Below, one piece after another: positions 1 to 64,000 of a stretch of 64,000 nt of DNA. The position numbers and the translations under genes were made by a program. The DNA lies in NCBI GenBank assembly GCA_024742495.1, contig JANSYJ010000001.1, positions 310,001 to 374,000 on the forward strand. The letters run 5' to 3'. Below the pieces are notes generated by a model that saw only the letters and a program-made list of their open reading frames with translations, ran no database searches and had not been told where the DNA came from. The DNA is from Bacteroidota bacterium (GTDB taxonomy: Bacteria; Bacteroidota; Bacteroidia; Flavobacteriales; Schleiferiaceae). Positions within the stretch are counted from its first letter, which is position 1; every line of letters begins with the position of its first letter.

Positions 1-201
1 AAGCAAAAAACCAAGGCGCCCAAGCAAGAAGTTCGGCCGCCAAAGGAAAAGCCTAAAACCAGTCCAAAGCCCAAAATTGAAGCTCCAATAAAGGCCACTT
101 CCCCGCCTCCAGCTCCGGCTGAGAAAAAGCAAGAAGAGAGCTTGGATCCGACAAAATTGGAAGCGAAAGGTTGGCTTATAAAGCCGGCCAAGCAGAAATA
201 G
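1..201 (+). CDS. C-terminal end of a lysine/proline-rich protein (5' partial)
   Basis: The frame is open from the first base of the window and stops with TAG at 199-201, giving the last 66 residues of a protein whose start lies outside. The visible part is almost all Lys, Pro, Ala, Glu and Gln, with runs such as PPKEKPKTSPKPK, and it ends KGWLIKPAKQK. This looks like a disordered basic tail rather than a folded domain. It lies 36 bp before the DUF819 gene on the same strand. No function can be given from this fragment. Confidence 0.6.
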   Translation, partial: KQKTKAPKQEVRPPKEKPKTSPKPKIEAPIKATSPPPAPAEKKQEESLDPTKLEAKGWLIKPAKQK

Positions 202-237
202 CACATTGCTTACATTTGGGCCACAAACAAAACACCT

Positions 238-1641
238 ATGGAAGAAGTAGTATCGGATATTCCCTTAATCACCAATGATGCGGTCGTTTTCGGGATTCTC
301 ATGGCCCTTTTGCTTTTCATCTTTCGCAGTAGCGAGATGCCGGCCTTTAAAAAGTTCTATGCGGTCATACCTACCCTTTTACTCTGTTATTTCTTGCCTT
401 CGGTATTTAGTACCCTCGGGGTTATCTCTCCACATTGGATTGATGTAGCTGCGGCTAAAGAGTTTCTGCAAGAACAAGGCTACGCTATGCAGGGTCTTAC
501 AAGCTTTAAAGACTTTAAAAATTTTGTGATCAATGAAGAAATAGACGGACATCTATTAGAGCCCTTTATGGGGGAATCTCGTTTATACTTTATGGCCTCG
601 CGCTATTTGTTGCCGGCTAGTCTTATCCTCCTTACCCTTAGCATAGATTTGCGCGAAGTATTTCGCTTAGGACCAAAAGCCTTAATCATGTTTGCCACGG
701 GAACTGTTGGGGTGGTTATTGGTGGACCTTTAGCTATTTTACTATTTAGTGCAATTGCACCTGAAGTTGTTGGCGCTGGAAGCGATGAGATTTGGCGAGG
801 TATGACAACCATCGCCGGTAGCTGGATTGGTGGTGGCGCAAATCAAGCAGCCATGTATGAGATTTTTGGTGAGAATGGACAGATTAGCGGGAAGATTTTC
901 TCGGTGATGATCACCGTTGACATCATCGTTGCGGAGATTTGGATGTTCTTTTTACTTTTGGGTGTTGGAAAGGCAGATTCCATTGACAAATATTTTAAGG
1001 CCGACGCCTCAGCCGTTACTGCGCTTAAGGATCACATGCAGGAATTTTCATCCCGCATTGCGCGTATCGCTTCAACAATTGATCTTTTTGTGATTTTTGG
1101 CATCGCTTTAGGTGCTACAGGGCTGGCTCATTTGTTAGCCGATGTGATCGCTCCTTTCATTGCCGACAATGCTCCCTTCCTTACTAAGTATTTTAGCATG
1201 GGAAGCAAGTTTTTCTGGCTAATCGTTATTGCCACTACGGTGGGAATTTTAATGTCTTTTACCAAATTACGCGAATACGAAGGCGCTGGTGCTTCCAAAA
1301 TTGGATCGGTCTTTATCTATATTCTGGTAGTAACCATTGGTATGAAAATGAACATCATGGGCATCTTCGAAAACCCGGGTTTATTCTTGGTCGGCTTGGT
1401 GTGGATGATTGTTCACGTTGGCTTACTCTTTATAGTTGGTAAACTCATAAAAGCACCCTTCTTCTTCCTGGCGGTGGGCTCTAAAGCGAATATTGGTGGT
1501 GCAGCTTCAGCGCCGGTTGTAGCGGCCGCTTTTCATCCTTCTTTGGCGCCGGTTGGCGTTTTATTAGCCGTTTTAGGCTATGCGCTAGGAACCTTTGGTG
1601 CCTTGCTATGTGGAACTCTAATGCAAATTGCAGCGACCTAA
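238..1641 (+). CDS. DUF819 family integral membrane protein
   Basis: A 467-residue polytopic membrane protein with roughly ten hydrophobic segments. The overall sequence, with the glycine-rich motif GSWIGGGANQAAM near residue 200 and a second one, GSKANIGGAASAP, near residue 420, matches the DUF819 (YjcL-like) family, which resembles sodium-dependent carriers with two inverted halves; the transported substrate is not established. A less hydrophobic stretch at about residues 75-115 probably lies outside the membrane. The stop codon overlaps the start of the M28 peptidase gene by one base (TAATG), so the two are translationally coupled, and a role in uptake of products released by that peptidase is possible but is inference. 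Confidence 0.85.
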   Translation: MEEVVSDIPLITNDAVVFGILMALLLFIFRSSEMPAFKKFYAVIPTLLLCYFLPSVFSTLGVISPHWIDVAAAKEFLQEQGYAMQGLTSFKDFKNFVINEEIDGHLLEPFMGESRLYFMASRYLLPASLILLTLSIDLREVFRLGPKALIMFATGTVGVVIGGPLAILLFSAIAPEVVGAGSDEIWRGMTTIAGSWIGGGANQAAMYEIFGENGQISGKIFSVMITVDIIVAEIWMFFLLLGVGKADSIDKYFKADASAVTALKDHMQEFSSRIARIASTIDLFVIFGIALGATGLAHLLADVIAPFIADNAPFLTKYFSMGSKFFWLIVIATTVGILMSFTKLREYEGAGASKIGSVFIYILVVTIGMKMNIMGIFENPGLFLVGLVWMIVHVGLLFIVGKLIKAPFFFLAVGSKANIGGAASAPVVAAAFHPSLAPVGVLLAVLGYALGTFGALLCGTLMQIAAT

Positions 1642-3011
1642 TGAAAAAAACATTCACTCTCCTTTTTAGCCTAGCCCTCATCGGAACAAGTCTAGGACAA
1701 AAAGACGCCGCCAAGTTTCGGGAAATTTACTCCCAAGCGCTTACAGAACAACAGGGCTTTGCCTGGCTTACGGAACTTTGCGGATTGGGACCTCGCTTTG
1801 CCGGAAGCGAGCAAGCCACCGAGTCTATTTTGTACTTCCAAGAAGTAATGGACTCCCTTGGTTTCGAAACCCGACTTCAGGCGGTTAAGGTACCACGATG
1901 GGTGCGAGGACCGCAAGAAAAGGCCTGGCTGGTCCAAGGTATCGATCAAGCCGAAATGGCGGTTACCGCACTTGGGGGCAGCGTTCCCACACCCAATGGT
2001 GGCTTAAAAGCAGAAGTAGTAGAAATTCCTTCTTTCGAGGCCTTAGACAGTTTAAACTTAGAAGGTAAAATCGCCTTCTTTAATATCCCTATGGATCCCT
2101 CTTTTATTAGCACCGGCTATGCTTATGGTTCGGCGGTAAAGCAAAGGTGGGCTGGTGCCATGGAAGCCTCCAAAAAAGGAGCTATTGCGGTAGTTATTCG
2201 CTCATTGAGTAGCAGCATTAATAAATACCCGCATACCGGCAGTATGGCTTATGCCGATGATATTAAGAAAATACCAGCGGCAGCATTAAGTACCTACGAT
2301 GCGGAGCTATTAAGCAAAACCCTCAAAAGCGATCCAGAGCTTCAAGTTAAACTTGATATGCGCTGCGAGTGGAAAGACTCTGTGTACTCCTATAACCTTA
2401 TTGCCGACCTCAAGGGATCAGAAAAACCAGAAGAGATCATCCTGGTTTCTGGTCATATTGATTCTTGGGAGCTGGGAACAGGTGCCCACGATGATGGCGC
2501 CGGTGCGATGCATGCCTTAGAAACCCTCTATTTGATTAAATCCATGCAAATCCCATTAAAGCGAACCTTGCGCTTAGTATGGTTTATGAATGAAGAGTTT
2601 GGACTAAATGGTGCTCGGGTTTATGCCCGCAGTGCCAAGGCGAATAGCAAGGAGAAACATGTAATAGCCATTGAAAGCGATGGCGGCGGCTTTACCCCGA
2701 AAGGATTAAGTATTGATGCCAGTGATCCCATAATTAGCCAACTTAAAAACTACCGCTCACTATTTGAGCCCTATGGGGTTTATCAGTTTTCTAAAGGAGG
2801 CTCTGGTGCGGATATCAATCAATTGAAGAATGATGAAATTGTATTGATTGGTTTGCGACCCGATAACCACCGTTATTTTGAAGTGCATCACTCCGCCCTA
2901 GATAATATTAGCGCTGTAAATGCCCGTGAATTCACCCTGGGCTCGGCCACCTTAGCTGCCCTAGTTTGGATTATGGATAGAGATGATCTTTGCCTACCCT
3001 CTAAGCCCTAA
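1641..3011 (+). CDS. M28 family metallopeptidase (carboxypeptidase Q-like), secreted
   Basis: I place the start at the ATG at 1641, overlapping the preceding stop by one base, because it gives a clean signal peptide (MKKTFTLLFSLALIGTSLG) in a 456-residue protein; an in-frame ATG at 1608 would add 11 residues before it and overlap the DUF819 gene by 34 bp. A PA-like region covers about residues 110-250 and the zinc peptidase domain about 250-456. Co-catalytic zinc ligands are visible in GHIDSWELGTGAHDDGAGAM (His and Asp), in NEEFGLNGA (catalytic Glu and the ligand Glu), in the ESDGG segment and in EVHHSALDN (last His). The order of PA region and peptidase resembles plasma glutamate carboxypeptidase. 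It probably removes N-terminal residues or splits dipeptides in the periplasm or outside the cell. Confidence 0.88.
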   Translation: MKKTFTLLFSLALIGTSLGQKDAAKFREIYSQALTEQQGFAWLTELCGLGPRFAGSEQATESILYFQEVMDSLGFETRLQAVKVPRWVRGPQEKAWLVQGIDQAEMAVTALGGSVPTPNGGLKAEVVEIPSFEALDSLNLEGKIAFFNIPMDPSFISTGYAYGSAVKQRWAGAMEASKKGAIAVVIRSLSSSINKYPHTGSMAYADDIKKIPAAALSTYDAELLSKTLKSDPELQVKLDMRCEWKDSVYSYNLIADLKGSEKPEEIILVSGHIDSWELGTGAHDDGAGAMHALETLYLIKSMQIPLKRTLRLVWFMNEEFGLNGARVYARSAKANSKEKHVIAIESDGGGFTPKGLSIDASDPIISQLKNYRSLFEPYGVYQFSKGGSGADINQLKNDEIVLIGLRPDNHRYFEVHHSALDNISAVNAREFTLGSATLAALVWIMDRDDLCLPSKP

Positions 3012-3145
3012 TTTTTTTAACTGATAATCAATATTTTAAAATCAAAATCAAAAAAATTTAGCAAGCCTGTGAACCTAAGGCTCATATCCTAGTTTATTTG
3101 TCAGGTTAAGGTTTGGTTAATTGTTTTGATTTAGTTTGAAACAAG

Positions 3146-3175
3146 GGGAGGCGAAAGTCTCCCTTTCTCTTTTTT
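3146..3175 (+). terminator. Rho-independent terminator
   Basis: A perfect 5-bp stem GGGAG/CTCCC with loop GCGAAAGT is followed by TTTCTCTTTTTT. It lies 135 bp beyond the M28 peptidase stop and would end that transcript. Confidence 0.6.
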
Positions 3176-3488
3176 AGGACCATCCCTTCTTTTTTCGTCT
3201 TTTCTAAAAGGCTTCTCACCTTTATCCCTTTATCTCCACCTCTTTAAATAGGCGAATTATTGCCCAAGATTGGCCGCTGCAAAAAAAATTTCGCCCAAAG
3301 TAAGGGAGGCATCAATATCACTTGAGCTGCTTCTAAGTCGCGCCATTGTTGACAACCTGTTAGTAAGTGCCTGGCTTGATTTTTATCTAAAGAAAAAACT
3401 AGACAGCAATTAGCTGATAAATAATGTTTTAGGCTTGTACGTTAAATTTCTGCTTCCTATATTCGGGCAGGAAGAAAACAGGGGTACT
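3176..3488. other. Non-coding stretch with no recognised feature
   Basis: Between the terminator after the M28 gene and the small ORF at 3489 I see no supported gene and no recognisable structured RNA. The stretch is AT-rich with pyrimidine-rich runs near 3180-3240. It may hold the promoter of the small ORF, but no convincing -7/-33 pair was found. Confidence 0.4.
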
Positions 3489-3650
3489 ATGTCTTTAATA
3501 AATCGGTTCATATCTAAGGGCGACTCGAAAGGGCACGATCGCATAAACAATCGTTGCCACGCTTCAAAAATTAGCAGTAACCGAAAAGTCGTCTTCAAAA
3601 AATTCAACTACGAGTTTCAGTATTGTAAATACGAACCTGTAGCGAGTTAA
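3489..3650 (+). CDS. Possible small basic protein, 53 aa
   Basis: An ATG-initiated frame encodes a 53-residue, Lys/Arg-rich protein beginning MSLINRFISKGDSKGHDRIN and ending KYEPVAS. Its stop codon abuts a strong hairpin terminator, which is what a genuine short gene would show. The frame can be extended upstream to 3435, but the internal ATG is the better start since the purine-rich run GGAAGAAAACAGGGG precedes it. I do not recognise the family, and no membrane segment or cysteine motif is present. A non-coding RNA ending at the same terminator is an equally good reading. Confidence 0.35.
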   Translation: MSLINRFISKGDSKGHDRINNRCHASKISSNRKVVFKKFNYEFQYCKYEPVAS

Positions 3651-3688
3651 AACAAAAAAACCACCCGAGTAGGTGGTTTTTTTTGTTT
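3651..3688. terminator. Bidirectional rho-independent terminator
   Basis: AACAAAAAAACCACC and GGTGGTTTTTTTTGTTT form a stem around the loop CGAGTA. The A-run on one side and T-run on the other make it work in both directions: for the small ORF ending at 3650 and for the minus-strand E1 gene ending at 3703. Confidence 0.85.
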
Positions 3689-3702
3689 AAAATCTGTTGT
3701 AT

Positions 3703-5778
3703 TTAATAAGCAGCCAACTCCTCTAATTTCGCTTGTACCTTATCCGCATTTGGAATCATGGTAGCTTCTAAGGTGCTGTTTAATGGTATGGCGGGCATAT
3801 TTTCCGATCCAATCACCATAACCGGCGCATCTAAGTGCTCAAAGGCCTCTTGCTGAATCCAACCTGCTAAACCTTGAGAAAAGCCATTTCGTGATGGTTC
3901 TTCAGTAACTATTAAAACCTTGCCATGGAGTTTAACTCTTTCCAAAATCAAAGACTCATCCAATGGATATAGGGTTCTTAAATCTAAAACCTCAACCTTG
4001 TTATTCATGGCTTTACCTGCTGCCTTGGACCAATAAACCCCCATGCCATAGCTAATTACCAATAAGCTTTCATTAGCCTCAATAGAAGCATCGCTCGCTT
4101 GATAGGCAATACGGCCCTTTCCGAATGGTATTACATAATCCGAAGAAGGCTCAATGGTCATCGCGTCTTCAGTACCTTTTATTTTAGACCAATACAATCC
4201 TTTATGTTCCAGCATTACCACTGGGTTGGGATCGTAATAAGCGGCCTTCATCAAACCTTTAAGATCGGCCCCTGTGCTCGGATAAGCGATTTTAATACCA
4301 CGGATATTAGTAAGCACACTTTCTACCGAGCTACTGTGATAAGGGCCTCCGCTACCATAAGCGCCAATGGGCACTCTAATTACCGCACTCACCGGCCATT
4401 TACCATTAGAGAGGTAGTTACTGCGACTTACCTCAGTAAATAACTGGTTTAAGCCTGGCCATATATAATCGGCAAATTGAACTTCTACAAAGGGCTTTAA
4501 GCCAGTGGCGCTCATTCCAACCGTAGAACCAATGATAAAAGCTTCTTGAATTGGAGTGTTAAACACCCGGTCATCACCAAATTTCTGAGCTAAGGTTGCT
4601 GCTTCCCTAAATACGCCACCAAGGCGGCCACCAACATCCTGTCCATAGAGCAGGGCCTCCTTATGCTCCTTCATCAATTCTTGTATGGCGAAGAGCGCAG
4701 CATCTACCATTACGGTTTTCTCCTTGCCTGCCGGACTGCGATCTCCCTTTTCTTCGGTGATGGTAGTCGGTGCAAAGTCGTGATTAAAGAGATCCTCTGG
4801 TCGGGGATCTTCTTGCTTTAAGGCCTCTTGATAATCGGCCTGAAGCAATTCTCCAGATTCCTGATAAATCTGGTTCAGTTCTTTTTCTTCTACCCTTTGT
4901 TCTATTAGCCAAGAACGAAGTTTTGGCCAAGGATCGCGGGTCGCATGTTCTTCCAAATCGTCGCGATACCATTCCTTGCGCACACCGGAAGTATGGTGGC
5001 CCAATAGCGGAACTTTGGCGTGAACTAAGAAGGGCCGGCGCTCTGTGCGCATGAGCTGTATTACTTCTCTTATCGTTTCATAGGATTCGGCGAAATTACT
5101 GCCGTCAATGCTTCGCACCTCAATACCTTTAAAGCCCTGGGCAAATTCGGCCGCGTTCTGAGCGCGGGTTTCTGCGGCACTGGCGGAAATATCCCATTCA
5201 TTATCCTGAACTAAAAAGAGGAGCGGAAATTGCTTGAGGGCGGCCATCTGCATAGCTTCCGAAACCTCGCCTTCGGTCATGGCGGCATCACCAATAGAGC
5301 AAACTGCAATCGCCTTTTCATCGGCATTTGCCAATCCCATTAATTCACGATACTGAATACCCATCGCCACACCGGCGGTTGGAATAGCCTGCATGCCGGT
5401 TGCGGAAGATTGATGCGGAATTTTTGGTTTATCTGCATCATTTAAACTGGGATGCGAATAATAGGTGCGACCGCCGCTAAAGGGATCATCGCGCTTAGCT
5501 AATAGCTGAAGCATGCAATCGTAAGGCCGCATCCCTATGCCTAGTAAAATCGCATCATCACGGTAATAGGGCGAAACAAAATCATAAGGCTTAAGCTGTA
5601 AGCCTAAGGCCAACTGAATCGCCTCATGTCCGCGAGAAGCGGCATGCACATATTTGGCGGTAACCGCTTTGTTTTCCTCGTAAAGTTCCGCCATTTGCTT
5701 GGCGGTACTCATTAGACGAAAAGCCTCTAGAGCGATTTCTTTGCTGAGTTTTGGTGCATTTTCGGTAGGTGCAGACAT
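3703..5778 (-). CDS. 2-oxoacid dehydrogenase E1 component, fused alpha and beta subunits
   Basis: A 691-residue protein carries both halves of a heterotetrameric E1 enzyme on one chain: an alpha-like half at about residues 15-330 and a beta-like half at about 355-691. The thiamine diphosphate site is seen at residues 163-195 as GDAAMTEGE followed 28 residues later by DNEW, a variant of the usual GDG-NN pair. The beta half holds GQDVGGRLGGVFR and PIQEAFIIGSTVGMS, and the late segment LDLRTLYPLD. It would decarboxylate a branched-chain 2-oxo acid (or pyruvate) and pass the acyl group to the lipoyl E2. Fusions of this kind are common in Bacteroidota. E2 and E3 are not in the window. Substrate cannot be settled from sequence. 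Confidence 0.9.
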   Translation of the reverse strand: MSAPTENAPKLSKEIALEAFRLMSTAKQMAELYEENKAVTAKYVHAASRGHEAIQLALGLQLKPYDFVSPYYRDDAILLGIGMRPYDCMLQLLAKRDDPFSGGRTYYSHPSLNDADKPKIPHQSSATGMQAIPTAGVAMGIQYRELMGLANADEKAIAVCSIGDAAMTEGEVSEAMQMAALKQFPLLFLVQDNEWDISASAAETRAQNAAEFAQGFKGIEVRSIDGSNFAESYETIREVIQLMRTERRPFLVHAKVPLLGHHTSGVRKEWYRDDLEEHATRDPWPKLRSWLIEQRVEEKELNQIYQESGELLQADYQEALKQEDPRPEDLFNHDFAPTTITEEKGDRSPAGKEKTVMVDAALFAIQELMKEHKEALLYGQDVGGRLGGVFREAATLAQKFGDDRVFNTPIQEAFIIGSTVGMSATGLKPFVEVQFADYIWPGLNQLFTEVSRSNYLSNGKWPVSAVIRVPIGAYGSGGPYHSSSVESVLTNIRGIKIAYPSTGADLKGLMKAAYYDPNPVVMLEHKGLYWSKIKGTEDAMTIEPSSDYVIPFGKGRIAYQASDASIEANESLLVISYGMGVYWSKAAGKAMNNKVEVLDLRTLYPLDESLILERVKLHGKVLIVTEEPSRNGFSQGLAGWIQQEAFEHLDAPVMVIGSENMPAIPLNSTLEATMIPNADKVQAKLEELAAY

Positions 5779-5856
5779 GCTTGTGTTTTAAGCTGCAAAT
5801 ATCGGAAATGTGACCGAAGAGAAAACCGCTAAAATTGAAGCCTTAATTCTGGGTTT

Positions 5857-6831
5857 TTAGTCTTTGCTTGCCGCCCCAAAATCGTAGCTAAATCCTATGC
5901 TTAAAATTTGCTTGAGCTGCGAACGGGGAACTCCGGGGGTAAGTGGATTTTCATCAAGGTCGAACTTAACATCATGATCATAGATATAGGCGAAGGAAAC
6001 ATTGGCCTTGATGTATTTATTGACCTTAAAGAACATGATAAGCTCCGAATTAACATCCACTAAAGAAGGATCTTCCGCATAATTAGAGAAGAGGTCCAAA
6101 CGCGCTTGAAGATCCACATTCTTCCATACTTTTTTCTTATAGGTCAGATTCACATAACCTCCAATCTCCAAACGAGAAGTTGAACCTGAGTCTACGCCAA
6201 AAGAACCGGCATTTGATAAACGCTCATCCATCACGAAAGTGGCCTTAGCCGTAAGCGGGGATAAGAACATAACAAAATTCTTATTGGGCTTATGGGTGGC
6301 ACCCGCACCAAAGAGCAAATAACCCGGCGCCATAAAGTCGGATACTTTTAATTCATCGCCAATGTCACCCGGATTGGCATAGCCCGGACGAAACTGGGTA
6401 CGGAAATTTGTTAAGGCCGAATAAGACCAAGTCTTACTTTGAAGGTAGTCCAAACGTGATTCTAACTCAATACGGTCGTCGGTTTTATTAAAAATGGTGT
6501 CTTGAAAGTTTACGCCATAGGCCAGGGTTACAGCATTACTCCATATCCACTTTGCATTAGCTTGGTAATTCGCAAATCCATTGAAAATGGTATTCCCTGC
6601 AATAGAGTTCACACCACCCGCTTGCCAATTGCTGTAGCTCGCCTGGGTAAACTGAATACCATAATTACCTCCAATCTCCCACTTACTAGCCGAGTCTACC
6701 TCCGCAGTGCCGGTTTTACTGATAGACTCCTTGCGGAATTCTTTTACATCTTCTTCGGCCTGTAAGGTGTTATTTTGTGCGAAAATTGACGCACTTAAAA
6801 TACTGAAGGCTAATAATAACGGCTTGCGCAT
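5857..6831 (-). CDS. DUF3078 family outer-membrane-type protein
   Basis: The start is placed at 6831, where the protein (324 residues) begins with the signal peptide MRKPLLLAFSILSASIFAQ; a start 84 bp upstream would overlap the preceding crotonase gene. The mature part shows the DUF3078 pattern: GGNYGIQFTQASYSNWQAGG near residue 60, then alternating aromatic and polar beta-strand segments to the C-terminus (SIGFSYDFG), as in a small beta-barrel. DUF3078 proteins are outer-membrane proteins of Bacteroidota with no assigned role. It lies 22 bp after the crotonase gene and 78 bp before the E1 gene on the same strand, so all three may share a transcript. Confidence 0.82.
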   Translation of the reverse strand: MRKPLLLAFSILSASIFAQNNTLQAEEDVKEFRKESISKTGTAEVDSASKWEIGGNYGIQFTQASYSNWQAGGVNSIAGNTIFNGFANYQANAKWIWSNAVTLAYGVNFQDTIFNKTDDRIELESRLDYLQSKTWSYSALTNFRTQFRPGYANPGDIGDELKVSDFMAPGYLLFGAGATHKPNKNFVMFLSPLTAKATFVMDERLSNAGSFGVDSGSTSRLEIGGYVNLTYKKKVWKNVDLQARLDLFSNYAEDPSLVDVNSELIMFFKVNKYIKANVSFAYIYDHDVKFDLDENPLTPGVPRSQLKQILSIGFSYDFGAASKD

Positions 6832-6853
6832 TGTCGAAATTTTTGCGAAAATA

Positions 6854-7624
6854 TTATTTCTTTTTGAAGGCATTGATAGCATTGCGGGTAAAATCGGAAA
6901 GCACCAGTTCACCACTAATGGCCGCCCGATCTGCTAAAAGCTGATCCCAATGCTCGGTGCCTTGCCAAAACACTTCTTTCAGCTGCCGCATCGCTTCTGG
7001 GTTAAAGCCTTTAAGTCTTGTAAGTAGGGCCTCTATCTCTTGGTCCATTTCTTCGGCACTTTCGTGCAGATGGTAATAAAGTCCGCGTTGATGCGCCCAT
7101 TCGGCATCACGCCATTCGGTAGCATTAATGGCCAATTCACTCATTCCACTAAGGCCAACTTTACGTTCTACCGCTGGGCCAACTACGAAAGGGCCAATAC
7201 CTACCGCCAGCTCCGATAGTTTCACAGAAGCGTGTTTGGTCGCGAAACAATAATCTACTGAGGAGGCGAGTCCAACCGCACCACCAACTGCCTTACCATG
7301 TACTCGGCCCACGATAAATTTCGGACAGGTGCGCATGGCATTAATCACATTGGCAAAGCCGCTAAAGAACTTTTTACCTTGATCCAAATCCTGAATAGAA
7401 ATCAATTCATCGAAGCTCGCTCCGGCACAAAAAGCACGCTCACCCGCTGAACGTAATAATAGGACCTTTACCGCCTCATTTTTTCCAGCCTCGCTTATCG
7501 CATCCGCCAATTCGGAAAGTAATTTACTCGGTAAGGAATTGCTAAGAGGATGAAAGAACTCGATGTGGGCAATACCATCAATAAGATCAGATTTTATATA
7601 GCCTTGTTGTAATGCGTCGGACAT
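6854..7624 (-). CDS. Enoyl-CoA hydratase/isomerase (crotonase) family protein
   Basis: The protein has 256 residues from the ATG at 7624; a TTG 21 bp upstream lies inside the -7 box and is rejected. Crotonase landmarks are the acyl-CoA site AFCAGASFDEL near residue 70 and the oxyanion-hole segment HGKAVGGAVGLAS near residue 115. The third landmark, normally containing a catalytic Glu or Asp, reads GIGPFVVGPAVERKVG, so the acid/base residue is not where a standard hydratase has it. It could serve the phenylacetate pathway (a PaaF-type step is otherwise missing from this window), leucine breakdown, or another acyl-CoA route. Only the family assignment is firm. Confidence 0.85.
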   Translation of the reverse strand: MSDALQQGYIKSDLIDGIAHIEFFHPLSNSLPSKLLSELADAISEAGKNEAVKVLLLRSAGERAFCAGASFDELISIQDLDQGKKFFSGFANVINAMRTCPKFIVGRVHGKAVGGAVGLASSVDYCFATKHASVKLSELAVGIGPFVVGPAVERKVGLSGMSELAINATEWRDAEWAHQRGLYYHLHESAEEMDQEIEALLTRLKGFNPEAMRQLKEVFWQGTEHWDQLLADRAAISGELVLSDFTRNAINAFKKK

Positions 7625-7642
7625 AAATTTCGGATTTTGTGG

Positions 7643-7650
7643 CAAAGGTA
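7643..7650 (-). promoter_or_regulatory. -7 promoter box for the crotonase gene
   Basis: On the minus strand the box TACCTTTG matches the Bacteroidota consensus TAnnTTTG at every fixed position and ends 18 bases before the ATG at 7624. No clear -33 TTTG box was found at the usual distance. Confidence 0.4.
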
Positions 7651-7741
7651 AGTTTAGCCTGTATATGCTCCTAACAGCAAAAAATCGATTTCAATTAATT
7701 ATCCATTATGGCAAAGCAATAAGCTTAACTAATTTTGAATT

Positions 7742-8584
7742 ATGGAAAACCTTTCAAAAGGGCTGGAGTTTCTGCTTCATCTAATTGGAGTGAACCTAAT
7801 TGCTGGTTTCGCCGCATACAGCCTTGGCTTGGCTGTGATAAAAATGTTTACAAGGCTTGAAAAAGCTACCTTAGCCTTTGATCGAAAGGCAAGTGGTTTA
7901 GCAATTTACCTTGGGCTCCTGCATTTTTTTATCTGGCTACTCTTGGTCATGCTAAATTATGTAGATGCGAGTCCCGAAGATCAGGCTCGACTACTTAGCC
8001 GATTAAGAGGCCCCTATTGGTACGGGGTTTGGCTACAAGCTTTTATTTGCCTATTACTTTCACAGGGCCTACGAATCCCTCTTTTAAGGAGAAACATTTT
8101 GTATCGCATTCTCTTCGGCTTGTCCTATATATTTACAGTTGAAAGGCTGGTAATCCTTACTACAAGCCTACATAAAGACTACTTTACCCCTTCAACTTTT
8201 GCTCTGTTAGACCCTTGGCTCATCTTGCTTAGCTTTTTAATAAAAGGACTAGTCTTTTTTCTCATTTGTGCTATAATCCTTTTTTTAGGTCGGTTTTTGA
8301 ACCAAAAAAAAGACAAGCCAATTAATGGCTTGACCTTAAAGATTCTAGCCGCTTTCGTTAGTTTAATTTCTGTTGGTTTGATCTTGAATAGTTTTTCAAT
8401 GGATTTTATTTCTTCTATTAATCCCGGATGGCACACTAACTCTGAATCTTCGAATAATTTATTTACTATCCTCAGCTTGTTTTTCGCTGGCTGTCTAATA
8501 GCATTCGTTGCATTATTTTTCCTTTGGCTTCAATTATTCCAGTGGGGGATAGGAATCTTTAATCGAGTCAGGATGGAATCTTAA
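7742..8584 (+). CDS. Unknown integral membrane protein, about 7 TM segments
   Basis: A 280-residue, strongly hydrophobic protein with segments at about residues 10-35, 50-72, 95-110, 120-140, 155-185, 200-220 and 245-270. Charged loops such as DASPEDQARLLSRLRG and NQKKDKPING separate them. I recognise no family motif. The gene is followed by two lipoprotein genes on the same strand (gap 49 bp). A perfect TAATTTTG -7-type box lies just four bases before the ATG, so the message could be leaderless. Confidence 0.7.
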   Translation: MENLSKGLEFLLHLIGVNLIAGFAAYSLGLAVIKMFTRLEKATLAFDRKASGLAIYLGLLHFFIWLLLVMLNYVDASPEDQARLLSRLRGPYWYGVWLQAFICLLLSQGLRIPLLRRNILYRILFGLSYIFTVERLVILTTSLHKDYFTPSTFALLDPWLILLSFLIKGLVFFLICAIILFLGRFLNQKKDKPINGLTLKILAAFVSLISVGLILNSFSMDFISSINPGWHTNSESSNNLFTILSLFFAGCLIAFVALFFLWLQLFQWGIGIFNRVRMES

Positions 8585-8633
8585 CCCATAAATAATGGAT
8601 TAATACTCTTTGGACATCTCTTACTTTTGAATA

Positions 8634-9218
8634 ATGAAAAAAGCATTTTACCTCCTGTTATTGGGCTTTTTATTCAGCTGCGGCAGCAAACACTATTACC
8701 GCGCAGTAGTCCAGCTAGACCCAATGGCGGAGGCTCAAGCTTTTAGCGATAGTCTTCTTCTAAATGGAGTGGACACCCTAGTTACTTATATAGATGCCTG
8801 CTCGGGTTGTATGCCAGGAGTTGAGGAAACCTATTATATTTTTTGGGTTGAAAATGGGGCTCGGAAATTAACCAAGATAAATCAGTACTCGCGCTACAAG
8901 GTTATAAGCCCGCTGCACTTCCCGATCTTTTTTCTCACTAATGAGGCCCAAGCCATCATGTCGGACCCCATTGAGAAGCCCTACTTTCAAATGCTCCATT
9001 ACCATTACGAAGTGCTAAAAGTGCATATCGGTAATACGCGCTATCAATTTCGAATTGATGAATTTGAAAAGAATCGAAATCAAAATAATTACAAGGTTTG
9101 GGCCGTCGATAAGCTTCGAGCCGATCTGTTTGAGCTTCAGCCTGGCCTGTGGCAAGCCCTCGATTATAAATATGAGAAGGTGAAGGAGGAGGTATTTCCC
9201 TTTAAGCACAATTACTAA
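8634..9218 (+). CDS. Unknown lipoprotein, 194 aa
   Basis: Begins MKKAFYLLLLGFLFSCGSKHYY, a lipoprotein signal with the lipobox FSCG (Cys16). The rest is soluble, rich in aromatic residues, with a CSGCMPG pair of cysteines near residue 57 that could form a disulfide or bind metal. No family recognised. The next lipoprotein gene starts two bases after its stop, so these two are an operon. Confidence 0.72.
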   Translation: MKKAFYLLLLGFLFSCGSKHYYRAVVQLDPMAEAQAFSDSLLLNGVDTLVTYIDACSGCMPGVEETYYIFWVENGARKLTKINQYSRYKVISPLHFPIFFLTNEAQAIMSDPIEKPYFQMLHYHYEVLKVHIGNTRYQFRIDEFEKNRNQNNYKVWAVDKLRADLFELQPGLWQALDYKYEKVKEEVFPFKHNY

Positions 9219-9219
9219 G

Positions 9220-9720
9220 ATGCGATCGTTATTACTTTTAATTCTACCCTTAATTTTATTGAGCTCTTGTCAACGCAGCTACAGCACTGATAAAGTGATT
9301 CGCGATAAGGAGAGCCTTCGAAAGTCCATATTTATTAGATCCCAACAGCCTTTAGATTTAAAGGATTGCATTGTGGACCATCAGTATCCTCCTCATTTCC
9401 CGGCCAAATTTTACTGGCGGCGTCCCGACACCACCAATTGGCCTCAAGATCAAAAGCAAAGTTTAATGGCCAAATACCAATTCGACAGTCTTGGAAGGGT
9501 CAGCGCTTACTTTTATCAAGGAAGTGGCTACTCCGCCATTTTTCCAAGGAAATATGACTTTAGTTATCATGAGCAAATTAGCCATCAAATCACCATGGTT
9601 TCCGACCAGAGTAAAGGTCAAGCCTATCAAATTTCCTATGCAGAGGAAGCTTTGAAAATGATTGAATTAGTGGATTCCAATCGCAAGGTTATAGAAGCCT
9701 TTACCGTAGTTAGGGATTAA
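9220..9720 (+). CDS. Unknown lipoprotein, 166 aa
   Basis: Starts with MRSLLLLILPLILLSSCQRS, a lipoprotein signal with lipobox SSC. The mature part is charged and beta-rich with no motif I recognise; segments such as KYQFDSLGRVSAYFYQG resemble the strand-turn repeats found in Bacteroidota lipoproteins. It is expressed with the preceding lipoprotein gene, one base away. Confidence 0.7.
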   Translation: MRSLLLLILPLILLSSCQRSYSTDKVIRDKESLRKSIFIRSQQPLDLKDCIVDHQYPPHFPAKFYWRRPDTTNWPQDQKQSLMAKYQFDSLGRVSAYFYQGSGYSAIFPRKYDFSYHEQISHQITMVSDQSKGQAYQISYAEEALKMIELVDSNRKVIEAFTVVRD

Positions 9721-9789
9721 TGATCAGCAGGCTTGTTCGCATAAATCCTTCCTCCCTTTTTGATTCGATTGAGGTATTATCTTTAGAGC

Positions 9790-10482
9790 ATGAATCTATT
9801 CTTTCTTGCCATTGCTCCAGCGGTGGTTATTATCCTCTACATCTACTTTAAAGATAAGTTTGAAAAGGAGCCTTGGCGCTTATTGAGTAAGAACTTTTTT
9901 CTCGGCGCTAGCCTAAGCATTGCCTTAACCTTAGGGGTCAGTTATTTGCTAAATCCACTTCTTTTTGGCTTAAGCGATAATGCTGTATGGGCGATGTTTA
10001 TTAAAGCCTTTATTGGAGTGGCCTTAGTGGAGGAATTTTCCAAATACTTGGTGGTCCGCTTTGCTGCACAAAGAAATCCGGAGTTTAATGAGGCCTTTGA
10101 TGGAATTGTATATGCCGTGATGGTTTCCATGGGCTTTGCCACTTTAGAAAACATACTTTACGTTTATAATTATGGTGCCGAAACCGGCATTTTACGTGCT
10201 TTTACCGCCGTTCCGGCCCATGCCAGTTTTGGAATACTAATGGGCTTCTTTATGGGTAAAGCCAAGTTTAGCAAATTTCGCTGGGGCTATAATATGCTAG
10301 GCCTTTTGGCGGCCACTCTTTTTCATGGGGCTTATGACTTTTTCCTCTTTATCCATTGGATACCGGGAATTACCATAGGCGCTTTTGCATCCCTAGCCCT
10401 CGGGCTCTTTCTCTCTAATCGGGCGATAAAAAGCCATCAGAAAAATTCTATCTTCCGCAAAGACTCTGGTTTGTCCCTCTAA
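9790..10482 (+). CDS. PrsW-type intramembrane metalloprotease
   Basis: A 230-residue polytopic protein with the PrsW/CPBP-like motif set: VEEFSKY with adjacent Glu81-Glu82, FDGIVYAVMVSMGFATLEN ending in Glu120-Asn121, the His of PAHASFGILMG (His144) and the His of HGAYDFFLF. These acidic and His residues in membrane helices form the presumed metal site. In Bacillus, PrsW cleaves the anti-sigma factor RsiW; no anti-sigma factor is adjacent here, so the substrate is unknown. The N-terminal KDKFEKEPWR between the first two helices is typical of the family. Confidence 0.85.
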   Translation: MNLFFLAIAPAVVIILYIYFKDKFEKEPWRLLSKNFFLGASLSIALTLGVSYLLNPLLFGLSDNAVWAMFIKAFIGVALVEEFSKYLVVRFAAQRNPEFNEAFDGIVYAVMVSMGFATLENILYVYNYGAETGILRAFTAVPAHASFGILMGFFMGKAKFSKFRWGYNMLGLLAATLFHGAYDFFLFIHWIPGITIGAFASLALGLFLSNRAIKSHQKNSIFRKDSGLSL

Positions 10483-10500
10483 AATTAAAAAACCTCCATT

Positions 10501-11355
10501 ATGAAAATCGCTGTATGCTCCGCTAGCGGACAATTAGGAAGTGCCATCGTTAATCAGCTAAAAGCTCAAATTGGTGCGGAGCAGGTAATTGGTATTGCAC
10601 GAACACCCGCCAAAGCCGAGAAACTGGGGATTGAGATTCGCAAAGGCGACTACAACAGTTTGGAAGAATTTAAAGTTGCGCTGAAAGGAGTAAACAAAGT
10701 CCTTTTGGTATCGGGCATGGATGCCCCGGAAAAGCGAATTCCCCAGCATAGAAATGTAATTGAAGCCGCCGTCTATAATGGGGTGGGAAAAATCGTGTAC
10801 ACCAGCATCATTGGTGCTGAAAAAGATACCGCCTTCAGCCCTATTGTACAGAGTAACCGGCAAACCGAGGAGGATGTTAAAAACTCGGGACTTAGCTATG
10901 CCATTGGCAGAAATGGGATTTACATAGAACCCGATTTAGAGTACATCGAAACCTATAAAAAAGAAGGTGGGATTCGAAATTGTGCTGGAGATGGTAAATG
11001 CGTGTACACCAGTCGCGATGAATTGGCTTTTGCCTACAGTCGGCTATTATTACATGATCAATTGGAAGGCAAGAGCTATAATTTATGCGGGCCTGCAATT
11101 TCTCAGGCCGAGCTGGCCGTGCTAATAAATGAGGTGTATAAGACCAATTTAAATTTCCAATCGGTTTCCGTTGAAAGCTATAGACGCGAAAGGCAGGCCG
11201 CTCTTGGCGATTTCCTGGGTACGGTAATCGCTGGGATTTACGAAGGGATTCGCAATGGAGCCAATGATGTTCCATCGAATTACGCCACAGTGGCCGGAAG
11301 AGCGCATAAAAGCATTTTGGAGATCGTAAGGGATTTTTATCAGTGCCAAAATTAG
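10501..11355 (+). CDS. NmrA/QorB-type NAD(P)-binding oxidoreductase
   Basis: A 284-residue atypical short-chain dehydrogenase. The N-terminal Rossmann motif reads SASGQLGSAIV (GxxGxxG variant), followed by ARTPAKAEKLGIEIRKGDY, the pattern of QorB-like proteins, and KIVYTSIIGAEKD in place of the classical YxxxK site. QorB reduces quinones with NADPH, while NmrA binds the cofactor as a redox sensor; the sequence does not decide between them. The last four bases overlap the convergent ABM-domain gene. Confidence 0.8.
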   Translation: MKIAVCSASGQLGSAIVNQLKAQIGAEQVIGIARTPAKAEKLGIEIRKGDYNSLEEFKVALKGVNKVLLVSGMDAPEKRIPQHRNVIEAAVYNGVGKIVYTSIIGAEKDTAFSPIVQSNRQTEEDVKNSGLSYAIGRNGIYIEPDLEYIETYKKEGGIRNCAGDGKCVYTSRDELAFAYSRLLLHDQLEGKSYNLCGPAISQAELAVLINEVYKTNLNFQSVSVESYRRERQAALGDFLGTVIAGIYEGIRNGANDVPSNYATVAGRAHKSILEIVRDFYQCQN

Positions 11356-11705
11356 CCACCCTGCATCTCTAGCCACTTGCCAAATTCCACGCTTTGCTCC
11401 ACTTTGCAGATCATGCTATGGTAGTAATTATACCAGCGTTTTGCCCCTTGGTTTTTAGCTTTTAGGTGTCCCTGATGTTGACGCCATTTTTCAATCGCAT
11501 CTTGATCTCGCCAATAGGAGATGAAGATTCCCGTTTTTTCATCGCCCTTGGAGGAATAACCCAAAAAGCCTTCAACCTTATGCGATTCACGCATCATCTC
11601 GGCGTCGGTCTCCGTATAATTTTCCAGATCCTCGGATTTCTGAGAAATGAAAATAACGGCATAGAATGGCGCTTCGGGAGCGGCCTTATGCCAATGCGTA
11701 ATCAT
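11352..11705 (-). CDS. Antibiotic biosynthesis monooxygenase (ABM) domain protein
   Basis: A 117-residue single-domain protein. The order APFYAVIFISQ, ESHKVEGFLGYSS, GIFISYWRDQDAIEKWRQH and the C-terminal WYNYYHSMICKVE is that of dimeric alpha/beta ferredoxin-like ABM proteins (YgiN-like or heme-degrading relatives). No residue shows which substrate it oxidises, if any. It overlaps the convergent QorB-like gene by four bases. Some YgiN-type ABM proteins act on quinones, so a shared quinone theme is conceivable but unproven. Confidence 0.75.
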   Translation of the reverse strand: MITHWHKAAPEAPFYAVIFISQKSEDLENYTETDAEMMRESHKVEGFLGYSSKGDEKTGIFISYWRDQDAIEKWRQHQGHLKAKNQGAKRWYNYYHSMICKVEQSVEFGKWLEMQGG

Positions 11706-11870
11706 AGGCTTGAATTTTAACGTTTAATTTTTGGCAAGTAGGTCATTAGGAAGCGATAAGTCTTCATTGTTTTTAATCCATAAACTATTTCAGTTTCACA
11801 AATCGTTTTTATAAACTTTTCGTGTCGGTTTTTAACGGTAATATGATTTTGTGTCATGTTTATAGTTTGT
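11706..11870. other. Non-coding AT-rich stretch
   Basis: The stretch between the ABM gene start and the attC-like palindrome holds no open frame with supporting features. It presumably carries the promoter of the ABM gene, but no box is convincing. Confidence 0.4.
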
Positions 11871-12005
11871 AGCTAACGGTTTGAATATGTGGCGTTTGGC
11901 ATTTCAACACTCCACTCTTTCAATTTAGTACAATGTTTATTTATTGCTACCATCTTCATATTAAGTGCTATCTGCCAAATGCACTATATTTTTTGTTATA
12001 AGCTG
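11871..12005. repeat. attC-like imperfect palindrome beside an orphan gene
   Basis: A 135-bp imperfect palindrome. Inner arms: ATGTGGCGTTTGGCA (11887-11901) pairs with TGCCAAATGCAC (11973-11984), one base bulged. Outer arms: AGCTAACGGT (11871-11880) faces TGTTATAAGCTG (11994-12005) with looser pairing. It lies directly after the stop codon of the low-GC lipoprotein gene, as attC sites lie after cassette genes. The terminal GTTAGCT on the minus strand is close to, but not exactly, the integron core GTTRRRY. Confidence 0.45.
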
Positions 12006-12009
12006 TTAT

Positions 12010-12600
12010 TTATTCAACTGTTAGTATTGATTCTTTTACATTTTCATCGCATTCCGTTTCTCCTTTAAAATCTATTTTTCCATCTTTATTAAAGTCATCA
12101 ATTTCGGAAATATAAAAGCTTTCACGATAAACACAATTCACATCACCTTTCGCTATCTTGAAAACGGAAATATAAGCATCACAACTCGGATATTGATAGT
12201 CCCAAATTACCATATAGTTTTCAGTATTATTAAACTCTGGAATATATATTTTATCGGAATTAATTCTATTTATAAAATTCTTTTTTGTCCTAACATCCAG
12301 CGTGTATCCAGCGACATCATTGATGACAAAACTTTGTCCAGATGAGAGCTTAATTTTAACTATCGTAAATATTTGTGGATCACCAATCAAGTCTTTAACA
12401 TTTTCCAAAATGATTGTGTCAAGTTTATTATCAAAGTCTAAGTCAATTTGATGCTGTTCAATTACAATAGTTTTGGTTGTATCAATTCCCTCATAATGTG
12501 AAAAGTCACCAATATATTTCACATTTTTTCTTTCTTTCTCTTGTTGAGTACAAGAGAATAAAAACATTCCGACTAATATTATTATTGTTAACTTCTTCAT
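12010..12600 (-). CDS. Unknown lipoprotein, AT-rich, cassette-like
   Basis: A 196-residue protein starting MKKLTIIILVGMFLFSCTQQ, a lipoprotein signal with lipobox FSC (Cys17). The C-terminal half contains DFNKDGKIDF, which resembles an EF-hand-like calcium loop (dockerin or FG-GAP type), and a late Cys. Base composition is clearly more AT-rich than the flanking genes. The gene sits between an attC-like palindrome at its 3' side and a motif AACAGTTGGCTACACGCAAC at its 5' side, and is followed upstream by a dispersed repeat. This suggests recent arrival. Function unknown. Confidence 0.7.
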   Translation of the reverse strand: MKKLTIIILVGMFLFSCTQQEKERKNVKYIGDFSHYEGIDTTKTIVIEQHQIDLDFDNKLDTIILENVKDLIGDPQIFTIVKIKLSSGQSFVINDVAGYTLDVRTKKNFINRINSDKIYIPEFNNTENYMVIWDYQYPSCDAYISVFKIAKGDVNCVYRESFYISEIDDFNKDGKIDFKGETECDENVKESILTVE

Positions 12601-12658
12601 TTCTTTAAAAGCTCATAACAGTTGGCTACACGCAACAGCCCGCGGAGCCTTACATAAA

Positions 12659-12982
12659 GGTTTTGCTGTAAGGGTTAAGCCTATAATAATCTTCCATTTT
12701 GTCTTGACACAACCGAGGGCTTGTCCCGTGCTCACGGGTTCCATTGAAAATTAATGAGACACCCGTAACCGAGGGCCTGCCCGAGCTCACAAGAGTCAAA
12801 AAAATATTAAGCCTTTGTAAAACGAAAAAACAAGTCAAGGCTTGCAAGCTCCCAACCTCAGATTTTCATTAGGCCAAGCTCGGTCGCGGGATCTCCTTCG
12901 GAGCTACGCGATCTCCCTAAGCCCTAATCTCAATCTATCGGCTCCTCGCTCGCTATGCCAGTCTCCTAGCCTTAACTATTCC
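12659..12982 (-). repeat. Dispersed repeat, copy A (minus orientation)
   Basis: Read on the minus strand this copy starts 18 bp after the paaZ stop. Over its first 150 bp it is about 95% identical to copy B at 33881-34151. It carries the hairpin-rich core TCGCGTAGCTCCGAAGGAGA (on the minus strand). It differs from B by a roughly 57-bp insertion that doubles the unit GTGAGCNCGGG...CCCTCGGTT: the two units lie at 12767-12790 and 12711-12735. Short frames across it are not genes. Confidence 0.85.
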
Positions 12983-13000
12983 ACTAAACAATAAGCGCTC

Positions 13001-15049
13001 TTAAGCTTGGTCGATCTTTTTAACCATCGTTAATATGGTGGCTAGAGCAACCGTTTCACCTTCCTCATCGTAAACATCCACATTAAATTTTACGATGCCT
13101 TTGGCGATATCATCTTCACTGCGTTTTTCCTGGTTAATTTTCTCCTTAACGGTGAATTTCACCCCGATGGTCATCCCGGGGTAAACCGGTTTGGTAAAGC
13201 GACATTCATCAATACCATAGTTCAATAAAACCGGTCCTTTCCGCGGATCTACAAACATACCCGCTGCCTTAGAAAGCACATAATAACCATGGGCTACTTT
13301 TCCTTCGAAAATGGTGCCTTCCAATGAAGTGGCATCCACATGCGCATAAAAATTATCGCCACTCACCTGAGCAAAACTAGCGATGTCGGCATCGGTTACG
13401 GTATGTCTGTGGGTGTACACCGTTTCACCTACTTTCAGCTCTTCAAAATGCTTACGGAAAACATGGATTTCCGACTCTGGCCTGGAAGCTCCGGGCTGAT
13501 AGATTTGCGTAATCTCCGTAATAGTATCTGGATGACCCTGGATAGCGGTGCGCTGCAAGTAATGAAGCACGCCTCGTTTGCCGCCCATTTCTTCACCGCC
13601 TCCGGCTCGTCCCGGACCACCATGAGTTAAGAGTGGCATTGGCGATCCATGGCCGGTGCTTTCTTTGGCACTTTTAGCATTTAAAACCAAAATCCTACCG
13701 TGCATATGCGCTGCTTCTACCACAAAGTCGCGCCCAATTTTATCGTCTGCAGTAATAATAGAACTCACCAAGGAGCCCTTACCCATATTGGCAAGCTCTG
13801 CCGCCTCATCAAGGTTTTTATAAGGAATTAAGGTCGATACCGGCCCGAAGCATTCCACTTCATGCACATCGGTATTGCTAAAGGGATTGTCGTTGCGGAA
13901 AAGGGTTGGACTCACAAAGGCGCCTTCTTCCCTTTTGGCTCCCAAAACCTCAAAATCGCGCAGGTCGCCATATACAATCTCCTGAGAGCTTTTTAGGCGT
14001 TCAATATTTTCGGCAAGGCGATCTACTTGTTCCATAGAGGCCAAGGAACCCATGCGGGTTTTCTCATTGCGAGGATCGCCAATGGCGGTGCGCTCTAATC
14101 TTGCAATAAGGGCTTCTTGTACGGCGTCTATTCTGTTTTCGGGCACTAATATGCGGCGAACAGCGGTACACTTTTGACCTGCTTTAGTGGTAATTTCCCT
14201 TTGTACTTCTTTTACAAAAATGTCGAACTCTGGCATGCCTGGCTCCACATCTGTACCTAAAACCGAGGCGTTTAAAGAATCTGCTTCAAGGTTAAAAGTC
14301 ACCGAACGATCGATAATATGTGGCAAGGCTTGCAGCTTTTTACCAGTAGCCGCGGAGCCGGTAAAGGTTACCGTGTCGCCAGTATTTACATGATCTAAAA
14401 TACCCCTTCCCAAGCCTGTTACTAATTGCAGGGCTCCATCGGGTAAAATGCCCGATTTAATTATTTCGCGCACCACATGCTCGGTTAAAAAAGAGGTGTA
14501 TTCCGAAGGTTTTACTACCGCTGGGACACCGGCCATCAGATTCACTGCAATTTTTTCCAGCATGCCCCAAACCGGAAAGTTAAAGGCATTGATGTGGATT
14601 GCGACCCCTCTCTTGGGCACCATAATATGATGACCTATAAAGGAGCCATTTTTTGAAAGCGGCGCATGCGCTCCATCAACGTAATAAGGCAAATCTGGAA
14701 ATTGGCGACGCAAAGAAGCGTTGGCAAAGAGATTTCCAAAGCCTCCTTCAATATCTACCCAAGAATCTATTTTGGTAGCTCCCGTTTTAAAGCTGGTTTC
14801 ATAAAACTGATTCTTAAGCCCATTAAGATGCAGCGCCAGGGCTTTTAGCATTAATCCTCTTTCCTGAAAGGTCATTTTCCGCAAGGCCGGACCGCCCACT
14901 CGGCGACCATATTCCAGTATCGCTTGATAATCGAGGCCGGCACTAGACACTACCCCTATTTCCGTTCCATGAATCGCGTCACGGGCAATGAGTTCAGATC
15001 CTTCTCCGGAGACCCACTCGCCCATTACAAAGTTTTGGATTTGCTGCAT
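13001..15049 (-). CDS. paaZ: PaaZ: oxepin-CoA hydrolase / semialdehyde dehydrogenase
   Basis: A 682-residue bifunctional enzyme of aerobic phenylacetate breakdown. Residues 1 to about 520 are an aldehyde dehydrogenase with Glu in [15 protein letters not shown] and the catalytic Cys294 in GQKCTAVRR, close to Cys295 of the E. coli enzyme. Residues about 535-682 are a MaoC-like (R)-hydratase domain with [10 protein letters not shown] carrying the active Asp and His. It opens oxepin-CoA and oxidises the resulting aldehyde to 3-oxo-5,6-dehydrosuberyl-CoA. The length and domain order are those of full PaaZ. It stands 38 kb from the main paa cluster, alone, with its own promoter. Confidence 0.96.
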
Positions 15050-15069
15050 GTTTTCTTTTTTGAGAGGGC

Positions 15070-15100
15070 TAAAGGTACAGTTAGCCGCGGGGCTTTACAA
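15070..15100 (-). promoter_or_regulatory. Promoter of paaZ
   Basis: On the minus strand TTG (15098-15100) and TACCTTTA (15070-15077) are 20 bp apart, matching the Bacteroidota -33/-7 pattern TTTG...TAnnTTTG with one mismatch in the -7 box. The leader to the ATG at 15049 would be about 14 bases. Confidence 0.5.
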
Positions 15101-15208
15101 GTATAGAATTGGACTATTGGCAAGGCTTTGGAATTCAATGACCTTGCCTCAATTTCGAAAATATAAAGGGCCATTAATTGGAAGCGCTAAGAATCATTCC
15201 CCTTTCCC

Positions 15209-15216
15209 TAAATTTG
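15209..15216 (+). promoter_or_regulatory. -7 promoter box before the arylsulfotransferase operon
   Basis: TAAATTTG matches TAnnTTTG at all fixed positions and ends 16 bases before the ATG at 15233. No -33 element at proper spacing is clear. Confidence 0.4.
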
Positions 15217-15232
15217 CCGCTTATTACACCCT

Positions 15233-16519
15233 ATGCAAAAGTTTTTAAGCCGACTATCGGTTTTTATTTTAGTGCTCTTTGGTCTTTCCGTTTTTGGCTG
15301 GCTGGTTAAACATCAGGCGCAAGGCGATCCCTTACTAGGCGATAAAGTGGGTAAGGGCTTAAATGCCTTTGTAGGTTTCCTCGACCTCTTCGAAAAATCG
15401 GTAGAGGAAGTACAAAAACTACCTGAAACCTTTGTGCCCACACCGGCTGATTTTGAAGCGGTAAACAAATTGGAACAAGACCTATTTAGCCTCATCAGCT
15501 ACAGCAATGAAAACAAAGGAAGAAGCGTAGAAATTCGCAACCTGAAGAATGATGAAAGCCTGCACCGTTGGGACATTCCCAATCCTTTTCAGGCTCATGA
15601 TCGCATTATGGATCCCTTATTACTTCCGGGTAAAAAGTTGGTTTATTCTTATAATGGTGTTACGGGTTTGTTTTGTTTAGATTCCGCCGGTAATGAGCTT
15701 TGGAAACAAGATACCATTGCCCATCATCACGGATTAAATTTAGATTCTGCCGGCAATATTTGGGCCTGCTCCTATACCAAGGAAAATGGTGGCTTTATTA
15801 TTTACAAAGGCTTTTACGATTTAGATGGTCGTGAGCTGGTGTATATAGACAATACCCTAAGTCTGCTAAATGCAGAAAACGGCCGGATACTTTTTCACAA
15901 ATCCATTTCTGAGATTTTGGTGGAAAATGGTTTGGAAAACCTTTTAGTGAAATCGGCCAATATTGAAGATCCCATTCACCTAAATGATGTGCAACCCGCG
16001 CTTAAAACCACAGAATGGTATAAGGAAGGCGACGTGTTTATGAGCTTTAGAAATTGCTCGGCCATCATGCACTATCGTCCCGCTACCAATAAAGTTATTC
16101 GCCTTATCGAGGGTTTGTTTTACTCCCAACACGATATTGATTTCTTAAACGATAGCACCATTATCTTCTTCAATAATAATTCGCATACCCATTGGTCTGG
16201 TCGACCAGGAAACTGGCGGGTGGCGGATACCCGAATTGATGCCGGTGATTTTTATTCCAACACCATGGCCTACGACCTTAAAAGAGATAGCCTCTACTAT
16301 TACGAAAAGGAGGCTTATATGGAAAATAACATCCACACCTTTACCGAGGGTATGCAGGAAGTTTTAGCCGACGGAAGTTTGTGGATTGAAGAACAAAATA
16401 GCGGCAGGCTGTGGGTAATAAAAGACGGCGAGGTGATCTATAAAAACGTATTCCCTTCTCATCATGAAGGTCATCATCACTTGCCAAACTGGACCCGAAT
16501 CTTAACTTCGCAACCATGA
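15233..16519 (+). CDS. ASST-like arylsulfotransferase family protein
   Basis: A 428-residue protein with one N-terminal membrane anchor (about residues 6-24) and a long beta-propeller-like part. His-rich landmarks fit the arylsulfate sulfotransferase fold: AHHHGLNLDSAGNIW near residue 165, HLNDVQP near 250, a SFRNCSAIM segment near 275 and QHDIDFLNDSTIIFFNN near 300. In ASST a His carries the sulfo group during PAPS-independent transfer between phenols. The C-terminal SHHEGHHHLPNW is an unusual His cluster that might bind metal. The ATG of the next gene overlaps this stop by four bases (ATGA), and the third gene is a PAPS-type sulfotransferase, so a sulfation role is likely. Confidence 0.72.
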   Translation: MQKFLSRLSVFILVLFGLSVFGWLVKHQAQGDPLLGDKVGKGLNAFVGFLDLFEKSVEEVQKLPETFVPTPADFEAVNKLEQDLFSLISYSNENKGRSVEIRNLKNDESLHRWDIPNPFQAHDRIMDPLLLPGKKLVYSYNGVTGLFCLDSAGNELWKQDTIAHHHGLNLDSAGNIWACSYTKENGGFIIYKGFYDLDGRELVYIDNTLSLLNAENGRILFHKSISEILVENGLENLLVKSANIEDPIHLNDVQPALKTTEWYKEGDVFMSFRNCSAIMHYRPATNKVIRLIEGLFYSQHDIDFLNDSTIIFFNNNSHTHWSGRPGNWRVADTRIDAGDFYSNTMAYDLKRDSLYYYEKEAYMENNIHTFTEGMQEVLADGSLWIEEQNSGRLWVIKDGEVIYKNVFPSHHEGHHHLPNWTRILTSQP

Positions 16520-16662
16520 TCGCTCCATTACTTTACATCGGGCCGGGCATGGGAACCGGCGCCATCATTTTAGTTTTACTAATTGGTGCTTTAGTCCTGT
16601 TTTCCTTGGGCTATATTATTTACCTCCGCATAAAGCGCTTGGGAAAAAAGAAAAATAAGTAA
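16516..16662 (+). CDS. 48-residue membrane micro-protein in sulfotransferase operon
   Basis: The frame starts with ATG overlapping the previous stop (ATGA) and ends with TAA directly before the ATG at 16663, so it is coupled on both sides, which is strong support for a real gene. It begins MIAPLLYIGPGMGTGAII, has one membrane segment (about residues 14-37) and a basic tail ending RIKRLGKKKNK. A YIGPG-type motif followed by a single helix occurs in small membrane proteins of unknown role near polysaccharide or sulfatase genes. It could anchor or link the two enzymes encoded on either side; that is inference. Confidence 0.75.
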   Translation: MIAPLLYIGPGMGTGAIILVLLIGALVLFSLGYIIYLRIKRLGKKKNK

Positions 16663-18039
16663 ATGACTTATTACCTCACCGTTTTCGTCGGAGGCCTGCT
16701 TGCCTTTGGGCTCATTCGTTGGGGTAGAGGAAGTTTTTACCGTTTAGCGCTAAGCAGCACCGGCGTTTTGAACGTTATGCTCGGCAATCAAGATGAGGAT
16801 GAAAAACTGGAGGAACTTCAGCGGGAAACCCTAAAGCTCATCATCCGACTTTTCACCTTTATTGGCCTGGTTCTAGCTGCGGGCTTGCTATTTTGGCTTT
16901 TGCTATATGCCTACGAAAATCTTTTCGCTGCTGCGGATGGAAATGCCCTTCCAAGTTTAGATTCCTGGCAAAGCATTTTAGCCCTCTCCTTAGGTGCCAC
17001 GGTTCCCTTTATTATCCCATTTAAAAAATCGCCTTCCGATTATTCCGAGCTGGCTATGCTTTTACATCGTATGGTGCTCAATAATTATCAATTAGGCTGG
17101 AAACTTCATCAGCGAGAGCTAAAAAAACACAAACAAGAAGGGCCTAAAGATTTTGTGATTGTAAGCGGTTTGGCCCGCGCTGGTACTACCAGTTTTATGA
17201 ATAAATTGGCCGAGGACCCCATCTTTCAAAGCCTTAACTATTCCAATATGCCCTTCTTATTGGCGCCAAATACTTGGTCCAAGTTTAGTAAATCCAAATC
17301 TGGCAATACCAAAGAGCGCAGTCATAAGGATGGTATTCAAATAGGCATGGATTCCAATGAAGCCCTAGAAGAATACTTTTGGAAGGCCCTGGCAAATGAT
17401 CGCTTTATTGAGCCTGAATACCTGAAGGAATACAGCCTTTCGGCAGATGAAATTCAAAGTTACCTCGATTATCAAAGCATTATTCGCCAAGAGCAGTCGC
17501 AGCTTTATTTGGCCAAGAATAACAACTTTCTACTGCGCTATGCCTCCTTAAGGGAAGAGCTTAAAGACTTCAGCCTCATCTTACTCTTTCGACAACCCTT
17601 GTCGCATGCCGCCTCCTTACTCGAAAAGCATCTGCAGTATTGCAAACTTCAGAAGGAAGACCCCTTTGTTTTGGAGTATATGGATTGGCTCGGCCACCAT
17701 GAGTTTGGTTTACATCAAAAAGCGTTTTTATTTGGAGAAGGCGCCTTGATTGAAGGAGATAAAAGCAGTTTAAACTACTGGTTGCAGCAATGGATAAACT
17801 ATTACCAGTATGCCCTGAGCTTTGAAGATGAAAATCTACTTTTTGTGGCTTATGAAGACTATTGTTCGGCCCCAGTAATGGCCTTAAATCGCGTGCGAAA
17901 GCACTTAGGCTTTTCAGCCTTAAAATCCGAAATTCCAGCCTATACCGCAGAACGCAATGTGGAAGGCAATTTTGATACTGCCCTGCTAAATCAGGCTTTA
18001 AGCCTTTATAAAAAGCTCCAAGCACGAGCATCAGAATAA
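16663..18039 (+). CDS. Membrane-anchored P-loop sulfotransferase
   Basis: A 458-residue protein with hydrophobic segments at about residues 3-20, 62-88 and 104-118, then a cytoplasmic sulfotransferase domain. The 5'-phosphosulfate-binding loop is VSGLARAGTTSFMNKLA (about residue 168), and a likely 3'-phosphate-binding segment is LLFRQPLSHAASLL (about residue 306), both typical of PAPS-dependent enzymes. The acceptor is unknown: glycan, lipid or tyrosine are possible. It begins directly after the micro-protein stop and belongs to the ASST operon. Confidence 0.78.
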   Translation: MTYYLTVFVGGLLAFGLIRWGRGSFYRLALSSTGVLNVMLGNQDEDEKLEELQRETLKLIIRLFTFIGLVLAAGLLFWLLLYAYENLFAAADGNALPSLDSWQSILALSLGATVPFIIPFKKSPSDYSELAMLLHRMVLNNYQLGWKLHQRELKKHKQEGPKDFVIVSGLARAGTTSFMNKLAEDPIFQSLNYSNMPFLLAPNTWSKFSKSKSGNTKERSHKDGIQIGMDSNEALEEYFWKALANDRFIEPEYLKEYSLSADEIQSYLDYQSIIRQEQSQLYLAKNNNFLLRYASLREELKDFSLILLFRQPLSHAASLLEKHLQYCKLQKEDPFVLEYMDWLGHHEFGLHQKAFLFGEGALIEGDKSSLNYWLQQWINYYQYALSFEDENLLFVAYEDYCSAPVMALNRVRKHLGFSALKSEIPAYTAERNVEGNFDTALLNQALSLYKKLQARASE

Positions 18040-18073
18040 GCGATTTAGTACTTTAATAAAAGACTCATCAAAC

Positions 18074-19768
18074 ATGCGCATCCCTTATTTACTTTTTAGC
18101 ATCCTGATAAGTACTTCCTCCCTTTGGGCTCAATACCAAAGCCGACTGGTGCTTAAGGAGGCCATGCCCGGGCGACAGCATTATTTTGGAAGTTCGGGCG
18201 ATATCGATAATAATTTTGCTGTGATTACCGCAACCCATGGACGCAACCCTTGGGCTTGGAACGGAGGACTGGCTTATGTATATGAGTACAAAAACCAGCA
18301 CTGGATATTGCGCAATATCCTTCATCCTGATATTTCGGCCAATGAAGATCGCTTTGGACAAAATGCCTGCGCGATATCTGGAAATTGGATTATAGTTGGC
18401 GATTGGATGAACAGCCATCATAAAAATGGTACTGCTCATATTTTTCAGCTTAAAGCTGATACCGCCTGGGAACATGTCACTAGCCTCAATCCCAAAAGTT
18501 TAAAACCAAGTGAGCATTTTGGAAACCGGGTAGCCATTTCTGGAAATATTGCTGCCGTTTCCAGCTATAAGGCAGTTTATGTTTTTGAATATAAACAAGG
18601 TGAGTGGCGGCAAACAGCCGTTTTAGAAGGAGATCAAAAAGAGGAAAGCGGCTTCGGAATGAGCCTAGCTATAAGAGGTCAACAAATTTTGGTGGGCTCC
18701 ACTTGGGAAGACGGCAAAGAGCTGAATAATTTGGGCGCCATTTACGTTTTTAAAAAGCTCGACCAAGAGTGGCAAGAGAGTCAGAAAATACTTCCTCCAA
18801 AAGAATTACAGGAAGATGGATTAAACTTTGGGCACAGCATTGATTTTAATGCTAAATATCTTGCGGTTGGCTGTCCTACCAAGGATATGGGACTGGCGGG
18901 CAGTGCGGGAGCTGTATTCCTGTTTCGCAATAGATCTGGCCAATGGAGCTACGATCGCTTACTTTACAATGAAAACTTTGGTTATGGTATTTACGGTTTT
19001 GGTAATCAGGTTTCCCTTTCGGGTGATCGCCTTGCAGTAAGCGAAAATCAAAACCGCGATTTTGAGGCCAGTGCTTATATATTAGATATTAGTGGGAAGA
19101 ATTTTAAGTCTATTGCCAAAATCCAAGAAACGGAAGGCACCGCCGGAATAGATTATGCAGATGGCTTATTGAAATTGTCCGAAAACCATCTATTGGTTGG
19201 GGACCCTGGTGATGAGTTCTGCGATGATTTCAGCGGAAACTGTGGCAAGGCCTACTTCTATCAATTAGCGGCCAGCCCCACTGCAACAAAGCCTAAGAAC
19301 AGTATAGAATATGCTTCCAATTGGGGCTTTTCAAAGGATCAAATAAGGAGGATTCGCGAAAAGTTTAATGGTGATAGTATAGTATTCGATCACATTAATG
19401 GCGATTTGGTTTTTAAAATGCGTTCTCGGGAAAGCAGAAAATGGGGCATGTACCAAGGGGAGCAGGAAATAATTCCCGCCCAATACGACAGCTTGGCTTT
19501 CCATGCCTGGAACAGTCCCTTTACAATCGTGCAACAAAATGGAAAGCTCGGAGCTTATAGCCATGCTTTTAGCGATGAAGGTCAATTATCTGTGCCCTGT
19601 CGCTACGAAGATCTACATGTTTACCAATATGAGGGTGCCTTTTGGCTTGCCGCAAAAAGGAATGGTAAATGGCGCTGGGTAAATTGGTATTCTGGCGAAG
19701 AAGCCGGTATTGAATACGATTACCATCAAGAACTTTTTATCCTTAAAAACTGGCAACCAGGAAGGTAA
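18074..19768 (+). CDS. Secreted FG-GAP/beta-propeller protein with WG-like C-terminus
   Basis: A 564-residue protein with signal peptide MRIPYLLFSILISTSSLWAQ. Residues about 25-400 hold FG-GAP-type repeats, seen as recurring blocks such as FGQNACAISGNWIIVGDW, HFGNRVAISGNIAAVSS, GFGMSLAIRGQQILVGS and NFGHSIDFNAKYLAVGC, probably one propeller. Residues about 440-564 switch to WG-like repeats (RKWGMYQGEQEIIPAQYD, GKLGAYSHAFSDEGQL, NGKWRWVNWYSG). The combination on one chain is unusual. It lies 34 bp after the sulfotransferase gene on the same strand and may be co-transcribed. No T9SS sorting domain is seen. Its stop codon is one base from the displaced KAS III gene end. Confidence 0.75.
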   Translation: MRIPYLLFSILISTSSLWAQYQSRLVLKEAMPGRQHYFGSSGDIDNNFAVITATHGRNPWAWNGGLAYVYEYKNQHWILRNILHPDISANEDRFGQNACAISGNWIIVGDWMNSHHKNGTAHIFQLKADTAWEHVTSLNPKSLKPSEHFGNRVAISGNIAAVSSYKAVYVFEYKQGEWRQTAVLEGDQKEESGFGMSLAIRGQQILVGSTWEDGKELNNLGAIYVFKKLDQEWQESQKILPPKELQEDGLNFGHSIDFNAKYLAVGCPTKDMGLAGSAGAVFLFRNRSGQWSYDRLLYNENFGYGIYGFGNQVSLSGDRLAVSENQNRDFEASAYILDISGKNFKSIAKIQETEGTAGIDYADGLLKLSENHLLVGDPGDEFCDDFSGNCGKAYFYQLAASPTATKPKNSIEYASNWGFSKDQIRRIREKFNGDSIVFDHINGDLVFKMRSRESRKWGMYQGEQEIIPAQYDSLAFHAWNSPFTIVQQNGKLGAYSHAFSDEGQLSVPCRYEDLHVYQYEGAFWLAAKRNGKWRWVNWYSGEEAGIEYDYHQELFILKNWQPGR

Positions 19769-19769
19769 A

Positions 19770-20138
19770 CTACACCCTATAGGTAATGGCATTAATACTC
19801 ATGCCCGCGCCAACGGAAGCCAGCATAATTACATCGCCTTCCTCTAAATCATGTCCTTCTAGTTCACCCTTGCGTAAAAGATCCAATAAGGTGGGTACTG
19901 TGGCCACAGAGCTATTGCCTAAAAGGTGTATGCTCATGGGCATGATGCCTTCGGGCTCCGGTGTTTTATAAAGGCAGAAAAAACGTTTAATGATGGCCTC
20001 GTCCATTTTCTCATTGGCTTGATGGATGAGTACTTTTTTAACCCGGTCGATACTTAAGCCCGAGCGGTCCAAGCAAAGTTTCATGGCCGCAGGCACTCGG
20101 GTAAGGGCAAATTGGTAAATCTTTTGCCCCTGCATTTT
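19770..20138 (-). pseudogene. Displaced 3' end of the KAS III gene (truncated duplicate)
   Basis: These 369 bp are 98% identical (7 substitutions) to 21661-22029, the 3' end of the intact beta-ketoacyl synthase III gene, in the same orientation. The copy starts exactly at the stop codon and runs to codon Met234; an ATG there opens a 121-residue frame that keeps the His and Asn of the active site but lacks the nucleophilic Cys. Six of the seven differences are synonymous; the seventh changes Arg287 to Cys. Homology stops abruptly after TGCATTTT. It is the old gene end left behind when the mercury-type cassette arrived. It is unlikely to make an active enzyme. Confidence 0.92.
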
Positions 20139-20218
20139 GCTCTTTCGGGTTTTACTAAGGCCAAAAACCCAGGCTAAAATTTATCCAAGGCCGTGGAAAT
20201 ATCGTATTTTAGCATTTG

Positions 20219-20228
20219 CTTAAATAAG
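20219..20228. promoter_or_regulatory. Possible operator of the ArsR-type regulator
   Basis: CTTAAATAAG is a short inverted repeat (CTTA/TAAG) 19 bp before the ATG of the regulator gene at 20248, in AT-rich DNA. ArsR proteins commonly repress their own operon from such sites. Only the palindrome is seen. Confidence 0.3.
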
Positions 20229-20247
20229 TAACAATGTGACTTAAATT

Positions 20248-20622
20248 ATGGAAAACAATTCTTGCATAAGGCAACAAGCCGATATTGGACAAATAAATCG
20301 TTGCAAAGAAACCGTTTCGGACTTAAGCGAATCGTTCGACTATTTAGCAAATGGACTATCATTGGTCGGAAATAGCGTCAGACTGAAAATTCTTTACCTA
20401 CTCTTTGAAGAAAAAAGACTTTGTGTGTGTGATTTAAGCGACATTCTCGGAATGAACATTTCTGCTATTTCTCAACATTTGCGAAAAATGAAAGACCGAA
20501 GTCTATTAGAAACGGAAAGAGATGCTCAAACTATTTTTTATTCACTAACGAATGAATATAAAAAATTACTAAATCCATTTTTTCAGATACTTGGCAAAAA
20601 CAAAAGCTTAGAAACGGTATGA
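20248..20622 (+). CDS. ArsR/SmtB-family metal-sensing repressor, CadC-like
   Basis: A 124-residue winged-helix regulator. The recognition region ISAISQHLRKMKDRSLLETE and the metal-site motif RLCVCDL (Cys59, Cys61) in the alpha-3 helix are typical. Extra N-terminal cysteines (Cys6 and Cys19) recall CadC, in which N-terminal cysteines complete a soft-metal site. It likely represses this operon until Hg(II), or another thiophilic metal, binds. The next gene, merTP-like, starts inside its stop codon (ATGA overlap), so sensor and transporter are coupled. Composition is much more AT-rich than neighbouring chromosome. Confidence 0.88.
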   Translation: MENNSCIRQQADIGQINRCKETVSDLSESFDYLANGLSLVGNSVRLKILYLLFEEKRLCVCDLSDILGMNISAISQHLRKMKDRSLLETERDAQTIFYSLTNEYKKLLNPFFQILGKNKSLETV

Positions 20623-21218
20623 AAAACGAAAACAAGTTAATTGGTGCAGGTTTGTTGTCTGCACTTACAGCTTCATTATGCTGTATTACGCCTGTTTTGG
20701 CTCTAATCGCTGGAACAAGCGGGGTTGCTTCCACATTTTCTTGGATTGAGCCTTTTAGACCATATTTAATTGGACTGACAATTTTAGTTCTGGGCTTTGC
20801 TTGGTTTCAAAAACTTAAACCTCAAAAAGAAATCGACTGTGATTGTGAGACGGACGAAAAACCAAAATTTATTCAGTCTAAAAAGTTTTTAGGAATTGTA
20901 ACCGTATTTGCAATTGCAATGTTGGCTTTCCCATATTATTCAGGAATTTTTTACTCAAAAAAAGATAAGGAAATAGTTTTAGTTGAAAAATCGGACGTTA
21001 AAACAACGGAATTTAAAATCAGCGGAATGACTTGTGCGAGTTGCGAAGAACACGTGAATCACGAAGTAAATAAACTCAATGGAATTGTAAACTCAAAAGC
21101 GTCCTATGAAAATGGAAATGCAATCGTTGTATTTGACAAAACCAAAATCGACGAAACAGAAATTGAGAAAGCAATTAACTCAACAGGTTATAAAGTAACT
21201 GATAAAAAAGAAAACTAA
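20619..21218 (+). CDS. merTP: Mercuric transport protein MerTP (MerT-MerP fusion)
   Basis: A 199-residue fusion. The N-terminal part is MerT-like with a paired Cys21-Cys22 followed by a proline-containing helix (SLCCITPVLALIAG), a second helix and a third near residues 92-112, plus the pair Cys74/Cys76 (DCDCE) in the cytoplasmic loop. The C-terminal part (about residues 128-199) is a heavy-metal-associated domain with GMTCASC (Cys139, Cys142). The protein would capture Hg(II) outside and pass it inward. Usually uptake is paired with mercuric reductase MerA, which is not present here. It overlaps both neighbours by a few bases. Confidence 0.9.
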   Translation: MKNENKLIGAGLLSALTASLCCITPVLALIAGTSGVASTFSWIEPFRPYLIGLTILVLGFAWFQKLKPQKEIDCDCETDEKPKFIQSKKFLGIVTVFAIAMLAFPYYSGIFYSKKDKEIVLVEKSDVKTTEFKISGMTCASCEEHVNHEVNKLNGIVNSKASYENGNAIVVFDKTKIDETEIEKAINSTGYKVTDKKEN

Positions 21219-21424
21219 TGGAAGTTCAAAAAAAATCAGAAATTACTTGTTCAAATTGCGGACATAAAAAAATAGAAGATATGCCAACTGATGCTTGTCA
21301 ATTTTTTTACGAGTGCGAGAACTGTAAAACGATTTTGAAACCAAGAGAAGGAGATTGTTGTGTTTATTGCTCCTATGGAACTGTACCTTGTCCACCAATT
21401 CAAGAAAACAAAGCTTGTTGCTAA
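21218..21424 (+). CDS. GDCCVxC domain protein, 68 aa
   Basis: A cysteine-rich small protein with 11 cysteines in 68 residues: a zinc-ribbon-like start (CSNCG, residues 11-15; CENC, 33-36), the family signature GDCCVYC (residues 46-51) and a terminal ACC. GDCCVxC proteins are encoded next to mercury transport genes in many bacteria, but their task, perhaps cytoplasmic metal binding, is unsettled. Its start overlaps the merTP stop by one base. Confidence 0.9.
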   Translation: MEVQKKSEITCSNCGHKKIEDMPTDACQFFYECENCKTILKPREGDCCVYCSYGTVPCPPIQENKACC

Positions 21425-21660
21425 CAGGCCAACATTAAAAGCCATAACATTTGTATTTCGCACCGGTCAAAATGAAATAAAAATTGCAAATGAGTATGTC
21501 TTTAGCAGGGCTGAAATCAGAATCTGAAAAATTAAAAATTTCTGGCTCGTTTCAAGCTTTGTCCTTAACCGAAAGTTCAGTGCTTCGGAATCGCCTAATT
21601 TATATAAACTAATCGTTGAATAACAACTTTAAATAATCTGTAAAACCTTGGCTAGAGCGT
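21425..21660. other. Non-coding right end of the mercury-type cassette
   Basis: AT-rich DNA between the GDCCVxC stop and the intact KAS III stop. It begins AACAGGCCAACATTAAAAGCC right at the stop codon, similar in flavour to the motif near 12620. No gene and no full palindrome was found. Confidence 0.4.
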
Positions 21661-22029
21661 CTACACCCTATAGGTAATGGCATTAATACTCATGCCCGCG
21701 CCAACGGAAGCCAGCATAATTACATCGCCTTCCTCTAAATCATGTCCTTCTAGTTCACCCTTGCGTAAAAGATCCAATAAGGTGGGCACTGTGGCCACCG
21801 AACTATTGCCTAAAAGGTGTATGCTCATGGGCATGATGCCTTCGGGCTCCGGTGTTTTATAAAGGCGGAAAAAACGTTTAATGATGGCCTCGTCCATTTT
21901 CTCATTGGCTTGATGGATGAGTACTTTTTTAACCCGATCGATACTTAAGCCCGAGCGGTCCAAGCAAAGTTTCATGGCCGCTGGCACTCTGGTAAGGGCA
22001 AATTGGTAAATCTTTTGCCCCTGCATTTT
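21661..22029 (-). repeat. Direct repeat: replacement 3' end of KAS III gene
   Basis: The 369 bp from the KAS III stop codon to codon 234, repeated at 19770-20138 in the same orientation with seven substitutions. The two repeats bracket the ArsR-merTP-GDCCVxC cassette, so recombination between them could delete it and still leave an intact gene. Confidence 0.92.
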
Positions 22030-22725
22030 AATATAGCGGGTATTATGTCCTACTTCTGGATTATTACTCTCATCGTAGTTTAAGAAATAGGCTTCTTCCT
22101 CGGTAAAAGTTTGGGAGGCGGTACTTAAAATTCCTTTTTTCAAATCAGTATCTATTGCCTCTACCACCGCTGCTCCGGCACCATCCGAAAAGATCATCGA
22201 GTCGCGATCATGCGGATCGAGCTTTCGGGAGAGCGTTTCCGCGCCGATGACCAAATAGCGTTTTCCTTGTCCAGCTAAGATGTAATTATAGGCCAATATC
22301 ATCCCTTGCACCCAACCTGGGCAGCCATATAGGATATCAAAGGCAATGCAATTGGGGTTTTTAATTTTTAAATCGTGCTTTACCCTGGTGGCTAGACTGG
22401 GTAAAATATCCGATTGTATTTTACCATGAGGGATATTGCCGAAGTTATGCGCAACGATAATTCCATCCAGATTTTCGGGATCCACCTTACTATCATTTAT
22501 GGCTTCCCGGGCCGCAATGGTTGCTAAGTCCGATGTTTGTTGGTTTTCCTCCGCATATCGTCGTTCACGGATTCCAGTAATCTCTTCAAACTTCCGAATT
22601 ACCGTTTCGCCGTCTCCTTCAATCCTCTTACCCTCGCGGGTGTAGAACTCATTTCCGGCAAAATTCGCATTGGGAACTTTTAGCTTGGGTACGCAGCTTC
22701 CAGTTCCGGTGATCTCTAAATTCAT
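21661..22725 (-). CDS. 3-oxoacyl-ACP synthase III (KAS III/FabH-like) family protein
   Basis: A 354-residue thiolase-fold condensing enzyme with the full triad: Cys135 in ILYGCPGWVQG, His271 in VLIHQANEKMDE and Asn307 in IHLLGNSSVATVP. The early segment GSCVPKLKVPNANFAG and the length fit the FabH-like branch common in Bacteroidota; true FabH starts fatty-acid chains from acetyl-CoA, whereas relatives make other beta-ketoacyl or head-to-head products. The last third of the gene is duplicated at 19770-20138, so this gene is probably a hybrid of resident 5' and incoming 3' parts. It still reads as intact. Confidence 0.9.
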   Translation of the reverse strand: MNLEITGTGSCVPKLKVPNANFAGNEFYTREGKRIEGDGETVIRKFEEITGIRERRYAEENQQTSDLATIAAREAINDSKVDPENLDGIIVAHNFGNIPHGKIQSDILPSLATRVKHDLKIKNPNCIAFDILYGCPGWVQGMILAYNYILAGQGKRYLVIGAETLSRKLDPHDRDSMIFSDGAGAAVVEAIDTDLKKGILSTASQTFTEEEAYFLNYDESNNPEVGHNTRYIKMQGQKIYQFALTRVPAAMKLCLDRSGLSIDRVKKVLIHQANEKMDEAIIKRFFRLYKTPEPEGIMPMSIHLLGNSSVATVPTLLDLLRKGELEGHDLEEGDVIMLASVGAGMSINAITYRV

Positions 22726-22936
22726 TCTTCGCTTTCTAATTCAAAGGAAGTAAATATCACTTACAAATTAGGGCAAGAGCAGTGGGATTAATCATTTTTC
22801 TGAGCTCATTTGGTTCAATGCATAGGCCGATAAGGAATTTGCTATTGGACCTTTTCCGTTTCAAATTCAATAATAAAAGCATAGACGGTGAAGTACAAAA
22901 AAGTATTTCAGAAATTAGCCAGCATAAAACTCGATT

Positions 22937-23935
22937 ATGAAGACTTTTATTTCCCGCTCAATCGCATTCTGCCTTTTTGTAATTCTAAGCGCATGTTCTG
23001 GCGACGATGATCCCGTGGCCACAGAACCAAATCCCAGCAATAAAAGTATTAGTGAGCTACTTGCATCAGAGGCCGACTACTCCATATTAAACGAGGCCTT
23101 GGATCGCACTGGTCTAAGCGCCAACCTCAATGATACCGGTTCATTTACGCTCTTTGCCCCAAATAATGCCGCCTTTAATGCCCTATTTACCGCCGAGGCT
23201 TATTCCGATCTAGATGCACTTATCCAAGACATTGGAACAGGACAATTAAGAGATATCCTAAGCTACCACTTGCTTGGTGAAAGTATAAATTGGGCCAGCT
23301 TCGAGTCGGGCTACTATCAAAGTATGACCCAAACCAATGCGAAGGATAATTTGAGCCTTTACCTTTCTAAAAGTGCCATCGTGCAAATAAATAGCAGTGC
23401 TACGGTTGTTGCCGCAAATATCAATGCGAATAATGGCGTCGTTCACGGAGTAGACAATGTATTGATGCCGCTTAGTGTTTATGAGCTTTTAGCCGTTCAC
23501 CCCGATTATAGCAGTTTAACTGCTGCTATAGGTTTAGCCGATGGCGATTTAGACTCCGTGCTATCGGACGAGAATAAGACCTACACCTTTTTTGCACCTA
23601 ATAATGCCGCCTTTGATACTATTGTAGCGCGCACGCCCAATGTGTCTAACCTCTTTGAATATGTAGCCACCTTGGGAACCGATGCCTTGGCCGATTTAAT
23701 CCTTTACCACGGCAGTAGCGGCGCTTATTTGGCAGCCGATCTACAAACAGGAAACCTCAGTTCTTTAGCGGTGGATGGCAACGGAAATAGCCTGCAGTTT
23801 TTTGTGAATCTTGGTTCTACTGTTCGCCTAATTGATAATAGTCCCTTCACAGATGACGCTCAAGTTATTGAAACCGATATGGTTGGAACTAATGGCGTAC
23901 TGCATTTTATCGATGCACTGATGCTTCCGAACTAA
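22937..23935 (+). CDS. Fasciclin (FAS1) lipoprotein, two domains
   Basis: A 332-residue lipoprotein: signal MKTFISRSIAFCLFVILSAC with Cys20, an acidic linker GDDDP, then two FAS1 domains at about residues 35-180 and 185-332. Each shows the FAS1 H1 box (FTLFAPNNAAFNAL and YTFFAPNNAAFDTI) and the YH box (LSYHLLGE, LILYHGSSG). FAS1 proteins mediate adhesion or matrix contact at the cell surface. The next gene is a close relative, so the pair arose by duplication. The GDDDP after Cys could be a lipoprotein export signal for the surface, as known in Bacteroidota. Confidence 0.92.
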   Translation: MKTFISRSIAFCLFVILSACSGDDDPVATEPNPSNKSISELLASEADYSILNEALDRTGLSANLNDTGSFTLFAPNNAAFNALFTAEAYSDLDALIQDIGTGQLRDILSYHLLGESINWASFESGYYQSMTQTNAKDNLSLYLSKSAIVQINSSATVVAANINANNGVVHGVDNVLMPLSVYELLAVHPDYSSLTAAIGLADGDLDSVLSDENKTYTFFAPNNAAFDTIVARTPNVSNLFEYVATLGTDALADLILYHGSSGAYLAADLQTGNLSSLAVDGNGNSLQFFVNLGSTVRLIDNSPFTDDAQVIETDMVGTNGVLHFIDALMLPN

Positions 23936-23972
23936 AGGAGTTTAGCTTTTTTTACTTTTTCCCCAACCTTTT

Positions 23973-24010
23973 GTTTTGTTTAACGTTTATTGGAATAAGT
24001 TAAACAAAAC
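23973..24010. promoter_or_regulatory. Perfect 12-bp inverted repeat before second fasciclin gene
   Basis: GTTTTGTTTAAC (23973-23984) and GTTAAACAAAAC (23999-24010) are exact inverted repeats with a 14-base spacer, ending eight bases before the ATG at 24019. As RNA the second arm would cover the ribosome-binding region; as DNA it could be an operator or a sigma-factor site. There is no T-run, so it is not an ordinary terminator. Confidence 0.6.
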
Positions 24011-24018
24011 GAAGAACA

Positions 24019-25026
24019 ATGAGAACAGTTTTCAAGAGAGGATTTATCGTGCTTTTTAGCGCATTATTCCTAATCACCGCATGTTCAGATGACGATGATC
24101 AAAACAACACGACCACTGACCCTGGTCCTGAAAGTTTAACCGCAACCTTAGCCGCGGATGCTCGATTTACCATTTTGGTAGATGCCTTGCAACGCACTGG
24201 CCTTGACGCCACCCTTGATGCCAGCGGAACCTACACCGTATTTGCACCAACCAACACTGCTTTTGCAGCCGCTTTAGATGAGCTGGGGCTCGACGATCTA
24301 GATGCTCTTGAAACAGCATTAGGTATGGACGGCTTGCGCAATGTTTTACTATACCACGTGCTAGGTGCCAAAGTAATGGCGGCCGATGTAAGCACTGGTT
24401 ATGTAAGTACTTTAGCCTCTAATGGCGACGGTGATGCTCTTTCGGCCTACATAGAAGTAGCTGGAATGGTGAAGTTAAATGGTGTATCTGAAGTTGAGGA
24501 AACCGATATCATGGCCTCCAATGGTGTGGCCCATGTTATAAAGGCGGTTATCCTACCAATGTCAATTACCGATTTAATCGCTGTAAACAGCAACTACAGC
24601 AGTTTAGTAACTGCCCTTACCGTTGCCGATGGAAGCTTGGATTCAGTGCTTGCAGTAGGCGGTGACTTTACCGTTTTCGCTCCTGATAATGGCGCCTTTG
24701 ACGATGTTGTAGCTGCTACTCCAGGCGTTACAAACCTTAATGAGCTAGTGGCTGCTTTAGGTACTGATGGATTAGCTACAGTACTACTTTATCACGTTAC
24801 TAATGGCGTAATCCTCGCAGGAGATCTTCCTAATTTAAGTTCCAATACGGTTTCTACTCTTGCAGTAGATGCTGGTGGAACTTCTTTAACCTGGGATTTA
24901 AACCTTGGTACTGAAGTAAGCATTACTGATGGAAGTATGGCTACTGACGATGCAATTGTAACTGAGGTGGATATTGTGGCTACCAATGGAGCCATCCACT
25001 TTATTGACGCTGTTTTATTGCCTTAA
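24019..25026 (+). CDS. Fasciclin (FAS1) lipoprotein, two domains
   Basis: A 335-residue lipoprotein starting MRTVFKRGFIVLFSALFLIT with lipobox TAC (Cys22) and an acidic SDDDDQ stretch after it. Two FAS1 domains lie at about residues 42-180 and 184-335, with H1 boxes YTVFAPTNTAFAAAL and FTVFAPDNGAFDDVV and YH boxes VLLYHVLGA and VLLYHVTNG. It is a paralogue of the gene just upstream (83 bp apart). The gene has its own hairpin upstream and a strong terminator downstream, so it may be separately regulated. Confidence 0.93.
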   Translation: MRTVFKRGFIVLFSALFLITACSDDDDQNNTTTDPGPESLTATLAADARFTILVDALQRTGLDATLDASGTYTVFAPTNTAFAAALDELGLDDLDALETALGMDGLRNVLLYHVLGAKVMAADVSTGYVSTLASNGDGDALSAYIEVAGMVKLNGVSEVEETDIMASNGVAHVIKAVILPMSITDLIAVNSNYSSLVTALTVADGSLDSVLAVGGDFTVFAPDNGAFDDVVAATPGVTNLNELVAALGTDGLATVLLYHVTNGVILAGDLPNLSSNTVSTLAVDAGGTSLTWDLNLGTEVSITDGSMATDDAIVTEVDIVATNGAIHFIDAVLLP

Positions 25027-25050
25027 GAAAAAACGAGGCTCTTCAAAATA

Positions 25051-25085
25051 AAGCCCCGGCGCAATTGCGCTGGGGCTTTTACTTT
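25051..25085 (+). terminator. Rho-independent terminator after the fasciclin genes
   Basis: AAAGCCCC-G-GCGCAATTGCGC-T-GGGGCTTT forms a long stem 24 bp after the stop, followed by TTTTA. Confidence 0.9.
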
Positions 25086-25589
25086 TTATATATGGTGGAA
25101 GAACTTTAGTTCTCCAAGCTTAAAACAGCAGCTTAAGAATAGATCCTGTTCCATATTTTAAAAATAAAAGCGTTTAATAACACTTTGCTCAATATAAAAT
25201 AAGCTTCGTTTTTTTTCTACAGCTAATGCTTCTGTGCTCTAAGGGCTAAAGCTGATAGACCTTAAAAAAAGACTATCACTTTTTATTGATTAGGCTCGAA
25301 AACATTAGCTGTGTTAACACACGGACCGTCCTTTTTTATCATTTTACCATTTGGCTTTGCTATATTCGTGGCGCCAGAAATAGAAGCTAGTTCGAATCGA
25401 TGCTAAAAAGCAGCCTTTCATTTTAAACTAGTTTGCAAGAAAGAGGAGCTGCGCCCAAGGGTGTTTAAAGCAATTTCTAAGCTAATCATTTCTTCTTTTT
25501 TGCCCGGTGATTATATCTCCCCCCGCGTCGGCCTCTGGAGCGCGATATACAAGATTCGTATTTAATAATAATGCAAATAACGATCAGGT
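25086..25589. other. Non-coding stretch, about 500 bp, no gene seen
   Basis: Between the fasciclin terminator and the surface-protein operon no credible gene is present. A minus-strand frame at 25486-25809 overlaps the next gene and is a shadow. GTTCGAATC near 25389 resembles a tRNA T-loop but no tRNA folds around it. The promoter of the operon at 25590 must lie here. Confidence 0.45.
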
Positions 25590-26531
25590 ATGCGGAAATA
25601 TCACCTTGTCTTAATTGGTCTTTTTGGTCTTGGCGCCAATGCACAGATTTACACTCCCGGTAACACAACTCAAGGAAGCACAAACAGTCAGAATGTTGGA
25701 ATTGGGACCAGCCAAACCCAAGCAAAATTACATGTGAAAAGTCGTGATGGCCTGGGCATAGTGCTCGACGTAGGAGTTGCTGGTCCGCAAATCGGAGGCG
25801 GCTTTGCACAAACCACTTACCCTTTTGAGTTGCGCTATAGTAATTCCACCGGGCTCTTAGCTAATGGCGCTTCTTACCCATTAAATGAAGTTCGTCTTCG
25901 AATGCACAATAATGGTAGGCTCGACCTGGGATCTACCTTTCAGGCCTTTCCGCTTAGGTCGAACTCAAGACTTAATGTTATGCACGGAATGACACTCTTT
26001 GGCAGCTCCAGCAATTATATGTTTATGCATAACAATAGTATTCGCTGGTACAATAATGGTCATGGTCATTTTAAGATAAGTCATGGTAATGCCAATAACA
26101 GTTTAGGTAGAGATCTTTTCAGCATAGATCCAAACGGGGCAGCGACTTTTACGGGCAATGCCACGATAAATGATTATTTGGCCATAAGTACCAGTACAAT
26201 AGTTGGCGACTATAAACTATTTGTTGGTGGAGCAATGCTAGCTGAGGAAGTAGTTGTAAAGCTTCAGGCCGATTGGCCCGATTATGTTTTCATGCCAAAT
26301 TACCCCCTTATGCCCCTCGAAGACTTAGAACGCTTTGTGCTGAAAAATCAGCGGCTACCCAATATCCCCAGTGCTAAAACAGTAGCTAAGGAAGGGCAAA
26401 ACCTTGGAGAAAATCAGAAAGTATTAGTGGAGAAAATCGAAGAGCTTACCCTATACCTAATAGCGATCAATAAAGAGCTAGAAAAGGCCAAAGCCAAAAT
26501 TGAAGCTTTGGAAAATGCACAGCAATTATAA
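25590..26531 (+). CDS. Secreted tail-fibre-like surface protein
   Basis: A 313-residue protein with signal peptide MRKYHLVLIGLFGLGANAQ. The start NVGIGTSQTQAKLHVKS is typical of Bacteroidota surface proteins related to phage tail fibres, and the C-terminus (DYVFMPNYPLMPLEDLERFV, then NIPSAKTV and a coiled coil to ALENAQQL) matches the usual stalk of such proteins, which often precede an S74 chaperone domain. No autoproteolytic S74 domain is present here. It is first in a three-gene operon with an 11-bp gap to the next gene. Confidence 0.75.
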   Translation: MRKYHLVLIGLFGLGANAQIYTPGNTTQGSTNSQNVGIGTSQTQAKLHVKSRDGLGIVLDVGVAGPQIGGGFAQTTYPFELRYSNSTGLLANGASYPLNEVRLRMHNNGRLDLGSTFQAFPLRSNSRLNVMHGMTLFGSSSNYMFMHNNSIRWYNNGHGHFKISHGNANNSLGRDLFSIDPNGAATFTGNATINDYLAISTSTIVGDYKLFVGGAMLAEEVVVKLQADWPDYVFMPNYPLMPLEDLERFVLKNQRLPNIPSAKTVAKEGQNLGENQKVLVEKIEELTLYLIAINKELEKAKAKIEALENAQQL

Positions 26532-26542
26532 GGTCTCAATTA

Positions 26543-27358
26543 ATGAAACGATTTTCCTTTTTTAGCCTTTGCCTGCTCTTGAGCATTAGTTCGTGCAAAA
26601 ATGATCGCGATGATAAGTGCTTCGACCCTAGCAATCGCGAATGTGAGAACTACGACCCCTGTCTTGCCAAGAAGCCGGTTTCGGCGGACTTTGTGATGGA
26701 GCAACAATTTTCGATTTCTGGTGCACTTGCTAGTGTTTATCGCGCTGACTCCGTTTTTCCGAGTGGTCGCAGAGTTAAGTTTAGAGCCCTAGAAGACAGT
26801 GCCTACTACCGATGGGAATTAGGTACTGAAGTCGTAGAGGGCTTCGATAAACAAGAAGTAAGTCGCGCCTTAACTCTAAACCTAGGCCACTATTCTCCAC
26901 GATTAAGCATAAGCAAAAGCCCCGACAGCATTTGCCACCCGCAAGACGATGGCATAGATGTAAAAACCAAATCTTTTCAAGTTATCAGCGCCTGCGAAAC
27001 CATGATTATCAATCGCTTTAAGGGAGTCTTCAACGATCTGCCCGATGATAGCTTAATTATAGAATTCTACTTCGGTGATTTTCAAGCAAGGCCTAGCGGT
27101 CCTGGTTGCAGCAAGTCACTAGACATTTGGGCCGTTGATCTCCTGCAGCAGAATAGTGCCTACATCCCAAAATACGACACCATTCCTACCATCTTTGATT
27201 TAAATGATGGTTTTTCCGACACCTATGTCGAATGGGTCGGGTCGGGAAGTGGCTCCATGAAAGGACATGCTCTGCTCGAAAGAAACAAAAAGACTATCAG
27301 CCTTGACTTTAGCTATGCCAACATTAGCCGGCAGTTTAATGGTAAAATAATCCCATAA
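26543..27358 (+). CDS. Unknown lipoprotein, 271 aa
   Basis: Signal peptide MKRFSFFSLCLLLSISSC with lipobox SSC (Cys18) followed by a charged stretch KNDRDDK. Several cysteines in the first 35 mature residues (DKCFDPSNRECENYDPC) and later CSKS and CETM suggest disulfides. The C-terminal part (FNGKIIP) resembles a lipocalin-like or META-like barrel end but no family is recognised. It lies between the tail-fibre-like gene (11 bp) and the T9SS gene (3 bp) and probably works with them at the surface. Confidence 0.7.
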   Translation: MKRFSFFSLCLLLSISSCKNDRDDKCFDPSNRECENYDPCLAKKPVSADFVMEQQFSISGALASVYRADSVFPSGRRVKFRALEDSAYYRWELGTEVVEGFDKQEVSRALTLNLGHYSPRLSISKSPDSICHPQDDGIDVKTKSFQVISACETMIINRFKGVFNDLPDDSLIIEFYFGDFQARPSGPGCSKSLDIWAVDLLQQNSAYIPKYDTIPTIFDLNDGFSDTYVEWVGSGSGSMKGHALLERNKKTISLDFSYANISRQFNGKIIP

Positions 27359-27361
27359 AGC

Positions 27362-30300
27362 ATGAAAAGTATTCTTCCTTTATTTCTGTGTTTTACGCTT
27401 GTTTCTGTTGAAACGTATGGGCAATGTATTCGAGGGGTTTCCAGTAATCCCGACAATCCTTATAACCCTCGGGTAGAAGGGTATATGGCAGCAATTAACA
27501 ACCAAAGCCATCCCAATGACCCCCAAATTACCATCAACCCTTGGCTAAATACTTTTAATTGGAGCGATACCCATGCTGTTGGTTTTAAACAAATCCCCTT
27601 GGCGCAAAATGCCGGTTGGCGGATTGCTAATTTTACCGGTTTTATTCCCAATATGGCTTCGCCTTACGAGGGAGGTGCCCTTGGCTACCATTACCTTAGG
27701 CCGCCAGCGGTTAATTTTCGGGAAGGTGATTTTTATTGGCATGAGGGTTGGGAGTTATTATGGCTGGGCACAGGCTTTTTCCCCAATGGAGAAGAAGTAA
27801 ACTCAGATAACCCCAATCGCCTAATTTCACACAAGTCCTCGGTAGAAAGTGCTAGTGCACCCTATATCATCATTTACAATCGATACCGCGGCCTCTTGCG
27901 TGTTTTTATAAGTGTTTTTACCGATTTAGGTCAGTATGACAACGCTACAATTGAAATTCATTTTGACACCGAAAATAATGACTACAGTAGCACCCTTCCT
28001 TCAAACCTTACCAATCTTTCAGGAACCCTACGCCATGTGAATAGCTATGATCAAGCCTTAGATGTTCCAACCAATGCTACGGAGATGAAGTCCCAACAGA
28101 GGATGTCCGTAAGTCAATATAAATGGATGTCGGCAGATTTTCAAATGGCTTTTGATCCTTGTGTCTGCCACCTTCCTAGTGAATTGATGTTTAAAATTAC
28201 TGCCTGGGAAGAGTTTGAGGTGGACCTTTATGGTCGCGCCGTAAGCTTGGAAGTGCCCATTGCCGATGGAAATGGAAATGGTGCTTATGACAAAGGATTT
28301 CTGAGCGTGCACGACATTAAGGATTTTGCCAATGATCAAAGCGGCGGGCATTTAATTTACCATAAAGCAGAACTACTAATTGCAGATTACCAAGCACGCT
28401 TAGAGAAATACAATAATGATCTAAAAGATTACCAAGCCTATAATAATAGTATCCTGAGCGCTGGACTCAGCGCGGTGAGGGATTATATAACATGGGGCTT
28501 AGTTGACTATGGAAAAATAGCCAGCCTATTATCGGTTTTAGGGGGTAATCTGGGGCTTAGTCCTCCCGATAAGCAGTTCGCCGTTCCTAATCGCCTCTTC
28601 CTCCCGCCGGGCGGTGTGCTTAGCCTTTTTGAAGATGGTAGGCAGATAAACGACCAAGCCAGCAAAAAGGTAAGTTACGTTCGTGTAAAAAATGATACGG
28701 CCTTTGTACAGCAGTATAGTTATCAAAGCCTCGAAAACAGCATAGCTAAGGATGGTAAAAAAATCCTCGCCAGTGGTTTCGATATGCTCAGCAGTCAAAT
28801 ATTTGGGAAGAAAGCCAATAAGCCCGTGCAGCCGACTACTCCCGCGGCTACCTATTCCGAGATGCGCTTCTCCGGATCTATCAGAGATAAAGATGAGCCC
28901 GTACGAATCGGACCGTTTCTAAATCCCGGTTCTTTAATAAATAGCCCGGCCTTAACTGCTTTCAATTATCCTGCCTACGACGAAGCCCTGGGATTATTTG
29001 CCATGCTAAAGTCACCAAAACTAAATCTGCTTTCAAACCCTGGGGATGACGAAAAGAAACTTATCGTTGATCAAATCGGTGAAAATGATAAGGGGGCGAG
29101 TATCAACAACTTCTATAAAAGAGAAGAAAAAACCAGACTGGTTAAAAACGAAACCACCACCATAATACTGGATGAACCCTTGGCCTATAAACTAAACGAT
29201 GCCTTGGATATAAAAGAGAGTGACGTCTATGTGATGCTAGAGTTTGAATATTCGGTGCCCATTATTTCTGAAGTGGATGAGGTTTATAGATCGGGAATGA
29301 TCGGCTACTCCGGCTTTCCAAATGAGTTTTTCGGAATTCCGTCTCCCGAAAGACAGGTCCTAAACTTCGGAGTCGAATGCCGCATGGGGACAAATATGTC
29401 GGTAAAAAACATCTTCCTTAATGGCAACACCCGCGAGGTAATCGTAAGCTCAAAATGGGAGCCCATTGAGGATTTTGGCGAGCTTGTTCTCCAGGCAAAC
29501 CTTGATTTTGTATTTGAGGATTATTTATCCTTCATAGATGTGTGGGGGCCCCATGAAAGTTCTGCCGGGCCAATTAGAGTGGCGAGAAGATTTAGCTGGA
29601 AAGAGCCTCAGGAAATAGAAATCCAGAGTTTAAAGCTTAAGGTCCTAAGTGATTTCACCTTTGAGCAATTAGATCGTCATGGCAAGCATAACTCCACCGC
29701 TCAATCTTTCACCTATTTGATATACGATAAAGAGCAGGGAATTAACCGCCTAAAAAGTTTCACGAAAGACATAAGCCCTAACCTCGCATACACTCCGGGC
29801 CTACTGCGCCTTAGAGACGAATCACTGGCTAGCTCCAAGAAGGTTCACAGTATACATACAGACCAAAACAATGTGCGCACCTACCAACTTAAGGCGGAGG
29901 AAATTCAAATTGATGGTTATCTATTAACAAACTATCCTGCTAGCCACAGCCGGGTAAATATTGAGGCCTTTCGGGAAATTCGGCTTTTACCTGGGGCAAC
30001 TGCCATTCCACTAAATACAAGCATGAAAATTAACAAGCACCCTTATAACTTTCCGCCTGTCCGGGAACAGAGCTCGGCGGAACTGAGTGCTTTTTGCAAT
30101 GATCACACTAATGGATATTTAGCCTTTAGAAAGCTAACTAAAGACTCCGTGTACCATGAAGCCCCATCAATTCCTATTGAGGAAGGCCTTCACCAAAAAG
30201 ATAATCCAATTCAAGTTTATCCTAATCCTACTAAGGAAAGCTTAAATGTCACCTTCATCCGCGGCTCTGCCTTTTTAGATGTTGAGCTATCGGATATGAA

Positions 30301-30448
30301 TGGCCGCGTTTTTCTCAGCGAAAGACTTGAAGGTGAACTTAGCCAAGCCTTTCAGCTCGACTTCCAAAATATTTCCAGTGGTCTTTACATCCTAAAAATT
30401 AGAAACGCAGAGGGTCAATCTTATATAGAGCAGGTCATTAAGGAATAA
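27362..30448 (+). CDS. Large secreted protein with T9SS type A sorting domain
   Basis: A 1028-residue protein with a signal peptide (MKSILPLFLCFTLVSVETYG). The last 75 residues form a type A T9SS C-terminal domain: IQVYPNPTKESLNVTF, then VELSDMNGRVFLSERL and SSGLYILKIRNAEGQSYIEQ. The central part has no domain I recognise; it is rich in Asn, Pro and aromatic residues, with an acidic, calcium-like loop ADGNGNGAYDKG near residue 300. It closes the operon that begins at 25590. The sorting domain shows export through the outer membrane and attachment to the cell surface or release. Confidence 0.82.
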   Translation: MKSILPLFLCFTLVSVETYGQCIRGVSSNPDNPYNPRVEGYMAAINNQSHPNDPQITINPWLNTFNWSDTHAVGFKQIPLAQNAGWRIANFTGFIPNMASPYEGGALGYHYLRPPAVNFREGDFYWHEGWELLWLGTGFFPNGEEVNSDNPNRLISHKSSVESASAPYIIIYNRYRGLLRVFISVFTDLGQYDNATIEIHFDTENNDYSSTLPSNLTNLSGTLRHVNSYDQALDVPTNATEMKSQQRMSVSQYKWMSADFQMAFDPCVCHLPSELMFKITAWEEFEVDLYGRAVSLEVPIADGNGNGAYDKGFLSVHDIKDFANDQSGGHLIYHKAELLIADYQARLEKYNNDLKDYQAYNNSILSAGLSAVRDYITWGLVDYGKIASLLSVLGGNLGLSPPDKQFAVPNRLFLPPGGVLSLFEDGRQINDQASKKVSYVRVKNDTAFVQQYSYQSLENSIAKDGKKILASGFDMLSSQIFGKKANKPVQPTTPAATYSEMRFSGSIRDKDEPVRIGPFLNPGSLINSPALTAFNYPAYDEALGLFAMLKSPKLNLLSNPGDDEKKLIVDQIGENDKGASINNFYKREEKTRLVKNETTTIILDEPLAYKLNDALDIKESDVYVMLEFEYSVPIISEVDEVYRSGMIGYSGFPNEFFGIPSPERQVLNFGVECRMGTNMSVKNIFLNGNTREVIVSSKWEPIEDFGELVLQANLDFVFEDYLSFIDVWGPHESSAGPIRVARRFSWKEPQEIEIQSLKLKVLSDFTFEQLDRHGKHNSTAQSFTYLIYDKEQGINRLKSFTKDISPNLAYTPGLLRLRDESLASSKKVHSIHTDQNNVRTYQLKAEEIQIDGYLLTNYPASHSRVNIEAFREIRLLPGATAIPLNTSMKINKHPYNFPPVREQSSAELSAFCNDHTNGYLAFRKLTKDSVYHEAPSIPIEEGLHQKDNPIQVYPNPTKESLNVTFIRGSAFLDVELSDMNGRVFLSERLEGELSQAFQLDFQNISSGLYILKIRNAEGQSYIEQVIKE

Positions 30449-30478
30449 AAATCGATTCAAAAAAGTGAAATAAAAAAA

Positions 30479-30512
30479 AGCCCGAAACCTTTCATAGATA
30501 AAGATTTCGGGC
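30479..30512 (-). terminator. Terminator for the prolyl oligopeptidase gene
   Basis: AGCCCGAAA and TTTCGGGCT pair with an inner CTTT/AAAG extension. On the minus strand the stem is followed by TTTTTTTTATTT, so it ends the minus-strand transcript from 30595 and may also help stop the convergent operon. Confidence 0.8.
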
Positions 30513-30594
30513 TGCTATTATACGCTCTCATTGAATGAGTCTCCAGCCTATTAGGCTTATCCTAAAATGCAGATCATTCAACAAGAGTCGGCTA

Positions 30595-32781
30595 TTAGTC
30601 TACTGCTCCTTCGGTATAAGGTTGCGGTAAACTTTCATAGCCCATATTGGAAAGACTAAAAGCCCACTTATCAGCTTGCTCTTGAATTATCTTATCGGTT
30701 GGCTTTCCGGCGCCGTGTCCAGCATTCGTCTCAATGCGAATAAGCATGGGCTTATCCCCGCTGTACTTCGCTTGTAACTCGGCTGCAAACTTAAAGCTGT
30801 GCGCTGGTACCACGCGGTCATCGTGATCGCCAGTGGTAACCATAGTCGCAGGGTAATCTATCCCTTCTTTTACATTATGAAGTGGCGAATAAGCCTTCAG
30901 ATAATCAAACATCTCTTTGGAATCGTCGGCAGTACCGTAATCGGTATGCCAACCTGCACCAGCGGTAAATTCGTGGTAACGCAGCATATCCAAAACGCCC
31001 ACGGCAGGAAGCGCCACGGCAAAAAGCTCTGGTCGTTGCAGCATGGTTGCGCCCACTAAAAGGCCACCATTAGAACCTCCGTGAATCGCTAATTTTTCTG
31101 GACGAGTATATTGCTCACTCTGAAGGTATTCCGCGGCGGCAATAAAGTCATCAAACACATTTTGTTTGTTCATTAGGGTTCCTGCTTCATGCCACTCTTC
31201 CCCGTATTCGCCACCACCGCGAAGGTTGGCCACAGCATAAACACCGCCTTGTTGCAGCCAAACAATATTGCTGGTGCTAAAACGCGGAGTGAGACTAACG
31301 TTAAAACCGCCATAGCCATAAAGCATGGTTGGATTGTTTCCATCCATTTCAAGACCCTTTTTGTGGGTAATGATCATTGGAACCTTAGTACCATCCTTAG
31401 AGGTATAGAATACCTGTTTAGATTCGTAGCGCTCCGAATCGAAAGCTACGGCTGATTTGCGATACAGTTCTGATTCGCCAGTGCCAATATTGTACTTAAA
31501 AGTAGTACCCGGGTTTATGTAATTGGTGAAGCTATAGTACAATTCCTCATCGTCCCAACGACCGCCAAATCCTCCAACAGAACCCGGCCCAGGAAGTTCT
31601 ATTTCGCGCTCCATCGCTCCGTCGGTGTTATACTGATAAACCTTATGTACCGCGTCGATCATATAGGTGGTGAAGAACTTTCCACCTGCCGTTCCAACTG
31701 TTAAAACGTGCTCTGTTTGCGGAATTACATCCACCCAATTTTCGGGGTCAAGATTAGGGAACTCGGCCATTGCCACGCGTCCGTTTGGAGCGTTCATATT
31801 GGTTTTAAAGTAAACCTTATTGCCATCGGTGTGAATAACACCTTGATCGCTATCAAAGCCACTCACAATAGAAACTATCGGTGCATTGGGGCTTTCTAAT
31901 TTTTGAATATACAATTCATTTCCGGTGGTAGACTCTGCGGCGGAGATAATCAAGTATTGCTCATCTTCCGACACATAACCTCCAATGTAACGGCGCTTCA
32001 TTTTTTCACCACCGAAAATAAGCTCATCTTCAGCCTGGCTTGCACCCATCTTATGGAAGAACAGTTTATGCATGTCCGTCATGGCTGTTAACTGACTACC
32101 TGCTTCTGGTTTGTCGTAGGAGCTGTAATAGAATCCCTCATTTCCGCGCCAGCTTAAACCGGAGAATTTTACATCCTTTAAAGTATCCCCAATTTGCTCC
32201 ATGCTTAGGGCGTCGATAATAATCACCTTTCTCCAATCAGAACCGCCTTCCGAAATCTGATAGGCGCATAGGCTACCATCTTTGGTAAAGCTCATCCCTC
32301 CAAGGGAAGTACTGCCGTCTTCTGCGAAAGTATTGGGATCTAGGAATACCTCAGCATTATCCATGCTCCCTTCACCTGTTTTAAAACGGTAAACCACATA
32401 TTGGTTTTGCAGTCCGTTATTTTTGTAGAAATAGGTGAAATCACCATGTTCAAAAGGTGCTCCTAATTTTTCATAATTCCACAATTCGGTGAGCTTATTC
32501 TTAAGGGCATCGCGATAAGGGATTTGCTCTAAATAACCAAAGCTCACTTCATTTTGGGCTGTTACCCATGCTTCTGTTTCCGCCGATCGATCATCTTCCA
32601 GCCAGCGATAAGGGTCTGGCACTTGGGTGCCGAAATACTCATCTACCGTAGAGTCTTTCCGCGTTTCAGGATACTCCATCTCCATTTTTGTTTTCGTTTC
32701 TGCCTGATTTTGCTCAGGGTTCTCCGTACAAGCGGCACTGAGCATAATGGCTGCAGTGGCTATGATACTTCCTTTTTTCAT
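30595..32781 (-). CDS. Prolyl oligopeptidase (S9A family), lipoprotein
   Basis: A 728-residue serine peptidase. The start MKKGSIIATAAIMLSAAC is a lipoprotein signal (Cys18). An N-terminal seven-bladed propeller (about residues 100-440) precedes the alpha/beta-hydrolase domain, with Ser570 in HGGSNGGLLVGA, Asp655 in DHDDRVVP and His689 in NAGHGAGKP; the spacing of 85 and 34 residues fits porcine prolyl oligopeptidase. VPDPYRWLED near residue 55 is the typical N-terminal motif. It would cut short peptides after proline in the periplasm or at the outer membrane. Close to full family length. Confidence 0.95.
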   Translation of the reverse strand: MKKGSIIATAAIMLSAACTENPEQNQAETKTKMEMEYPETRKDSTVDEYFGTQVPDPYRWLEDDRSAETEAWVTAQNEVSFGYLEQIPYRDALKNKLTELWNYEKLGAPFEHGDFTYFYKNNGLQNQYVVYRFKTGEGSMDNAEVFLDPNTFAEDGSTSLGGMSFTKDGSLCAYQISEGGSDWRKVIIIDALSMEQIGDTLKDVKFSGLSWRGNEGFYYSSYDKPEAGSQLTAMTDMHKLFFHKMGASQAEDELIFGGEKMKRRYIGGYVSEDEQYLIISAAESTTGNELYIQKLESPNAPIVSIVSGFDSDQGVIHTDGNKVYFKTNMNAPNGRVAMAEFPNLDPENWVDVIPQTEHVLTVGTAGGKFFTTYMIDAVHKVYQYNTDGAMEREIELPGPGSVGGFGGRWDDEELYYSFTNYINPGTTFKYNIGTGESELYRKSAVAFDSERYESKQVFYTSKDGTKVPMIITHKKGLEMDGNNPTMLYGYGGFNVSLTPRFSTSNIVWLQQGGVYAVANLRGGGEYGEEWHEAGTLMNKQNVFDDFIAAAEYLQSEQYTRPEKLAIHGGSNGGLLVGATMLQRPELFAVALPAVGVLDMLRYHEFTAGAGWHTDYGTADDSKEMFDYLKAYSPLHNVKEGIDYPATMVTTGDHDDRVVPAHSFKFAAELQAKYSGDKPMLIRIETNAGHGAGKPTDKIIQEQADKWAFSLSNMGYESLPQPYTEGAVD

Positions 32782-32819
32782 AAATGTAATTTTTGACAGC
32801 TGGGCTGGATCGGTTGCCG

Positions 32820-32827
32820 CAAATATA
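32820..32827 (-). promoter_or_regulatory. -7 promoter box for the prolyl oligopeptidase gene
   Basis: TATATTTG on the minus strand is a full match to TAnnTTTG and ends 38 bases before the ATG at 32781. No -33 partner is clear. Confidence 0.4.
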
Positions 32828-32952
32828 AGCGCAAATAAAAAGCACGGCTCTCCCCCTTATGACGGAGTGAAATTTTGGCTATTATCTATTGTAAACGCTA
32901 ACTTGGGATTTGCTAATTAAGCTTGATCTATTTAGTATTCTTAAAAACAATT

Positions 32953-33648
32953 ATGAAGCGAATTATTGTCGTGATTATACTGCTGGCAAACTCGACTTTT
33001 GCTCAATATCGGTTTTCTGACTTGCAATACCTTGATATTGAGGCAAGCTACTTAAGCGGAAAGTTTGGCTTTAGTACAGCGTCCCAATTCCAGTTAATCA
33101 ACAGCATATGTACGGACTCAATCGATTGTTACCGATATGATGAACCGACCACTCTAATTGGTTATTGGAGTCCCAAAGCAAATGTTAAGGTTGAACTCCA
33201 TTATACAGAAGCACCAAGTGATGACCCTAGGTTTATTGCCGTTCACAATGGAGAAATAATCCTTGAGGAGTCCGGCTCGATTTTACACTTTAAAGGTGCC
33301 ACTTTGTATATCGAAGGAAGCGCCAATTCCTTTTTTGACAAGAAAAGAAAATTTCAATTTATTGATAATAAATACCAGGAGGTAAATCAACCCTTTTATC
33401 ATATCGGACTTAGAGGAAAACTCAATTACCCCATTCAAATTTACAAGACAGACAAATTCCGGGAGAAAGTAGCTTTTCTGCCAAAAGATTATGATATCGA
33501 GGTGCTAATAGGTCAAACAGGAGGAGAATATGACGGCCTCGAAAAGGTGCTCATTAAAACAGAGTTTGGTTTAATCGGTTGGTTTAATTTCAAAGAAGTA
33601 GCCTGGGAAGAACCGCTTATTGATGGACTTTTTTATCATGGTGATTAA
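32953..33648 (+). CDS. Unknown secreted protein, 231 aa
   Basis: The ATG at 32953 gives the signal peptide MKRIIVVIILLANSTFA; a TTG 30 bp upstream gives no advantage. The mature protein has two cysteines (SICTDSIDC, near residue 50), and its C-terminal 60 residues (DIEVLIGQTGGEYDGLEKV, then KTEFGLIGWFNF) resemble an SH3-like strand pattern. No family is recognised. It stands alone, followed by dispersed repeat copy B. Confidence 0.65.
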   Translation: MKRIIVVIILLANSTFAQYRFSDLQYLDIEASYLSGKFGFSTASQFQLINSICTDSIDCYRYDEPTTLIGYWSPKANVKVELHYTEAPSDDPRFIAVHNGEIILEESGSILHFKGATLYIEGSANSFFDKKRKFQFIDNKYQEVNQPFYHIGLRGKLNYPIQIYKTDKFREKVAFLPKDYDIEVLIGQTGGEYDGLEKVLIKTEFGLIGWFNFKEVAWEEPLIDGLFYHGD

Positions 33649-33880
33649 GTATGGTTTTAAATAAACAATGGATAAACCCATAAGCCAAGGAATTCACTAA
33701 AAGGATAGTGATTTCATCCAAGGGACTTATTTCCTTTCCGAAAATGAAAACAGGCAAATTGAAAAAAAAGGTCGATAAGTAGTTCAGGCAAAAATCAATT
33801 TGGGAAAAGGTTTCCCTTAGGTATAAAGGGTCGTGCTTAGTCCGTGATTGATCCGAATTGCAAGCGTTTTTATTACTTAG
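33649..33880. other. Non-coding stretch before dispersed repeat B
   Basis: No gene seen. A minus-strand frame over 33617-34021 runs through the repeat and lacks any protein-like character. Confidence 0.45.
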
Positions 33881-34151
33881 GGAATGGTTACGGCTAGGAG
33901 GCTGGCATGGCGAGCGACGAGCCGATAGATTGAGGTTAGGGCTTAGGGAGATCGCGTAGCTCCGAAGGAGATCCCGCGACCGAACTTGGCCTAATGAAAA
34001 TCTGAGGTTTGGAGCTTGCAAGCCTTGACTTTTTGTTTCGTTTTACAAAGGCTCTTTATTCCTTTTGGTTTTTGTGAGCTCGGGACATGCCCTCGGTTGT
34101 GTCAAGACAAAATGAAAGACTATTATAAATTAACCCCTTACAACAGTACCT
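33881..34151 (+). repeat. Dispersed repeat, copy B (plus orientation)
   Basis: Begins GGAATGGTTACGGCTAGGAG and ends near CCTTACAACAGTACC. The first 150 bp match copy A (12659-12982, inverted) at about 95%. It holds the hairpin core GTAGCTCCGAAGGAGATC and one GTGAGCTCGGG...CCCTCGGTT unit, followed by GTGTCAAGACAAAATG, which is shared by all three copies in part. It lies downstream of the gene ending at 33648, in the same direction. Confidence 0.85.
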
Positions 34152-34320
34152 GTACGCAACGCCCTGCTGGATGCTGAACCGAGCTAATGGTTAGAATCAA
34201 TATTTTAATTGGAGATAAAAAGTCAAGCAATCCTGCTAATCCAAGAATTCTCCCTTGGCATTTTTTTCGGTAAAAATTTAGATATTTCAGCTTTAAGCCT
34301 TTGCTAAAGCGGATGTGACT

Positions 34321-34815
34321 ATGAAAGGAAACCATATTGAAATAAAGGGATCGGAACTAACCATTTGTTCTAAGAAGGCCCCTTTATTTATTCGACTAGT
34401 GTTGACCCTATTTATGTCTGTACTGGTATTAATTCCTATTGCCCTTATCGTCTTCACCTGGCTCTTTGGAGAGGGAGCGATTATAGGAATTGCGCTCTCC
34501 TTTCTTTTTTGTTGGGGACTAGGCTTTTATCTGCTTCGAATAATCCTTTGGAATTCTTGTGGGCGAGAAATACTGAATTTAGAAATTGAAAAGGTCTCCT
34601 ACATTGCCGATTATGGCCTTTTTAAAGATGGGCGACAAGAAATTCCAAGCGGGGAATTGCAGACGGAAATAATTTACGATCTTGAAACAAAACCTATGCT
34701 CGGTAGGCTAAAGTTAAATCGTAAAACAGCCTCTTTGGAGACTGTCCTACACCTTAGCATTGCGGAATTAGAAGAGTTAATAAATGCAATTGAAAGGCAA
34801 TACCAGCCTAGCTAA
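34321..34815 (+). CDS. Unknown membrane protein, 164 aa
   Basis: The ATG at 34321 is preferred over the GTG six bases upstream. Two adjacent membrane segments lie at about residues 23-45 and 51-73. The C-terminal cytoplasmic part (SYIADYGLFKDGRQEI, then LETVLHLSIAELEELI) is charged. No family recognised. Stand-alone gene between dispersed repeat B and the NmrA-type gene. Confidence 0.65.
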   Translation: MKGNHIEIKGSELTICSKKAPLFIRLVLTLFMSVLVLIPIALIVFTWLFGEGAIIGIALSFLFCWGLGFYLLRIILWNSCGREILNLEIEKVSYIADYGLFKDGRQEIPSGELQTEIIYDLETKPMLGRLKLNRKTASLETVLHLSIAELEELINAIERQYQPS

Positions 34816-34863
34816 AGTCTATTTACACCATGTGAATACGGGTAGCTGGTCTAAATCAATACC

Positions 34864-35661
34864 ATGAAACGAATTCTTGTAAGCGGCGCCACAGGGAATA
34901 TTGGCTGTGAAGTTGTTCACTATTTAAGTGAACAAGCGCTTCAAGCGAAAATCTATGTAGCTGCGCGTAATATTGAGGCTGCCAAAAAGCGCTTCTCCGC
35001 TTATCCCAATTTGGAATACCGCCAGTTTGATTTTGCCAATAGTGACACCTTCACCGAAGCATTTAAAAATATCGACCTCGTCTTTTTACTTCGTCCGCCA
35101 CAAATTTCAAATGTTGAAGCGGTCTTTCTACCCCTTTTAAAATCGGCTCAAGAAAGTGGGATTAGCGAAATAGTCTTCCTCTCTGTTCAAGGAGCAGAAA
35201 AGAGTACGGTAATTCCTCACAATAAAATCGAAACTCTAATTCAGAAGCTGGGATTCAAATACATCTTTGTTAGACCGAGCTACTTCATGCAGAACTTAAG
35301 CACAAGTTTAAGGTCCGAAATTGTAAATCACCAAAGAATTACCCTGCCTTCTGGGAGGGCCAAGTTTAATTGGATTGACGTTAAAAACATTGGTGAAGCG
35401 ACGGCGGTCCTCATCTCTCAATTTGATCAACATCAAAATAAGGCCTTCGAGATAACCGGAAAGGAGAACATGAACTTTGAGGCGCTTTCGGCCTTAATGA
35501 CGGAAATTCTTGGCCTAAAAATCAAATATAAAAGCATCAACCCCCTCCGCTTTTATTTCAAAAAGAAAGGTGAAGGGCTAAAATCTGACTATGCTTTAGT
35601 ACTAACAATTCTGCACTTTTTACCACGACTTCAGGCTGAGCCACGTATTTCAGAAAATTAA
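34864..35661 (+). CDS. NmrA-type NAD(P)-binding protein, C-terminus cut by in-frame stop
   Basis: A 265-residue NAD(P)-binding protein with N-terminal VSGATGNIGCEVV (GxxGxxG) and EIVFLSVQGAEKS in place of a catalytic Tyr-Lys pair, as in NmrA/HSCARG-like proteins. Family members usually extend about 25-30 residues further. Here a TAA at 35659-35661 stops the frame, yet the same frame continues for 23 sense codons to TAA at 35731-35733 and encodes QILTGKEANTLRKF then IEREKDLLT, the expected family tail. So the gene has probably suffered one nonsense change (for instance TAT or TAC to TAA). It may still be partly functional. Confidence 0.8.
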   Translation: MKRILVSGATGNIGCEVVHYLSEQALQAKIYVAARNIEAAKKRFSAYPNLEYRQFDFANSDTFTEAFKNIDLVFLLRPPQISNVEAVFLPLLKSAQESGISEIVFLSVQGAEKSTVIPHNKIETLIQKLGFKYIFVRPSYFMQNLSTSLRSEIVNHQRITLPSGRAKFNWIDVKNIGEATAVLISQFDQHQNKAFEITGKENMNFEALSALMTEILGLKIKYKSINPLRFYFKKKGEGLKSDYALVLTILHFLPRLQAEPRISEN

Positions 35662-35853
35662 CAGATACTAACAGGAAAGGAAGCTAATACCTTGCGGAAG
35701 TTTATCGAAAGAGAAAAAGACCTACTGACCTAAAAGTGAAGGTCCTTGCTGGAAAGGCCCATCGGCATACCAAAAAATACACAGCTTACGAAAATGTGTA
35801 TAAGCTACTTGGTCTTCCCTCGGCTCATCTTTGTAATCTAAAACAAAGTAGAA

Positions 35854-36807
35854 ATGAGTACTGTAAATCAATTTGGAAAAAAGGGCTGGACGCCTGATAG
35901 AATAAAAGATTTAAGCGGTAAAACCTTTGTGATTACCGGCACAACCAGCGGTACTGGCTTTGAAGCGGCCCGCATTCTACTTTCCAAAGGCGCCAAGCTG
36001 ATAATGCTCAATCGCAAGCCTAAGAAAGCGGCCGACAGCATCGCGAGCTTAAAGCAGATGCTAGGAAATGCAATTGAAGTTACCAATATCACCATGGACT
36101 TAAGCGATCAGGAATCGGTAAAGAAAGCGGCGGCCGAAGTCTTGGAAAAAACAGATCGAATTGATGCTCTAATGTGCAATGGGGCCATCGCCCAAGTACC
36201 CAAGCGAGAAATCACAAAAGAAGGCTGGGAAAGCCAAATGGGAGTTAATTACTTCGGGCACTTTAGCCTGCAAGCTTTATTGTTTCCTGCGATAGAAAAA
36301 GCCATGGGTCGCATCGTAGTTGTAGGAAGTCTCGGCTATGATATGGGTATTAAAACCATCAAGTTCAATGACTTAAATTGGGAGAAGGATTACAGTCCGA
36401 ATAATGCTTACAGTCAAAGTAAGCTGGCTCAAATCATGTCGGTTTATGAGCTACAGGATAGATTAAAGGCAGCCGGCATTACCGCAGTAAAGGTTTATGC
36501 CTGCCATCCGGGTTCATCGCGTACAAACCTGATTAACACCAGCGGAAGTTTCATGATGAAAATGATTTTCGGATTGATGAAATTGTCTCCCCTTACCCAG
36601 CCCGCCGAAAATGGAGCCTATCCCGAGTTAATGTGCGCCACCGAGCCTGAGCTTGATCAAAGCGCTTTTTATGGCCCAACCGGGCGCAGTAATTGGGTAG
36701 GACCAGTTGGTGCGCATGAATTAAAGGCACATGCTAAGGATAAAGAGGTATCGCGCAGCTTATGGGACCTTTCGGAAAAAGAAACCGGTATTAGTTGGAA
36801 CCTGTAA
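35854..36807 (+). CDS. Short-chain dehydrogenase/reductase (SDR)
   Basis: A 317-residue SDR with the cofactor motif TGTTSGTGFEAA (the third conserved Gly position is as usual but Thr replaces Ile), the NNAG-equivalent CNGAIA, catalytic Ser in VVVGSLG and the YSQSK active-site pair. The length and C-terminal tail (PTGRSNWVGPVG) match the retinol dehydrogenase/protochlorophyllide reductase-like group. Substrate unknown. It forms an operon with the membrane protein (23 bp) and the AraC regulator (2 bp) that follow. Confidence 0.88.
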   Translation: MSTVNQFGKKGWTPDRIKDLSGKTFVITGTTSGTGFEAARILLSKGAKLIMLNRKPKKAADSIASLKQMLGNAIEVTNITMDLSDQESVKKAAAEVLEKTDRIDALMCNGAIAQVPKREITKEGWESQMGVNYFGHFSLQALLFPAIEKAMGRIVVVGSLGYDMGIKTIKFNDLNWEKDYSPNNAYSQSKLAQIMSVYELQDRLKAAGITAVKVYACHPGSSRTNLINTSGSFMMKMIFGLMKLSPLTQPAENGAYPELMCATEPELDQSAFYGPTGRSNWVGPVGAHELKAHAKDKEVSRSLWDLSEKETGISWNL

Positions 36808-36830
36808 ATTAGAAATCTGAAATTAAAGCA

Positions 36831-37343
36831 ATGGACATTCTTAAAGCTGCAACAGATTGGGCGAAAGCTGAGTTGATTTCCACCCCCTTTTTTATGCTGG
36901 CCGGCCTAGCTTTTTTAGCGATTAGCTTTGGTTTTTGGCAGGTGGGGAAAACCGATTTGGCAAAAGCCTATATTATCCCTTGTCTAGTGGCGGGAGCCTT
37001 ACTACTAATTATTGGACTGGGGCTTTTCTTCACCAATAAAACCAGGGTTAGCCAATTTGAAAAGGCCTATACCGAAAATGCCGCTGCCTTTGTTGACGCA
37101 GAGCTAGAGCGTGCCGAAGCGACTTTGAAAGAATACCAAAATGTTGTTTTTAGGGGCATCCCAATCATTATCCTTATTTGTGCGCTACTGCTCATTTTCT
37201 TGCCACAGCCCGGGTGGCGCGCCAGTCTTATTACAAGCATCGCAATGCTATCGCTTATTTTAATGATTGATGGTTTAGCCCACGCACGAATTGAGGTTTA
37301 CAAGCAGCAGCTATTAGAAGCTAAGGAAATGCAAAAGCCCTAA
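36831..37343 (+). CDS. Unknown four-helix membrane protein
   Basis: A 170-residue protein with hydrophobic segments at about residues 18-38, 46-68, 108-124 and 130-148. An amphipathic charged stretch (YTENAAAFVDAELERAEATL) lies between the second and third. No family recognised. Its gene sits between an SDR gene and an AraC regulator gene; the set resembles small SDR-membrane protein-regulator operons of flavobacteria, but I cannot name its job. Confidence 0.72.
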   Translation: MDILKAATDWAKAELISTPFFMLAGLAFLAISFGFWQVGKTDLAKAYIIPCLVAGALLLIIGLGLFFTNKTRVSQFEKAYTENAAAFVDAELERAEATLKEYQNVVFRGIPIIILICALLLIFLPQPGWRASLITSIAMLSLILMIDGLAHARIEVYKQQLLEAKEMQKP

Positions 37344-37345
37344 AA

Positions 37346-38257
37346 ATGGAGCACTTCAAAAGCCTATCGGCCTATATGGCCTATCTGGAATTACCAGCGC
37401 CCGAGCACCCTATGTTTAGCTTGTTTAGCTCCAAAGGGGACGGCTTCTTGCCTTGCCCCAAGGAAAGCTCGCCTCCTATTAGCAATGACTGCTATTCCAT
37501 TAGCTTTAAAAAAAAGCTTGAGGGCGACTTAAGCTATGGTCGCACCAAATATGATTTCAGCAATGGTGCCTTGTTTTTCATCGCCCCAAGGCAAGTAATT
37601 CAATGGGATAGTGCCGTAATATTTGAGCAGCAAGGCTTTTCCATTAACTTTCATGAAGACTTCCTAAAAGGTAGCGAACTAGCCTATCAGATTAAGAGAT
37701 ATGGCTTCTTTTCCTATTCGGTAAATGAGGCGCTTCACCTATCGCCGAAGGAAGAAAAACAATTGTTGTCCATCGTGGATAACATTGAAATGGAATACCA
37801 AAACAACCATGATGCCTTCAGCAAGGAAATAATAATTTCTCAGCTTAGCACACTTTTAAAGTATGCCAATCGCTACTATGAAAGGCAGTTTATTAATCGC
37901 CAAGAATTGTCGAACAATTTGCTCGAAGCATTTAATCAGCAATTAACTAAGTACTTCGAATCGGGGCAACTAAAAGGAACTGGCATTCCAGGAATAGAAG
38001 AAATAGCGGAGAAGCTTTCCGTTTCGCAGCGTTACCTGAGTGATACTTTGAAAAAGGAAACCGGAAAGACCTCCACCGAGCACTTGCAATTATTCTTAAT
38101 TGATGAAGCGAAGAACAGCCTCTTAGATCCCCAAAAAACAGTTTCCGAAGTGGCTTATGAATTGGGCTTTGAGTACCCTGCCTACTTTTCAAGACTTTTT
38201 AAGAAAAAGGAAGGGATCAGCCCCAAGGCCTACCGAGAGCGCTATAAGCTGAACTAA
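37346..38257 (+). CDS. AraC family transcriptional regulator
   Basis: A 303-residue regulator. The N-terminal part (about residues 20-190) resembles a cupin-type sensing domain; the C-terminal 95 residues hold two helix-turn-helix units, seen as GIEEIAEKLSVSQRYLSD and VSEVAYELGFEYPAYFSRLF followed by ISPKAYRERYK. It starts two bases after the membrane protein stop and probably controls the SDR operon. Dispersed repeat copy C begins 57 bp after its stop. Confidence 0.92.
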   Translation: MEHFKSLSAYMAYLELPAPEHPMFSLFSSKGDGFLPCPKESSPPISNDCYSISFKKKLEGDLSYGRTKYDFSNGALFFIAPRQVIQWDSAVIFEQQGFSINFHEDFLKGSELAYQIKRYGFFSYSVNEALHLSPKEEKQLLSIVDNIEMEYQNNHDAFSKEIIISQLSTLLKYANRYYERQFINRQELSNNLLEAFNQQLTKYFESGQLKGTGIPGIEEIAEKLSVSQRYLSDTLKKETGKTSTEHLQLFLIDEAKNSLLDPQKTVSEVAYELGFEYPAYFSRLFKKKEGISPKAYRERYKLN

Positions 38258-38313
38258 ATATCGGTAAATATTAAGCCCTCTGTCTGCGGACTTATTTTTT
38301 TTTAGCCAACACT

Positions 38314-38406
38314 CTTGGATGAAATCTGATCTTTGGTCTTTTCAAGCCTCGAATTTTGTTTTGCTTTGCAGCCAGACAAAATCAAAGAATTAATACATTA
38401 AGCCCT
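38314..38406 (+). repeat. Dispersed repeat, degenerate short copy C
   Basis: CTTGGATGAAATCTGATC...CAAGCCTCGAATTTTGTT matches the central part of copy B, and after a gap of about 50 bases the tail CCAGACAAAATCAAAGAA matches AGACAAAATGAAAGAC. The gap removes the GTGAGC/CCCTCGGTT hairpin unit. Same direction as the AraC gene upstream. Confidence 0.6.
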
Positions 38407-38512
38407 GCTAATCTAAGTAACAAGCAAAAGCCTTAAAAGGACTTGCATAGAGGCCTAAAAATGGCGGTCTTGAGAAAGACAGGAGGAAGCTTAGAGGATT
38501 ATATCTGGAGAA

Positions 38513-39325
38513 ATGATAAAGAAAACGGTCAACAAATTTACAAGCAGCCTTAGGTTTCAATTAAGTGCCTCGAATAACCCCTTATTTATTGGTTTCTATA
38601 AATATTTCTACAAGCCAAAAGAGGGCAGTTTAAGCGCCTTTCTAGACGCCTATTCCAAGTCTAAAGTTAATGAGCTTACCGTTATCCAAGTGGGGGCCAA
38701 TGATGGAATAACGCACGATCCCATTCACAAATTCATTAAGCGGGATAAATGGAAAGGAGTCTTGCTAGAGCCGCAGTCCCATGTATTCGAAAATTACCTG
38801 AAAAAGATCTATCAGAAAAATAAAGGGCTCCACACCCTATGTGCCGCGCTGGGCTCCTCCGATGGAAAAGAGACTTTGTACAAGGTGGGCTTTTCTAATA
38901 TGCGCTGGGCAACGGGTTTGGCCTCTTTTCAAAGAGATGTGCTCGAAAAGGCATTTACCACTGGCATGGTTCAAAGCCAATGCGAGAAGTACAATATCCA
39001 AATTCCGGAAGCTTCAAAACAAATTGTTTCGGAGGAGGTAATGATTATATCTCCTGAGACCTTATTGGAGAAATACCAAATCAACAATATCGATTTATTG
39101 CAGATCGACACCGAGGGTTTTGACTTTGAGATTATTCGGATTTTTCAAATTGATAAATTCCGTCCTCGGGCAATTATTTACGAAAACACCCATCTCTCCC
39201 AAAGCGACAAACAACTCTGCCTCGAGCACTTGGCAAAGCATAATTATAAGGTAAAGAACTTTGGAGCCAATACCCTTGCACTACTAGAGCCCGTGGGTGA
39301 TTTTAAGCGTTTTTTCGAGGCTTAA
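38513..39325 (+). CDS. FkbM family methyltransferase
   Basis: A 270-residue S-adenosylmethionine-dependent methyltransferase. The cofactor motif is VIQVGANDGITHDPIHKF at about residue 60, followed by GVLLEPQSHVFE (acidic ribose-binding Glu) and, later, IDLLQIDTEGFDFEII, all FkbM-family features. Members methylate sugars of glycans, lipids or antibiotics at a hydroxyl. A purine-rich GGAGAA ribosome site lies directly before the ATG. No glycosyltransferases are near, so the target is unknown. Confidence 0.88.
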   Translation: MIKKTVNKFTSSLRFQLSASNNPLFIGFYKYFYKPKEGSLSAFLDAYSKSKVNELTVIQVGANDGITHDPIHKFIKRDKWKGVLLEPQSHVFENYLKKIYQKNKGLHTLCAALGSSDGKETLYKVGFSNMRWATGLASFQRDVLEKAFTTGMVQSQCEKYNIQIPEASKQIVSEEVMIISPETLLEKYQINNIDLLQIDTEGFDFEIIRIFQIDKFRPRAIIYENTHLSQSDKQLCLEHLAKHNYKVKNFGANTLALLEPVGDFKRFFEA

Positions 39326-39403
39326 ACCTTGGCCACTGTGAGCCAAATGAATCTCGCAGAAAATAAAGCTGTACTTTGTAGGGAGCTATAATTCTCCAAG
39401 AGA

Positions 39404-42400
39404 TTGAATAAACAACAGCCGAAAAACCTTCTTGTACAAGCGGGGGAATTCCATTTTTATATTCCCATCCTTTTTCTGTGCTTTCTGGTACTGTCTTGCT
39501 CCGAAAATAAGGCTGAGCTAGACAATGGCCCTTCTGTAGAAGCCTTGCTTAGAAGTGCTAATAGCAATGTTATAATTAATTCGCAAGGCGATACGCTCCT
39601 CCCCTTTTTGAGGCAAAATGGCGACACCCTGCATACCGGTGTGCCCATCGAGATTAAAGCCGATGTTCAAGAGATTTCAAAACCTCCCACCAAGCTCAAA
39701 GCACCTTCCGCTAAATTCCTGCACTATGCAAATGGTCTCCGAAAGCTAAAAGAACCTAAGCCATCAGCTAAGGTAATTGTGAGCAGCCAAGTTCTGCAAT
39801 TGCATATGGACACCTTGGATTTGCAGTTTAGCACCGAGAAGGTGACCCTCTCTCAAACGAGCGATGTAAAAGCTAAGAAGCTTAATGTGAAAGCCCCTTT
39901 TAGAGCCCGGCATATTGATGTGGAGGCAGGCTTGCTAGATGATGCGACCAGGATGCCCGTTAAGGACAAGAACGGCTTAATGTGGTATATGAATGATGCT
40001 ATCGTTTCCTTCGACGGCAAAGAGGTAAAGGAGTACCTGCCCGAATCCGGACTATTATCAATCTCGAGTCGATTTATGCCCGATGAACAAGGGAATTTGT
40101 GGTTTAGAACCGATTGGGCTAGTTCCTTAAGGTATTTTGACGGTAAAAATTTACACTCCAGCAATCTAAGTGGAACTCCGATTGGGCGGGGGCAGAATGG
40201 TGAACTTTATATAGAGCGGAATGAAACCATCTATCGGCTAAAAGATTTAAAACTTATTCCCATTGTTCAAATCCCTCGCACTAATGATGATTTTCGCAAT
40301 TGCTTTACGAATTCCAAAGGCGAGCTCATCATTAACAGCCGCGCCAACATCTGGTTCTCCTATTCCGAAGGCCGCTTAAGCATGTTCTACCTTCCAGAAT
40401 CTGGAAATATCCATGCAATAATTGAAGGCCGTGCAGATGAGTATTGGGTGGCTGCTGAAAAGGGTTTATTCAAATACAATAGCCAAACTGGCGATGTTTT
40501 GAAATACGACCAATCTACCGGCTTATCGGGGGCTTCACCCCTGGAGTTAATGATGGATAGCAAAAGTGGGATTTGGGTTTCTTATAAAGGTGGAGGAGTA
40601 GATCTAATAGAAGAACAAGGCATTTACTCTTTTGATTTTAATGTTTCCAATTTTGGCGGCCCACCCTATATCGTAAATGACAAGAGGATTTTTGAGGATG
40701 AAGATGGTCAAATATGGCTCTGCACTTGGGAGGGCTTTGTAATTCTAGATAAGACTCTAATTACCTCCATGAACTTAGGTTTGGATGCTGATGATTGGAT
40801 TAGGGATATTGCAATAGATGACGATGGACTTTTTTGGATACTCTCTGCCAAGGGTCTTTTCAAATATGAGCCGAATAGCCAAGCCATTTTCAAATTTGAT
40901 GATCCTCCGGGTTTCCCTTTTAAGGAGATGCGTTTTATGGCAGCTAGGGCTGATGAAATTTGGTTAAGTGCCGGAGATTGGGACGCACCGACGCTTTGTC
41001 GATTTGAGGAGGATTCATTAACTATTTACCGATCAGCGCAAGGTTTAAGCATGGATGGCTGGTCGGATATGAAATTCGATAAAGAAGGAACCCTTTGGAT
41101 GGGAGGCCACAATGGTCTCTATTCTTTTGATGGTCAGCAGTTTTCCAATAGACTTCCAGGAGTGGCCGGTCATGTGAACACATTATCCATCGACTATCGT
41201 GGGCAGTTGATTATTGCTCATAGCATATTGGGAATTGTAAGATACGATGGCGCTTGGAACATTATGTCTAGCCGCGAAGGTTTACCCGCTACAGCTTGGC
41301 ACGTTCAATCTCCTAAGGCCTCGAGCAGCATTGTTGGAACTTGGGAAAACGGATGTTACTATATCCACGATACCGCCCTCATTCAACTAAATGTATTTAA
41401 TGGCCTAAGTAATAATTATGTGGGCGGTACAGTTACCGACCCAAATGGAATTACATGGGCCGCTACCGACGGTGGTTTAAACGCCTTTAACAACGCTCAT
41501 CTAGAGGAGCTCACGGAGGGGAAACGTTCTAACTTGCTTATTGATCATTTTGGAATAAGGGATGGCCTGAGTTATTCGTCCTTTGATGGTCATTGGGATG
41601 AGGTCTTTTATGGTGATTTTCTATACATCCCCACCAATGATGTGATCCTAAAAATTAACTACAAAGACTACGCTGAACGAAAACAAGTGTCGCCCATTGT
41701 ATTAAGTGAAGTGAAAATAAATGAGCGTTCCTATAATTTCCAGATTGACTCTAGCTATTCGGGTATAAAATATGTCGCTTCGGAACCCTTTAGAAATATC
41801 CCTAGCAAGCTAAGCCTAGCTTATGATTTAAACCACCTTACTTTCCTTTTTAGGGAACTAAATTATCGGTCTCCAAACAAGTCCAAGTACCGCTACAGAA
41901 TCAAAGAGTTAAACCCTCGTTGGAGTGCTGGCAGCGACCTTAATCAAGCCGATTTTAGAGATTTACCCGCTGGCCAATTTACCTTTGAGCTACAGTCCAT
42001 GTCTCACGGCTTCGATTGGTCCCCTTCCTTCTACTACCCTTTCGTTGTTCGTCCCGCCTGGTATCAAAACCTTTGGGCTTATGCCATTTATTTAATTGGC
42101 TTTGTAATACTATTAATTCAAATTGTGAAGTGGCGAACTTCAAAATTAGAAATGGATAAGCTAAAGCTAGAGAGGCTTGTTGAGGATAGAACATTTGATT
42201 TAAGCGAGGAAAAAAGAAAATCGGAAGACTTGCTCCTAAATATTTTGCCTTCTGAAGTAGCGGAAGAGCTTAAGGAGAAGGGCAAGTCCGATGCCAAGTA
42301 CTTTGAGGAAACCACGGTACTTTTTAGCGACTTTATTGCCTTTACCACTATCAGTGAATTACTAAGTCCTTCGGAATTAGTCGCCGAGATTAATCATTGT

Positions 42401-42859
42401 TTTAAGGCTTTTGATGGCATTATGGAAAAGTATGGCGTGGAGAAGATTAAAACCATTGGTGATGCCTATATGGCTGTAGGAGGCCTAAGCCAAGGACGCA
42501 GCTCTGGCCCAAAGGAGGTGATTTTAGCCGCCCTTGAAATGCAGGCTTTCATGAGGGCCCGAAAAGCCAATCATCTCGCCAAAGGGCTGGCTGCTTTTGA
42601 TATGAGAATTGGCATTCACAGTGGACCGGTGGTAGCGGGCATCGTAGGCCTAAAGAAATTTCAATACGACATTTGGGGCGATACCGTAAACACCGCTAGT
42701 AGAATGGAAAGCAGCGGCGAAATGGGCAAAGTGAACATTAGTAAAGCCAGCTATGAGCGCGTTCAAGAGCTTGACCTCTTTCATTTTGAAGCCCGCGGTA
42801 TGGTTGAAGTTAAGGGCAAAGGCTCCCTCGCAATGTACTTCGTTTCCCTGCAGCCATAA
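39404..42859 (+). CDS. Propeller-sensor adenylate cyclase (Y_Y_Y domain plus class III cyclase)
   Basis: A 1151-residue protein that appears to start at TTG (39404), the only start that includes the lipoprotein-like signal ILFLCFLVLSCSEN. Residues about 160-760 contain repeats of the two-component regulator propeller type (for example DEQGNLWFRTDW, DEDGQIWLCTWEG, DPNGITWAATDGG). A Y_Y_Y domain (about 790-880) ends at a membrane helix at 890-912. A signalling coiled coil with LLLNILPSEVAEELKEKG leads into a class III cyclase domain (about 965-1151) with metal Asp in LFSDFIAFTT and GDAYMAVGG, Lys in EKIKTIGDAYM and Asp in YDIWGDTVN (the ATP-specific pair), plus Asn/Arg in NTASRME. Outside sensing would thus drive cAMP synthesis. 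Confidence 0.9.
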   Translation: MNKQQPKNLLVQAGEFHFYIPILFLCFLVLSCSENKAELDNGPSVEALLRSANSNVIINSQGDTLLPFLRQNGDTLHTGVPIEIKADVQEISKPPTKLKAPSAKFLHYANGLRKLKEPKPSAKVIVSSQVLQLHMDTLDLQFSTEKVTLSQTSDVKAKKLNVKAPFRARHIDVEAGLLDDATRMPVKDKNGLMWYMNDAIVSFDGKEVKEYLPESGLLSISSRFMPDEQGNLWFRTDWASSLRYFDGKNLHSSNLSGTPIGRGQNGELYIERNETIYRLKDLKLIPIVQIPRTNDDFRNCFTNSKGELIINSRANIWFSYSEGRLSMFYLPESGNIHAIIEGRADEYWVAAEKGLFKYNSQTGDVLKYDQSTGLSGASPLELMMDSKSGIWVSYKGGGVDLIEEQGIYSFDFNVSNFGGPPYIVNDKRIFEDEDGQIWLCTWEGFVILDKTLITSMNLGLDADDWIRDIAIDDDGLFWILSAKGLFKYEPNSQAIFKFDDPPGFPFKEMRFMAARADEIWLSAGDWDAPTLCRFEEDSLTIYRSAQGLSMDGWSDMKFDKEGTLWMGGHNGLYSFDGQQFSNRLPGVAGHVNTLSIDYRGQLIIAHSILGIVRYDGAWNIMSSREGLPATAWHVQSPKASSSIVGTWENGCYYIHDTALIQLNVFNGLSNNYVGGTVTDPNGITWAATDGGLNAFNNAHLEELTEGKRSNLLIDHFGIRDGLSYSSFDGHWDEVFYGDFLYIPTNDVILKINYKDYAERKQVSPIVLSEVKINERSYNFQIDSSYSGIKYVASEPFRNIPSKLSLAYDLNHLTFLFRELNYRSPNKSKYRYRIKELNPRWSAGSDLNQADFRDLPAGQFTFELQSMSHGFDWSPSFYYPFVVRPAWYQNLWAYAIYLIGFVILLIQIVKWRTSKLEMDKLKLERLVEDRTFDLSEEKRKSEDLLLNILPSEVAEELKEKGKSDAKYFEETTVLFSDFIAFTTISELLSPSELVAEINHCFKAFDGIMEKYGVEKIKTIGDAYMAVGGLSQGRSSGPKEVILAALEMQAFMRARKANHLAKGLAAFDMRIGIHSGPVVAGIVGLKKFQYDIWGDTVNTASRMESSGEMGKVNISKASYERVQELDLFHFEARGMVEVKGKGSLAMYFVSLQP

Positions 42860-43137
42860 AGCCTCATTTACCCTGCTCAATAGCATTAGTTATTAGCTCA
42901 GCTTAAGCCTTTTTCCTAGCGGAGATTTAATGGAGTTAAGAAGACAATAGTTGTTGCTTGACTAATATCCGTTTAAGCAGATTCTAAAGCTAGAGCTGAT
43001 TCCATTTACTTGGGACAGACGCAATAGAGTCAGCAAGCATCTAAACTTGTTCCAAGCGGGTTTTAGAGGGCCTTTATATGGATCTATTAATCCAAAGCAA
43101 ACAGGATTCACTAAACCCACCTTCCCACAGCCCAGCA
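42860..43137. other. Non-coding stretch, no gene seen
   Basis: Convergent region between the cyclase gene and the terminator of the giant gene. No promoter, repeat or RNA is evident. Confidence 0.5.
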
Positions 43138-43174
43138 CAAAAAAACCCCGGCACTCCTTTCGGAGGCCGGGGTT
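43138..43174 (-). terminator. Terminator of the giant T9SS gene
   Basis: AACCCCGGC and GCCGGGGTT pair, with CTCC/GGAG inside and a TTTC loop. On the minus strand the stem is followed by a T-run (AAAAAAA on plus), 23 bp after the stop. Confidence 0.9.
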
Positions 43175-43197
43175 CCATTTATCTAAATGAGGCTCTC

Positions 43198-46100
43198 TTA
43201 TTGCTTCATGATGCGTTTCACATCAAGACCTTTAGAAGAGTTCACTTTTACGGTGTAAATACCAGTTGCGAATTCAGAGATATCCATGCGGATTTCTTCG
43301 CCTTCAGCATATTGCTCAGAAATCATCAACTGACCATTTCCTGCATATACTTCAACCGAGATGCTGCCACGTACATTCTCATCATCTACCTTAATAAGAC
43401 CCGTAGTTGGGTTAGGATAGATGCTGATGAAGCCAGTGCTCATTTCGCGAATCGATACATCACAATCCTCAACAAATAAGGATACAGTTACCGAATCATC
43501 GCCACAAGCCGACATTACTTTGTACTGGAAGTCATAAGTGGTAGAGTTCGCTACTGCGGTAGCATCGAACATATTTCCACTTAAGGCACCGGATCCGCTA
43601 AGGTCTGTCCACATACCACCTGCACTTGCCGAAGCATCGAGGAAGCTGTTTAGGTCAACCATAGACTCATCGTCACAAACAGAATCCGAAACAGCTATAC
43701 CGGCCGATACTACTGTATCGATATTAAGGGTAAGCATGGTGGTATCTGCTGGACAAGCTACTCCTGCTAATACGTAGAGTACACGGTAAGTACCGCTGCT
43801 CGCATTGTTGCTGTTAAACACACCTGTGTTCACGTTCAAGGCACCTGATCCGTCAAGATCTACCCAATCACCACCAAAGGCAGTACCGGTTAGGTAGTTT
43901 CTTAGGATAGTAATACCACTACCTGCACAAAGGGCTACGCTGGTATCAACACCTCCAAATGGAGCTGCTTCAATTTCAGCATAAACATTAGCCGTATCGC
44001 CAGTACATCCGTTAACACCTGCTACGATGTAGCTGAAGTGATAGATGTTACCTGCCATTAACTGAGTCGCATCAAGGATACTATCGGTTAAAGCACCAGT
44101 AGCGTCATTATCTACCCAAGTACCGCCTGTATCGTACACGCCCAAGAAGCTTGCAAGATTAGCTGCCGCATCGGAAGAACATACAAGGCTTGTATCGGAG
44201 ATACCTGCATTAGCTCCTGGCACAACCCCTAAGGCTTGAGCTGGCATACCAATACATGCTTTGCTTACGCTCATGTCGAAGGTATAATAGATACGTACCT
44301 GACTAGCAAAGTTTGTTGAGTCGATACTCATTAAACCTGGTAAGTCATAAGGGTAAGCAGCACCACCTGTAGCGCGGAATAATGATCCCGTTCCACCGAT
44401 AAAGTCAACATTAATAAAGTACACCCCTGGGGTTAAAACCATATTAACTGGTACGCGCATGTCGCCTGTTACACCAGCAGGTGTAGAGAAGGTGTCACCA
44501 CGCTGTAATACATTGGTAATAGCCGCATCCCAAATTTGAGCGAATGCAATTACATCACCACTGTGATTAACTGTCATACTATCAATATGGATGGTATCCA
44601 CTACCGTTAAGTATTGACCATTAGAGAAGTTACCATAACCAGCAGTGGCGATATTGGTCAGAGGACCTACGCTTAAGCTTGGGCTAGTGGTTACATACTC
44701 GGCCACATCAAAGGCAGTAGTAAAGCTAATAGAGTCGGTTACATAGGTGTCACCGGTTTCGCGAACTACACCGTTAATCATCCATGCAAGATCGTTGCTG
44801 GTGCTGCTGGTTGCCATTACAGTAACCGAGCTACCATCACAATCGGTGGTATCATTAGTTGTTCCACTTGGCATAGTGCTTACAGAACAAGAAGCGATAG
44901 TACAAGCTGTTACTGGTCCTACCCAGTTGGTAGCTGCAGAACAACTATCCATTACGTAGAAGTCATAACAAGTTGTGTTGGCTAAACCAGTTACGGTAAA
45001 TCCACCAGGAGTGGCCGTTACATTGGTACCAGTTCCTAAAGCAAAACCTGGAGCACCGTATTGGATGGTAGAGCTAACGATGTTCGTATCGCTCATCCAG
45101 CTTAAGCTTACGCTGTTGTTTCCAGCAGTAGTAACCATAAGGTTAGATGCATCCACACAAGGAGGAGTTTCACGGATAATGATATCATCAAGGGCAGCAT
45201 CACCATCGAAGCTAGCACCACGTACACTTAAGAAGCGCAGTTGCAATGCCGTATCGGTAGTATAGGCCGCAAGGTTCACACGAGCTTCACCCCATGCATC
45301 GCCATTGGCAAATTGCTGCTGACCAACGATATTATTCAAGCTTACCCAGTTCATGCTTGTGCGGTCGTAAGCTTGGAAGTCCAAGTTAACGATATCTGCT
45401 CCATACATGTGGTAGTAGTATACAATCTCAGGATTGGTAAGTGAGGTCATATCGAACTCAGCAGTCCATAAGAAAGCACTATCACCACTTGCTGCTGGAG
45501 AAGAAGCTTCTACAAATAGGAAGGTTCCTGCTCCGGTTCCAGTGGTATGATCCACGGCCGGTCCGGTGTTTGTTGATGGCGTACCACCAGCACCAGGGCG
45601 CCAGGTATAACTACTTCCAGTGGCTGTTTCACTATAACAAGGAGGAATAATTCCCGCCTCGAAATCCTCTAGATAAGGATAGGTATTAACCGGAGCACAA
45701 AGGGTTGCGAATGTTACGCAAGCCGCCATACTGGTATCACCTAAGGTAGAACAGATGTCATATACACAAGCCTCATACAAGGTACCTGGCATTAATCCGC
45801 TAAGCGTAGTAACGCTAGTGGCAGGATTAACAATAGTTCCGCTTCCAGGGGCAAAGCCAGCAAGGCCGTACTCGATCCAAGAAGATGAAGCATTGGTTCC
45901 AGAAACCCAAGATATATCGGCATTAGTCGCAGTAATGTTATTCGCCTGAACGCTATCTGGAAGAGAACAAATAATTGCTGCATCCGTAATCGATAAGCTA
46001 TCCACTACGTTAGCGTGACCCCAATTATTGATACCTTCAATAGCAATCTGGTAAGAACCACTTGGGTTTGGAAGGCTCATAATAGCCTGAGTCCAAGAGT

Positions 46101-49100
46101 TCACACTGCTGTTGTCACCCCAAAGGAATGTCCAAGGATCAGTAGCTGCTGCACGATAGTAAACATTAGTGATGTTTTGATCGCCAAACCAGTCTTCCTG
46201 GGCATACCAGAAGCTTAATTGTGGATTGATCAAAGCACTAAGGTCAATTACCGGAGAAACTAAACGGGTAGTGTCGCCAGATCCTGAAGGACCTTGAGAA
46301 ACAAACACCGCGTTAAGAGCTCCCGCATAAGGGGCGCCAACGGCACCGCCAGTAGATCCAGAACCTAAGCTCCAAACAAGACTAGTGTCTGAAATAGCTT
46401 CATTAGTCCAACAAGCAATACTAGCAGAGCTTAATTCAAAGCTCTCAAAGAAAGGTGCTACGTAAGTACCACAACTTGAACAGCTTGAAGTAAAGCTAGC
46501 TAAGGTATCGCCTGCAGCGGTAGTACCAGATGCAGTATGTACACCAACTGTATCGCCATTAGGCTGAATTACAACAAGGCCAACTTCCGATGGGAATCCA
46601 CCCGCGGCACTTAATGTAACATAGGTTGGGATATTATCACAAAGGGTTAAGCTATCATTAAAGACACTGCCCGTTGAGAAGTTACTTCCTAAGGTTCCTA
46701 CTGCAACACCATTTTGCCATACGGTAATGGTTGCTCCGTTCCATCCATCTCCGAATGTATCTAAGAGATCAAAGTAATAGAGACATTGCTCGCTTGCAGC
46801 ACAGGCGGTAGTTGTGAAGGATGCAGGGCCAGCTGTTAAGGCTACACCATTTGCTGATCCACAGCTATCCGTTACGTAGAAATCATAAGCAGTACTGGCC
46901 ATTAAGCCGGTAATGTTTAGGGTATCATTAGTAGAGTTAATTACAGTACCTGAACCTGGGCTAAAGCCAGCAGGACCATATTCAACATCCCAGCTCGTTC
47001 CTGTTCCGGCGGTCCAAGTAACTAAAGCACTGTTATTATCCGAAGAAATAACGCTTAGGTTAGAAGAAGCAAAACAAGATGGAGCTTCAACTACTGAGAA
47101 GTCATCAATTGACATGTCAGAATAGAAGCTACTTCCAGCCACACCTTCTAATAAGAAACGGTAGGTACCAGCGGCTAATCCACTAAGCAGTACTTGTTTC
47201 TCCATCCAAGGATCGGTTTGTACCGCTTGTTGCTGACCAACAATACTATCCAAGGCAATTCGTGTTCCAGCGCTTGTTTCAGCCCAGATACGAAGGTTAC
47301 CCATAGTTTGACCATGCATGTGATAGTAGAAACTAAGCATTGGAGTGGTTAGGGTAGAGATATCAATAGCTGGAGAATACAGCACATTGGTATCACCTAA
47401 GCTCGAAGGCGATGAAGTTTCTAAGAACATATAAGTACCACCTACACCAACGGTATTATCTACGGTTGGACCGGTTCCTGAAGAGTTCTCATTAAAGCCA
47501 GTAGCATCTTCCGATTCCCAGCGTGGGTTACCACTAACATTGGTTGTCCAACAGTTTTCATAAGAAGCTTGGTTTCCTAGCGTAATCGACTCGAAGTCGG
47601 TAGAGTAAGGAGCCGCAAAGCTTGCAGGACAGCTGGTAGTAAATGTGAATGGACCTGTTGGAAGCGATACATCGCCCACAGCACAACTATCTTGTACATA
47701 GAAGTCATAAGCCGTTGCCGACATCAAACTGCTAAGCATGATAGTATCATTGGTAACATTCATTACAGTACCTGTTCCTGGTACAAAACCAGCAGGACCA
47801 TATTCTAAAATCCAGTTGCTTGAGCCACCGGTAGTCCAGAATACATCTGCAGTTGAGCTCGTAATGTTTGTTGCGCCTAAGTTAGAAGGTGCAAAACAAG
47901 ATGGAGCTTCGTAGATACGGATATCATCTATAGCGTTATCACCGTAGAAATCAGAACCAGATCCACCAGACTCAGCGCGGAAACGCATGCGGAAAAGACC
48001 ATTGTTATAGGTAAATGCCGCCGGAATAGTATCCTCAAATTTCTGCCATCCATTGGTTGCAATTGCAATGGTATCAGCGGTAATCCAGCTAGTGCCATCC
48101 CAGTACTCTCTAATAGTGATGTTAACTGGAGAATATCCAACACCACACATCGCGTAGTAGAACTCTAAGAATGGAGTGGTTAATGCAGATACGTCAATAA
48201 CAGGAAGCTCAAGGCTTACGCTATCATCGCTACTGGATTGATCCATCCATGCATAGTTTCCACCATTTCCGGTATTATCGGATAGAGCAGCACACTGTAC
48301 GCTATTGGCATTAGTACTAAATAACCAAGGGCCACCTGCACCAGCAGATTGAGTGAAACACAATGGAGTACTTGTTCCATCGAAACTCTCATAGAATGGA
48401 GCCACGATAGGACCACAAGCACTACAATCGGTAGTGAAACTTGCAAGGGTATCGCCCTGTGCTAAAGATGCACCAGCAACATGCTCGCCCTGGGTATCAT
48501 TTAACGGATTGGTTAAAGTGAAACCAATTTCTGTGGTGAAACCTCCCTGAGTACTTAAAGTAACATAGGTTGGAAGTCCATCACAAAGATCTACGTTAAT
48601 GGTCGGGAAGTTATTTCCAGTTGTAAATCCAGCACCATAAGTTCCTACAGGGATTCCTGCTTGCCAGATGGTGATTTCATTTCCATTCCATCCATCACCC
48701 CAGGTATCGGTAAGATCAAGGGTAAAGGTACACTGGCTGCTAGCAGCACAAGCACTAGTAAAGAAAGATACCGGACCGGTAAAGGTTGATACATCACCTA
48801 CAGCACAACTGTCGGCAACGTAAAAGTCATAACCGGTGGCAGCGCTTAATCCGGAGATTGTAGCGGTATCATTAGTTGCAACCATCATGGTTCCGCTTCC
48901 TGGCATAAATCCAGTAGGACCGTACTCAATAAGCCAGTTGCTTGCATTACCTGGCATCCAGGTTACTTCAGCGCTGTTATTGTCGGTGCTAATAACGCTT
49001 AGTGCAGTAGGCGCAAAACATGTAGGCGCTTGGCTAACACTAAAGTCGTCAATAGACATATCACTATAGAAAGAAGAACCAGCCTCACCTACAAATACAA

Positions 49101-52100
49101 AACGGTAAGAACCGGATGCTAAGGTTGGGGTAATGGTTTTTACCATCCAGGGGTCGGTTTGAGCTGCTTGCTGTTGCCCGATGATACTATCTAAGATGGT
49201 ACGGGTTCCAGCAGCATCTTCGGCATAAACATAAAGGTTACCCATTGTTTGCCCGAACATGTGATAGTAGAACTCAATTTGAGGAACGGTTAAGCTAGAG
49301 ATATCGATAAGTGGTGAGTACAGCACATTGGTGTCTCCTAAGCCCGAAGGCGAAGAGGTTTCCAAGAACATATAAGTACCACCAACACCAACGGTATTAT
49401 CTACGGTTGGTCCCGTTAGGGATGAGTTCTCGTTAGAACCTGAAGCATCTTCTGATTCCCAACGTGGATTGCTACCAAGATTGGTAGTCCAACAGTTTTC
49501 GTAAGAAGCTTGATTACCTAAAGTGATGTTCTCAAAGTTTGTGCTATAAGGCGCAGGGAAACTAGGAGCACATAAAGTAGTAAAGGTAATTGGACCGGCA
49601 GCACCGGAAATATCGCCTGCACCACAACTATCGGTAACATACACATCATAAGCCGTTGCCGACATTAAAGAACTTAAGGTTACCATACCTGTGGTAGAAG
49701 TAGCGATAAGGCCAGTTCCTGGCATAAAACCACTAGGACCGTACTCGATGGTAGAACCTTGGTTGCTTGCTCCTGATGTCCAGCTAATATCCGCTGAAGT
49801 AGCAGTAACATTGGCTGAAGCCAGGCTGCTTGGAGTTAAACAACTTAAACAGGTGTTTACTTCTACTAAGTCGATTGCTAAATCGCTGGTAAAAGAAGAA
49901 CCTCTAGTATAAAAGAACTCGATGTAAATCGTTTGACCTAAGTAGGCATCCAAATTGATTCCCACTTGTTGCCAAGGATCTAATTCATCAGTTTGCAACT
50001 GACCAGGACCATAGCTAAATACATTGGTAAAAGGACCGCTTGCAGAAGTAGAAACGCCTACATCTAACACTCCAATTGTAGCACCATAAGCGTGTAGCCA
50101 GAAGGTAAGTTCTACATTTTGAGAAGCAGCACTTAAGTCAACTGCAGGAGAAACCATGGCTGCGGTAGCCGCACCACTAGAAGTCTCAACAAAGATATAG
50201 TGGCTTCCACTTTGAGGACCAGAAGGGCCAGTGTTAGAAGATCCAGTATTATTATTATCATAAACCCAAGTACCGTTTCCACCGGCAATGTTTCCAGTGA
50301 AGGTAGTGGTGTTATCGAAGTCCTCGGTAAACAAGCTACCTGAAATACCGGTAGTACAAGTAATTACACGTGGAGCAGCCAATGTTGTGCTAAATGCACC
50401 CGGACCTGATTGTGAGGCAATACCTCCAGCTCCACAATCTGCGGTTACGTAAAACTCGTAGTTTGTATTTGCTGTTAATCCTGTAATGGTCAAGAAGGTA
50501 TCAGGATGGGCCATCATAGTAGTACCTGTACCTGGTGTAAAGCCAGCTAAGCCATATTCAATATTAAATACGGTTCCGGAACCATTAGGGTCAGCCCAAG
50601 CCACAGTAGCACTATCGGCATAAGCCATAATAGTGGTAAAAGTACCTACTGGTAAACAAGAAGCTGGTGTGTATTCATCCGAACCAATATCTGGTGTAGT
50701 GGCATCACGCATATCACCATCGATATCCATGGTAATAGAAGCAATTGGAGTAGCAGCACCATTGAGAATAGCTCCTGCTACATGCACGTCGGTGGCTGGG
50801 TTAATAAGAATTGGATCTCCAGATACCGAGTTGGTATTGTTTCCAGCGCGGTTCGCTTGCCAAGTGGCAAGATCAGATTGAACACCTGCATCATAAGCCA
50901 AGCTAGCACCGTTTACGGTGTAGTAGGCATTGTAATCTAGGTTTACTGGACTTGACGTTGTACCGGTAGTAGTGGTATTATCAGAGAAGTAAGCCGCATA
51001 ATTGCTGGTTCCGTAAAATAAGTTGTTACGTACATCAACTCCTCGTGGATCATTGAAATAACCACCATAAGCACTAGTGCTGCTTGAATTGGTTACAAAA
51101 CTGTTATAATAAACGTTTACCGTATCACAGTCGTCGCAATAAAATCCTTCTTGACCAGTGGCTCCAGAAGAAATGAAGCTGTTATTGGCAATTAAGGAAG
51201 TGCGAGGAGAGTTTCCATCAAAATTCAAGTCGGTAATGTAAGCGCCATAATAAGGTGCGTTTACCTCATTGCCAGTCATCTCTAAGCCAACCATATCATA
51301 AATGGCGAAACCATAACCAGTAGAATAAGTCATACCGCTAGCAGTGTTCCCGCTGAGGGTAACGTCATAAGCGTTGTCGCTCATGTAGTAACGGTAGTAG
51401 TTATTCATCATGGTATTATTCATCGCTACGAAGTTGGAATCGTCAAAAGAGGAAACCTCGAAGTGAATACCAAATGAACCATTTACAAAGGCACTATTTT
51501 GAATAGTAATATTATCACCCGCATCGGTTTCTCCATATTGAGAAGTAGCGGTTGATGAAGAACCAATACAGGTTAACTCACTGGTTGAGGTGGTAGTCCC
51601 CATAACGATACGACAAGCGTCAAGCATGAAGTTGTCATTATCATTGGTCATACGTACACCCCAAGAATCCAATGTTCCGTCGTGGGTAATGGTTAAGTTT
51701 TTAAAGCTTACATAATCCGCACCATCCATCATGATTACCTCACGTTGGTTGCTAGCGGTATTATCATAAGCTAAAGTGGTTGTAGCAGAGTCGCCACCAT
51801 CGAAAGTGATGGTATTGGCCGCGCTAGTTCCCATAATAGCTGGTAGGTAAACTGTATCGGTATAGCTAGCTGGAGCTACATTAAAGGTACATGCACCTAC
51901 CACTCCTAAACTTACTAAATCTGCCGCAGCAGCTGAAAAGCTCGTATAGTTAGTACTGCTTGCCGCTGCACTTGCGTTGATGGTATAAATACCCGACATC
52001 CCTGTAGAAAGAGTTCCATATACAACATCATCTACATAATAGGTTTTAGCACCCGCAGTAGCGCCATCAACACCGAAATTCGGGAAGATAGAAATGATGT

Positions 52101-52911
52101 CGTAAGTGTTAGCCGTATTAATAGCCTGAGCATTAGGGCCAGGGTTATTGAAGTCAAAGGTTAATACCTCCCATCCACCAGCAACAGTTGTGGTGTCGGT
52201 AGTTTCAACAAAAATTCCAGCATTGGTTTGATCTTCAACCTTAAGTAATACTGCCGCACCAGCATCTGGAGACCAGAAGCGAACGGAGATAGTATTTGCT
52301 CCACCCATAGTAAATGGAACTGGGTTTGCCAATCCACCAATACTAATAGTAGTACCAGCCCAAGTTTGAGCACCAGCTCCTTTGTCGAGCTTTAGCACCA
52401 TATTCGTAGCGTCGGTAGGGTCTACCTTTACGCTATCAGAGTTTCCTCCAAAGCTACCAGTGCTGTAATTCACCATGGCATCATCCCAAGTAATTGGGAA
52501 ATCAACCGTGTTTAAAATTACGCCGGTACAAGCGTTGCAAGAGTTGTAGCATACCACTGGTAATACTGTGTCGTCAGTAAAAATTAGCTCACGATTGGTA
52601 AAACCAAAATTGGTAACCGTACAAGGTTCGCCACCAGCGAAGTTTTCTTGATTGGTCCAACCGTCGTGCGTAAATTTATACTCAATGGTATCGGCAGTAA
52701 GGGGTAATAATACCTCCCATACTCCATCTCCGTCACTGTCGGACATGGCGTTGCATCCTCCACACCAACCGTTGAATGTTCCGTTAAGATTTACGGTGGT
52801 AAACGAACCTGTATAGTCGTTCATATCCACCTTAAAGGTTACGGAATCATTCTGAGCGTTTAGCGTTGTGCCCAATGCAACTAATAAAATTAGTCGTAAA
52901 AAGTGTCTCAT
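43198..52911 (-). CDS. Giant multidomain T9SS surface protein (3237 aa)
   Basis: Signal peptide MRHFLRLILLVALGTTLNA, then a carbohydrate-binding-like E-set module (about 20-128), a beta-sandwich module (130-305), a right-handed beta-helix (310-750), seven Fn3 domains alternating with six choice-of-anchor-J/MAM-like domains (750-2600), and two short GDGWNG domains (TWGDGWNGNEITIWQ and TFGDGWNGATITVWQ). Further Ig-like and unknown modules precede a type A sorting domain in the last 75 residues (ISIYPNPTTGLIKVDD to LDVKRIMKQ). A block of about 647 residues (Fn3-J-Fn3-GDGWNG-J) occurs twice in tandem. Probably an adhesin or polymer-binding protein. It is alone in its transcript. Confidence 0.9.
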   Translation of the reverse strand: MRHFLRLILLVALGTTLNAQNDSVTFKVDMNDYTGSFTTVNLNGTFNGWCGGCNAMSDSDGDGVWEVLLPLTADTIEYKFTHDGWTNQENFAGGEPCTVTNFGFTNRELIFTDDTVLPVVCYNSCNACTGVILNTVDFPITWDDAMVNYSTGSFGGNSDSVKVDPTDATNMVLKLDKGAGAQTWAGTTISIGGLANPVPFTMGGANTISVRFWSPDAGAAVLLKVEDQTNAGIFVETTDTTTVAGGWEVLTFDFNNPGPNAQAINTANTYDIISIFPNFGVDGATAGAKTYYVDDVVYGTLSTGMSGIYTINASAAASSTNYTSFSAAAADLVSLGVVGACTFNVAPASYTDTVYLPAIMGTSAANTITFDGGDSATTTLAYDNTASNQREVIMMDGADYVSFKNLTITHDGTLDSWGVRMTNDNDNFMLDACRIVMGTTTSTSELTCIGSSSTATSQYGETDAGDNITIQNSAFVNGSFGIHFEVSSFDDSNFVAMNNTMMNNYYRYYMSDNAYDVTLSGNTASGMTYSTGYGFAIYDMVGLEMTGNEVNAPYYGAYITDLNFDGNSPRTSLIANNSFISSGATGQEGFYCDDCDTVNVYYNSFVTNSSSTSAYGGYFNDPRGVDVRNNLFYGTSNYAAYFSDNTTTTGTTSSPVNLDYNAYYTVNGASLAYDAGVQSDLATWQANRAGNNTNSVSGDPILINPATDVHVAGAILNGAATPIASITMDIDGDMRDATTPDIGSDEYTPASCLPVGTFTTIMAYADSATVAWADPNGSGTVFNIEYGLAGFTPGTGTTMMAHPDTFLTITGLTANTNYEFYVTADCGAGGIASQSGPGAFSTTLAAPRVITCTTGISGSLFTEDFDNTTTFTGNIAGGNGTWVYDNNNTGSSNTGPSGPQSGSHYIFVETSSGAATAAMVSPAVDLSAASQNVELTFWLHAYGATIGVLDVGVSTSASGPFTNVFSYGPGQLQTDELDPWQQVGINLDAYLGQTIYIEFFYTRGSSFTSDLAIDLVEVNTCLSCLTPSSLASANVTATSADISWTSGASNQGSTIEYGPSGFMPGTGLIATSTTGMVTLSSLMSATAYDVYVTDSCGAGDISGAAGPITFTTLCAPSFPAPYSTNFENITLGNQASYENCWTTNLGSNPRWESEDASGSNENSSLTGPTVDNTVGVGGTYMFLETSSPSGLGDTNVLYSPLIDISSLTVPQIEFYYHMFGQTMGNLYVYAEDAAGTRTILDSIIGQQQAAQTDPWMVKTITPTLASGSYRFVFVGEAGSSFYSDMSIDDFSVSQAPTCFAPTALSVISTDNNSAEVTWMPGNASNWLIEYGPTGFMPGSGTMMVATNDTATISGLSAATGYDFYVADSCAVGDVSTFTGPVSFFTSACAASSQCTFTLDLTDTWGDGWNGNEITIWQAGIPVGTYGAGFTTGNNFPTINVDLCDGLPTYVTLSTQGGFTTEIGFTLTNPLNDTQGEHVAGASLAQGDTLASFTTDCSACGPIVAPFYESFDGTSTPLCFTQSAGAGGPWLFSTNANSVQCAALSDNTGNGGNYAWMDQSSSDDSVSLELPVIDVSALTTPFLEFYYAMCGVGYSPVNITIREYWDGTSWITADTIAIATNGWQKFEDTIPAAFTYNNGLFRMRFRAESGGSGSDFYGDNAIDDIRIYEAPSCFAPSNLGATNITSSTADVFWTTGGSSNWILEYGPAGFVPGTGTVMNVTNDTIMLSSLMSATAYDFYVQDSCAVGDVSLPTGPFTFTTSCPASFAAPYSTDFESITLGNQASYENCWTTNVSGNPRWESEDATGFNENSSGTGPTVDNTVGVGGTYMFLETSSPSSLGDTNVLYSPAIDISTLTTPMLSFYYHMHGQTMGNLRIWAETSAGTRIALDSIVGQQQAVQTDPWMEKQVLLSGLAAGTYRFLLEGVAGSSFYSDMSIDDFSVVEAPSCFASSNLSVISSDNNSALVTWTAGTGTSWDVEYGPAGFSPGSGTVINSTNDTLNITGLMASTAYDFYVTDSCGSANGVALTAGPASFTTTACAASEQCLYYFDLLDTFGDGWNGATITVWQNGVAVGTLGSNFSTGSVFNDSLTLCDNIPTYVTLSAAGGFPSEVGLVVIQPNGDTVGVHTASGTTAAGDTLASFTSSCSSCGTYVAPFFESFELSSASIACWTNEAISDTSLVWSLGSGSTGGAVGAPYAGALNAVFVSQGPSGSGDTTRLVSPVIDLSALINPQLSFWYAQEDWFGDQNITNVYYRAAATDPWTFLWGDNSSVNSWTQAIMSLPNPSGSYQIAIEGINNWGHANVVDSLSITDAAIICSLPDSVQANNITATNADISWVSGTNASSSWIEYGLAGFAPGSGTIVNPATSVTTLSGLMPGTLYEACVYDICSTLGDTSMAACVTFATLCAPVNTYPYLEDFEAGIIPPCYSETATGSSYTWRPGAGGTPSTNTGPAVDHTTGTGAGTFLFVEASSPAASGDSAFLWTAEFDMTSLTNPEIVYYYHMYGADIVNLDFQAYDRTSMNWVSLNNIVGQQQFANGDAWGEARVNLAAYTTDTALQLRFLSVRGASFDGDAALDDIIIRETPPCVDASNLMVTTAGNNSVSLSWMSDTNIVSSTIQYGAPGFALGTGTNVTATPGGFTVTGLANTTCYDFYVMDSCSAATNWVGPVTACTIASCSVSTMPSGTTNDTTDCDGSSVTVMATSSTSNDLAWMINGVVRETGDTYVTDSISFTTAFDVAEYVTTSPSLSVGPLTNIATAGYGNFSNGQYLTVVDTIHIDSMTVNHSGDVIAFAQIWDAAITNVLQRGDTFSTPAGVTGDMRVPVNMVLTPGVYFINVDFIGGTGSLFRATGGAAYPYDLPGLMSIDSTNFASQVRIYYTFDMSVSKACIGMPAQALGVVPGANAGISDTSLVCSSDAAANLASFLGVYDTGGTWVDNDATGALTDSILDATQLMAGNIYHFSYIVAGVNGCTGDTANVYAEIEAAPFGGVDTSVALCAGSGITILRNYLTGTAFGGDWVDLDGSGALNVNTGVFNSNNASSGTYRVLYVLAGVACPADTTMLTLNIDTVVSAGIAVSDSVCDDESMVDLNSFLDASASAGGMWTDLSGSGALSGNMFDATAVANSTTYDFQYKVMSACGDDSVTVSLFVEDCDVSIREMSTGFISIYPNPTTGLIKVDDENVRGSISVEVYAGNGQLMISEQYAEGEEIRMDISEFATGIYTVKVNSSKGLDVKRIMKQ

Positions 52912-52930
52912 AAATGAAATTTAATTCTGA

Positions 52931-52962
52931 AAAATATAGTGAAGCGTTTTAATTCCTTTCAA
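52931..52962 (-). promoter_or_regulatory. Promoter of the giant T9SS gene
   Basis: On the minus strand TTG (52960-52962) and TATATTTT (52931-52938) are 21 bp apart, near the Bacteroidota consensus, and the -7 box ends 19 bases before the ATG. Confidence 0.45.
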
Positions 52963-53397
52963 TAGAAAGTGGTTAGCGTTTTAGCCTAAAGTGGGCCGCA
53001 CCGAGACCTTACCGACGGCAGGTCAAGAAATTGATTGTTCCTCATAGTTTAGATGTTAGTTAGAAAAAAGTGCTCAATAAAAACCTTTAGTAGCATTTGG
53101 GCTTATATATGGTATACTCCCAATTGCTGTATCATTTATTCATGTGTACGAAGCAGAATAAATTGGTAAATACTGATAATTGAATAAAGAATAGGGAAGA
53201 ATCGTTCACTTTAGCTCTTCCTCATAATCCATCCAACAGATTTGTTCCTACTGCTTAGTTCCTGTTTTACTATCTTATAATCAAACACTTAGCCCTCCCT
53301 AAAAGCTAATATGTGTTTAAAAAATACTTGTTCCTTAAAAAAGTGTTTCCGAAAGTACTAAAAACGAGAGGAAAGACTAATGAGAATATGTTTTTTT
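52963..53397. other. Non-coding stretch upstream of the giant gene
   Basis: A short hairpin, GACCT...AGGTC around 52999-53028, is visible. Otherwise AT-rich DNA without a supported gene; a plus frame at 53313 overlaps paaY and is a shadow. Confidence 0.45.
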
Positions 53398-53994
53398 TTA
53401 GGACTTGCGATGCTCATTCCAAGTGTCGAATAACTTGGCTTGTTGAGGACGATTTTCCTCCTTTTCGCGCAAAGGTTCGCATTCGGTTAAAGTCGCATAA
53501 AGCTCGCCCGGAAGTTCTTGGTAACGTTCAGTTCCTTTAGTTTTCCAAGCTAACATTTGGTCGCTCACCTGCTTTATAACTTTAGCGGGGTTACCCACCA
53601 CCAAGCTTCGGGCAGGGATTTGGCTATCGGCTTTTATAAAACTCAATGCTCCAACAATAGAGCCTTCGCCAACAGAACTGCGGTCCATTACCACCGCATT
53701 CATGCCTATCAGCACGTTTTTGCCCAAATTTGCCCCGTGAATAATAGCACCATGTCCTACATGGGCGCCTTCTTCCAGGCGAATGCTAACACCGGGGAAC
53801 ATATGTACCACGCAATTTTCTTGAATATTGCATCCGTCTTCAATGATAATCTCACCCCAATCGCCACGAATAACCGCTCCTGGGCCAACATAAACTTTTT
53901 CGCCAATACTCACATTTCCAATAATGGTGGCCGATTCGTGCACATAGGCACTTTCTTTAACTATTGGTTTAAAGCCCTGAAATTCGTAGATCAT
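53398..53994 (-). CDS. paaY: PaaY-type thioesterase (gamma-carbonic-anhydrase fold)
   Basis: A 198-residue left-handed beta-helix protein with hexapeptide repeats such as VSIGEKVYVGPGAVIRGDWG and metal-ligand histidines in CVVHMFPGVSI and HVGHGAIIHGANLG, the PaaY pattern. PaaY hydrolyses the 2-hydroxycyclohepta-dienone-CoA and similar dead-end thioesters that inhibit the phenylacetate pathway. Its ATG overlaps the stop of the upstream unknown gene (ATGA), placing it at the end of the paa cluster. Confidence 0.9.
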   Translation of the reverse strand: MIYEFQGFKPIVKESAYVHESATIIGNVSIGEKVYVGPGAVIRGDWGEIIIEDGCNIQENCVVHMFPGVSIRLEEGAHVGHGAIIHGANLGKNVLIGMNAVVMDRSSVGEGSIVGALSFIKADSQIPARSLVVGNPAKVIKQVSDQMLAWKTKGTERYQELPGELYATLTECEPLREKEENRPQQAKLFDTWNEHRKS

Positions 53995-55298
53995 GGGGTA
54001 TTAAGCTTTTGGCGCCTAAGGTAATTGCTTTCGTCAATAAAAAGTATCCACTGATCATTGACCTTAGTTTCACGCGCAAAAAGATCTAGCTTTTGAAAGC
54101 TTCCCATTTCATAGTCGAGTAAGGGGGCTAAACTAATCATCCCCCTTTTGGCCTTTAATACGTAGAGTTGTTCGCTCCAATAATTCTGCACTATTAATGG
54201 TGGGTGAAAGCTATCGTCGATCTTAAAGTTAATGCTATCAAGCCGACTTCCGTTTTCATCGAAAACCATAATAATATCTCGGAAGCGATCAAAGAGCAAA
54301 TGCTGGCCTTCCCTTTTAAAAATCGGAATAGGGATATCCTTAGCATAAGCCATGCGATATATTTTTTGGGCCTGATCTAAGTCAAATAGTTTTTCATGTT
54401 GCCAAATACCAAAGCGATCGTAGTAGCGCTCAATAGTTGCGGCAATATTATAGGCATCGAGAAAAGCATCGTGTGCAACCAATACCCCTGCCGTATCAAC
54501 GCTGAAGTAAAAACGCTCCGGATCCTTTCCTTGACGATAGATAAAAAACTCTGCTCCTTGATTATGGTAGGGGGCAAAACTCATGCTCTTACCCTTATTG
54601 CCAGGCCGAAAATGGCTGATTGGCAATGGCATCTGTTCAGGAATGATATTCCTTAAAACCAAATCATCCCCAATAATGGCCTTTAGCGGTTTAATGTAGG
54701 TGTTGTATTGAGAAATACTAACGGCGGGATAGAAATACACATAGTTTTCCCTTAATAGTATCTGGCTTACACTATCCTTAGTAAGCAAGAATAAATTGCC
54801 TCGTGGGTCGCGTTCCACGCTCTTAAATTTAGACGAATTACTAGTCTGCCATTTTACAGTAAAATCGAGGCTAGCTAAAATCAAATAATCATAGCCCAGT
54901 ACAAAAAGGCCGCTGTCTTGAAAATCAAAGTCCTGCACCCGAAGCGTATCGGTAAATGAAATTTTCTCGGCGCTAACCACCACTTCATTTAGACTAATAT
55001 CATTGGGCTTTAAACGCACGCTTAGGACTGGTTGACTTTCCGCAATGGACCAGTCAATGGCTATAACCTTTATATAATAGCCTTCTTTAAAAAATTGTAC
55101 TTGAGTGCCCGCTTCGGCAGGAAGTCGAATAATTCCGCGATTGGAACTAGGGCCGTATTCCCTTCCCAGAAAATCAATGGCCAGCACTCCTTCAATGGGA
55201 TCATCGTTTGGGTCTATGACCACTACGTCCAGCGATTGCCCTTCAGCCGAAAGGCTAAAAAATAGTGCGATTAAGGTTTGTTGTAAAAAGGACTTCAT
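53991..55298 (-). CDS. Unknown secreted protein with carboxypeptidase-regulatory-like N-terminus
   Basis: A 435-residue protein with signal peptide MKSFLQQTLIALFFSLSAEGQ. Residues about 22-115 look like a carboxypeptidase-regulatory-like beta-sandwich (VVVIDPNDDPIEGVLAIDF to NEVVVSAEK), the kind found at the N-terminus of TonB-dependent receptors. The remainder (about 120-435) resembles a six-bladed propeller, with repeated LFLL/LILA strands and DPRGNLFLLTKD. No barrel follows. It is translationally coupled to paaY and lies 32 bp after the thiolase gene, so it belongs to the paa operon despite its secreted nature. Confidence 0.72.
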   Translation of the reverse strand: MKSFLQQTLIALFFSLSAEGQSLDVVVIDPNDDPIEGVLAIDFLGREYGPSSNRGIIRLPAEAGTQVQFFKEGYYIKVIAIDWSIAESQPVLSVRLKPNDISLNEVVVSAEKISFTDTLRVQDFDFQDSGLFVLGYDYLILASLDFTVKWQTSNSSKFKSVERDPRGNLFLLTKDSVSQILLRENYVYFYPAVSISQYNTYIKPLKAIIGDDLVLRNIIPEQMPLPISHFRPGNKGKSMSFAPYHNQGAEFFIYRQGKDPERFYFSVDTAGVLVAHDAFLDAYNIAATIERYYDRFGIWQHEKLFDLDQAQKIYRMAYAKDIPIPIFKREGQHLLFDRFRDIIMVFDENGSRLDSINFKIDDSFHPPLIVQNYWSEQLYVLKAKRGMISLAPLLDYEMGSFQKLDLFARETKVNDQWILFIDESNYLRRQKLNTP

Positions 55299-55330
55299 CC
55301 TTTTAGGACGGCTTCTTGGGAAAGCGTTGC

Positions 55331-56539
55331 TTAGGCTCTTTCAATAATGGTCGCATAACCTTGGCCAACCCCAATACACATGGTGCATAATGCGTAACGC
55401 TTCTGGGTTTTTTGAAGTTGAAGCGCGGCGGTTTGCAACAAGCGCGCACCAGACATACCTAAGGGATGCCCCAAAGCAATTGCTCCGCCATTTGGATTGA
55501 TGCGTTCATCATCATCAGCAAGACCCATTTTTCGGGTGCAGGCTAAGGCCTGAGCAGCAAAAGCTTCATTAAGCTCGATAATGTCCATATCTGCGAAGCT
55601 TAAGCCCGCCTTTTTAAGGGCAATTTCGGAAGCATACACCGGGCCGATTCCCATAATTCGAGGCTCTACCCCAGCAACACCCATGGAAACCATCCGTGCC
55701 AAAGGTTTTAAATTTTGATCCTTTAAACCTTGTTCGGAAGCCATTAAAAGAGCGGCCGCACCATCGTTTAGGCCTGAGGCGTTCCCCGCGGTTACCGTTC
55801 CACCTTCCTTGCGAAAGGCAGGGCGTAGTTTAGCTAATATTTCTAAGCTTGAGCTGGGCTTTACAAATTCATCTGCATCAAAAATGAGGTCCTCCTGCTT
55901 ACGGCGAGGAATAGAAACAGAAACTATTTCTTCCGCTAAGCGCCCATTAGCCTGAGCGGCGCTGGCTTTTTGTTGAGACCAAAGGGCGAATTTATCTTGA
56001 TCTTCTCGGCTAATGCCATAGCGGTCCACCAGGTTTTCAGCCGTTTCACCCATAGCGTCGGTGCCGTAAAGCTTAAACATTTCCTTGTTTACAAAGCGCC
56101 AACCAAAAGAGCTATCGTACATTTTAGAATCGGTACCAAAGGCTTTGCTGGGCTTACTCATTACATAAGGCGCACGGGTCATATGTTCCATTCCTCCTGC
56201 TAAAAGTACATCGCCATCACCATTGCGAATGGCACGCATAGCCTGAGCAGCTGCACTCATACCTGAAGCGCATAAACGATTTACCGTTTCACCGGGAACT
56301 GAAAATGGTAAACCCGCAAGAAGCAGGGCCATACGAGCTACATTCCGGTTGTCTTCACCGGCTTGATTAGCACAACCCATAATAACATCGGCAATAGCTG
56401 CTGGATCTAAAGAACTATTACGCTTGATTAATTCCTTTATGACTTTCGCTCCTAAATCATCGGCTCGAACAGCGGAAAGACTACCTCCGAAACTACCAAT
56501 TGCTGTGCGAATACCATCAACTATATATGCTTCTTTCAT
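55331..56539 (-). CDS. paaJ: Acetyl-CoA acyltransferase (PaaJ/PcaF-type thiolase)
   Basis: A 402-residue degradative thiolase with nucleophile Cys90 in [12 protein letters not shown], His in [17 protein letters not shown] and second Cys in [12 protein letters not shown]. Start [20 protein letters not shown] and length are typical. In this cluster it most likely performs the PaaJ steps: thiolysis of 3-oxo-5,6-dehydrosuberyl-CoA and of 3-oxoadipyl-CoA, giving acetyl-CoA and succinyl-CoA. Other thiolase substrates cannot be excluded from sequence alone. Confidence 0.92.
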
Positions 56540-56604
56540 GATTGCGAATTTTGATTAAGCCCTTTTAAAAGCTGGGCAAATATCGCAATTGCTAATGAGA
56601 CCTG

Positions 56605-57306
56605 CTATTGATAAACAAAATCGTAACCTTCTAAAGATAGGGTACGGTACTTCTTGCCATCGAAGCGGAAAAGTTGCGAAGGTCGCTTGGCGCGAGGGGA
56701 ACTGCGTACGGTTTTACCGGTTTCTACCAGAAGTTCTGACTTTAAGAGTTTCCGGCGAAAGTTTCGCTTATCCAGCTCTCTACCCAAAGCACATTCGTAC
56801 AATCTTTGAATTTGGTTTAAAGTGAATTCTCTTGGCAAGAGGCTAAAACCAATGGGACGTCTTTTCACTCTACGCTTTAGGCGTTCCTTGGAATAGTCCA
56901 CAATATCATTATGATCGAAAGCCAAGGGCGGGGTTTGATCGGAGTTTACCCAACGAAATTCTGAGCTGCCCAAGTTATTCTCAAGTTCCTCATTTAAGCG
57001 CAGGGTTCCATAAAAAGCGATGTTTACAACACGACCAAGGGGATTGCGGTAAGGGTCGGCAAAAACATTGAGGCGCTCAATGGGCCAATCATCGAATCCC
57101 GTAACCTTGCGCATTAGTTTGCGCACCACCATTTCGGGCTCCTCCTTAACCCCCACTGGAATGGTAGGTAAAAAGTCTGCGCCCTTAAAGGGGTCATTGG
57201 TTTTAGTGCCGATAAGCAGTTTCAAGTCATGGCCATCAAAACCGTATAAAACAACGGAAGTTGCCAAGGCCACTTGAAAATTATCGGGTTTAAAGTCGAC
57301 ATTCAT
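56605..57306 (-). CDS. NUDIX-like domain plus winged helix: NrtR-type regulator candidate
   Basis: A 233-residue protein. Residues 8-145 have the NUDIX fold order (VALATSVVLYGFDGHDLKLL, later FRWVNSDQTPPLAF), but the NUDIX box reads GVKEEPEMVVRKLMRKVTGF: the REXXEE core acidic residues needed for hydrolysis are replaced by RKLMRK. The C-terminal 85 residues (FSLLPREFTLNQIQRLYECA, then RNFRRKLLKS) form the winged helix-turn-helix seen in NrtR-type transcription factors. It probably senses a nucleotide- or CoA-like ligand and controls transcription. It is encoded between the thiolase gene and paaI in the paa cluster and carries its own -7 box. Confidence 0.85.
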   Translation of the reverse strand: MNVDFKPDNFQVALATSVVLYGFDGHDLKLLIGTKTNDPFKGADFLPTIPVGVKEEPEMVVRKLMRKVTGFDDWPIERLNVFADPYRNPLGRVVNIAFYGTLRLNEELENNLGSSEFRWVNSDQTPPLAFDHNDIVDYSKERLKRRVKRRPIGFSLLPREFTLNQIQRLYECALGRELDKRNFRRKLLKSELLVETGKTVRSSPRAKRPSQLFRFDGKKYRTLSLEGYDFVYQ

Positions 57307-57324
57307 AGATTAAGGTAGTCCGGT

Positions 57325-57332
57325 CAAATATA
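57325..57332 (-). promoter_or_regulatory. -7 promoter box before the NUDIX-like regulator gene
   Basis: TATATTTG on the minus strand is a full match to TAnnTTTG, 18 bases before the ATG at 57306 and beyond the paaI stop. It suggests an internal promoter for the regulator. Confidence 0.45.
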
Positions 57333-57348
57333 AACCTACTTTTGGTAA

Positions 57349-57756
57349 TTACCACTCTAAGTCTTTTCGAAATACGGTTCCTTTAAAATGGGCCAGTAAT
57401 TCACCGGCCTCATCAAGCACCTTTACTTCATAAACTCCCAAGCTTCGACTTTTACGGATCTCGCTGGCTATAGCTTCTATTTTGCTTCCCTCTTTTATAG
57501 GTTTCAGATGCGAGATAGCGGTTTCAATAGATAAGGCTTGTGTGCCATGGCCGTTGCTGGCGAAGGCCAAGGCGGAATCTGCCAAAGCATAGGAAATACC
57601 TCCGTGAGCAATTTTAAAGCCATTGGTCATTTCTTCCCGAACCTGCATGCTCAGTCGGCAATAACCTGCTTTAGTTTCTTCCACTTTTATGCCCAGCCAC
57701 TGACTAAAGGCATCGCCCTGAAACATGATATCAACAACTTCCTTCGCGCTTTTCAT
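57349..57756 (-). CDS. paaI: PaaI-type hotdog-fold thioesterase
   Basis: A 135-residue hotdog protein with the PaaI signature HGGISYALADSALAFASN (about residues 51-68), containing the catalytic Asp and the Asn of the active site, and an N-terminal AFSQWLGIKVEETKAGYC. PaaI hydrolyses ring-hydroxylated phenylacetyl-CoA esters that would trap CoA. It starts one base after the stop of the upstream 167-residue gene and ends 42 bp before the regulator gene start. Confidence 0.93.
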   Translation of the reverse strand: MKSAKEVVDIMFQGDAFSQWLGIKVEETKAGYCRLSMQVREEMTNGFKIAHGGISYALADSALAFASNGHGTQALSIETAISHLKPIKEGSKIEAIASEIRKSRSLGVYEVKVLDEAGELLAHFKGTVFRKDLEW

Positions 57757-57757
57757 T

Positions 57758-58261
57758 CTAATTCTTCTGAAGGTCGGTGGATTCCTTTAAGCCCGATTGG
57801 CTCTGCTCATAGTCCACCATTCTTTCTATGGCCGTAATAAGAATATCCAGCACTACATTGTAATTTCCCAAGGCCACTGGATCATCAACATTAAGGTCGG
57901 CTTCTACTATGGCTAGGTTGCGCAGGTTTTGAAAAACCTTAGGACTTTCAGAAACTTCTGGCACTAAGGTATCGGCATCGGCGTAAGCCTCCGTCCGCTC
58001 GCGAATAACTTCCTCCAAGGCTGGGCCTGGAATAATTCCAGTTGGCATTCCTGCCGAAACAAAGGCGTTAATCAGTATCATCACTGAATCCACTAAAAGC
58101 TCATGTTGCTCATCGCTAAACTCATCTGCTATATTGGTGAGGAAGCCCATTAAAAAAGGCTGATCCTCCATTACCTGTGCCACTAATTTACCCTGCTCCT
58201 GCGGGCTCATGGCTTTGTATTGCTTTATAGAATCGGCAATATGGTCGGGTTTATTTTGCAT
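57758..58261 (-). CDS. Unknown cytoplasmic protein in paa operon, 167 aa
   Basis: The ATG at 58261 is chosen; a GTG 30 bp upstream would add a poor hydrophobic start. The product is acidic, all-helical in appearance, with no membrane segment or signal. Segments such as KAMSPQEQGKLVAQVMEDQP and AGMPTGIIPGPALEEV are visible but no family is recognised. It lies one base upstream of paaI, so it is co-expressed with it. A TACCTTTA box ends four bases before the ATG. Confidence 0.72.
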   Translation of the reverse strand: MQNKPDHIADSIKQYKAMSPQEQGKLVAQVMEDQPFLMGFLTNIADEFSDEQHELLVDSVMILINAFVSAGMPTGIIPGPALEEVIRERTEAYADADTLVPEVSESPKVFQNLRNLAIVEADLNVDDPVALGNYNVVLDILITAIERMVDYEQSQSGLKESTDLQKN

Positions 58262-58412
58262 GTGGTAAAGGTAAGGAATGCGCCCTTTCACCTAGGGCTT
58301 TGAGCTCATCCATCCTTTTGCGTTCCAAAAAAGAATTTTAAATAGGTCCCTTTAAATGCTAAAGGCCTTAGTTAATTTTGAAGCAAGGCGAATGCGAAGC
58401 GCCAAGCTTAGG

Positions 58413-58736
58413 TCAAGCTTCGACTTTTTCTCCCCAAAAGCCGGGATATTTCTCTAGTTCAAGTGGGCCTTGTAGCTCAATTTGGCAAGCTAAGCGGAGC
58501 TGGTTTTGCTTTTTATGCGGCGGAAAATTTAATCGCCAAGACTCCCTAGCGTTTAAGGGCGGGACATGGCCTTTCAGCACCTTTATTGCGCAGGTGCCGC
58601 AGGTACCCATGCCCTTGCAATTGAGCCAAGACGATTTCCCATTATGAGGGTTATCGCCCTGTTCGATTAGGGCGCGCCTTAAGCTTTTCCCCTTATTTTT
58701 CGCTGAAACTTCAACCTTAAATAAACGCTTCGCCAT
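58413..58736 (-). CDS. [2Fe-2S] ferredoxin domain protein, 107 aa
   Basis: A plant-type ferredoxin with Cys40, Cys46, Cys49 and Cys84 in CKGMGTCGTC and LACQIE. The spacing C-x5-C-x2-C, then 34 residues to the last Cys, fits the family, as does the early SLRRALIEQG helix. It lacks the FAD/NAD domains, so it is not the PaaE reductase, but it could carry electrons for an oxygenase. It lies between an ABC transporter gene and the 167-residue gene of the paa cluster. Confidence 0.9.
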   Translation of the reverse strand: MAKRLFKVEVSAKNKGKSLRRALIEQGDNPHNGKSSWLNCKGMGTCGTCAIKVLKGHVPPLNARESWRLNFPPHKKQNQLRLACQIELQGPLELEKYPGFWGEKVEA

Positions 58737-58774
58737 GCCTTAAATGACCGCAAAGCCTTCACATTGTTCGGGCT

Positions 58775-59545
58775 TTATTCGGTTTCCACCTCGGGCTCAT
58801 TGGCGCTTTCGCTAGATGGCGTTTCGCCTTCCTCTCCTTTAATTTTTCGAATAAAGAATTCTTCCAGCTCTGAAAGGGTTTGGGCATTGGTGTGAATGTC
58901 CTTTACAACTTCGCCATGATCGAGGATCACAATACGCTCGCAAAACTCAGTTACATGCACGAGGTCATGACTGGAAATGAGCATGGTAATATCCGTTTCA
59001 CGATCTAGCTTTTTTAGTTCATCGCGCAAGCGAAATTGGGTAGAGGGATCTAAGTTAGCGAAGGGCTCATCGAGGATCAAAATATCTGGATTACCCAATA
59101 GTGCTCCCACAACGCCAACTTTCTTTTGATTTCCCTTAGAAAGGTCGCGGATATACTTTTTACCCCCTCTAATTTCGCCAGCGAAAAAATCCTCGTATTT
59201 GCCGTGGTGGGCCTCCAAATCGCCGCTCGACATATTGTGCAGTTTGGCAATAAATTGAAAATACTCATCGGGCGTGAGGTAATCTATAAGAAAGCCTTCA
59301 TCTACAAAACTACCGGTGTAATTTTTCCAATCTTCATCGGCAGCCACATCATTGCCCTTGCTTGTAACGGTGCCTTCATCGGCTTTAATTAAATCTAAAA
59401 TAAGGCGGAACAAGGTGGTTTTTCCAGCGCCATTATTACCAACAAGGCCCAATGATTGCCCTGCTTTAAAGCTTAACGAAGGGATGTTTAACACCCTTAC
59501 ACCATTGTACTCTTTTGAGAGATCTTTAATATCTATAATATCCAT
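58775..59545 (-). CDS. ABC transporter ATP-binding protein
   Basis: A 256-residue ATPase with Walker A GLVGNNGAGKTTLF, Q-loop region in SFVDEGFLIDYLTPDEYF, signature LSKGNQKKVGVVGALLG, Walker B ILILDEPFANLDPS and switch His in SSHDLVHV. The acidic tail (about residues 240-256) is an unusual extension. It pairs with the DUF5687 membrane protein encoded 11 bp upstream, forming a two-gene exporter of unknown substrate inside the paa cluster. Confidence 0.92.
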   Translation of the reverse strand: MDIIDIKDLSKEYNGVRVLNIPSLSFKAGQSLGLVGNNGAGKTTLFRLILDLIKADEGTVTSKGNDVAADEDWKNYTGSFVDEGFLIDYLTPDEYFQFIAKLHNMSSGDLEAHHGKYEDFFAGEIRGGKKYIRDLSKGNQKKVGVVGALLGNPDILILDEPFANLDPSTQFRLRDELKKLDRETDITMLISSHDLVHVTEFCERIVILDHGEVVKDIHTNAQTLSELEEFFIRKIKGEEGETPSSESANEPEVETE

Positions 59546-59556
59546 AGCTAAATTAT

Positions 59557-61080
59557 TTAGTCGTGCTGACGATAGCCGGCAGCATTGATGTACTTTTTCT
59601 CTTTAAAATTTTTGATGGTCTGTTTGATAAACAGCTTATGTGTGGCCAGGCCGATTAGTCCCATTCCAGCTAAAACGGCAAGACCCATATTAGGTGCTCC
59701 AAAAATATTGAAGGCCTGAAATAGCAACATAGGAACAACCATTAATGGAATAACAATTACCCATTGCGCCGCTCCAGTTCCTTGATAGTTGAAAGCCGAG
59801 CCCTTACTAAGGTCGATGGGCTTTTTATTATAGGTGCTCGCAAAAAGCAAAACCGCGCTATTAATACCCATATTGTAAAAGAAGGTGGCAGTGTTTATCC
59901 ATAGCACCTTTACTATAAGCTCATTGGCAGATATGTTTTCTGGTCCTAAATAGGTGATGCCGAAATAAACGACCGGCAGCGTTATTATGAACATGAAAAT
60001 ACTGCTAACCACAAGGAGGTAATATTTGGAACGGTAATAGGTCTCCATCTCATAGGCACGAGTTAGAATGCCATCGAAATACGAGCTTTCCCAGCTCACC
60101 AAGAATTGACCGTAGTTGATCATGAAAATACCGGTGGTGAAAATCCCCACAAAGAGCAACCAGGCATAGCCTTCGGCATAAATTTCTTGAGTGTAAAAAA
60201 TGAGACCATAGAAAGCGAAAAAGAAGCACATATAAACCACCGTTTTTGTGCGTCGGTTGCGGGTTATCAATTTCAATTCATTAGCAATCATCATCCCTAA
60301 GGGACCACGATTCTCTAAAAATGAGAAGCGCAAGGTGCTGGCATCTTTTGCCTTGGTTTGCCAACGGTCGAGGTGAGTCATCCCTAAGAGGAAGCGATAA
60401 TTTACCTGATATACAACAAAGGCAAGTACCAGGGGCCACCAGGCTAAAAAGTGACTTTGCGCCATAGGTAGAAAGAGCAGCTTAGAGATTTCGTTTAGAT
60501 CAATAAGCTCCCAAAAATGAAGGGCGTACAAGCCCCCAAGAAGCAGCACAATAATCCAGAAAATTTGCGCCTTTACAGCCAATACCCGTTTAAGGTAAAT
60601 CGCTAGAAAGTGATTACTCAGCACCACCCCTAAGGCGGCGATGGGCCAGATTATGGTATGCATGGTGCCGTACTCTGCGGGAATCACTCGAATAGCCCAA
60701 GGGATAATAAAGAAGAGCGGAATCAAATTAAAAAAGTTGAAAACCGAACCTTGAAGTAAGAAGTGAATAATTTTCTTCTTCGAAATTGGCAGACTCAGAT
60801 AATGCTGAACCGAGATTACATTCAAATCTTGGAGGAAAAAACGCATCGCTAAATCGGCCAAGAGATAGAGGAGTATTCCCCCGGTAAAAATTGGGGTAAG
60901 CTTATCCGCTTCCTCGAAGGATTTTTCCAAAATCTCCTTCATAAAAATACCCAGAGAACCGAATAGGGCCAAAAAGTAAATGGCCGCTAAACCCAAAAGG
61001 ATTTTCACCCCCCATCCCTGTCGAAAAAAGGTGCTCCTAAAGGTTTTAGTCCAGCGGTGCCGGAATAATTGTAAGTACAT
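59557..61080 (-). CDS. DUF5687 family membrane protein (ABC permease-like)
   Basis: The ATG at 61080 (507 residues) is preferred over the TTG six bases upstream. The protein begins MYLQLFRHRWTKTFRSTFF and has about ten to twelve membrane segments arranged as in DUF5687, a family that is encoded with ABC ATPases in Bacteroidota and acts as the permease part. It lies 11 bp before the ABC ATPase gene on the same strand. Substrate unknown; its placement between paaH and the ferredoxin gene is suggestive only. Confidence 0.85.
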   Translation of the reverse strand: MYLQLFRHRWTKTFRSTFFRQGWGVKILLGLAAIYFLALFGSLGIFMKEILEKSFEEADKLTPIFTGGILLYLLADLAMRFFLQDLNVISVQHYLSLPISKKKIIHFLLQGSVFNFFNLIPLFFIIPWAIRVIPAEYGTMHTIIWPIAALGVVLSNHFLAIYLKRVLAVKAQIFWIIVLLLGGLYALHFWELIDLNEISKLLFLPMAQSHFLAWWPLVLAFVVYQVNYRFLLGMTHLDRWQTKAKDASTLRFSFLENRGPLGMMIANELKLITRNRRTKTVVYMCFFFAFYGLIFYTQEIYAEGYAWLLFVGIFTTGIFMINYGQFLVSWESSYFDGILTRAYEMETYYRSKYYLLVVSSIFMFIITLPVVYFGITYLGPENISANELIVKVLWINTATFFYNMGINSAVLLFASTYNKKPIDLSKGSAFNYQGTGAAQWVIVIPLMVVPMLLFQAFNIFGAPNMGLAVLAGMGLIGLATHKLFIKQTIKNFKEKKYINAAGYRQHD

Positions 61081-61165
61081 GCTCAATGATTTGCTTAGTT
61101 AGTTAAAGCTTGCTGCTTAAAATTACAGCATAGCCCGCAAATTAGAGCAAGTTGTTGATTTTTAG

Positions 61166-62320
61166 CTAGAAAAATTTTGATTTGTCTTTGGCCATACGAC
61201 GCAAAAGTACCGAGGCACGGTAACGATCTTCGCGGTAATCGTCGTACAAATCATCTAAGAGGCCTAGTATATTGTCCACGCCAATTTCATCGGCCCAAGC
61301 CAAAAGACCTTTGGGGTAATTTACGCCCTTGGTCATGGCTAAATCCAAATCCTTAGCAGAGGCAATGCCAAGGTGCAAAGCATCGGCCGCTTCATTAATG
61401 AGCATGGCCCGCACTCGGTTTAATATTTGCTCGCCCAGTTTAGGGTCCTTTGTCGCTTCTGGATTAGTAGCTCCATCGCGATAATCGTAAAAACCTCTGC
61501 CTGTTTTACGGCCCAATAAACCTGCTTCTACCAGTCGTTTCTGACTGAAATTAGGGCGATAACGAGGATCGTAGTAAAAGGCCGTAAACACGCTTTCGGT
61601 AACGGCGTAATTTACATCGTGACCAATAAAATCCATCAGGGTAAAGGGTCCCATTCTAAAACCACCGAGTTCAGTCATGGCCCAGTCAATGGTAGGAATA
61701 TCAGCGATCCCTTCTTCATAAATGCGTACCGCTTCTCCGTAAAAAGGACGAGCCACGCGATTTACGATAAAGCCCGGGGTGTCTTTTGCCAAAACCGTCA
61801 CCTTTCCCCAAGCGTTTATTAAATCCCTTGCTTCCCCAACTCTCACAGGGTCGCTGGTAATGGCCGGAATTATTTCCACCAAGGGCATTAAAGGTGCGGG
61901 GTTAAAAAAGTGAATGCCTAGGACCCTTTTAGAGTTCTCGCAGGCCGCTGCAATTGAGGCAATTGACAAGGAACTGGTATTAGAAGCTAATATGGTATTG
62001 GGACTGCAAATGCTTTCCAGTTTTTTAAAAAGCTCCTTTTTAATCTCCAGGTTTTCAATAATTGCTTCGATGACCAAGCCTGCGCTTTCGAGCTCCGATA
62101 AGTGGTTTTCATAACGAATTCGATTTAAAATCTGCGCATCTTCCCCCGCCTTCAGTCGACCTTTTTCTACCAGTCGGGCTAAAATTTTCGCATGGCCCGC
62201 TTTCGATTTTTCAAGAGCAGCGGTGTGATTATCCACAATAACAACCTGATGTCCGTTTTGTGCTGCAACCTGCGCTATACCCGAGCCCATTGCTCCAGCA
62301 CCAATAATTCCTATCTGCAT
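61166..62320 (-). CDS. paaH: 3-hydroxyacyl-CoA dehydrogenase PaaH
   Basis: A 384-residue NAD-dependent dehydrogenase with [17 protein letters not shown] as the Rossmann motif, catalytic His in [18 protein letters not shown] and Asn in [11 protein letters not shown] second C-terminal 3HCDH unit ([18 protein letters not shown]) gives the length typical of PaaH rather than short-chain HBDs. It oxidises 3-hydroxyadipyl-CoA to 3-oxoadipyl-CoA. It is 40 bp after paaG. Confidence 0.92.
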
Positions 62321-62360
62321 GTTTCGTCTTTTATAAGCTTTCGCTTGATGGCTAATCCTA

Positions 62361-63140
62361 TTATTTACCCTTAAAAGTAGGCTTGCGTTTTTCTAAAAAG
62401 GCCGCGGTTCCTTCGCGGTAATCTTCGCTATGTCCGCATTCGGTTTGATATTTATCCTCCAGCTCCAGTTGACCTTTGAGGTCGTTTTGATAACTAGCAT
62501 TTAGTAAGGCCTTGGTGCGTGCTAATGCCAAGGTTGGCATCTGGCTTAGCTTTAGCGCTGTTTTTTCGGCTAGGACCATATACTCATCTTCCGGAGCCCA
62601 CTTATAAATCATACCCATGGTTTCAGCTTCTTGCGCCGAAACTTTGTCGCCCAACATCATTAAAGCTGAAGCTTTTTGGAGGCCGATAAGTCTAGGCAGG
62701 GTATAAGTACCACCGCTGTCTGGTATTAGGCCAATTTTAGAAAAGGCCTGAATGAAAGAGGCTCCCTCAGCGGCAAAAACTACATCGCAAGCCAAGGCGA
62801 TATTAGCTCCCGCTCCAGCGGCCACGCCATTTACCGCTGCAACTACTGGTTTATCTAAATTTCGGAGCGCTTCAATAATGGGATTATAATGTTCCCTTAC
62901 AATTTTGCTTAGCTCCGGACCATTGGGGTCGGTTGCTTCAGCCAGGTCTTGGCCCGCACAAAATGCCTTGCCAGTACCTGTTAATAGCACCGCTCTAATT
63001 GAGGCATCGCTTTGGGCGCGATTCAGCTCCGCTTGCAGGCTTAATGCCATCTCGCGCACAAAGGAATTGTATTTATCGGGTCTATTGAGGGTGAGTTTTA
63101 AAACGGCTCCCTCTTGCGCACTAAGTATATAGTTAGACAT
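62361..63140 (-). CDS. paaG: PaaG: ring-1,2-epoxyphenylacetyl-CoA isomerase
   Basis: A 259-residue crotonase. The acyl-CoA site [11 protein letters not shown] and the oxyanion segment [17 protein letters not shown], with an Asp in [15 protein letters not shown], match PaaG, where Asp and the FCAGQDL motif distinguish it from ordinary enoyl-CoA hydratases. It converts the ring epoxide to oxepin-CoA, the substrate of PaaZ, and also moves the double bond in 2,3-dehydroadipyl steps. It is the first gene of the minus-strand paa cluster. Confidence 0.9.
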
Positions 63141-63504
63141 GCTGTTCTTTTGACGCGAATTTAGGGATTAGATTGCTTTGAACTAGGGCACAAGAGGAAG
63201 CTTAATGAGCCCAGAAACACAGGGCATTACAAATGATAATTGCGTTTTACGTCAAAAAAATGAGCCCCCACAGGCATGTTACGCCCGCCAAATGCTGCAC
63301 CACTTTCTGTTATTGCAGCGAAATACTTCAATCCGTTTCGGCCAGAGTATGACTTACTGCTTTCAATTATCCTCATCCCCCGTGCTTTCGGCTCAATTTT
63401 GCTAGCTGCTTAAAGTTTCATAAGTCTTCTAATTCTGTTTGACGGTGGGTTTATAAAGTCCTTGAGGTATTGGAACCATTTATTTAAACCTTTAAGTCTC
63501 AGTT
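63141..63504. other. Divergent intergenic region upstream of paaG
   Basis: This holds the promoters for the paa cluster on one side and the secreted protein at 63505 on the other. No -7/-33 pair or operator palindrome was convincing, and the short plus frame at 63205 has no protein-like features. Confidence 0.45.
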
Positions 63505-64000
63505 ATGATTTATTTAAAAACTTCCCTTTGGGGAAGCTGTTTGCTCCTCGGCTTCAGCTGTATTGCACAGAACTTAAGCTTTAACCCCATTAACGATAGC
63601 ACCGTTGCGCGTTATCGCTATGAAACATTAGAAAGGAGCTATGCCGAAATTCCAATGGGTACAAACATTGAGGATATTGCTCTTACAGAGCGCGACTATT
63701 TAAAACCGGAAAAGCATCATTTCCATAGTTGCTCAGGAATAAATAGCCAAAATGAGCCCTATTTCCAAACTAAAAACATTGAGTCAACCACTTTAGAGGA
63801 TTGGATGGCTGCCCCCAGCCTTCATTTAATAAGCCCTTCAAGAAGTTTTGGCTACGATTCACTCGGTGCTTTGACTTTTCAATTTGATCATAATCAAGCC
63901 GAATTGACTAATACTCAAAATATTACTAGGGCCAATACCAGCGATGGTTGGCAGCCAGTAATGATGTTCTTCCCCTCTAAGCATGATGATTTTGTTCAAG
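63505..64000 (+). CDS. Secreted protein of unknown function (3' partial)
   Basis: The frame begins at ATG 63505 and stays open to the window end. It begins MIYLKTSLWGSCLLLGFSCI followed by AQ, a signal peptide with a likely cut after CIA, then a polar, Asn/Thr-rich region without a recognised domain. At least 165 residues are visible. The start is 365 bp from paaG on the opposite strand. Confidence 0.6.
   Translation, partial: MIYLKTSLWGSCLLLGFSCIAQNLSFNPINDSTVARYRYETLERSYAEIPMGTNIEDIALTERDYLKPEKHHFHSCSGINSQNEPYFQTKNIESTTLEDWMAAPSLHLISPSRSFGYDSLGALTFQFDHNQAELTNTQNITRANTSDGWQPVMMFFPSKHDDFVQ

Follow-up and report, generated by a model that had tools for sequence, protein, structure and literature searches.

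Within the window, the 64,000-nucleotide stretch of DNA analyzed here, genes for an ArsR/SmtB-family regulator, a MerTP fusion mercuric transport protein and a GDCCVxC domain protein lie between two copies of the 3' end of a gene for a beta-ketoacyl-ACP synthase III-like protein (KAS III; Table 1). The copies (19770-20138 and 21661-22029) form a direct repeat in which 362 of 369 bases are identical, in agreement with an earlier note on this DNA that described a 369-bp same-orientation repeat around the trio. Each copy extends from the KAS III stop codon (CTA, a reversed TAG) to TGCATTTT and contains KAS III codons 233-354 plus the stop; outside these limits, which are those given by the note, the sequences diverge immediately on both sides. 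A genome-wide search (E <= 0.001) located the 369-bp segment at two places in total in the 3.6-Mb genome.

Table 1. Features of the KAS III-mer locus (window coordinates).
Feature	Position	Strand	Model or remark
FG-GAP repeat protein gene	18074-19768	+	Pfam FG-GAP_2; stop 1 base from left KAS III copy
Left copy, orphaned KAS III 3' end (codon 233 to stop)	19770-20138	-	121-aa ORF; ACP_syn_III_C
Join J1	20132-20138		GCATTTT of KAS III over word CA(Y/-)TTTT of cassettes in other genomes; profile alignment
5' non-coding part of mer cassette	20139-20247	+	First ~26-36 nt lost; profile alignment
ArsR/SmtB family regulator, 124 aa	20248-20622	+	NF033788, PF01022
MerTP fusion mercuric transport protein, 199 aa	20619-21218	+	NF033556
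GDCCVxC domain protein, 68 aa	21218-21424	+	NF041374
Decayed attC-like site	21499-21621	+	Model R1; 5' arm lost; GTT box 21615-21617 = cassette 3' end
Segment between cassette 3' end and KAS III stop	21618-21660		43 bp
Intact KAS III gene	21661-22725	-	PF08545/PF08541; right copy = 21661-22029

The three proteins between the copies scored above the cut-offs of their models: 75.6 bits for the regulator against NF033788 (cut-off 55), 311.6 bits for the MerTP fusion against NF033556 (cut-off 180) and 105.5 bits for the GDCCVxC protein against NF041374 (cut-off 40). The trio is that named in the note, except that the description of the regulator as CadC-like did not hold, since a general ArsR/SmtB model was matched and no cadmium-type model was among its matches. 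The GC content between the copies is ~0.32-0.36, compared with ~0.41-0.47 in the surroundings. As had been remarked, no integrase candidate was present among the ORFs of at least 60 aa listed for 20139-21660. The cassette also has no MerA, so that any effect of the trio would be expected on mercury uptake and not on its reduction. When the interior was compared with plasmids, none of 14 records reached 80% coverage. No tRNA and no Rfam match at gathering level were found in the window; furthermore, there were no terminator-like sites, and promoter-like sites were no commoner than in shuffled sequences.

The same trio occurs in four other Flavobacteriales at 86-87% DNA identity and with sharp borders. 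In these genomes it is a unit of 1587-1589 bp running from GTT to GTT, with conserved ends and different DNA outside; it starts with GTTACCC on the 5' side, and on the 3' side it closes with an attC-like hairpin whose end is a GTT box. In genome G243, the mer cassette is part of a long array in which nearly all genes and attC-like sites share one strand. The unit resembles integron cassettes, in particular those that occur outside integrons: a hairpin site with AAC...GTT boxes comes after one or more genes, the borders are at GTT and arrays are on the same strand; furthermore, an array in the present genome adjoins a tyrosine recombinase. It differs from them in that the window cassette holds three genes and is decayed.

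The window cassette is truncated at its 5' end. Segment 20139-20204 scored 9.5 bits against the cassette 5' profile, a value reached by none of 1000 shuffles and by none of up to 1000 window segments, and the alignment begins at the join, at model position 26-27; GTTACCC would lie ~26-36 bases beyond the join. The case for this match rests on the collinear profile alignment, as a local alignment restricted to the first 34 bases of the interior was weak (p = 0.08 against shuffles and 0.014 against window segments). The 5' non-coding part includes a conserved word, ATTTGCTTAAATAAG (20214-20228), which from its position and conservation is perhaps the ArsR operator. Across 88 genomes of the family, 20139-20260 was matched in full only in its own genome and in part in G009 and G063. 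In G063, a 3' gene fragment that precedes the mer genes (czcA by eye) was considered as a parallel case and rejected, no second copy being found in that draft genome; the G063 contig with the mer genes ends after 4 kb.

At the other end of the cassette, 21499-21621 matched model R1 (positions 1-132) with 31.3 bits, corresponding to E-values of 4e-5 in 11.5 kb, 6e-4 in 186 kb and 0.0115 genome-wide, and 21528-21617 showed a 78% DNA match to an attC-like site in the same genome. In the R1 alignment, eight of the 19 pairs of the window site were flagged as non-standard, and its predicted fold does not contain the attC stem; as modelled, the site is recognizable but decayed and is not an intact attC. 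In seven aligned attC-like sites, all 133 cells of the 19 pairs were paired, the structure having been drawn from these same sequences, whereas slid versions of it gave 26-41% pairing. The covariation score exceeded that of all 500 shuffles, yet 16 of the 19 pairs are invariant, and the two compensated pairs amount to one GC/CG swap that the same two sequences carry; this number of compensated pairs was also reached in 113 of 500 shuffles. The fold energies of three intact attC-like sites were not below those of shuffles. In addition, the attC model gave no match at E 0.1 in 15 other loci (eight KAS III loci of relatives and seven loci with more distant mer relatives); therefore, not all mer loci of the order are cassettes of the attC family described here.

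Comparison with relatives of the KAS III locus provided the unoccupied state that the note had proposed to look for. In a congener (G002, locus L029), the site is empty, with the FG-GAP stop abutting the KAS III stop, and a single KAS III lies beside the FG-GAP gene in an otherwise identical arrangement. The left copy therefore occupies the ancestral place, and judging from this comparison its junction with the FG-GAP gene is the ancestral junction. KAS III orthologues were found in all six congeners (81-90% identical). Between the GTT box at the cassette end and the KAS III stop lie 43 bases. Part of the intervening DNA, 21630-21660, was considered as a remnant of a sulfotransferase C-terminus and rejected because the window's own tail gave no match; the sulfotransferase tails of congeners (best G003, 1/1000 shuffles) were discounted because their scores include KAS III bases common to both sides.

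Prophages and islands are known that restore their target gene on insertion, as in the case of e14 and icd. The layout here, with the gene intact and a repeat around the insert that runs to the stop codon, is what would be expected of a site-specific element that integrated at KAS III codon 234 and restored the 3' end with a copy that it carried, the arrangement favored in the earlier note. A foreign insert is supported, as is an empty site in a congener. However, an element ending at TGCATTTT is not supported: the ends of the unit in the four other genomes differ from the ends of the repeat; in addition, none of the ORFs inside is an integrase candidate and no further instance of the 369-bp segment was found in the genome. 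Furthermore, none of 99 related KAS III loci had a second KAS III 3' end within the flanks examined (1.5-6 kb, or less where a contig ended, and ~8-10 kb for L028-L035), and KAS III was rejected as a recurrent integration site on this result. The J2 word was absent from the viral contigs searched. This explanation is disfavored and appears very improbable. Two other possibilities raised in the note are supported, namely that the cassette is the remnant of a deletion and that it results from homologous exchange with DNA of a related kind.

The differences between the copies bear on the origin of the repeat. Six of the seven are synonymous (dN 0.0035, dS 0.079); the single nonsynonymous difference is at codon 287, which is Cys in the left copy and Arg in the gene and in six congeners. 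The left stub contains no stop and no frameshift. Local duplication, in which the KAS III 3' end was copied by template switching or slippage at or after cassette insertion and the stub has drifted since, would account for the presence of both copies in one genome at 98% similarity and for their equal distance from G002 (300 and 298 of 369 bases identical for left and right). However, the probability of at most one nonsynonymous change among seven is 0.009-0.027 for a useless stub decaying since such a duplication and 0.81-0.88 for two functional alleles, with the strength of selection taken from the comparison with G002, which is saturated at synonymous sites. Local duplication must also account for a copy that ends exactly at the stop codon, and it is considered unlikely. 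The divergence of the two ends as working genes, which the note had proposed from the synonymous changes, is thus supported, in that the copies seem to have diverged mostly as working alleles.

TGCATTTT is probably the join at which KAS III and the cassette shared a short word, at codons 233/234. The words CATTTT and CATTTTA are common to the KAS III end and to a typed composite of the relatives' cassettes, although these cassettes are ~13% diverged from the window, which itself reads CATTTTG. Judged from the relatives, the shared word would be 6-7 nt long; two of their four cassettes have an extra base in it, which shortens it from 7 to 6 nt. Random joins reach a shared word of 6 nt in 0.25% of cases. 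An alternative is an assembly chimera in which the alleles of two strains, one FG-GAP-KAS III and the other mer-KAS III, were written in tandem, given that the copies differ at strain level and the draft genome comprises 32 contigs. However, ~6 shared bases at J1 would be too few for fusion in an assembly graph, the contig is 703 kb long and contamination is 0.1%, which makes such an artefact highly unlikely.

The explanation preferred as a whole, with a probability of about 0.64, is that the mer trio is an integron-type cassette that subsequently took part in an allele exchange with one illegitimate join. Most likely, the KAS III end is doubled because the cassette came on DNA carrying part of KAS III and was sloppily joined at one end. 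The trio would be a Flavobacteriales integron-type cassette, consisting of regulator, MerTP, GDCCVxC gene and attC-like site, and the donor a closely related allele with this cassette 43 bp downstream of the KAS III stop. A fragment comprising the final third or more of KAS III together with the cassette would have entered a cell in which KAS III abutted the FG-GAP gene. On one side, a homologous crossover inside KAS III would have taken place between two strain-level alleles; on the other, the join would have occurred without real homology at CATTTT, probably common to KAS III codons 233/234 and the cassette 5' region. In the simplest form of this scheme, end-joining would have closed the fragment into a circle of ~1.9 kb, and one crossover would then have integrated it, so that the insert would be flanked on either side by the homologous segment, with KAS III still whole and the left copy as an orphaned stub. 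Having lost both recombination ends, the cassette is probably immobile now. A donor allele of this kind (cassette, 43 bp and KAS III, lacking the left stub) was not found among seven genomes of the genus, which include one strain of the species. A ComEC-type competence protein is present in the genome, with the same domain matches in ten of 14 control genomes.

By analogy, a duplicated gene end beside foreign DNA is a known kind of recombination product. In the account of Escherichia coli recombinants in PMC3240628, 56 of 60 yielded a PCR product diagnostic of a partly duplicated homologous gene, and sequencing of 14 showed 109-950 bp duplicated beside foreign DNA; the duplications were ascribed to a single crossover of circular molecules missing part of the fragment. 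The same source describes 3-10 bp of micro-homology as usual at the illegitimate junction in competent species, whereas of four joints from strict homology-facilitated illegitimate recombination (HFIR), three lacked homology at the junction and one had 1 nt. The present locus shares with these HFIR and single-crossover insertions a partial duplication beside foreign DNA and, in the proposed reading, one homologous and one illegitimate side; it differs in that those were plasmids in E. coli, whereas the event here is read from sequence, and strict HFIR usually deletes resident DNA (PMC3240628). In T6SS immunity arrays and Rhs loci, an old 3' end similarly remains beside acquired DNA, and HFIR was proposed; however, new gene variants displace the old ones there, while in the window the same enzyme is functional and the cargo unrelated (PMC5361080). 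The aph(3')-IVb unit of Riemerella anatipestifer, reported as a single gene with a 140-bp attC-like 3' end that integrates by natural transformation without flanking homology, has an attC-like 3' end and the order Flavobacteriales in common with the window, while the account drawn on here mentions no gene duplication (PMC13148043).

Besides an integron-like array, the genome has single cassettes at scattered positions, two of them in the window. The recombinase beside the array passed NF040815 (229.6, cut-off 220) and fell below the cut-offs for the integron-integrase model TIGR02249 (200.7, cut-off 265) and NF011946 (117.1, cut-off 435). TIGR02249 had no match over its cut-off genome-wide, and judged by IntI the system is not a canonical integron. 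The Flavobacteriales may possess an integron-like system in which a Xer-type recombinase replaces IntI and metal- and drug-resistance cassettes are scattered singly, the mer unit being one such insertion that later spread with a piece of the neighboring gene by gene-anchored recombination; on the sequence data this broader picture is put at slightly less than even odds. The preferred explanation of the locus, if true, would represent a route by which a resistance cassette becomes fixed outside an array, with both recombination ends lost and a gene stub left as the scar. In addition, an R. anatipestifer plasmid has, directly behind estT, an 89-base match (76%) to the window attC remnant, which ties this genome to an attC-like family adjoining resistance genes on a Riemerella plasmid; the cassette system of the order may therefore be traceable with one covariance model.

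The direct repeat described in the earlier note is exact to the base. Positions 19770-20138 and 21661-22029 are identical at 362 of 369 bases, the repeat is limited by the stop codon of KAS III (a beta-ketoacyl-ACP synthase III-like gene) at one end and by TGCATTTT in codons 233/234 at the other, and a search of the organism's own genome located the segment at these two places only. The GC content of the interior, which contains the mer trio, is ~10 points below that of the surrounding DNA. The seven differences resemble strain divergence between working genes, as had been supposed, and appear more consistent with two alleles than with a single decaying stub. Two other repeats were observed in the window: an inverted pair at 12616-12982 and 33881-34193 (185 nt at 92% and 120 nt at 76%), which encloses ~21 kb including the KAS III locus and between which inversion could occur, and a direct repeat at 47197-49437 (300 nt at 77%, spacing 1941), perhaps representing repeated domains.

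Features of the mer region and of the second cassette
Feature	Window	Contig C22	Strand	Basis or remark
ArsR/SmtB gene	20248-20622		+	between repeat copies; ORF list and family models
MerTP gene	20619-21218		+	between repeat copies; ORF list and family models
GDCCVxC gene	21218-21424		+	between repeat copies; ORF list and family models
mer attC remnant	21499-21621	331499-331621		R1 match, genome-wide E 0.0115, new
attC-like site, second single cassette	11871-12002	321871-322002	-	R1 58.9 bits, E 1.4e-8, new
196-aa gene, lipoprotein-like by eye	12010-12600		-	upstream of attC-like site 11871-12002

KAS III is present in all six congeners compared. The empty site that was to be sought in relatives exists in one of them, G002, in which the order is sulfotransferase, FG-GAP, KAS III and the FG-GAP stop abuts the stop of a KAS III gene with a single 3' end; the left junction in the window is therefore ancestral, and junctions J1 (20138/20139) and J2 (21660/21661) are new. 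The sulfotransferase gene abuts KAS III in G003 and G004 and lies ~25 bases from it in G006, and other genes intervene in G001 and G005. Since these layouts differ, the space between the convergent genes repeatedly acquires DNA. A second KAS III 3' end was found at none of 99 KAS III loci within the flanks compared (L010-L020, L028-L035 and L074-L153; G003 and L074 are probably one genome), and the only other DNA matches there were short words, one of 17 nt and one of 20 nt.

MerTP relatives at E 1e-60 or better occur in 57 of 393 genomes drawn from the order, own genome counted. On comparison of the interior with 28 MerTP loci, similarity in 23 reached no further than 21430, close to the final stop codon, and in five (L062 and L156-L159) it extended over at least 1300 bases including the 3' spacer, at 86-87%. 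In L156-L159 it breaks off sharply at both borders of a unit of 1587-1589 bp, which starts with GTTACCCACAAGCT and ends in a hairpin with the last arm CCGCTACTTTTCATATACAAGACCGTT; both ends are present, although diverged, in L062 (G009). In G243 the unit is embedded in an extended array of small genes that nearly all share one strand and are interspersed with attC-model matches. Elsewhere, at L154 (G063:C77), a 3' gene fragment (2745-2870, czcA-like by eye) immediately precedes a related mer operon and is oriented like the KAS III stub.

The array layout, sharp borders and kept stem are characteristic of integron-type cassettes and attC sites. All 19 stem pairs are kept in seven attC-like sites, whereas slid controls pair at 26-41%. 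Covariation is thin: 16 of the 19 pairs are invariant, and the two compensated pairs, a number reached by 113 of 500 shuffles, represent one swap common to two sequences. The three intact sites that were folded did not stand apart from shuffles in their fold energies. The cassette reading draws chiefly on the borders and on the array. The hairpin model, R1, is based on seven sites (two from the own genome, four from mer cassettes and one from a Riemerella plasmid). Among the 150 of 1584 first-look candidates scored in the own genome, at least eight matched at E 0.1 or better, comprising two building sites, one hit on the reverse strand of a building site and at least five new sites. At E 0.001, matches occur in six of seven genomes of the genus and not in G002, the genome with the empty site. 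On the R. anatipestifer plasmid L182 (NZ_CP072192.1; building site 5962-6093), R1 matches of 27-47 bits at 7086-7220, 8661-8856, 9569-9702 and 10577-10712 sit between macrolide, beta-lactam and other genes.

The 3' part of the window's mer unit can still be aligned to the whole length of the attC model (31.3 bits). Its segment 21528-21617 shows a 78% match to an attC-like site of the own genome, and this match stops at the GTT box. The first hairpin arm has been lost, and the attC stem is absent from the predicted fold. With KAS III bases left out, alignment to the cassette 5' profile begins at model position 37 and scores 9.5 bits, against a maximum of 6.3 among 1000 shuffles and of 4.9 among up to 1000 window segments; with the KAS III end added it begins at position 27 and scores 13.6 bits. 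KAS III sequence has therefore taken the place of the first ~26-36 cassette bases. When the first 34 interior bases alone were aligned locally, the match was weak (p 0.08 against shuffles, 0.014 against window segments).

Insertion of a site-specific element with the repeats as its ends, akin to the gene-restoring layout in the earlier note, is not supported by these borders. The cassette is cut inside its own 5' end, and 43 bp separate its 3' border from the repeat, which is therefore a by-product. Judged from its sequence, the locus is a putative decayed integron-type cassette with an illegitimate recombination scar. The J1 cut probably falls where KAS III and the cassette had CATTTT in common, and the repeat would span from this illegitimate join to the gene end, where the homology of two alleles with different neighbours would stop. 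Re-circularization of a fragment followed by a single crossover would give the observed layout; the donor, circle and crossover are inferred, and this explanation is given a probability of roughly 0.64. According to a study in E. coli (PMC3240628), 56 of 60 recombinants gave a PCR product diagnostic of single-crossover partial duplication, and the 14 sequenced carried duplications of 109-950 bp. The duplication in the window is the picture given by such a crossover of a re-circularized fragment, whereas classical homology-facilitated illegitimate recombination (HFIR) usually deletes DNA; in the same study, joint micro-homology is mostly 3-10 bp in competent species and none or 1 nt at four strict-HFIR joints in E. 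coli.

Palindromes resembling attC also occur at the start of the same contig, on which the window occupies C22:310001-374000. There, C22:1-14.3 kb (locus L064, C22:1-15651) holds an integron-like array that is made up of small genes together with empty units and has several palindrome families, terminating beside a 376-aa tyrosine recombinase of the Xer/integron type with an N-terminal extension. Furthermore, the unit at window 11871-12619 (5' border read by eye), 9.5 kb from the mer unit, is by its sequence a candidate second single integron-type cassette, and its flanking genes (11352-11705 and 13001-15049) adjoin each other in G003.

In R. anatipestifer, a drug-resistance unit that terminates in an attC-like sequence is reported to enter by transformation with no flanking homology (PMC13148043). 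The titles and abstract openings searched name neither the mer cassette nor the C22 array, which does not prove their absence from the literature. The recombination scar alone is of a known kind, and the cassette system surrounding it is the more interesting part.
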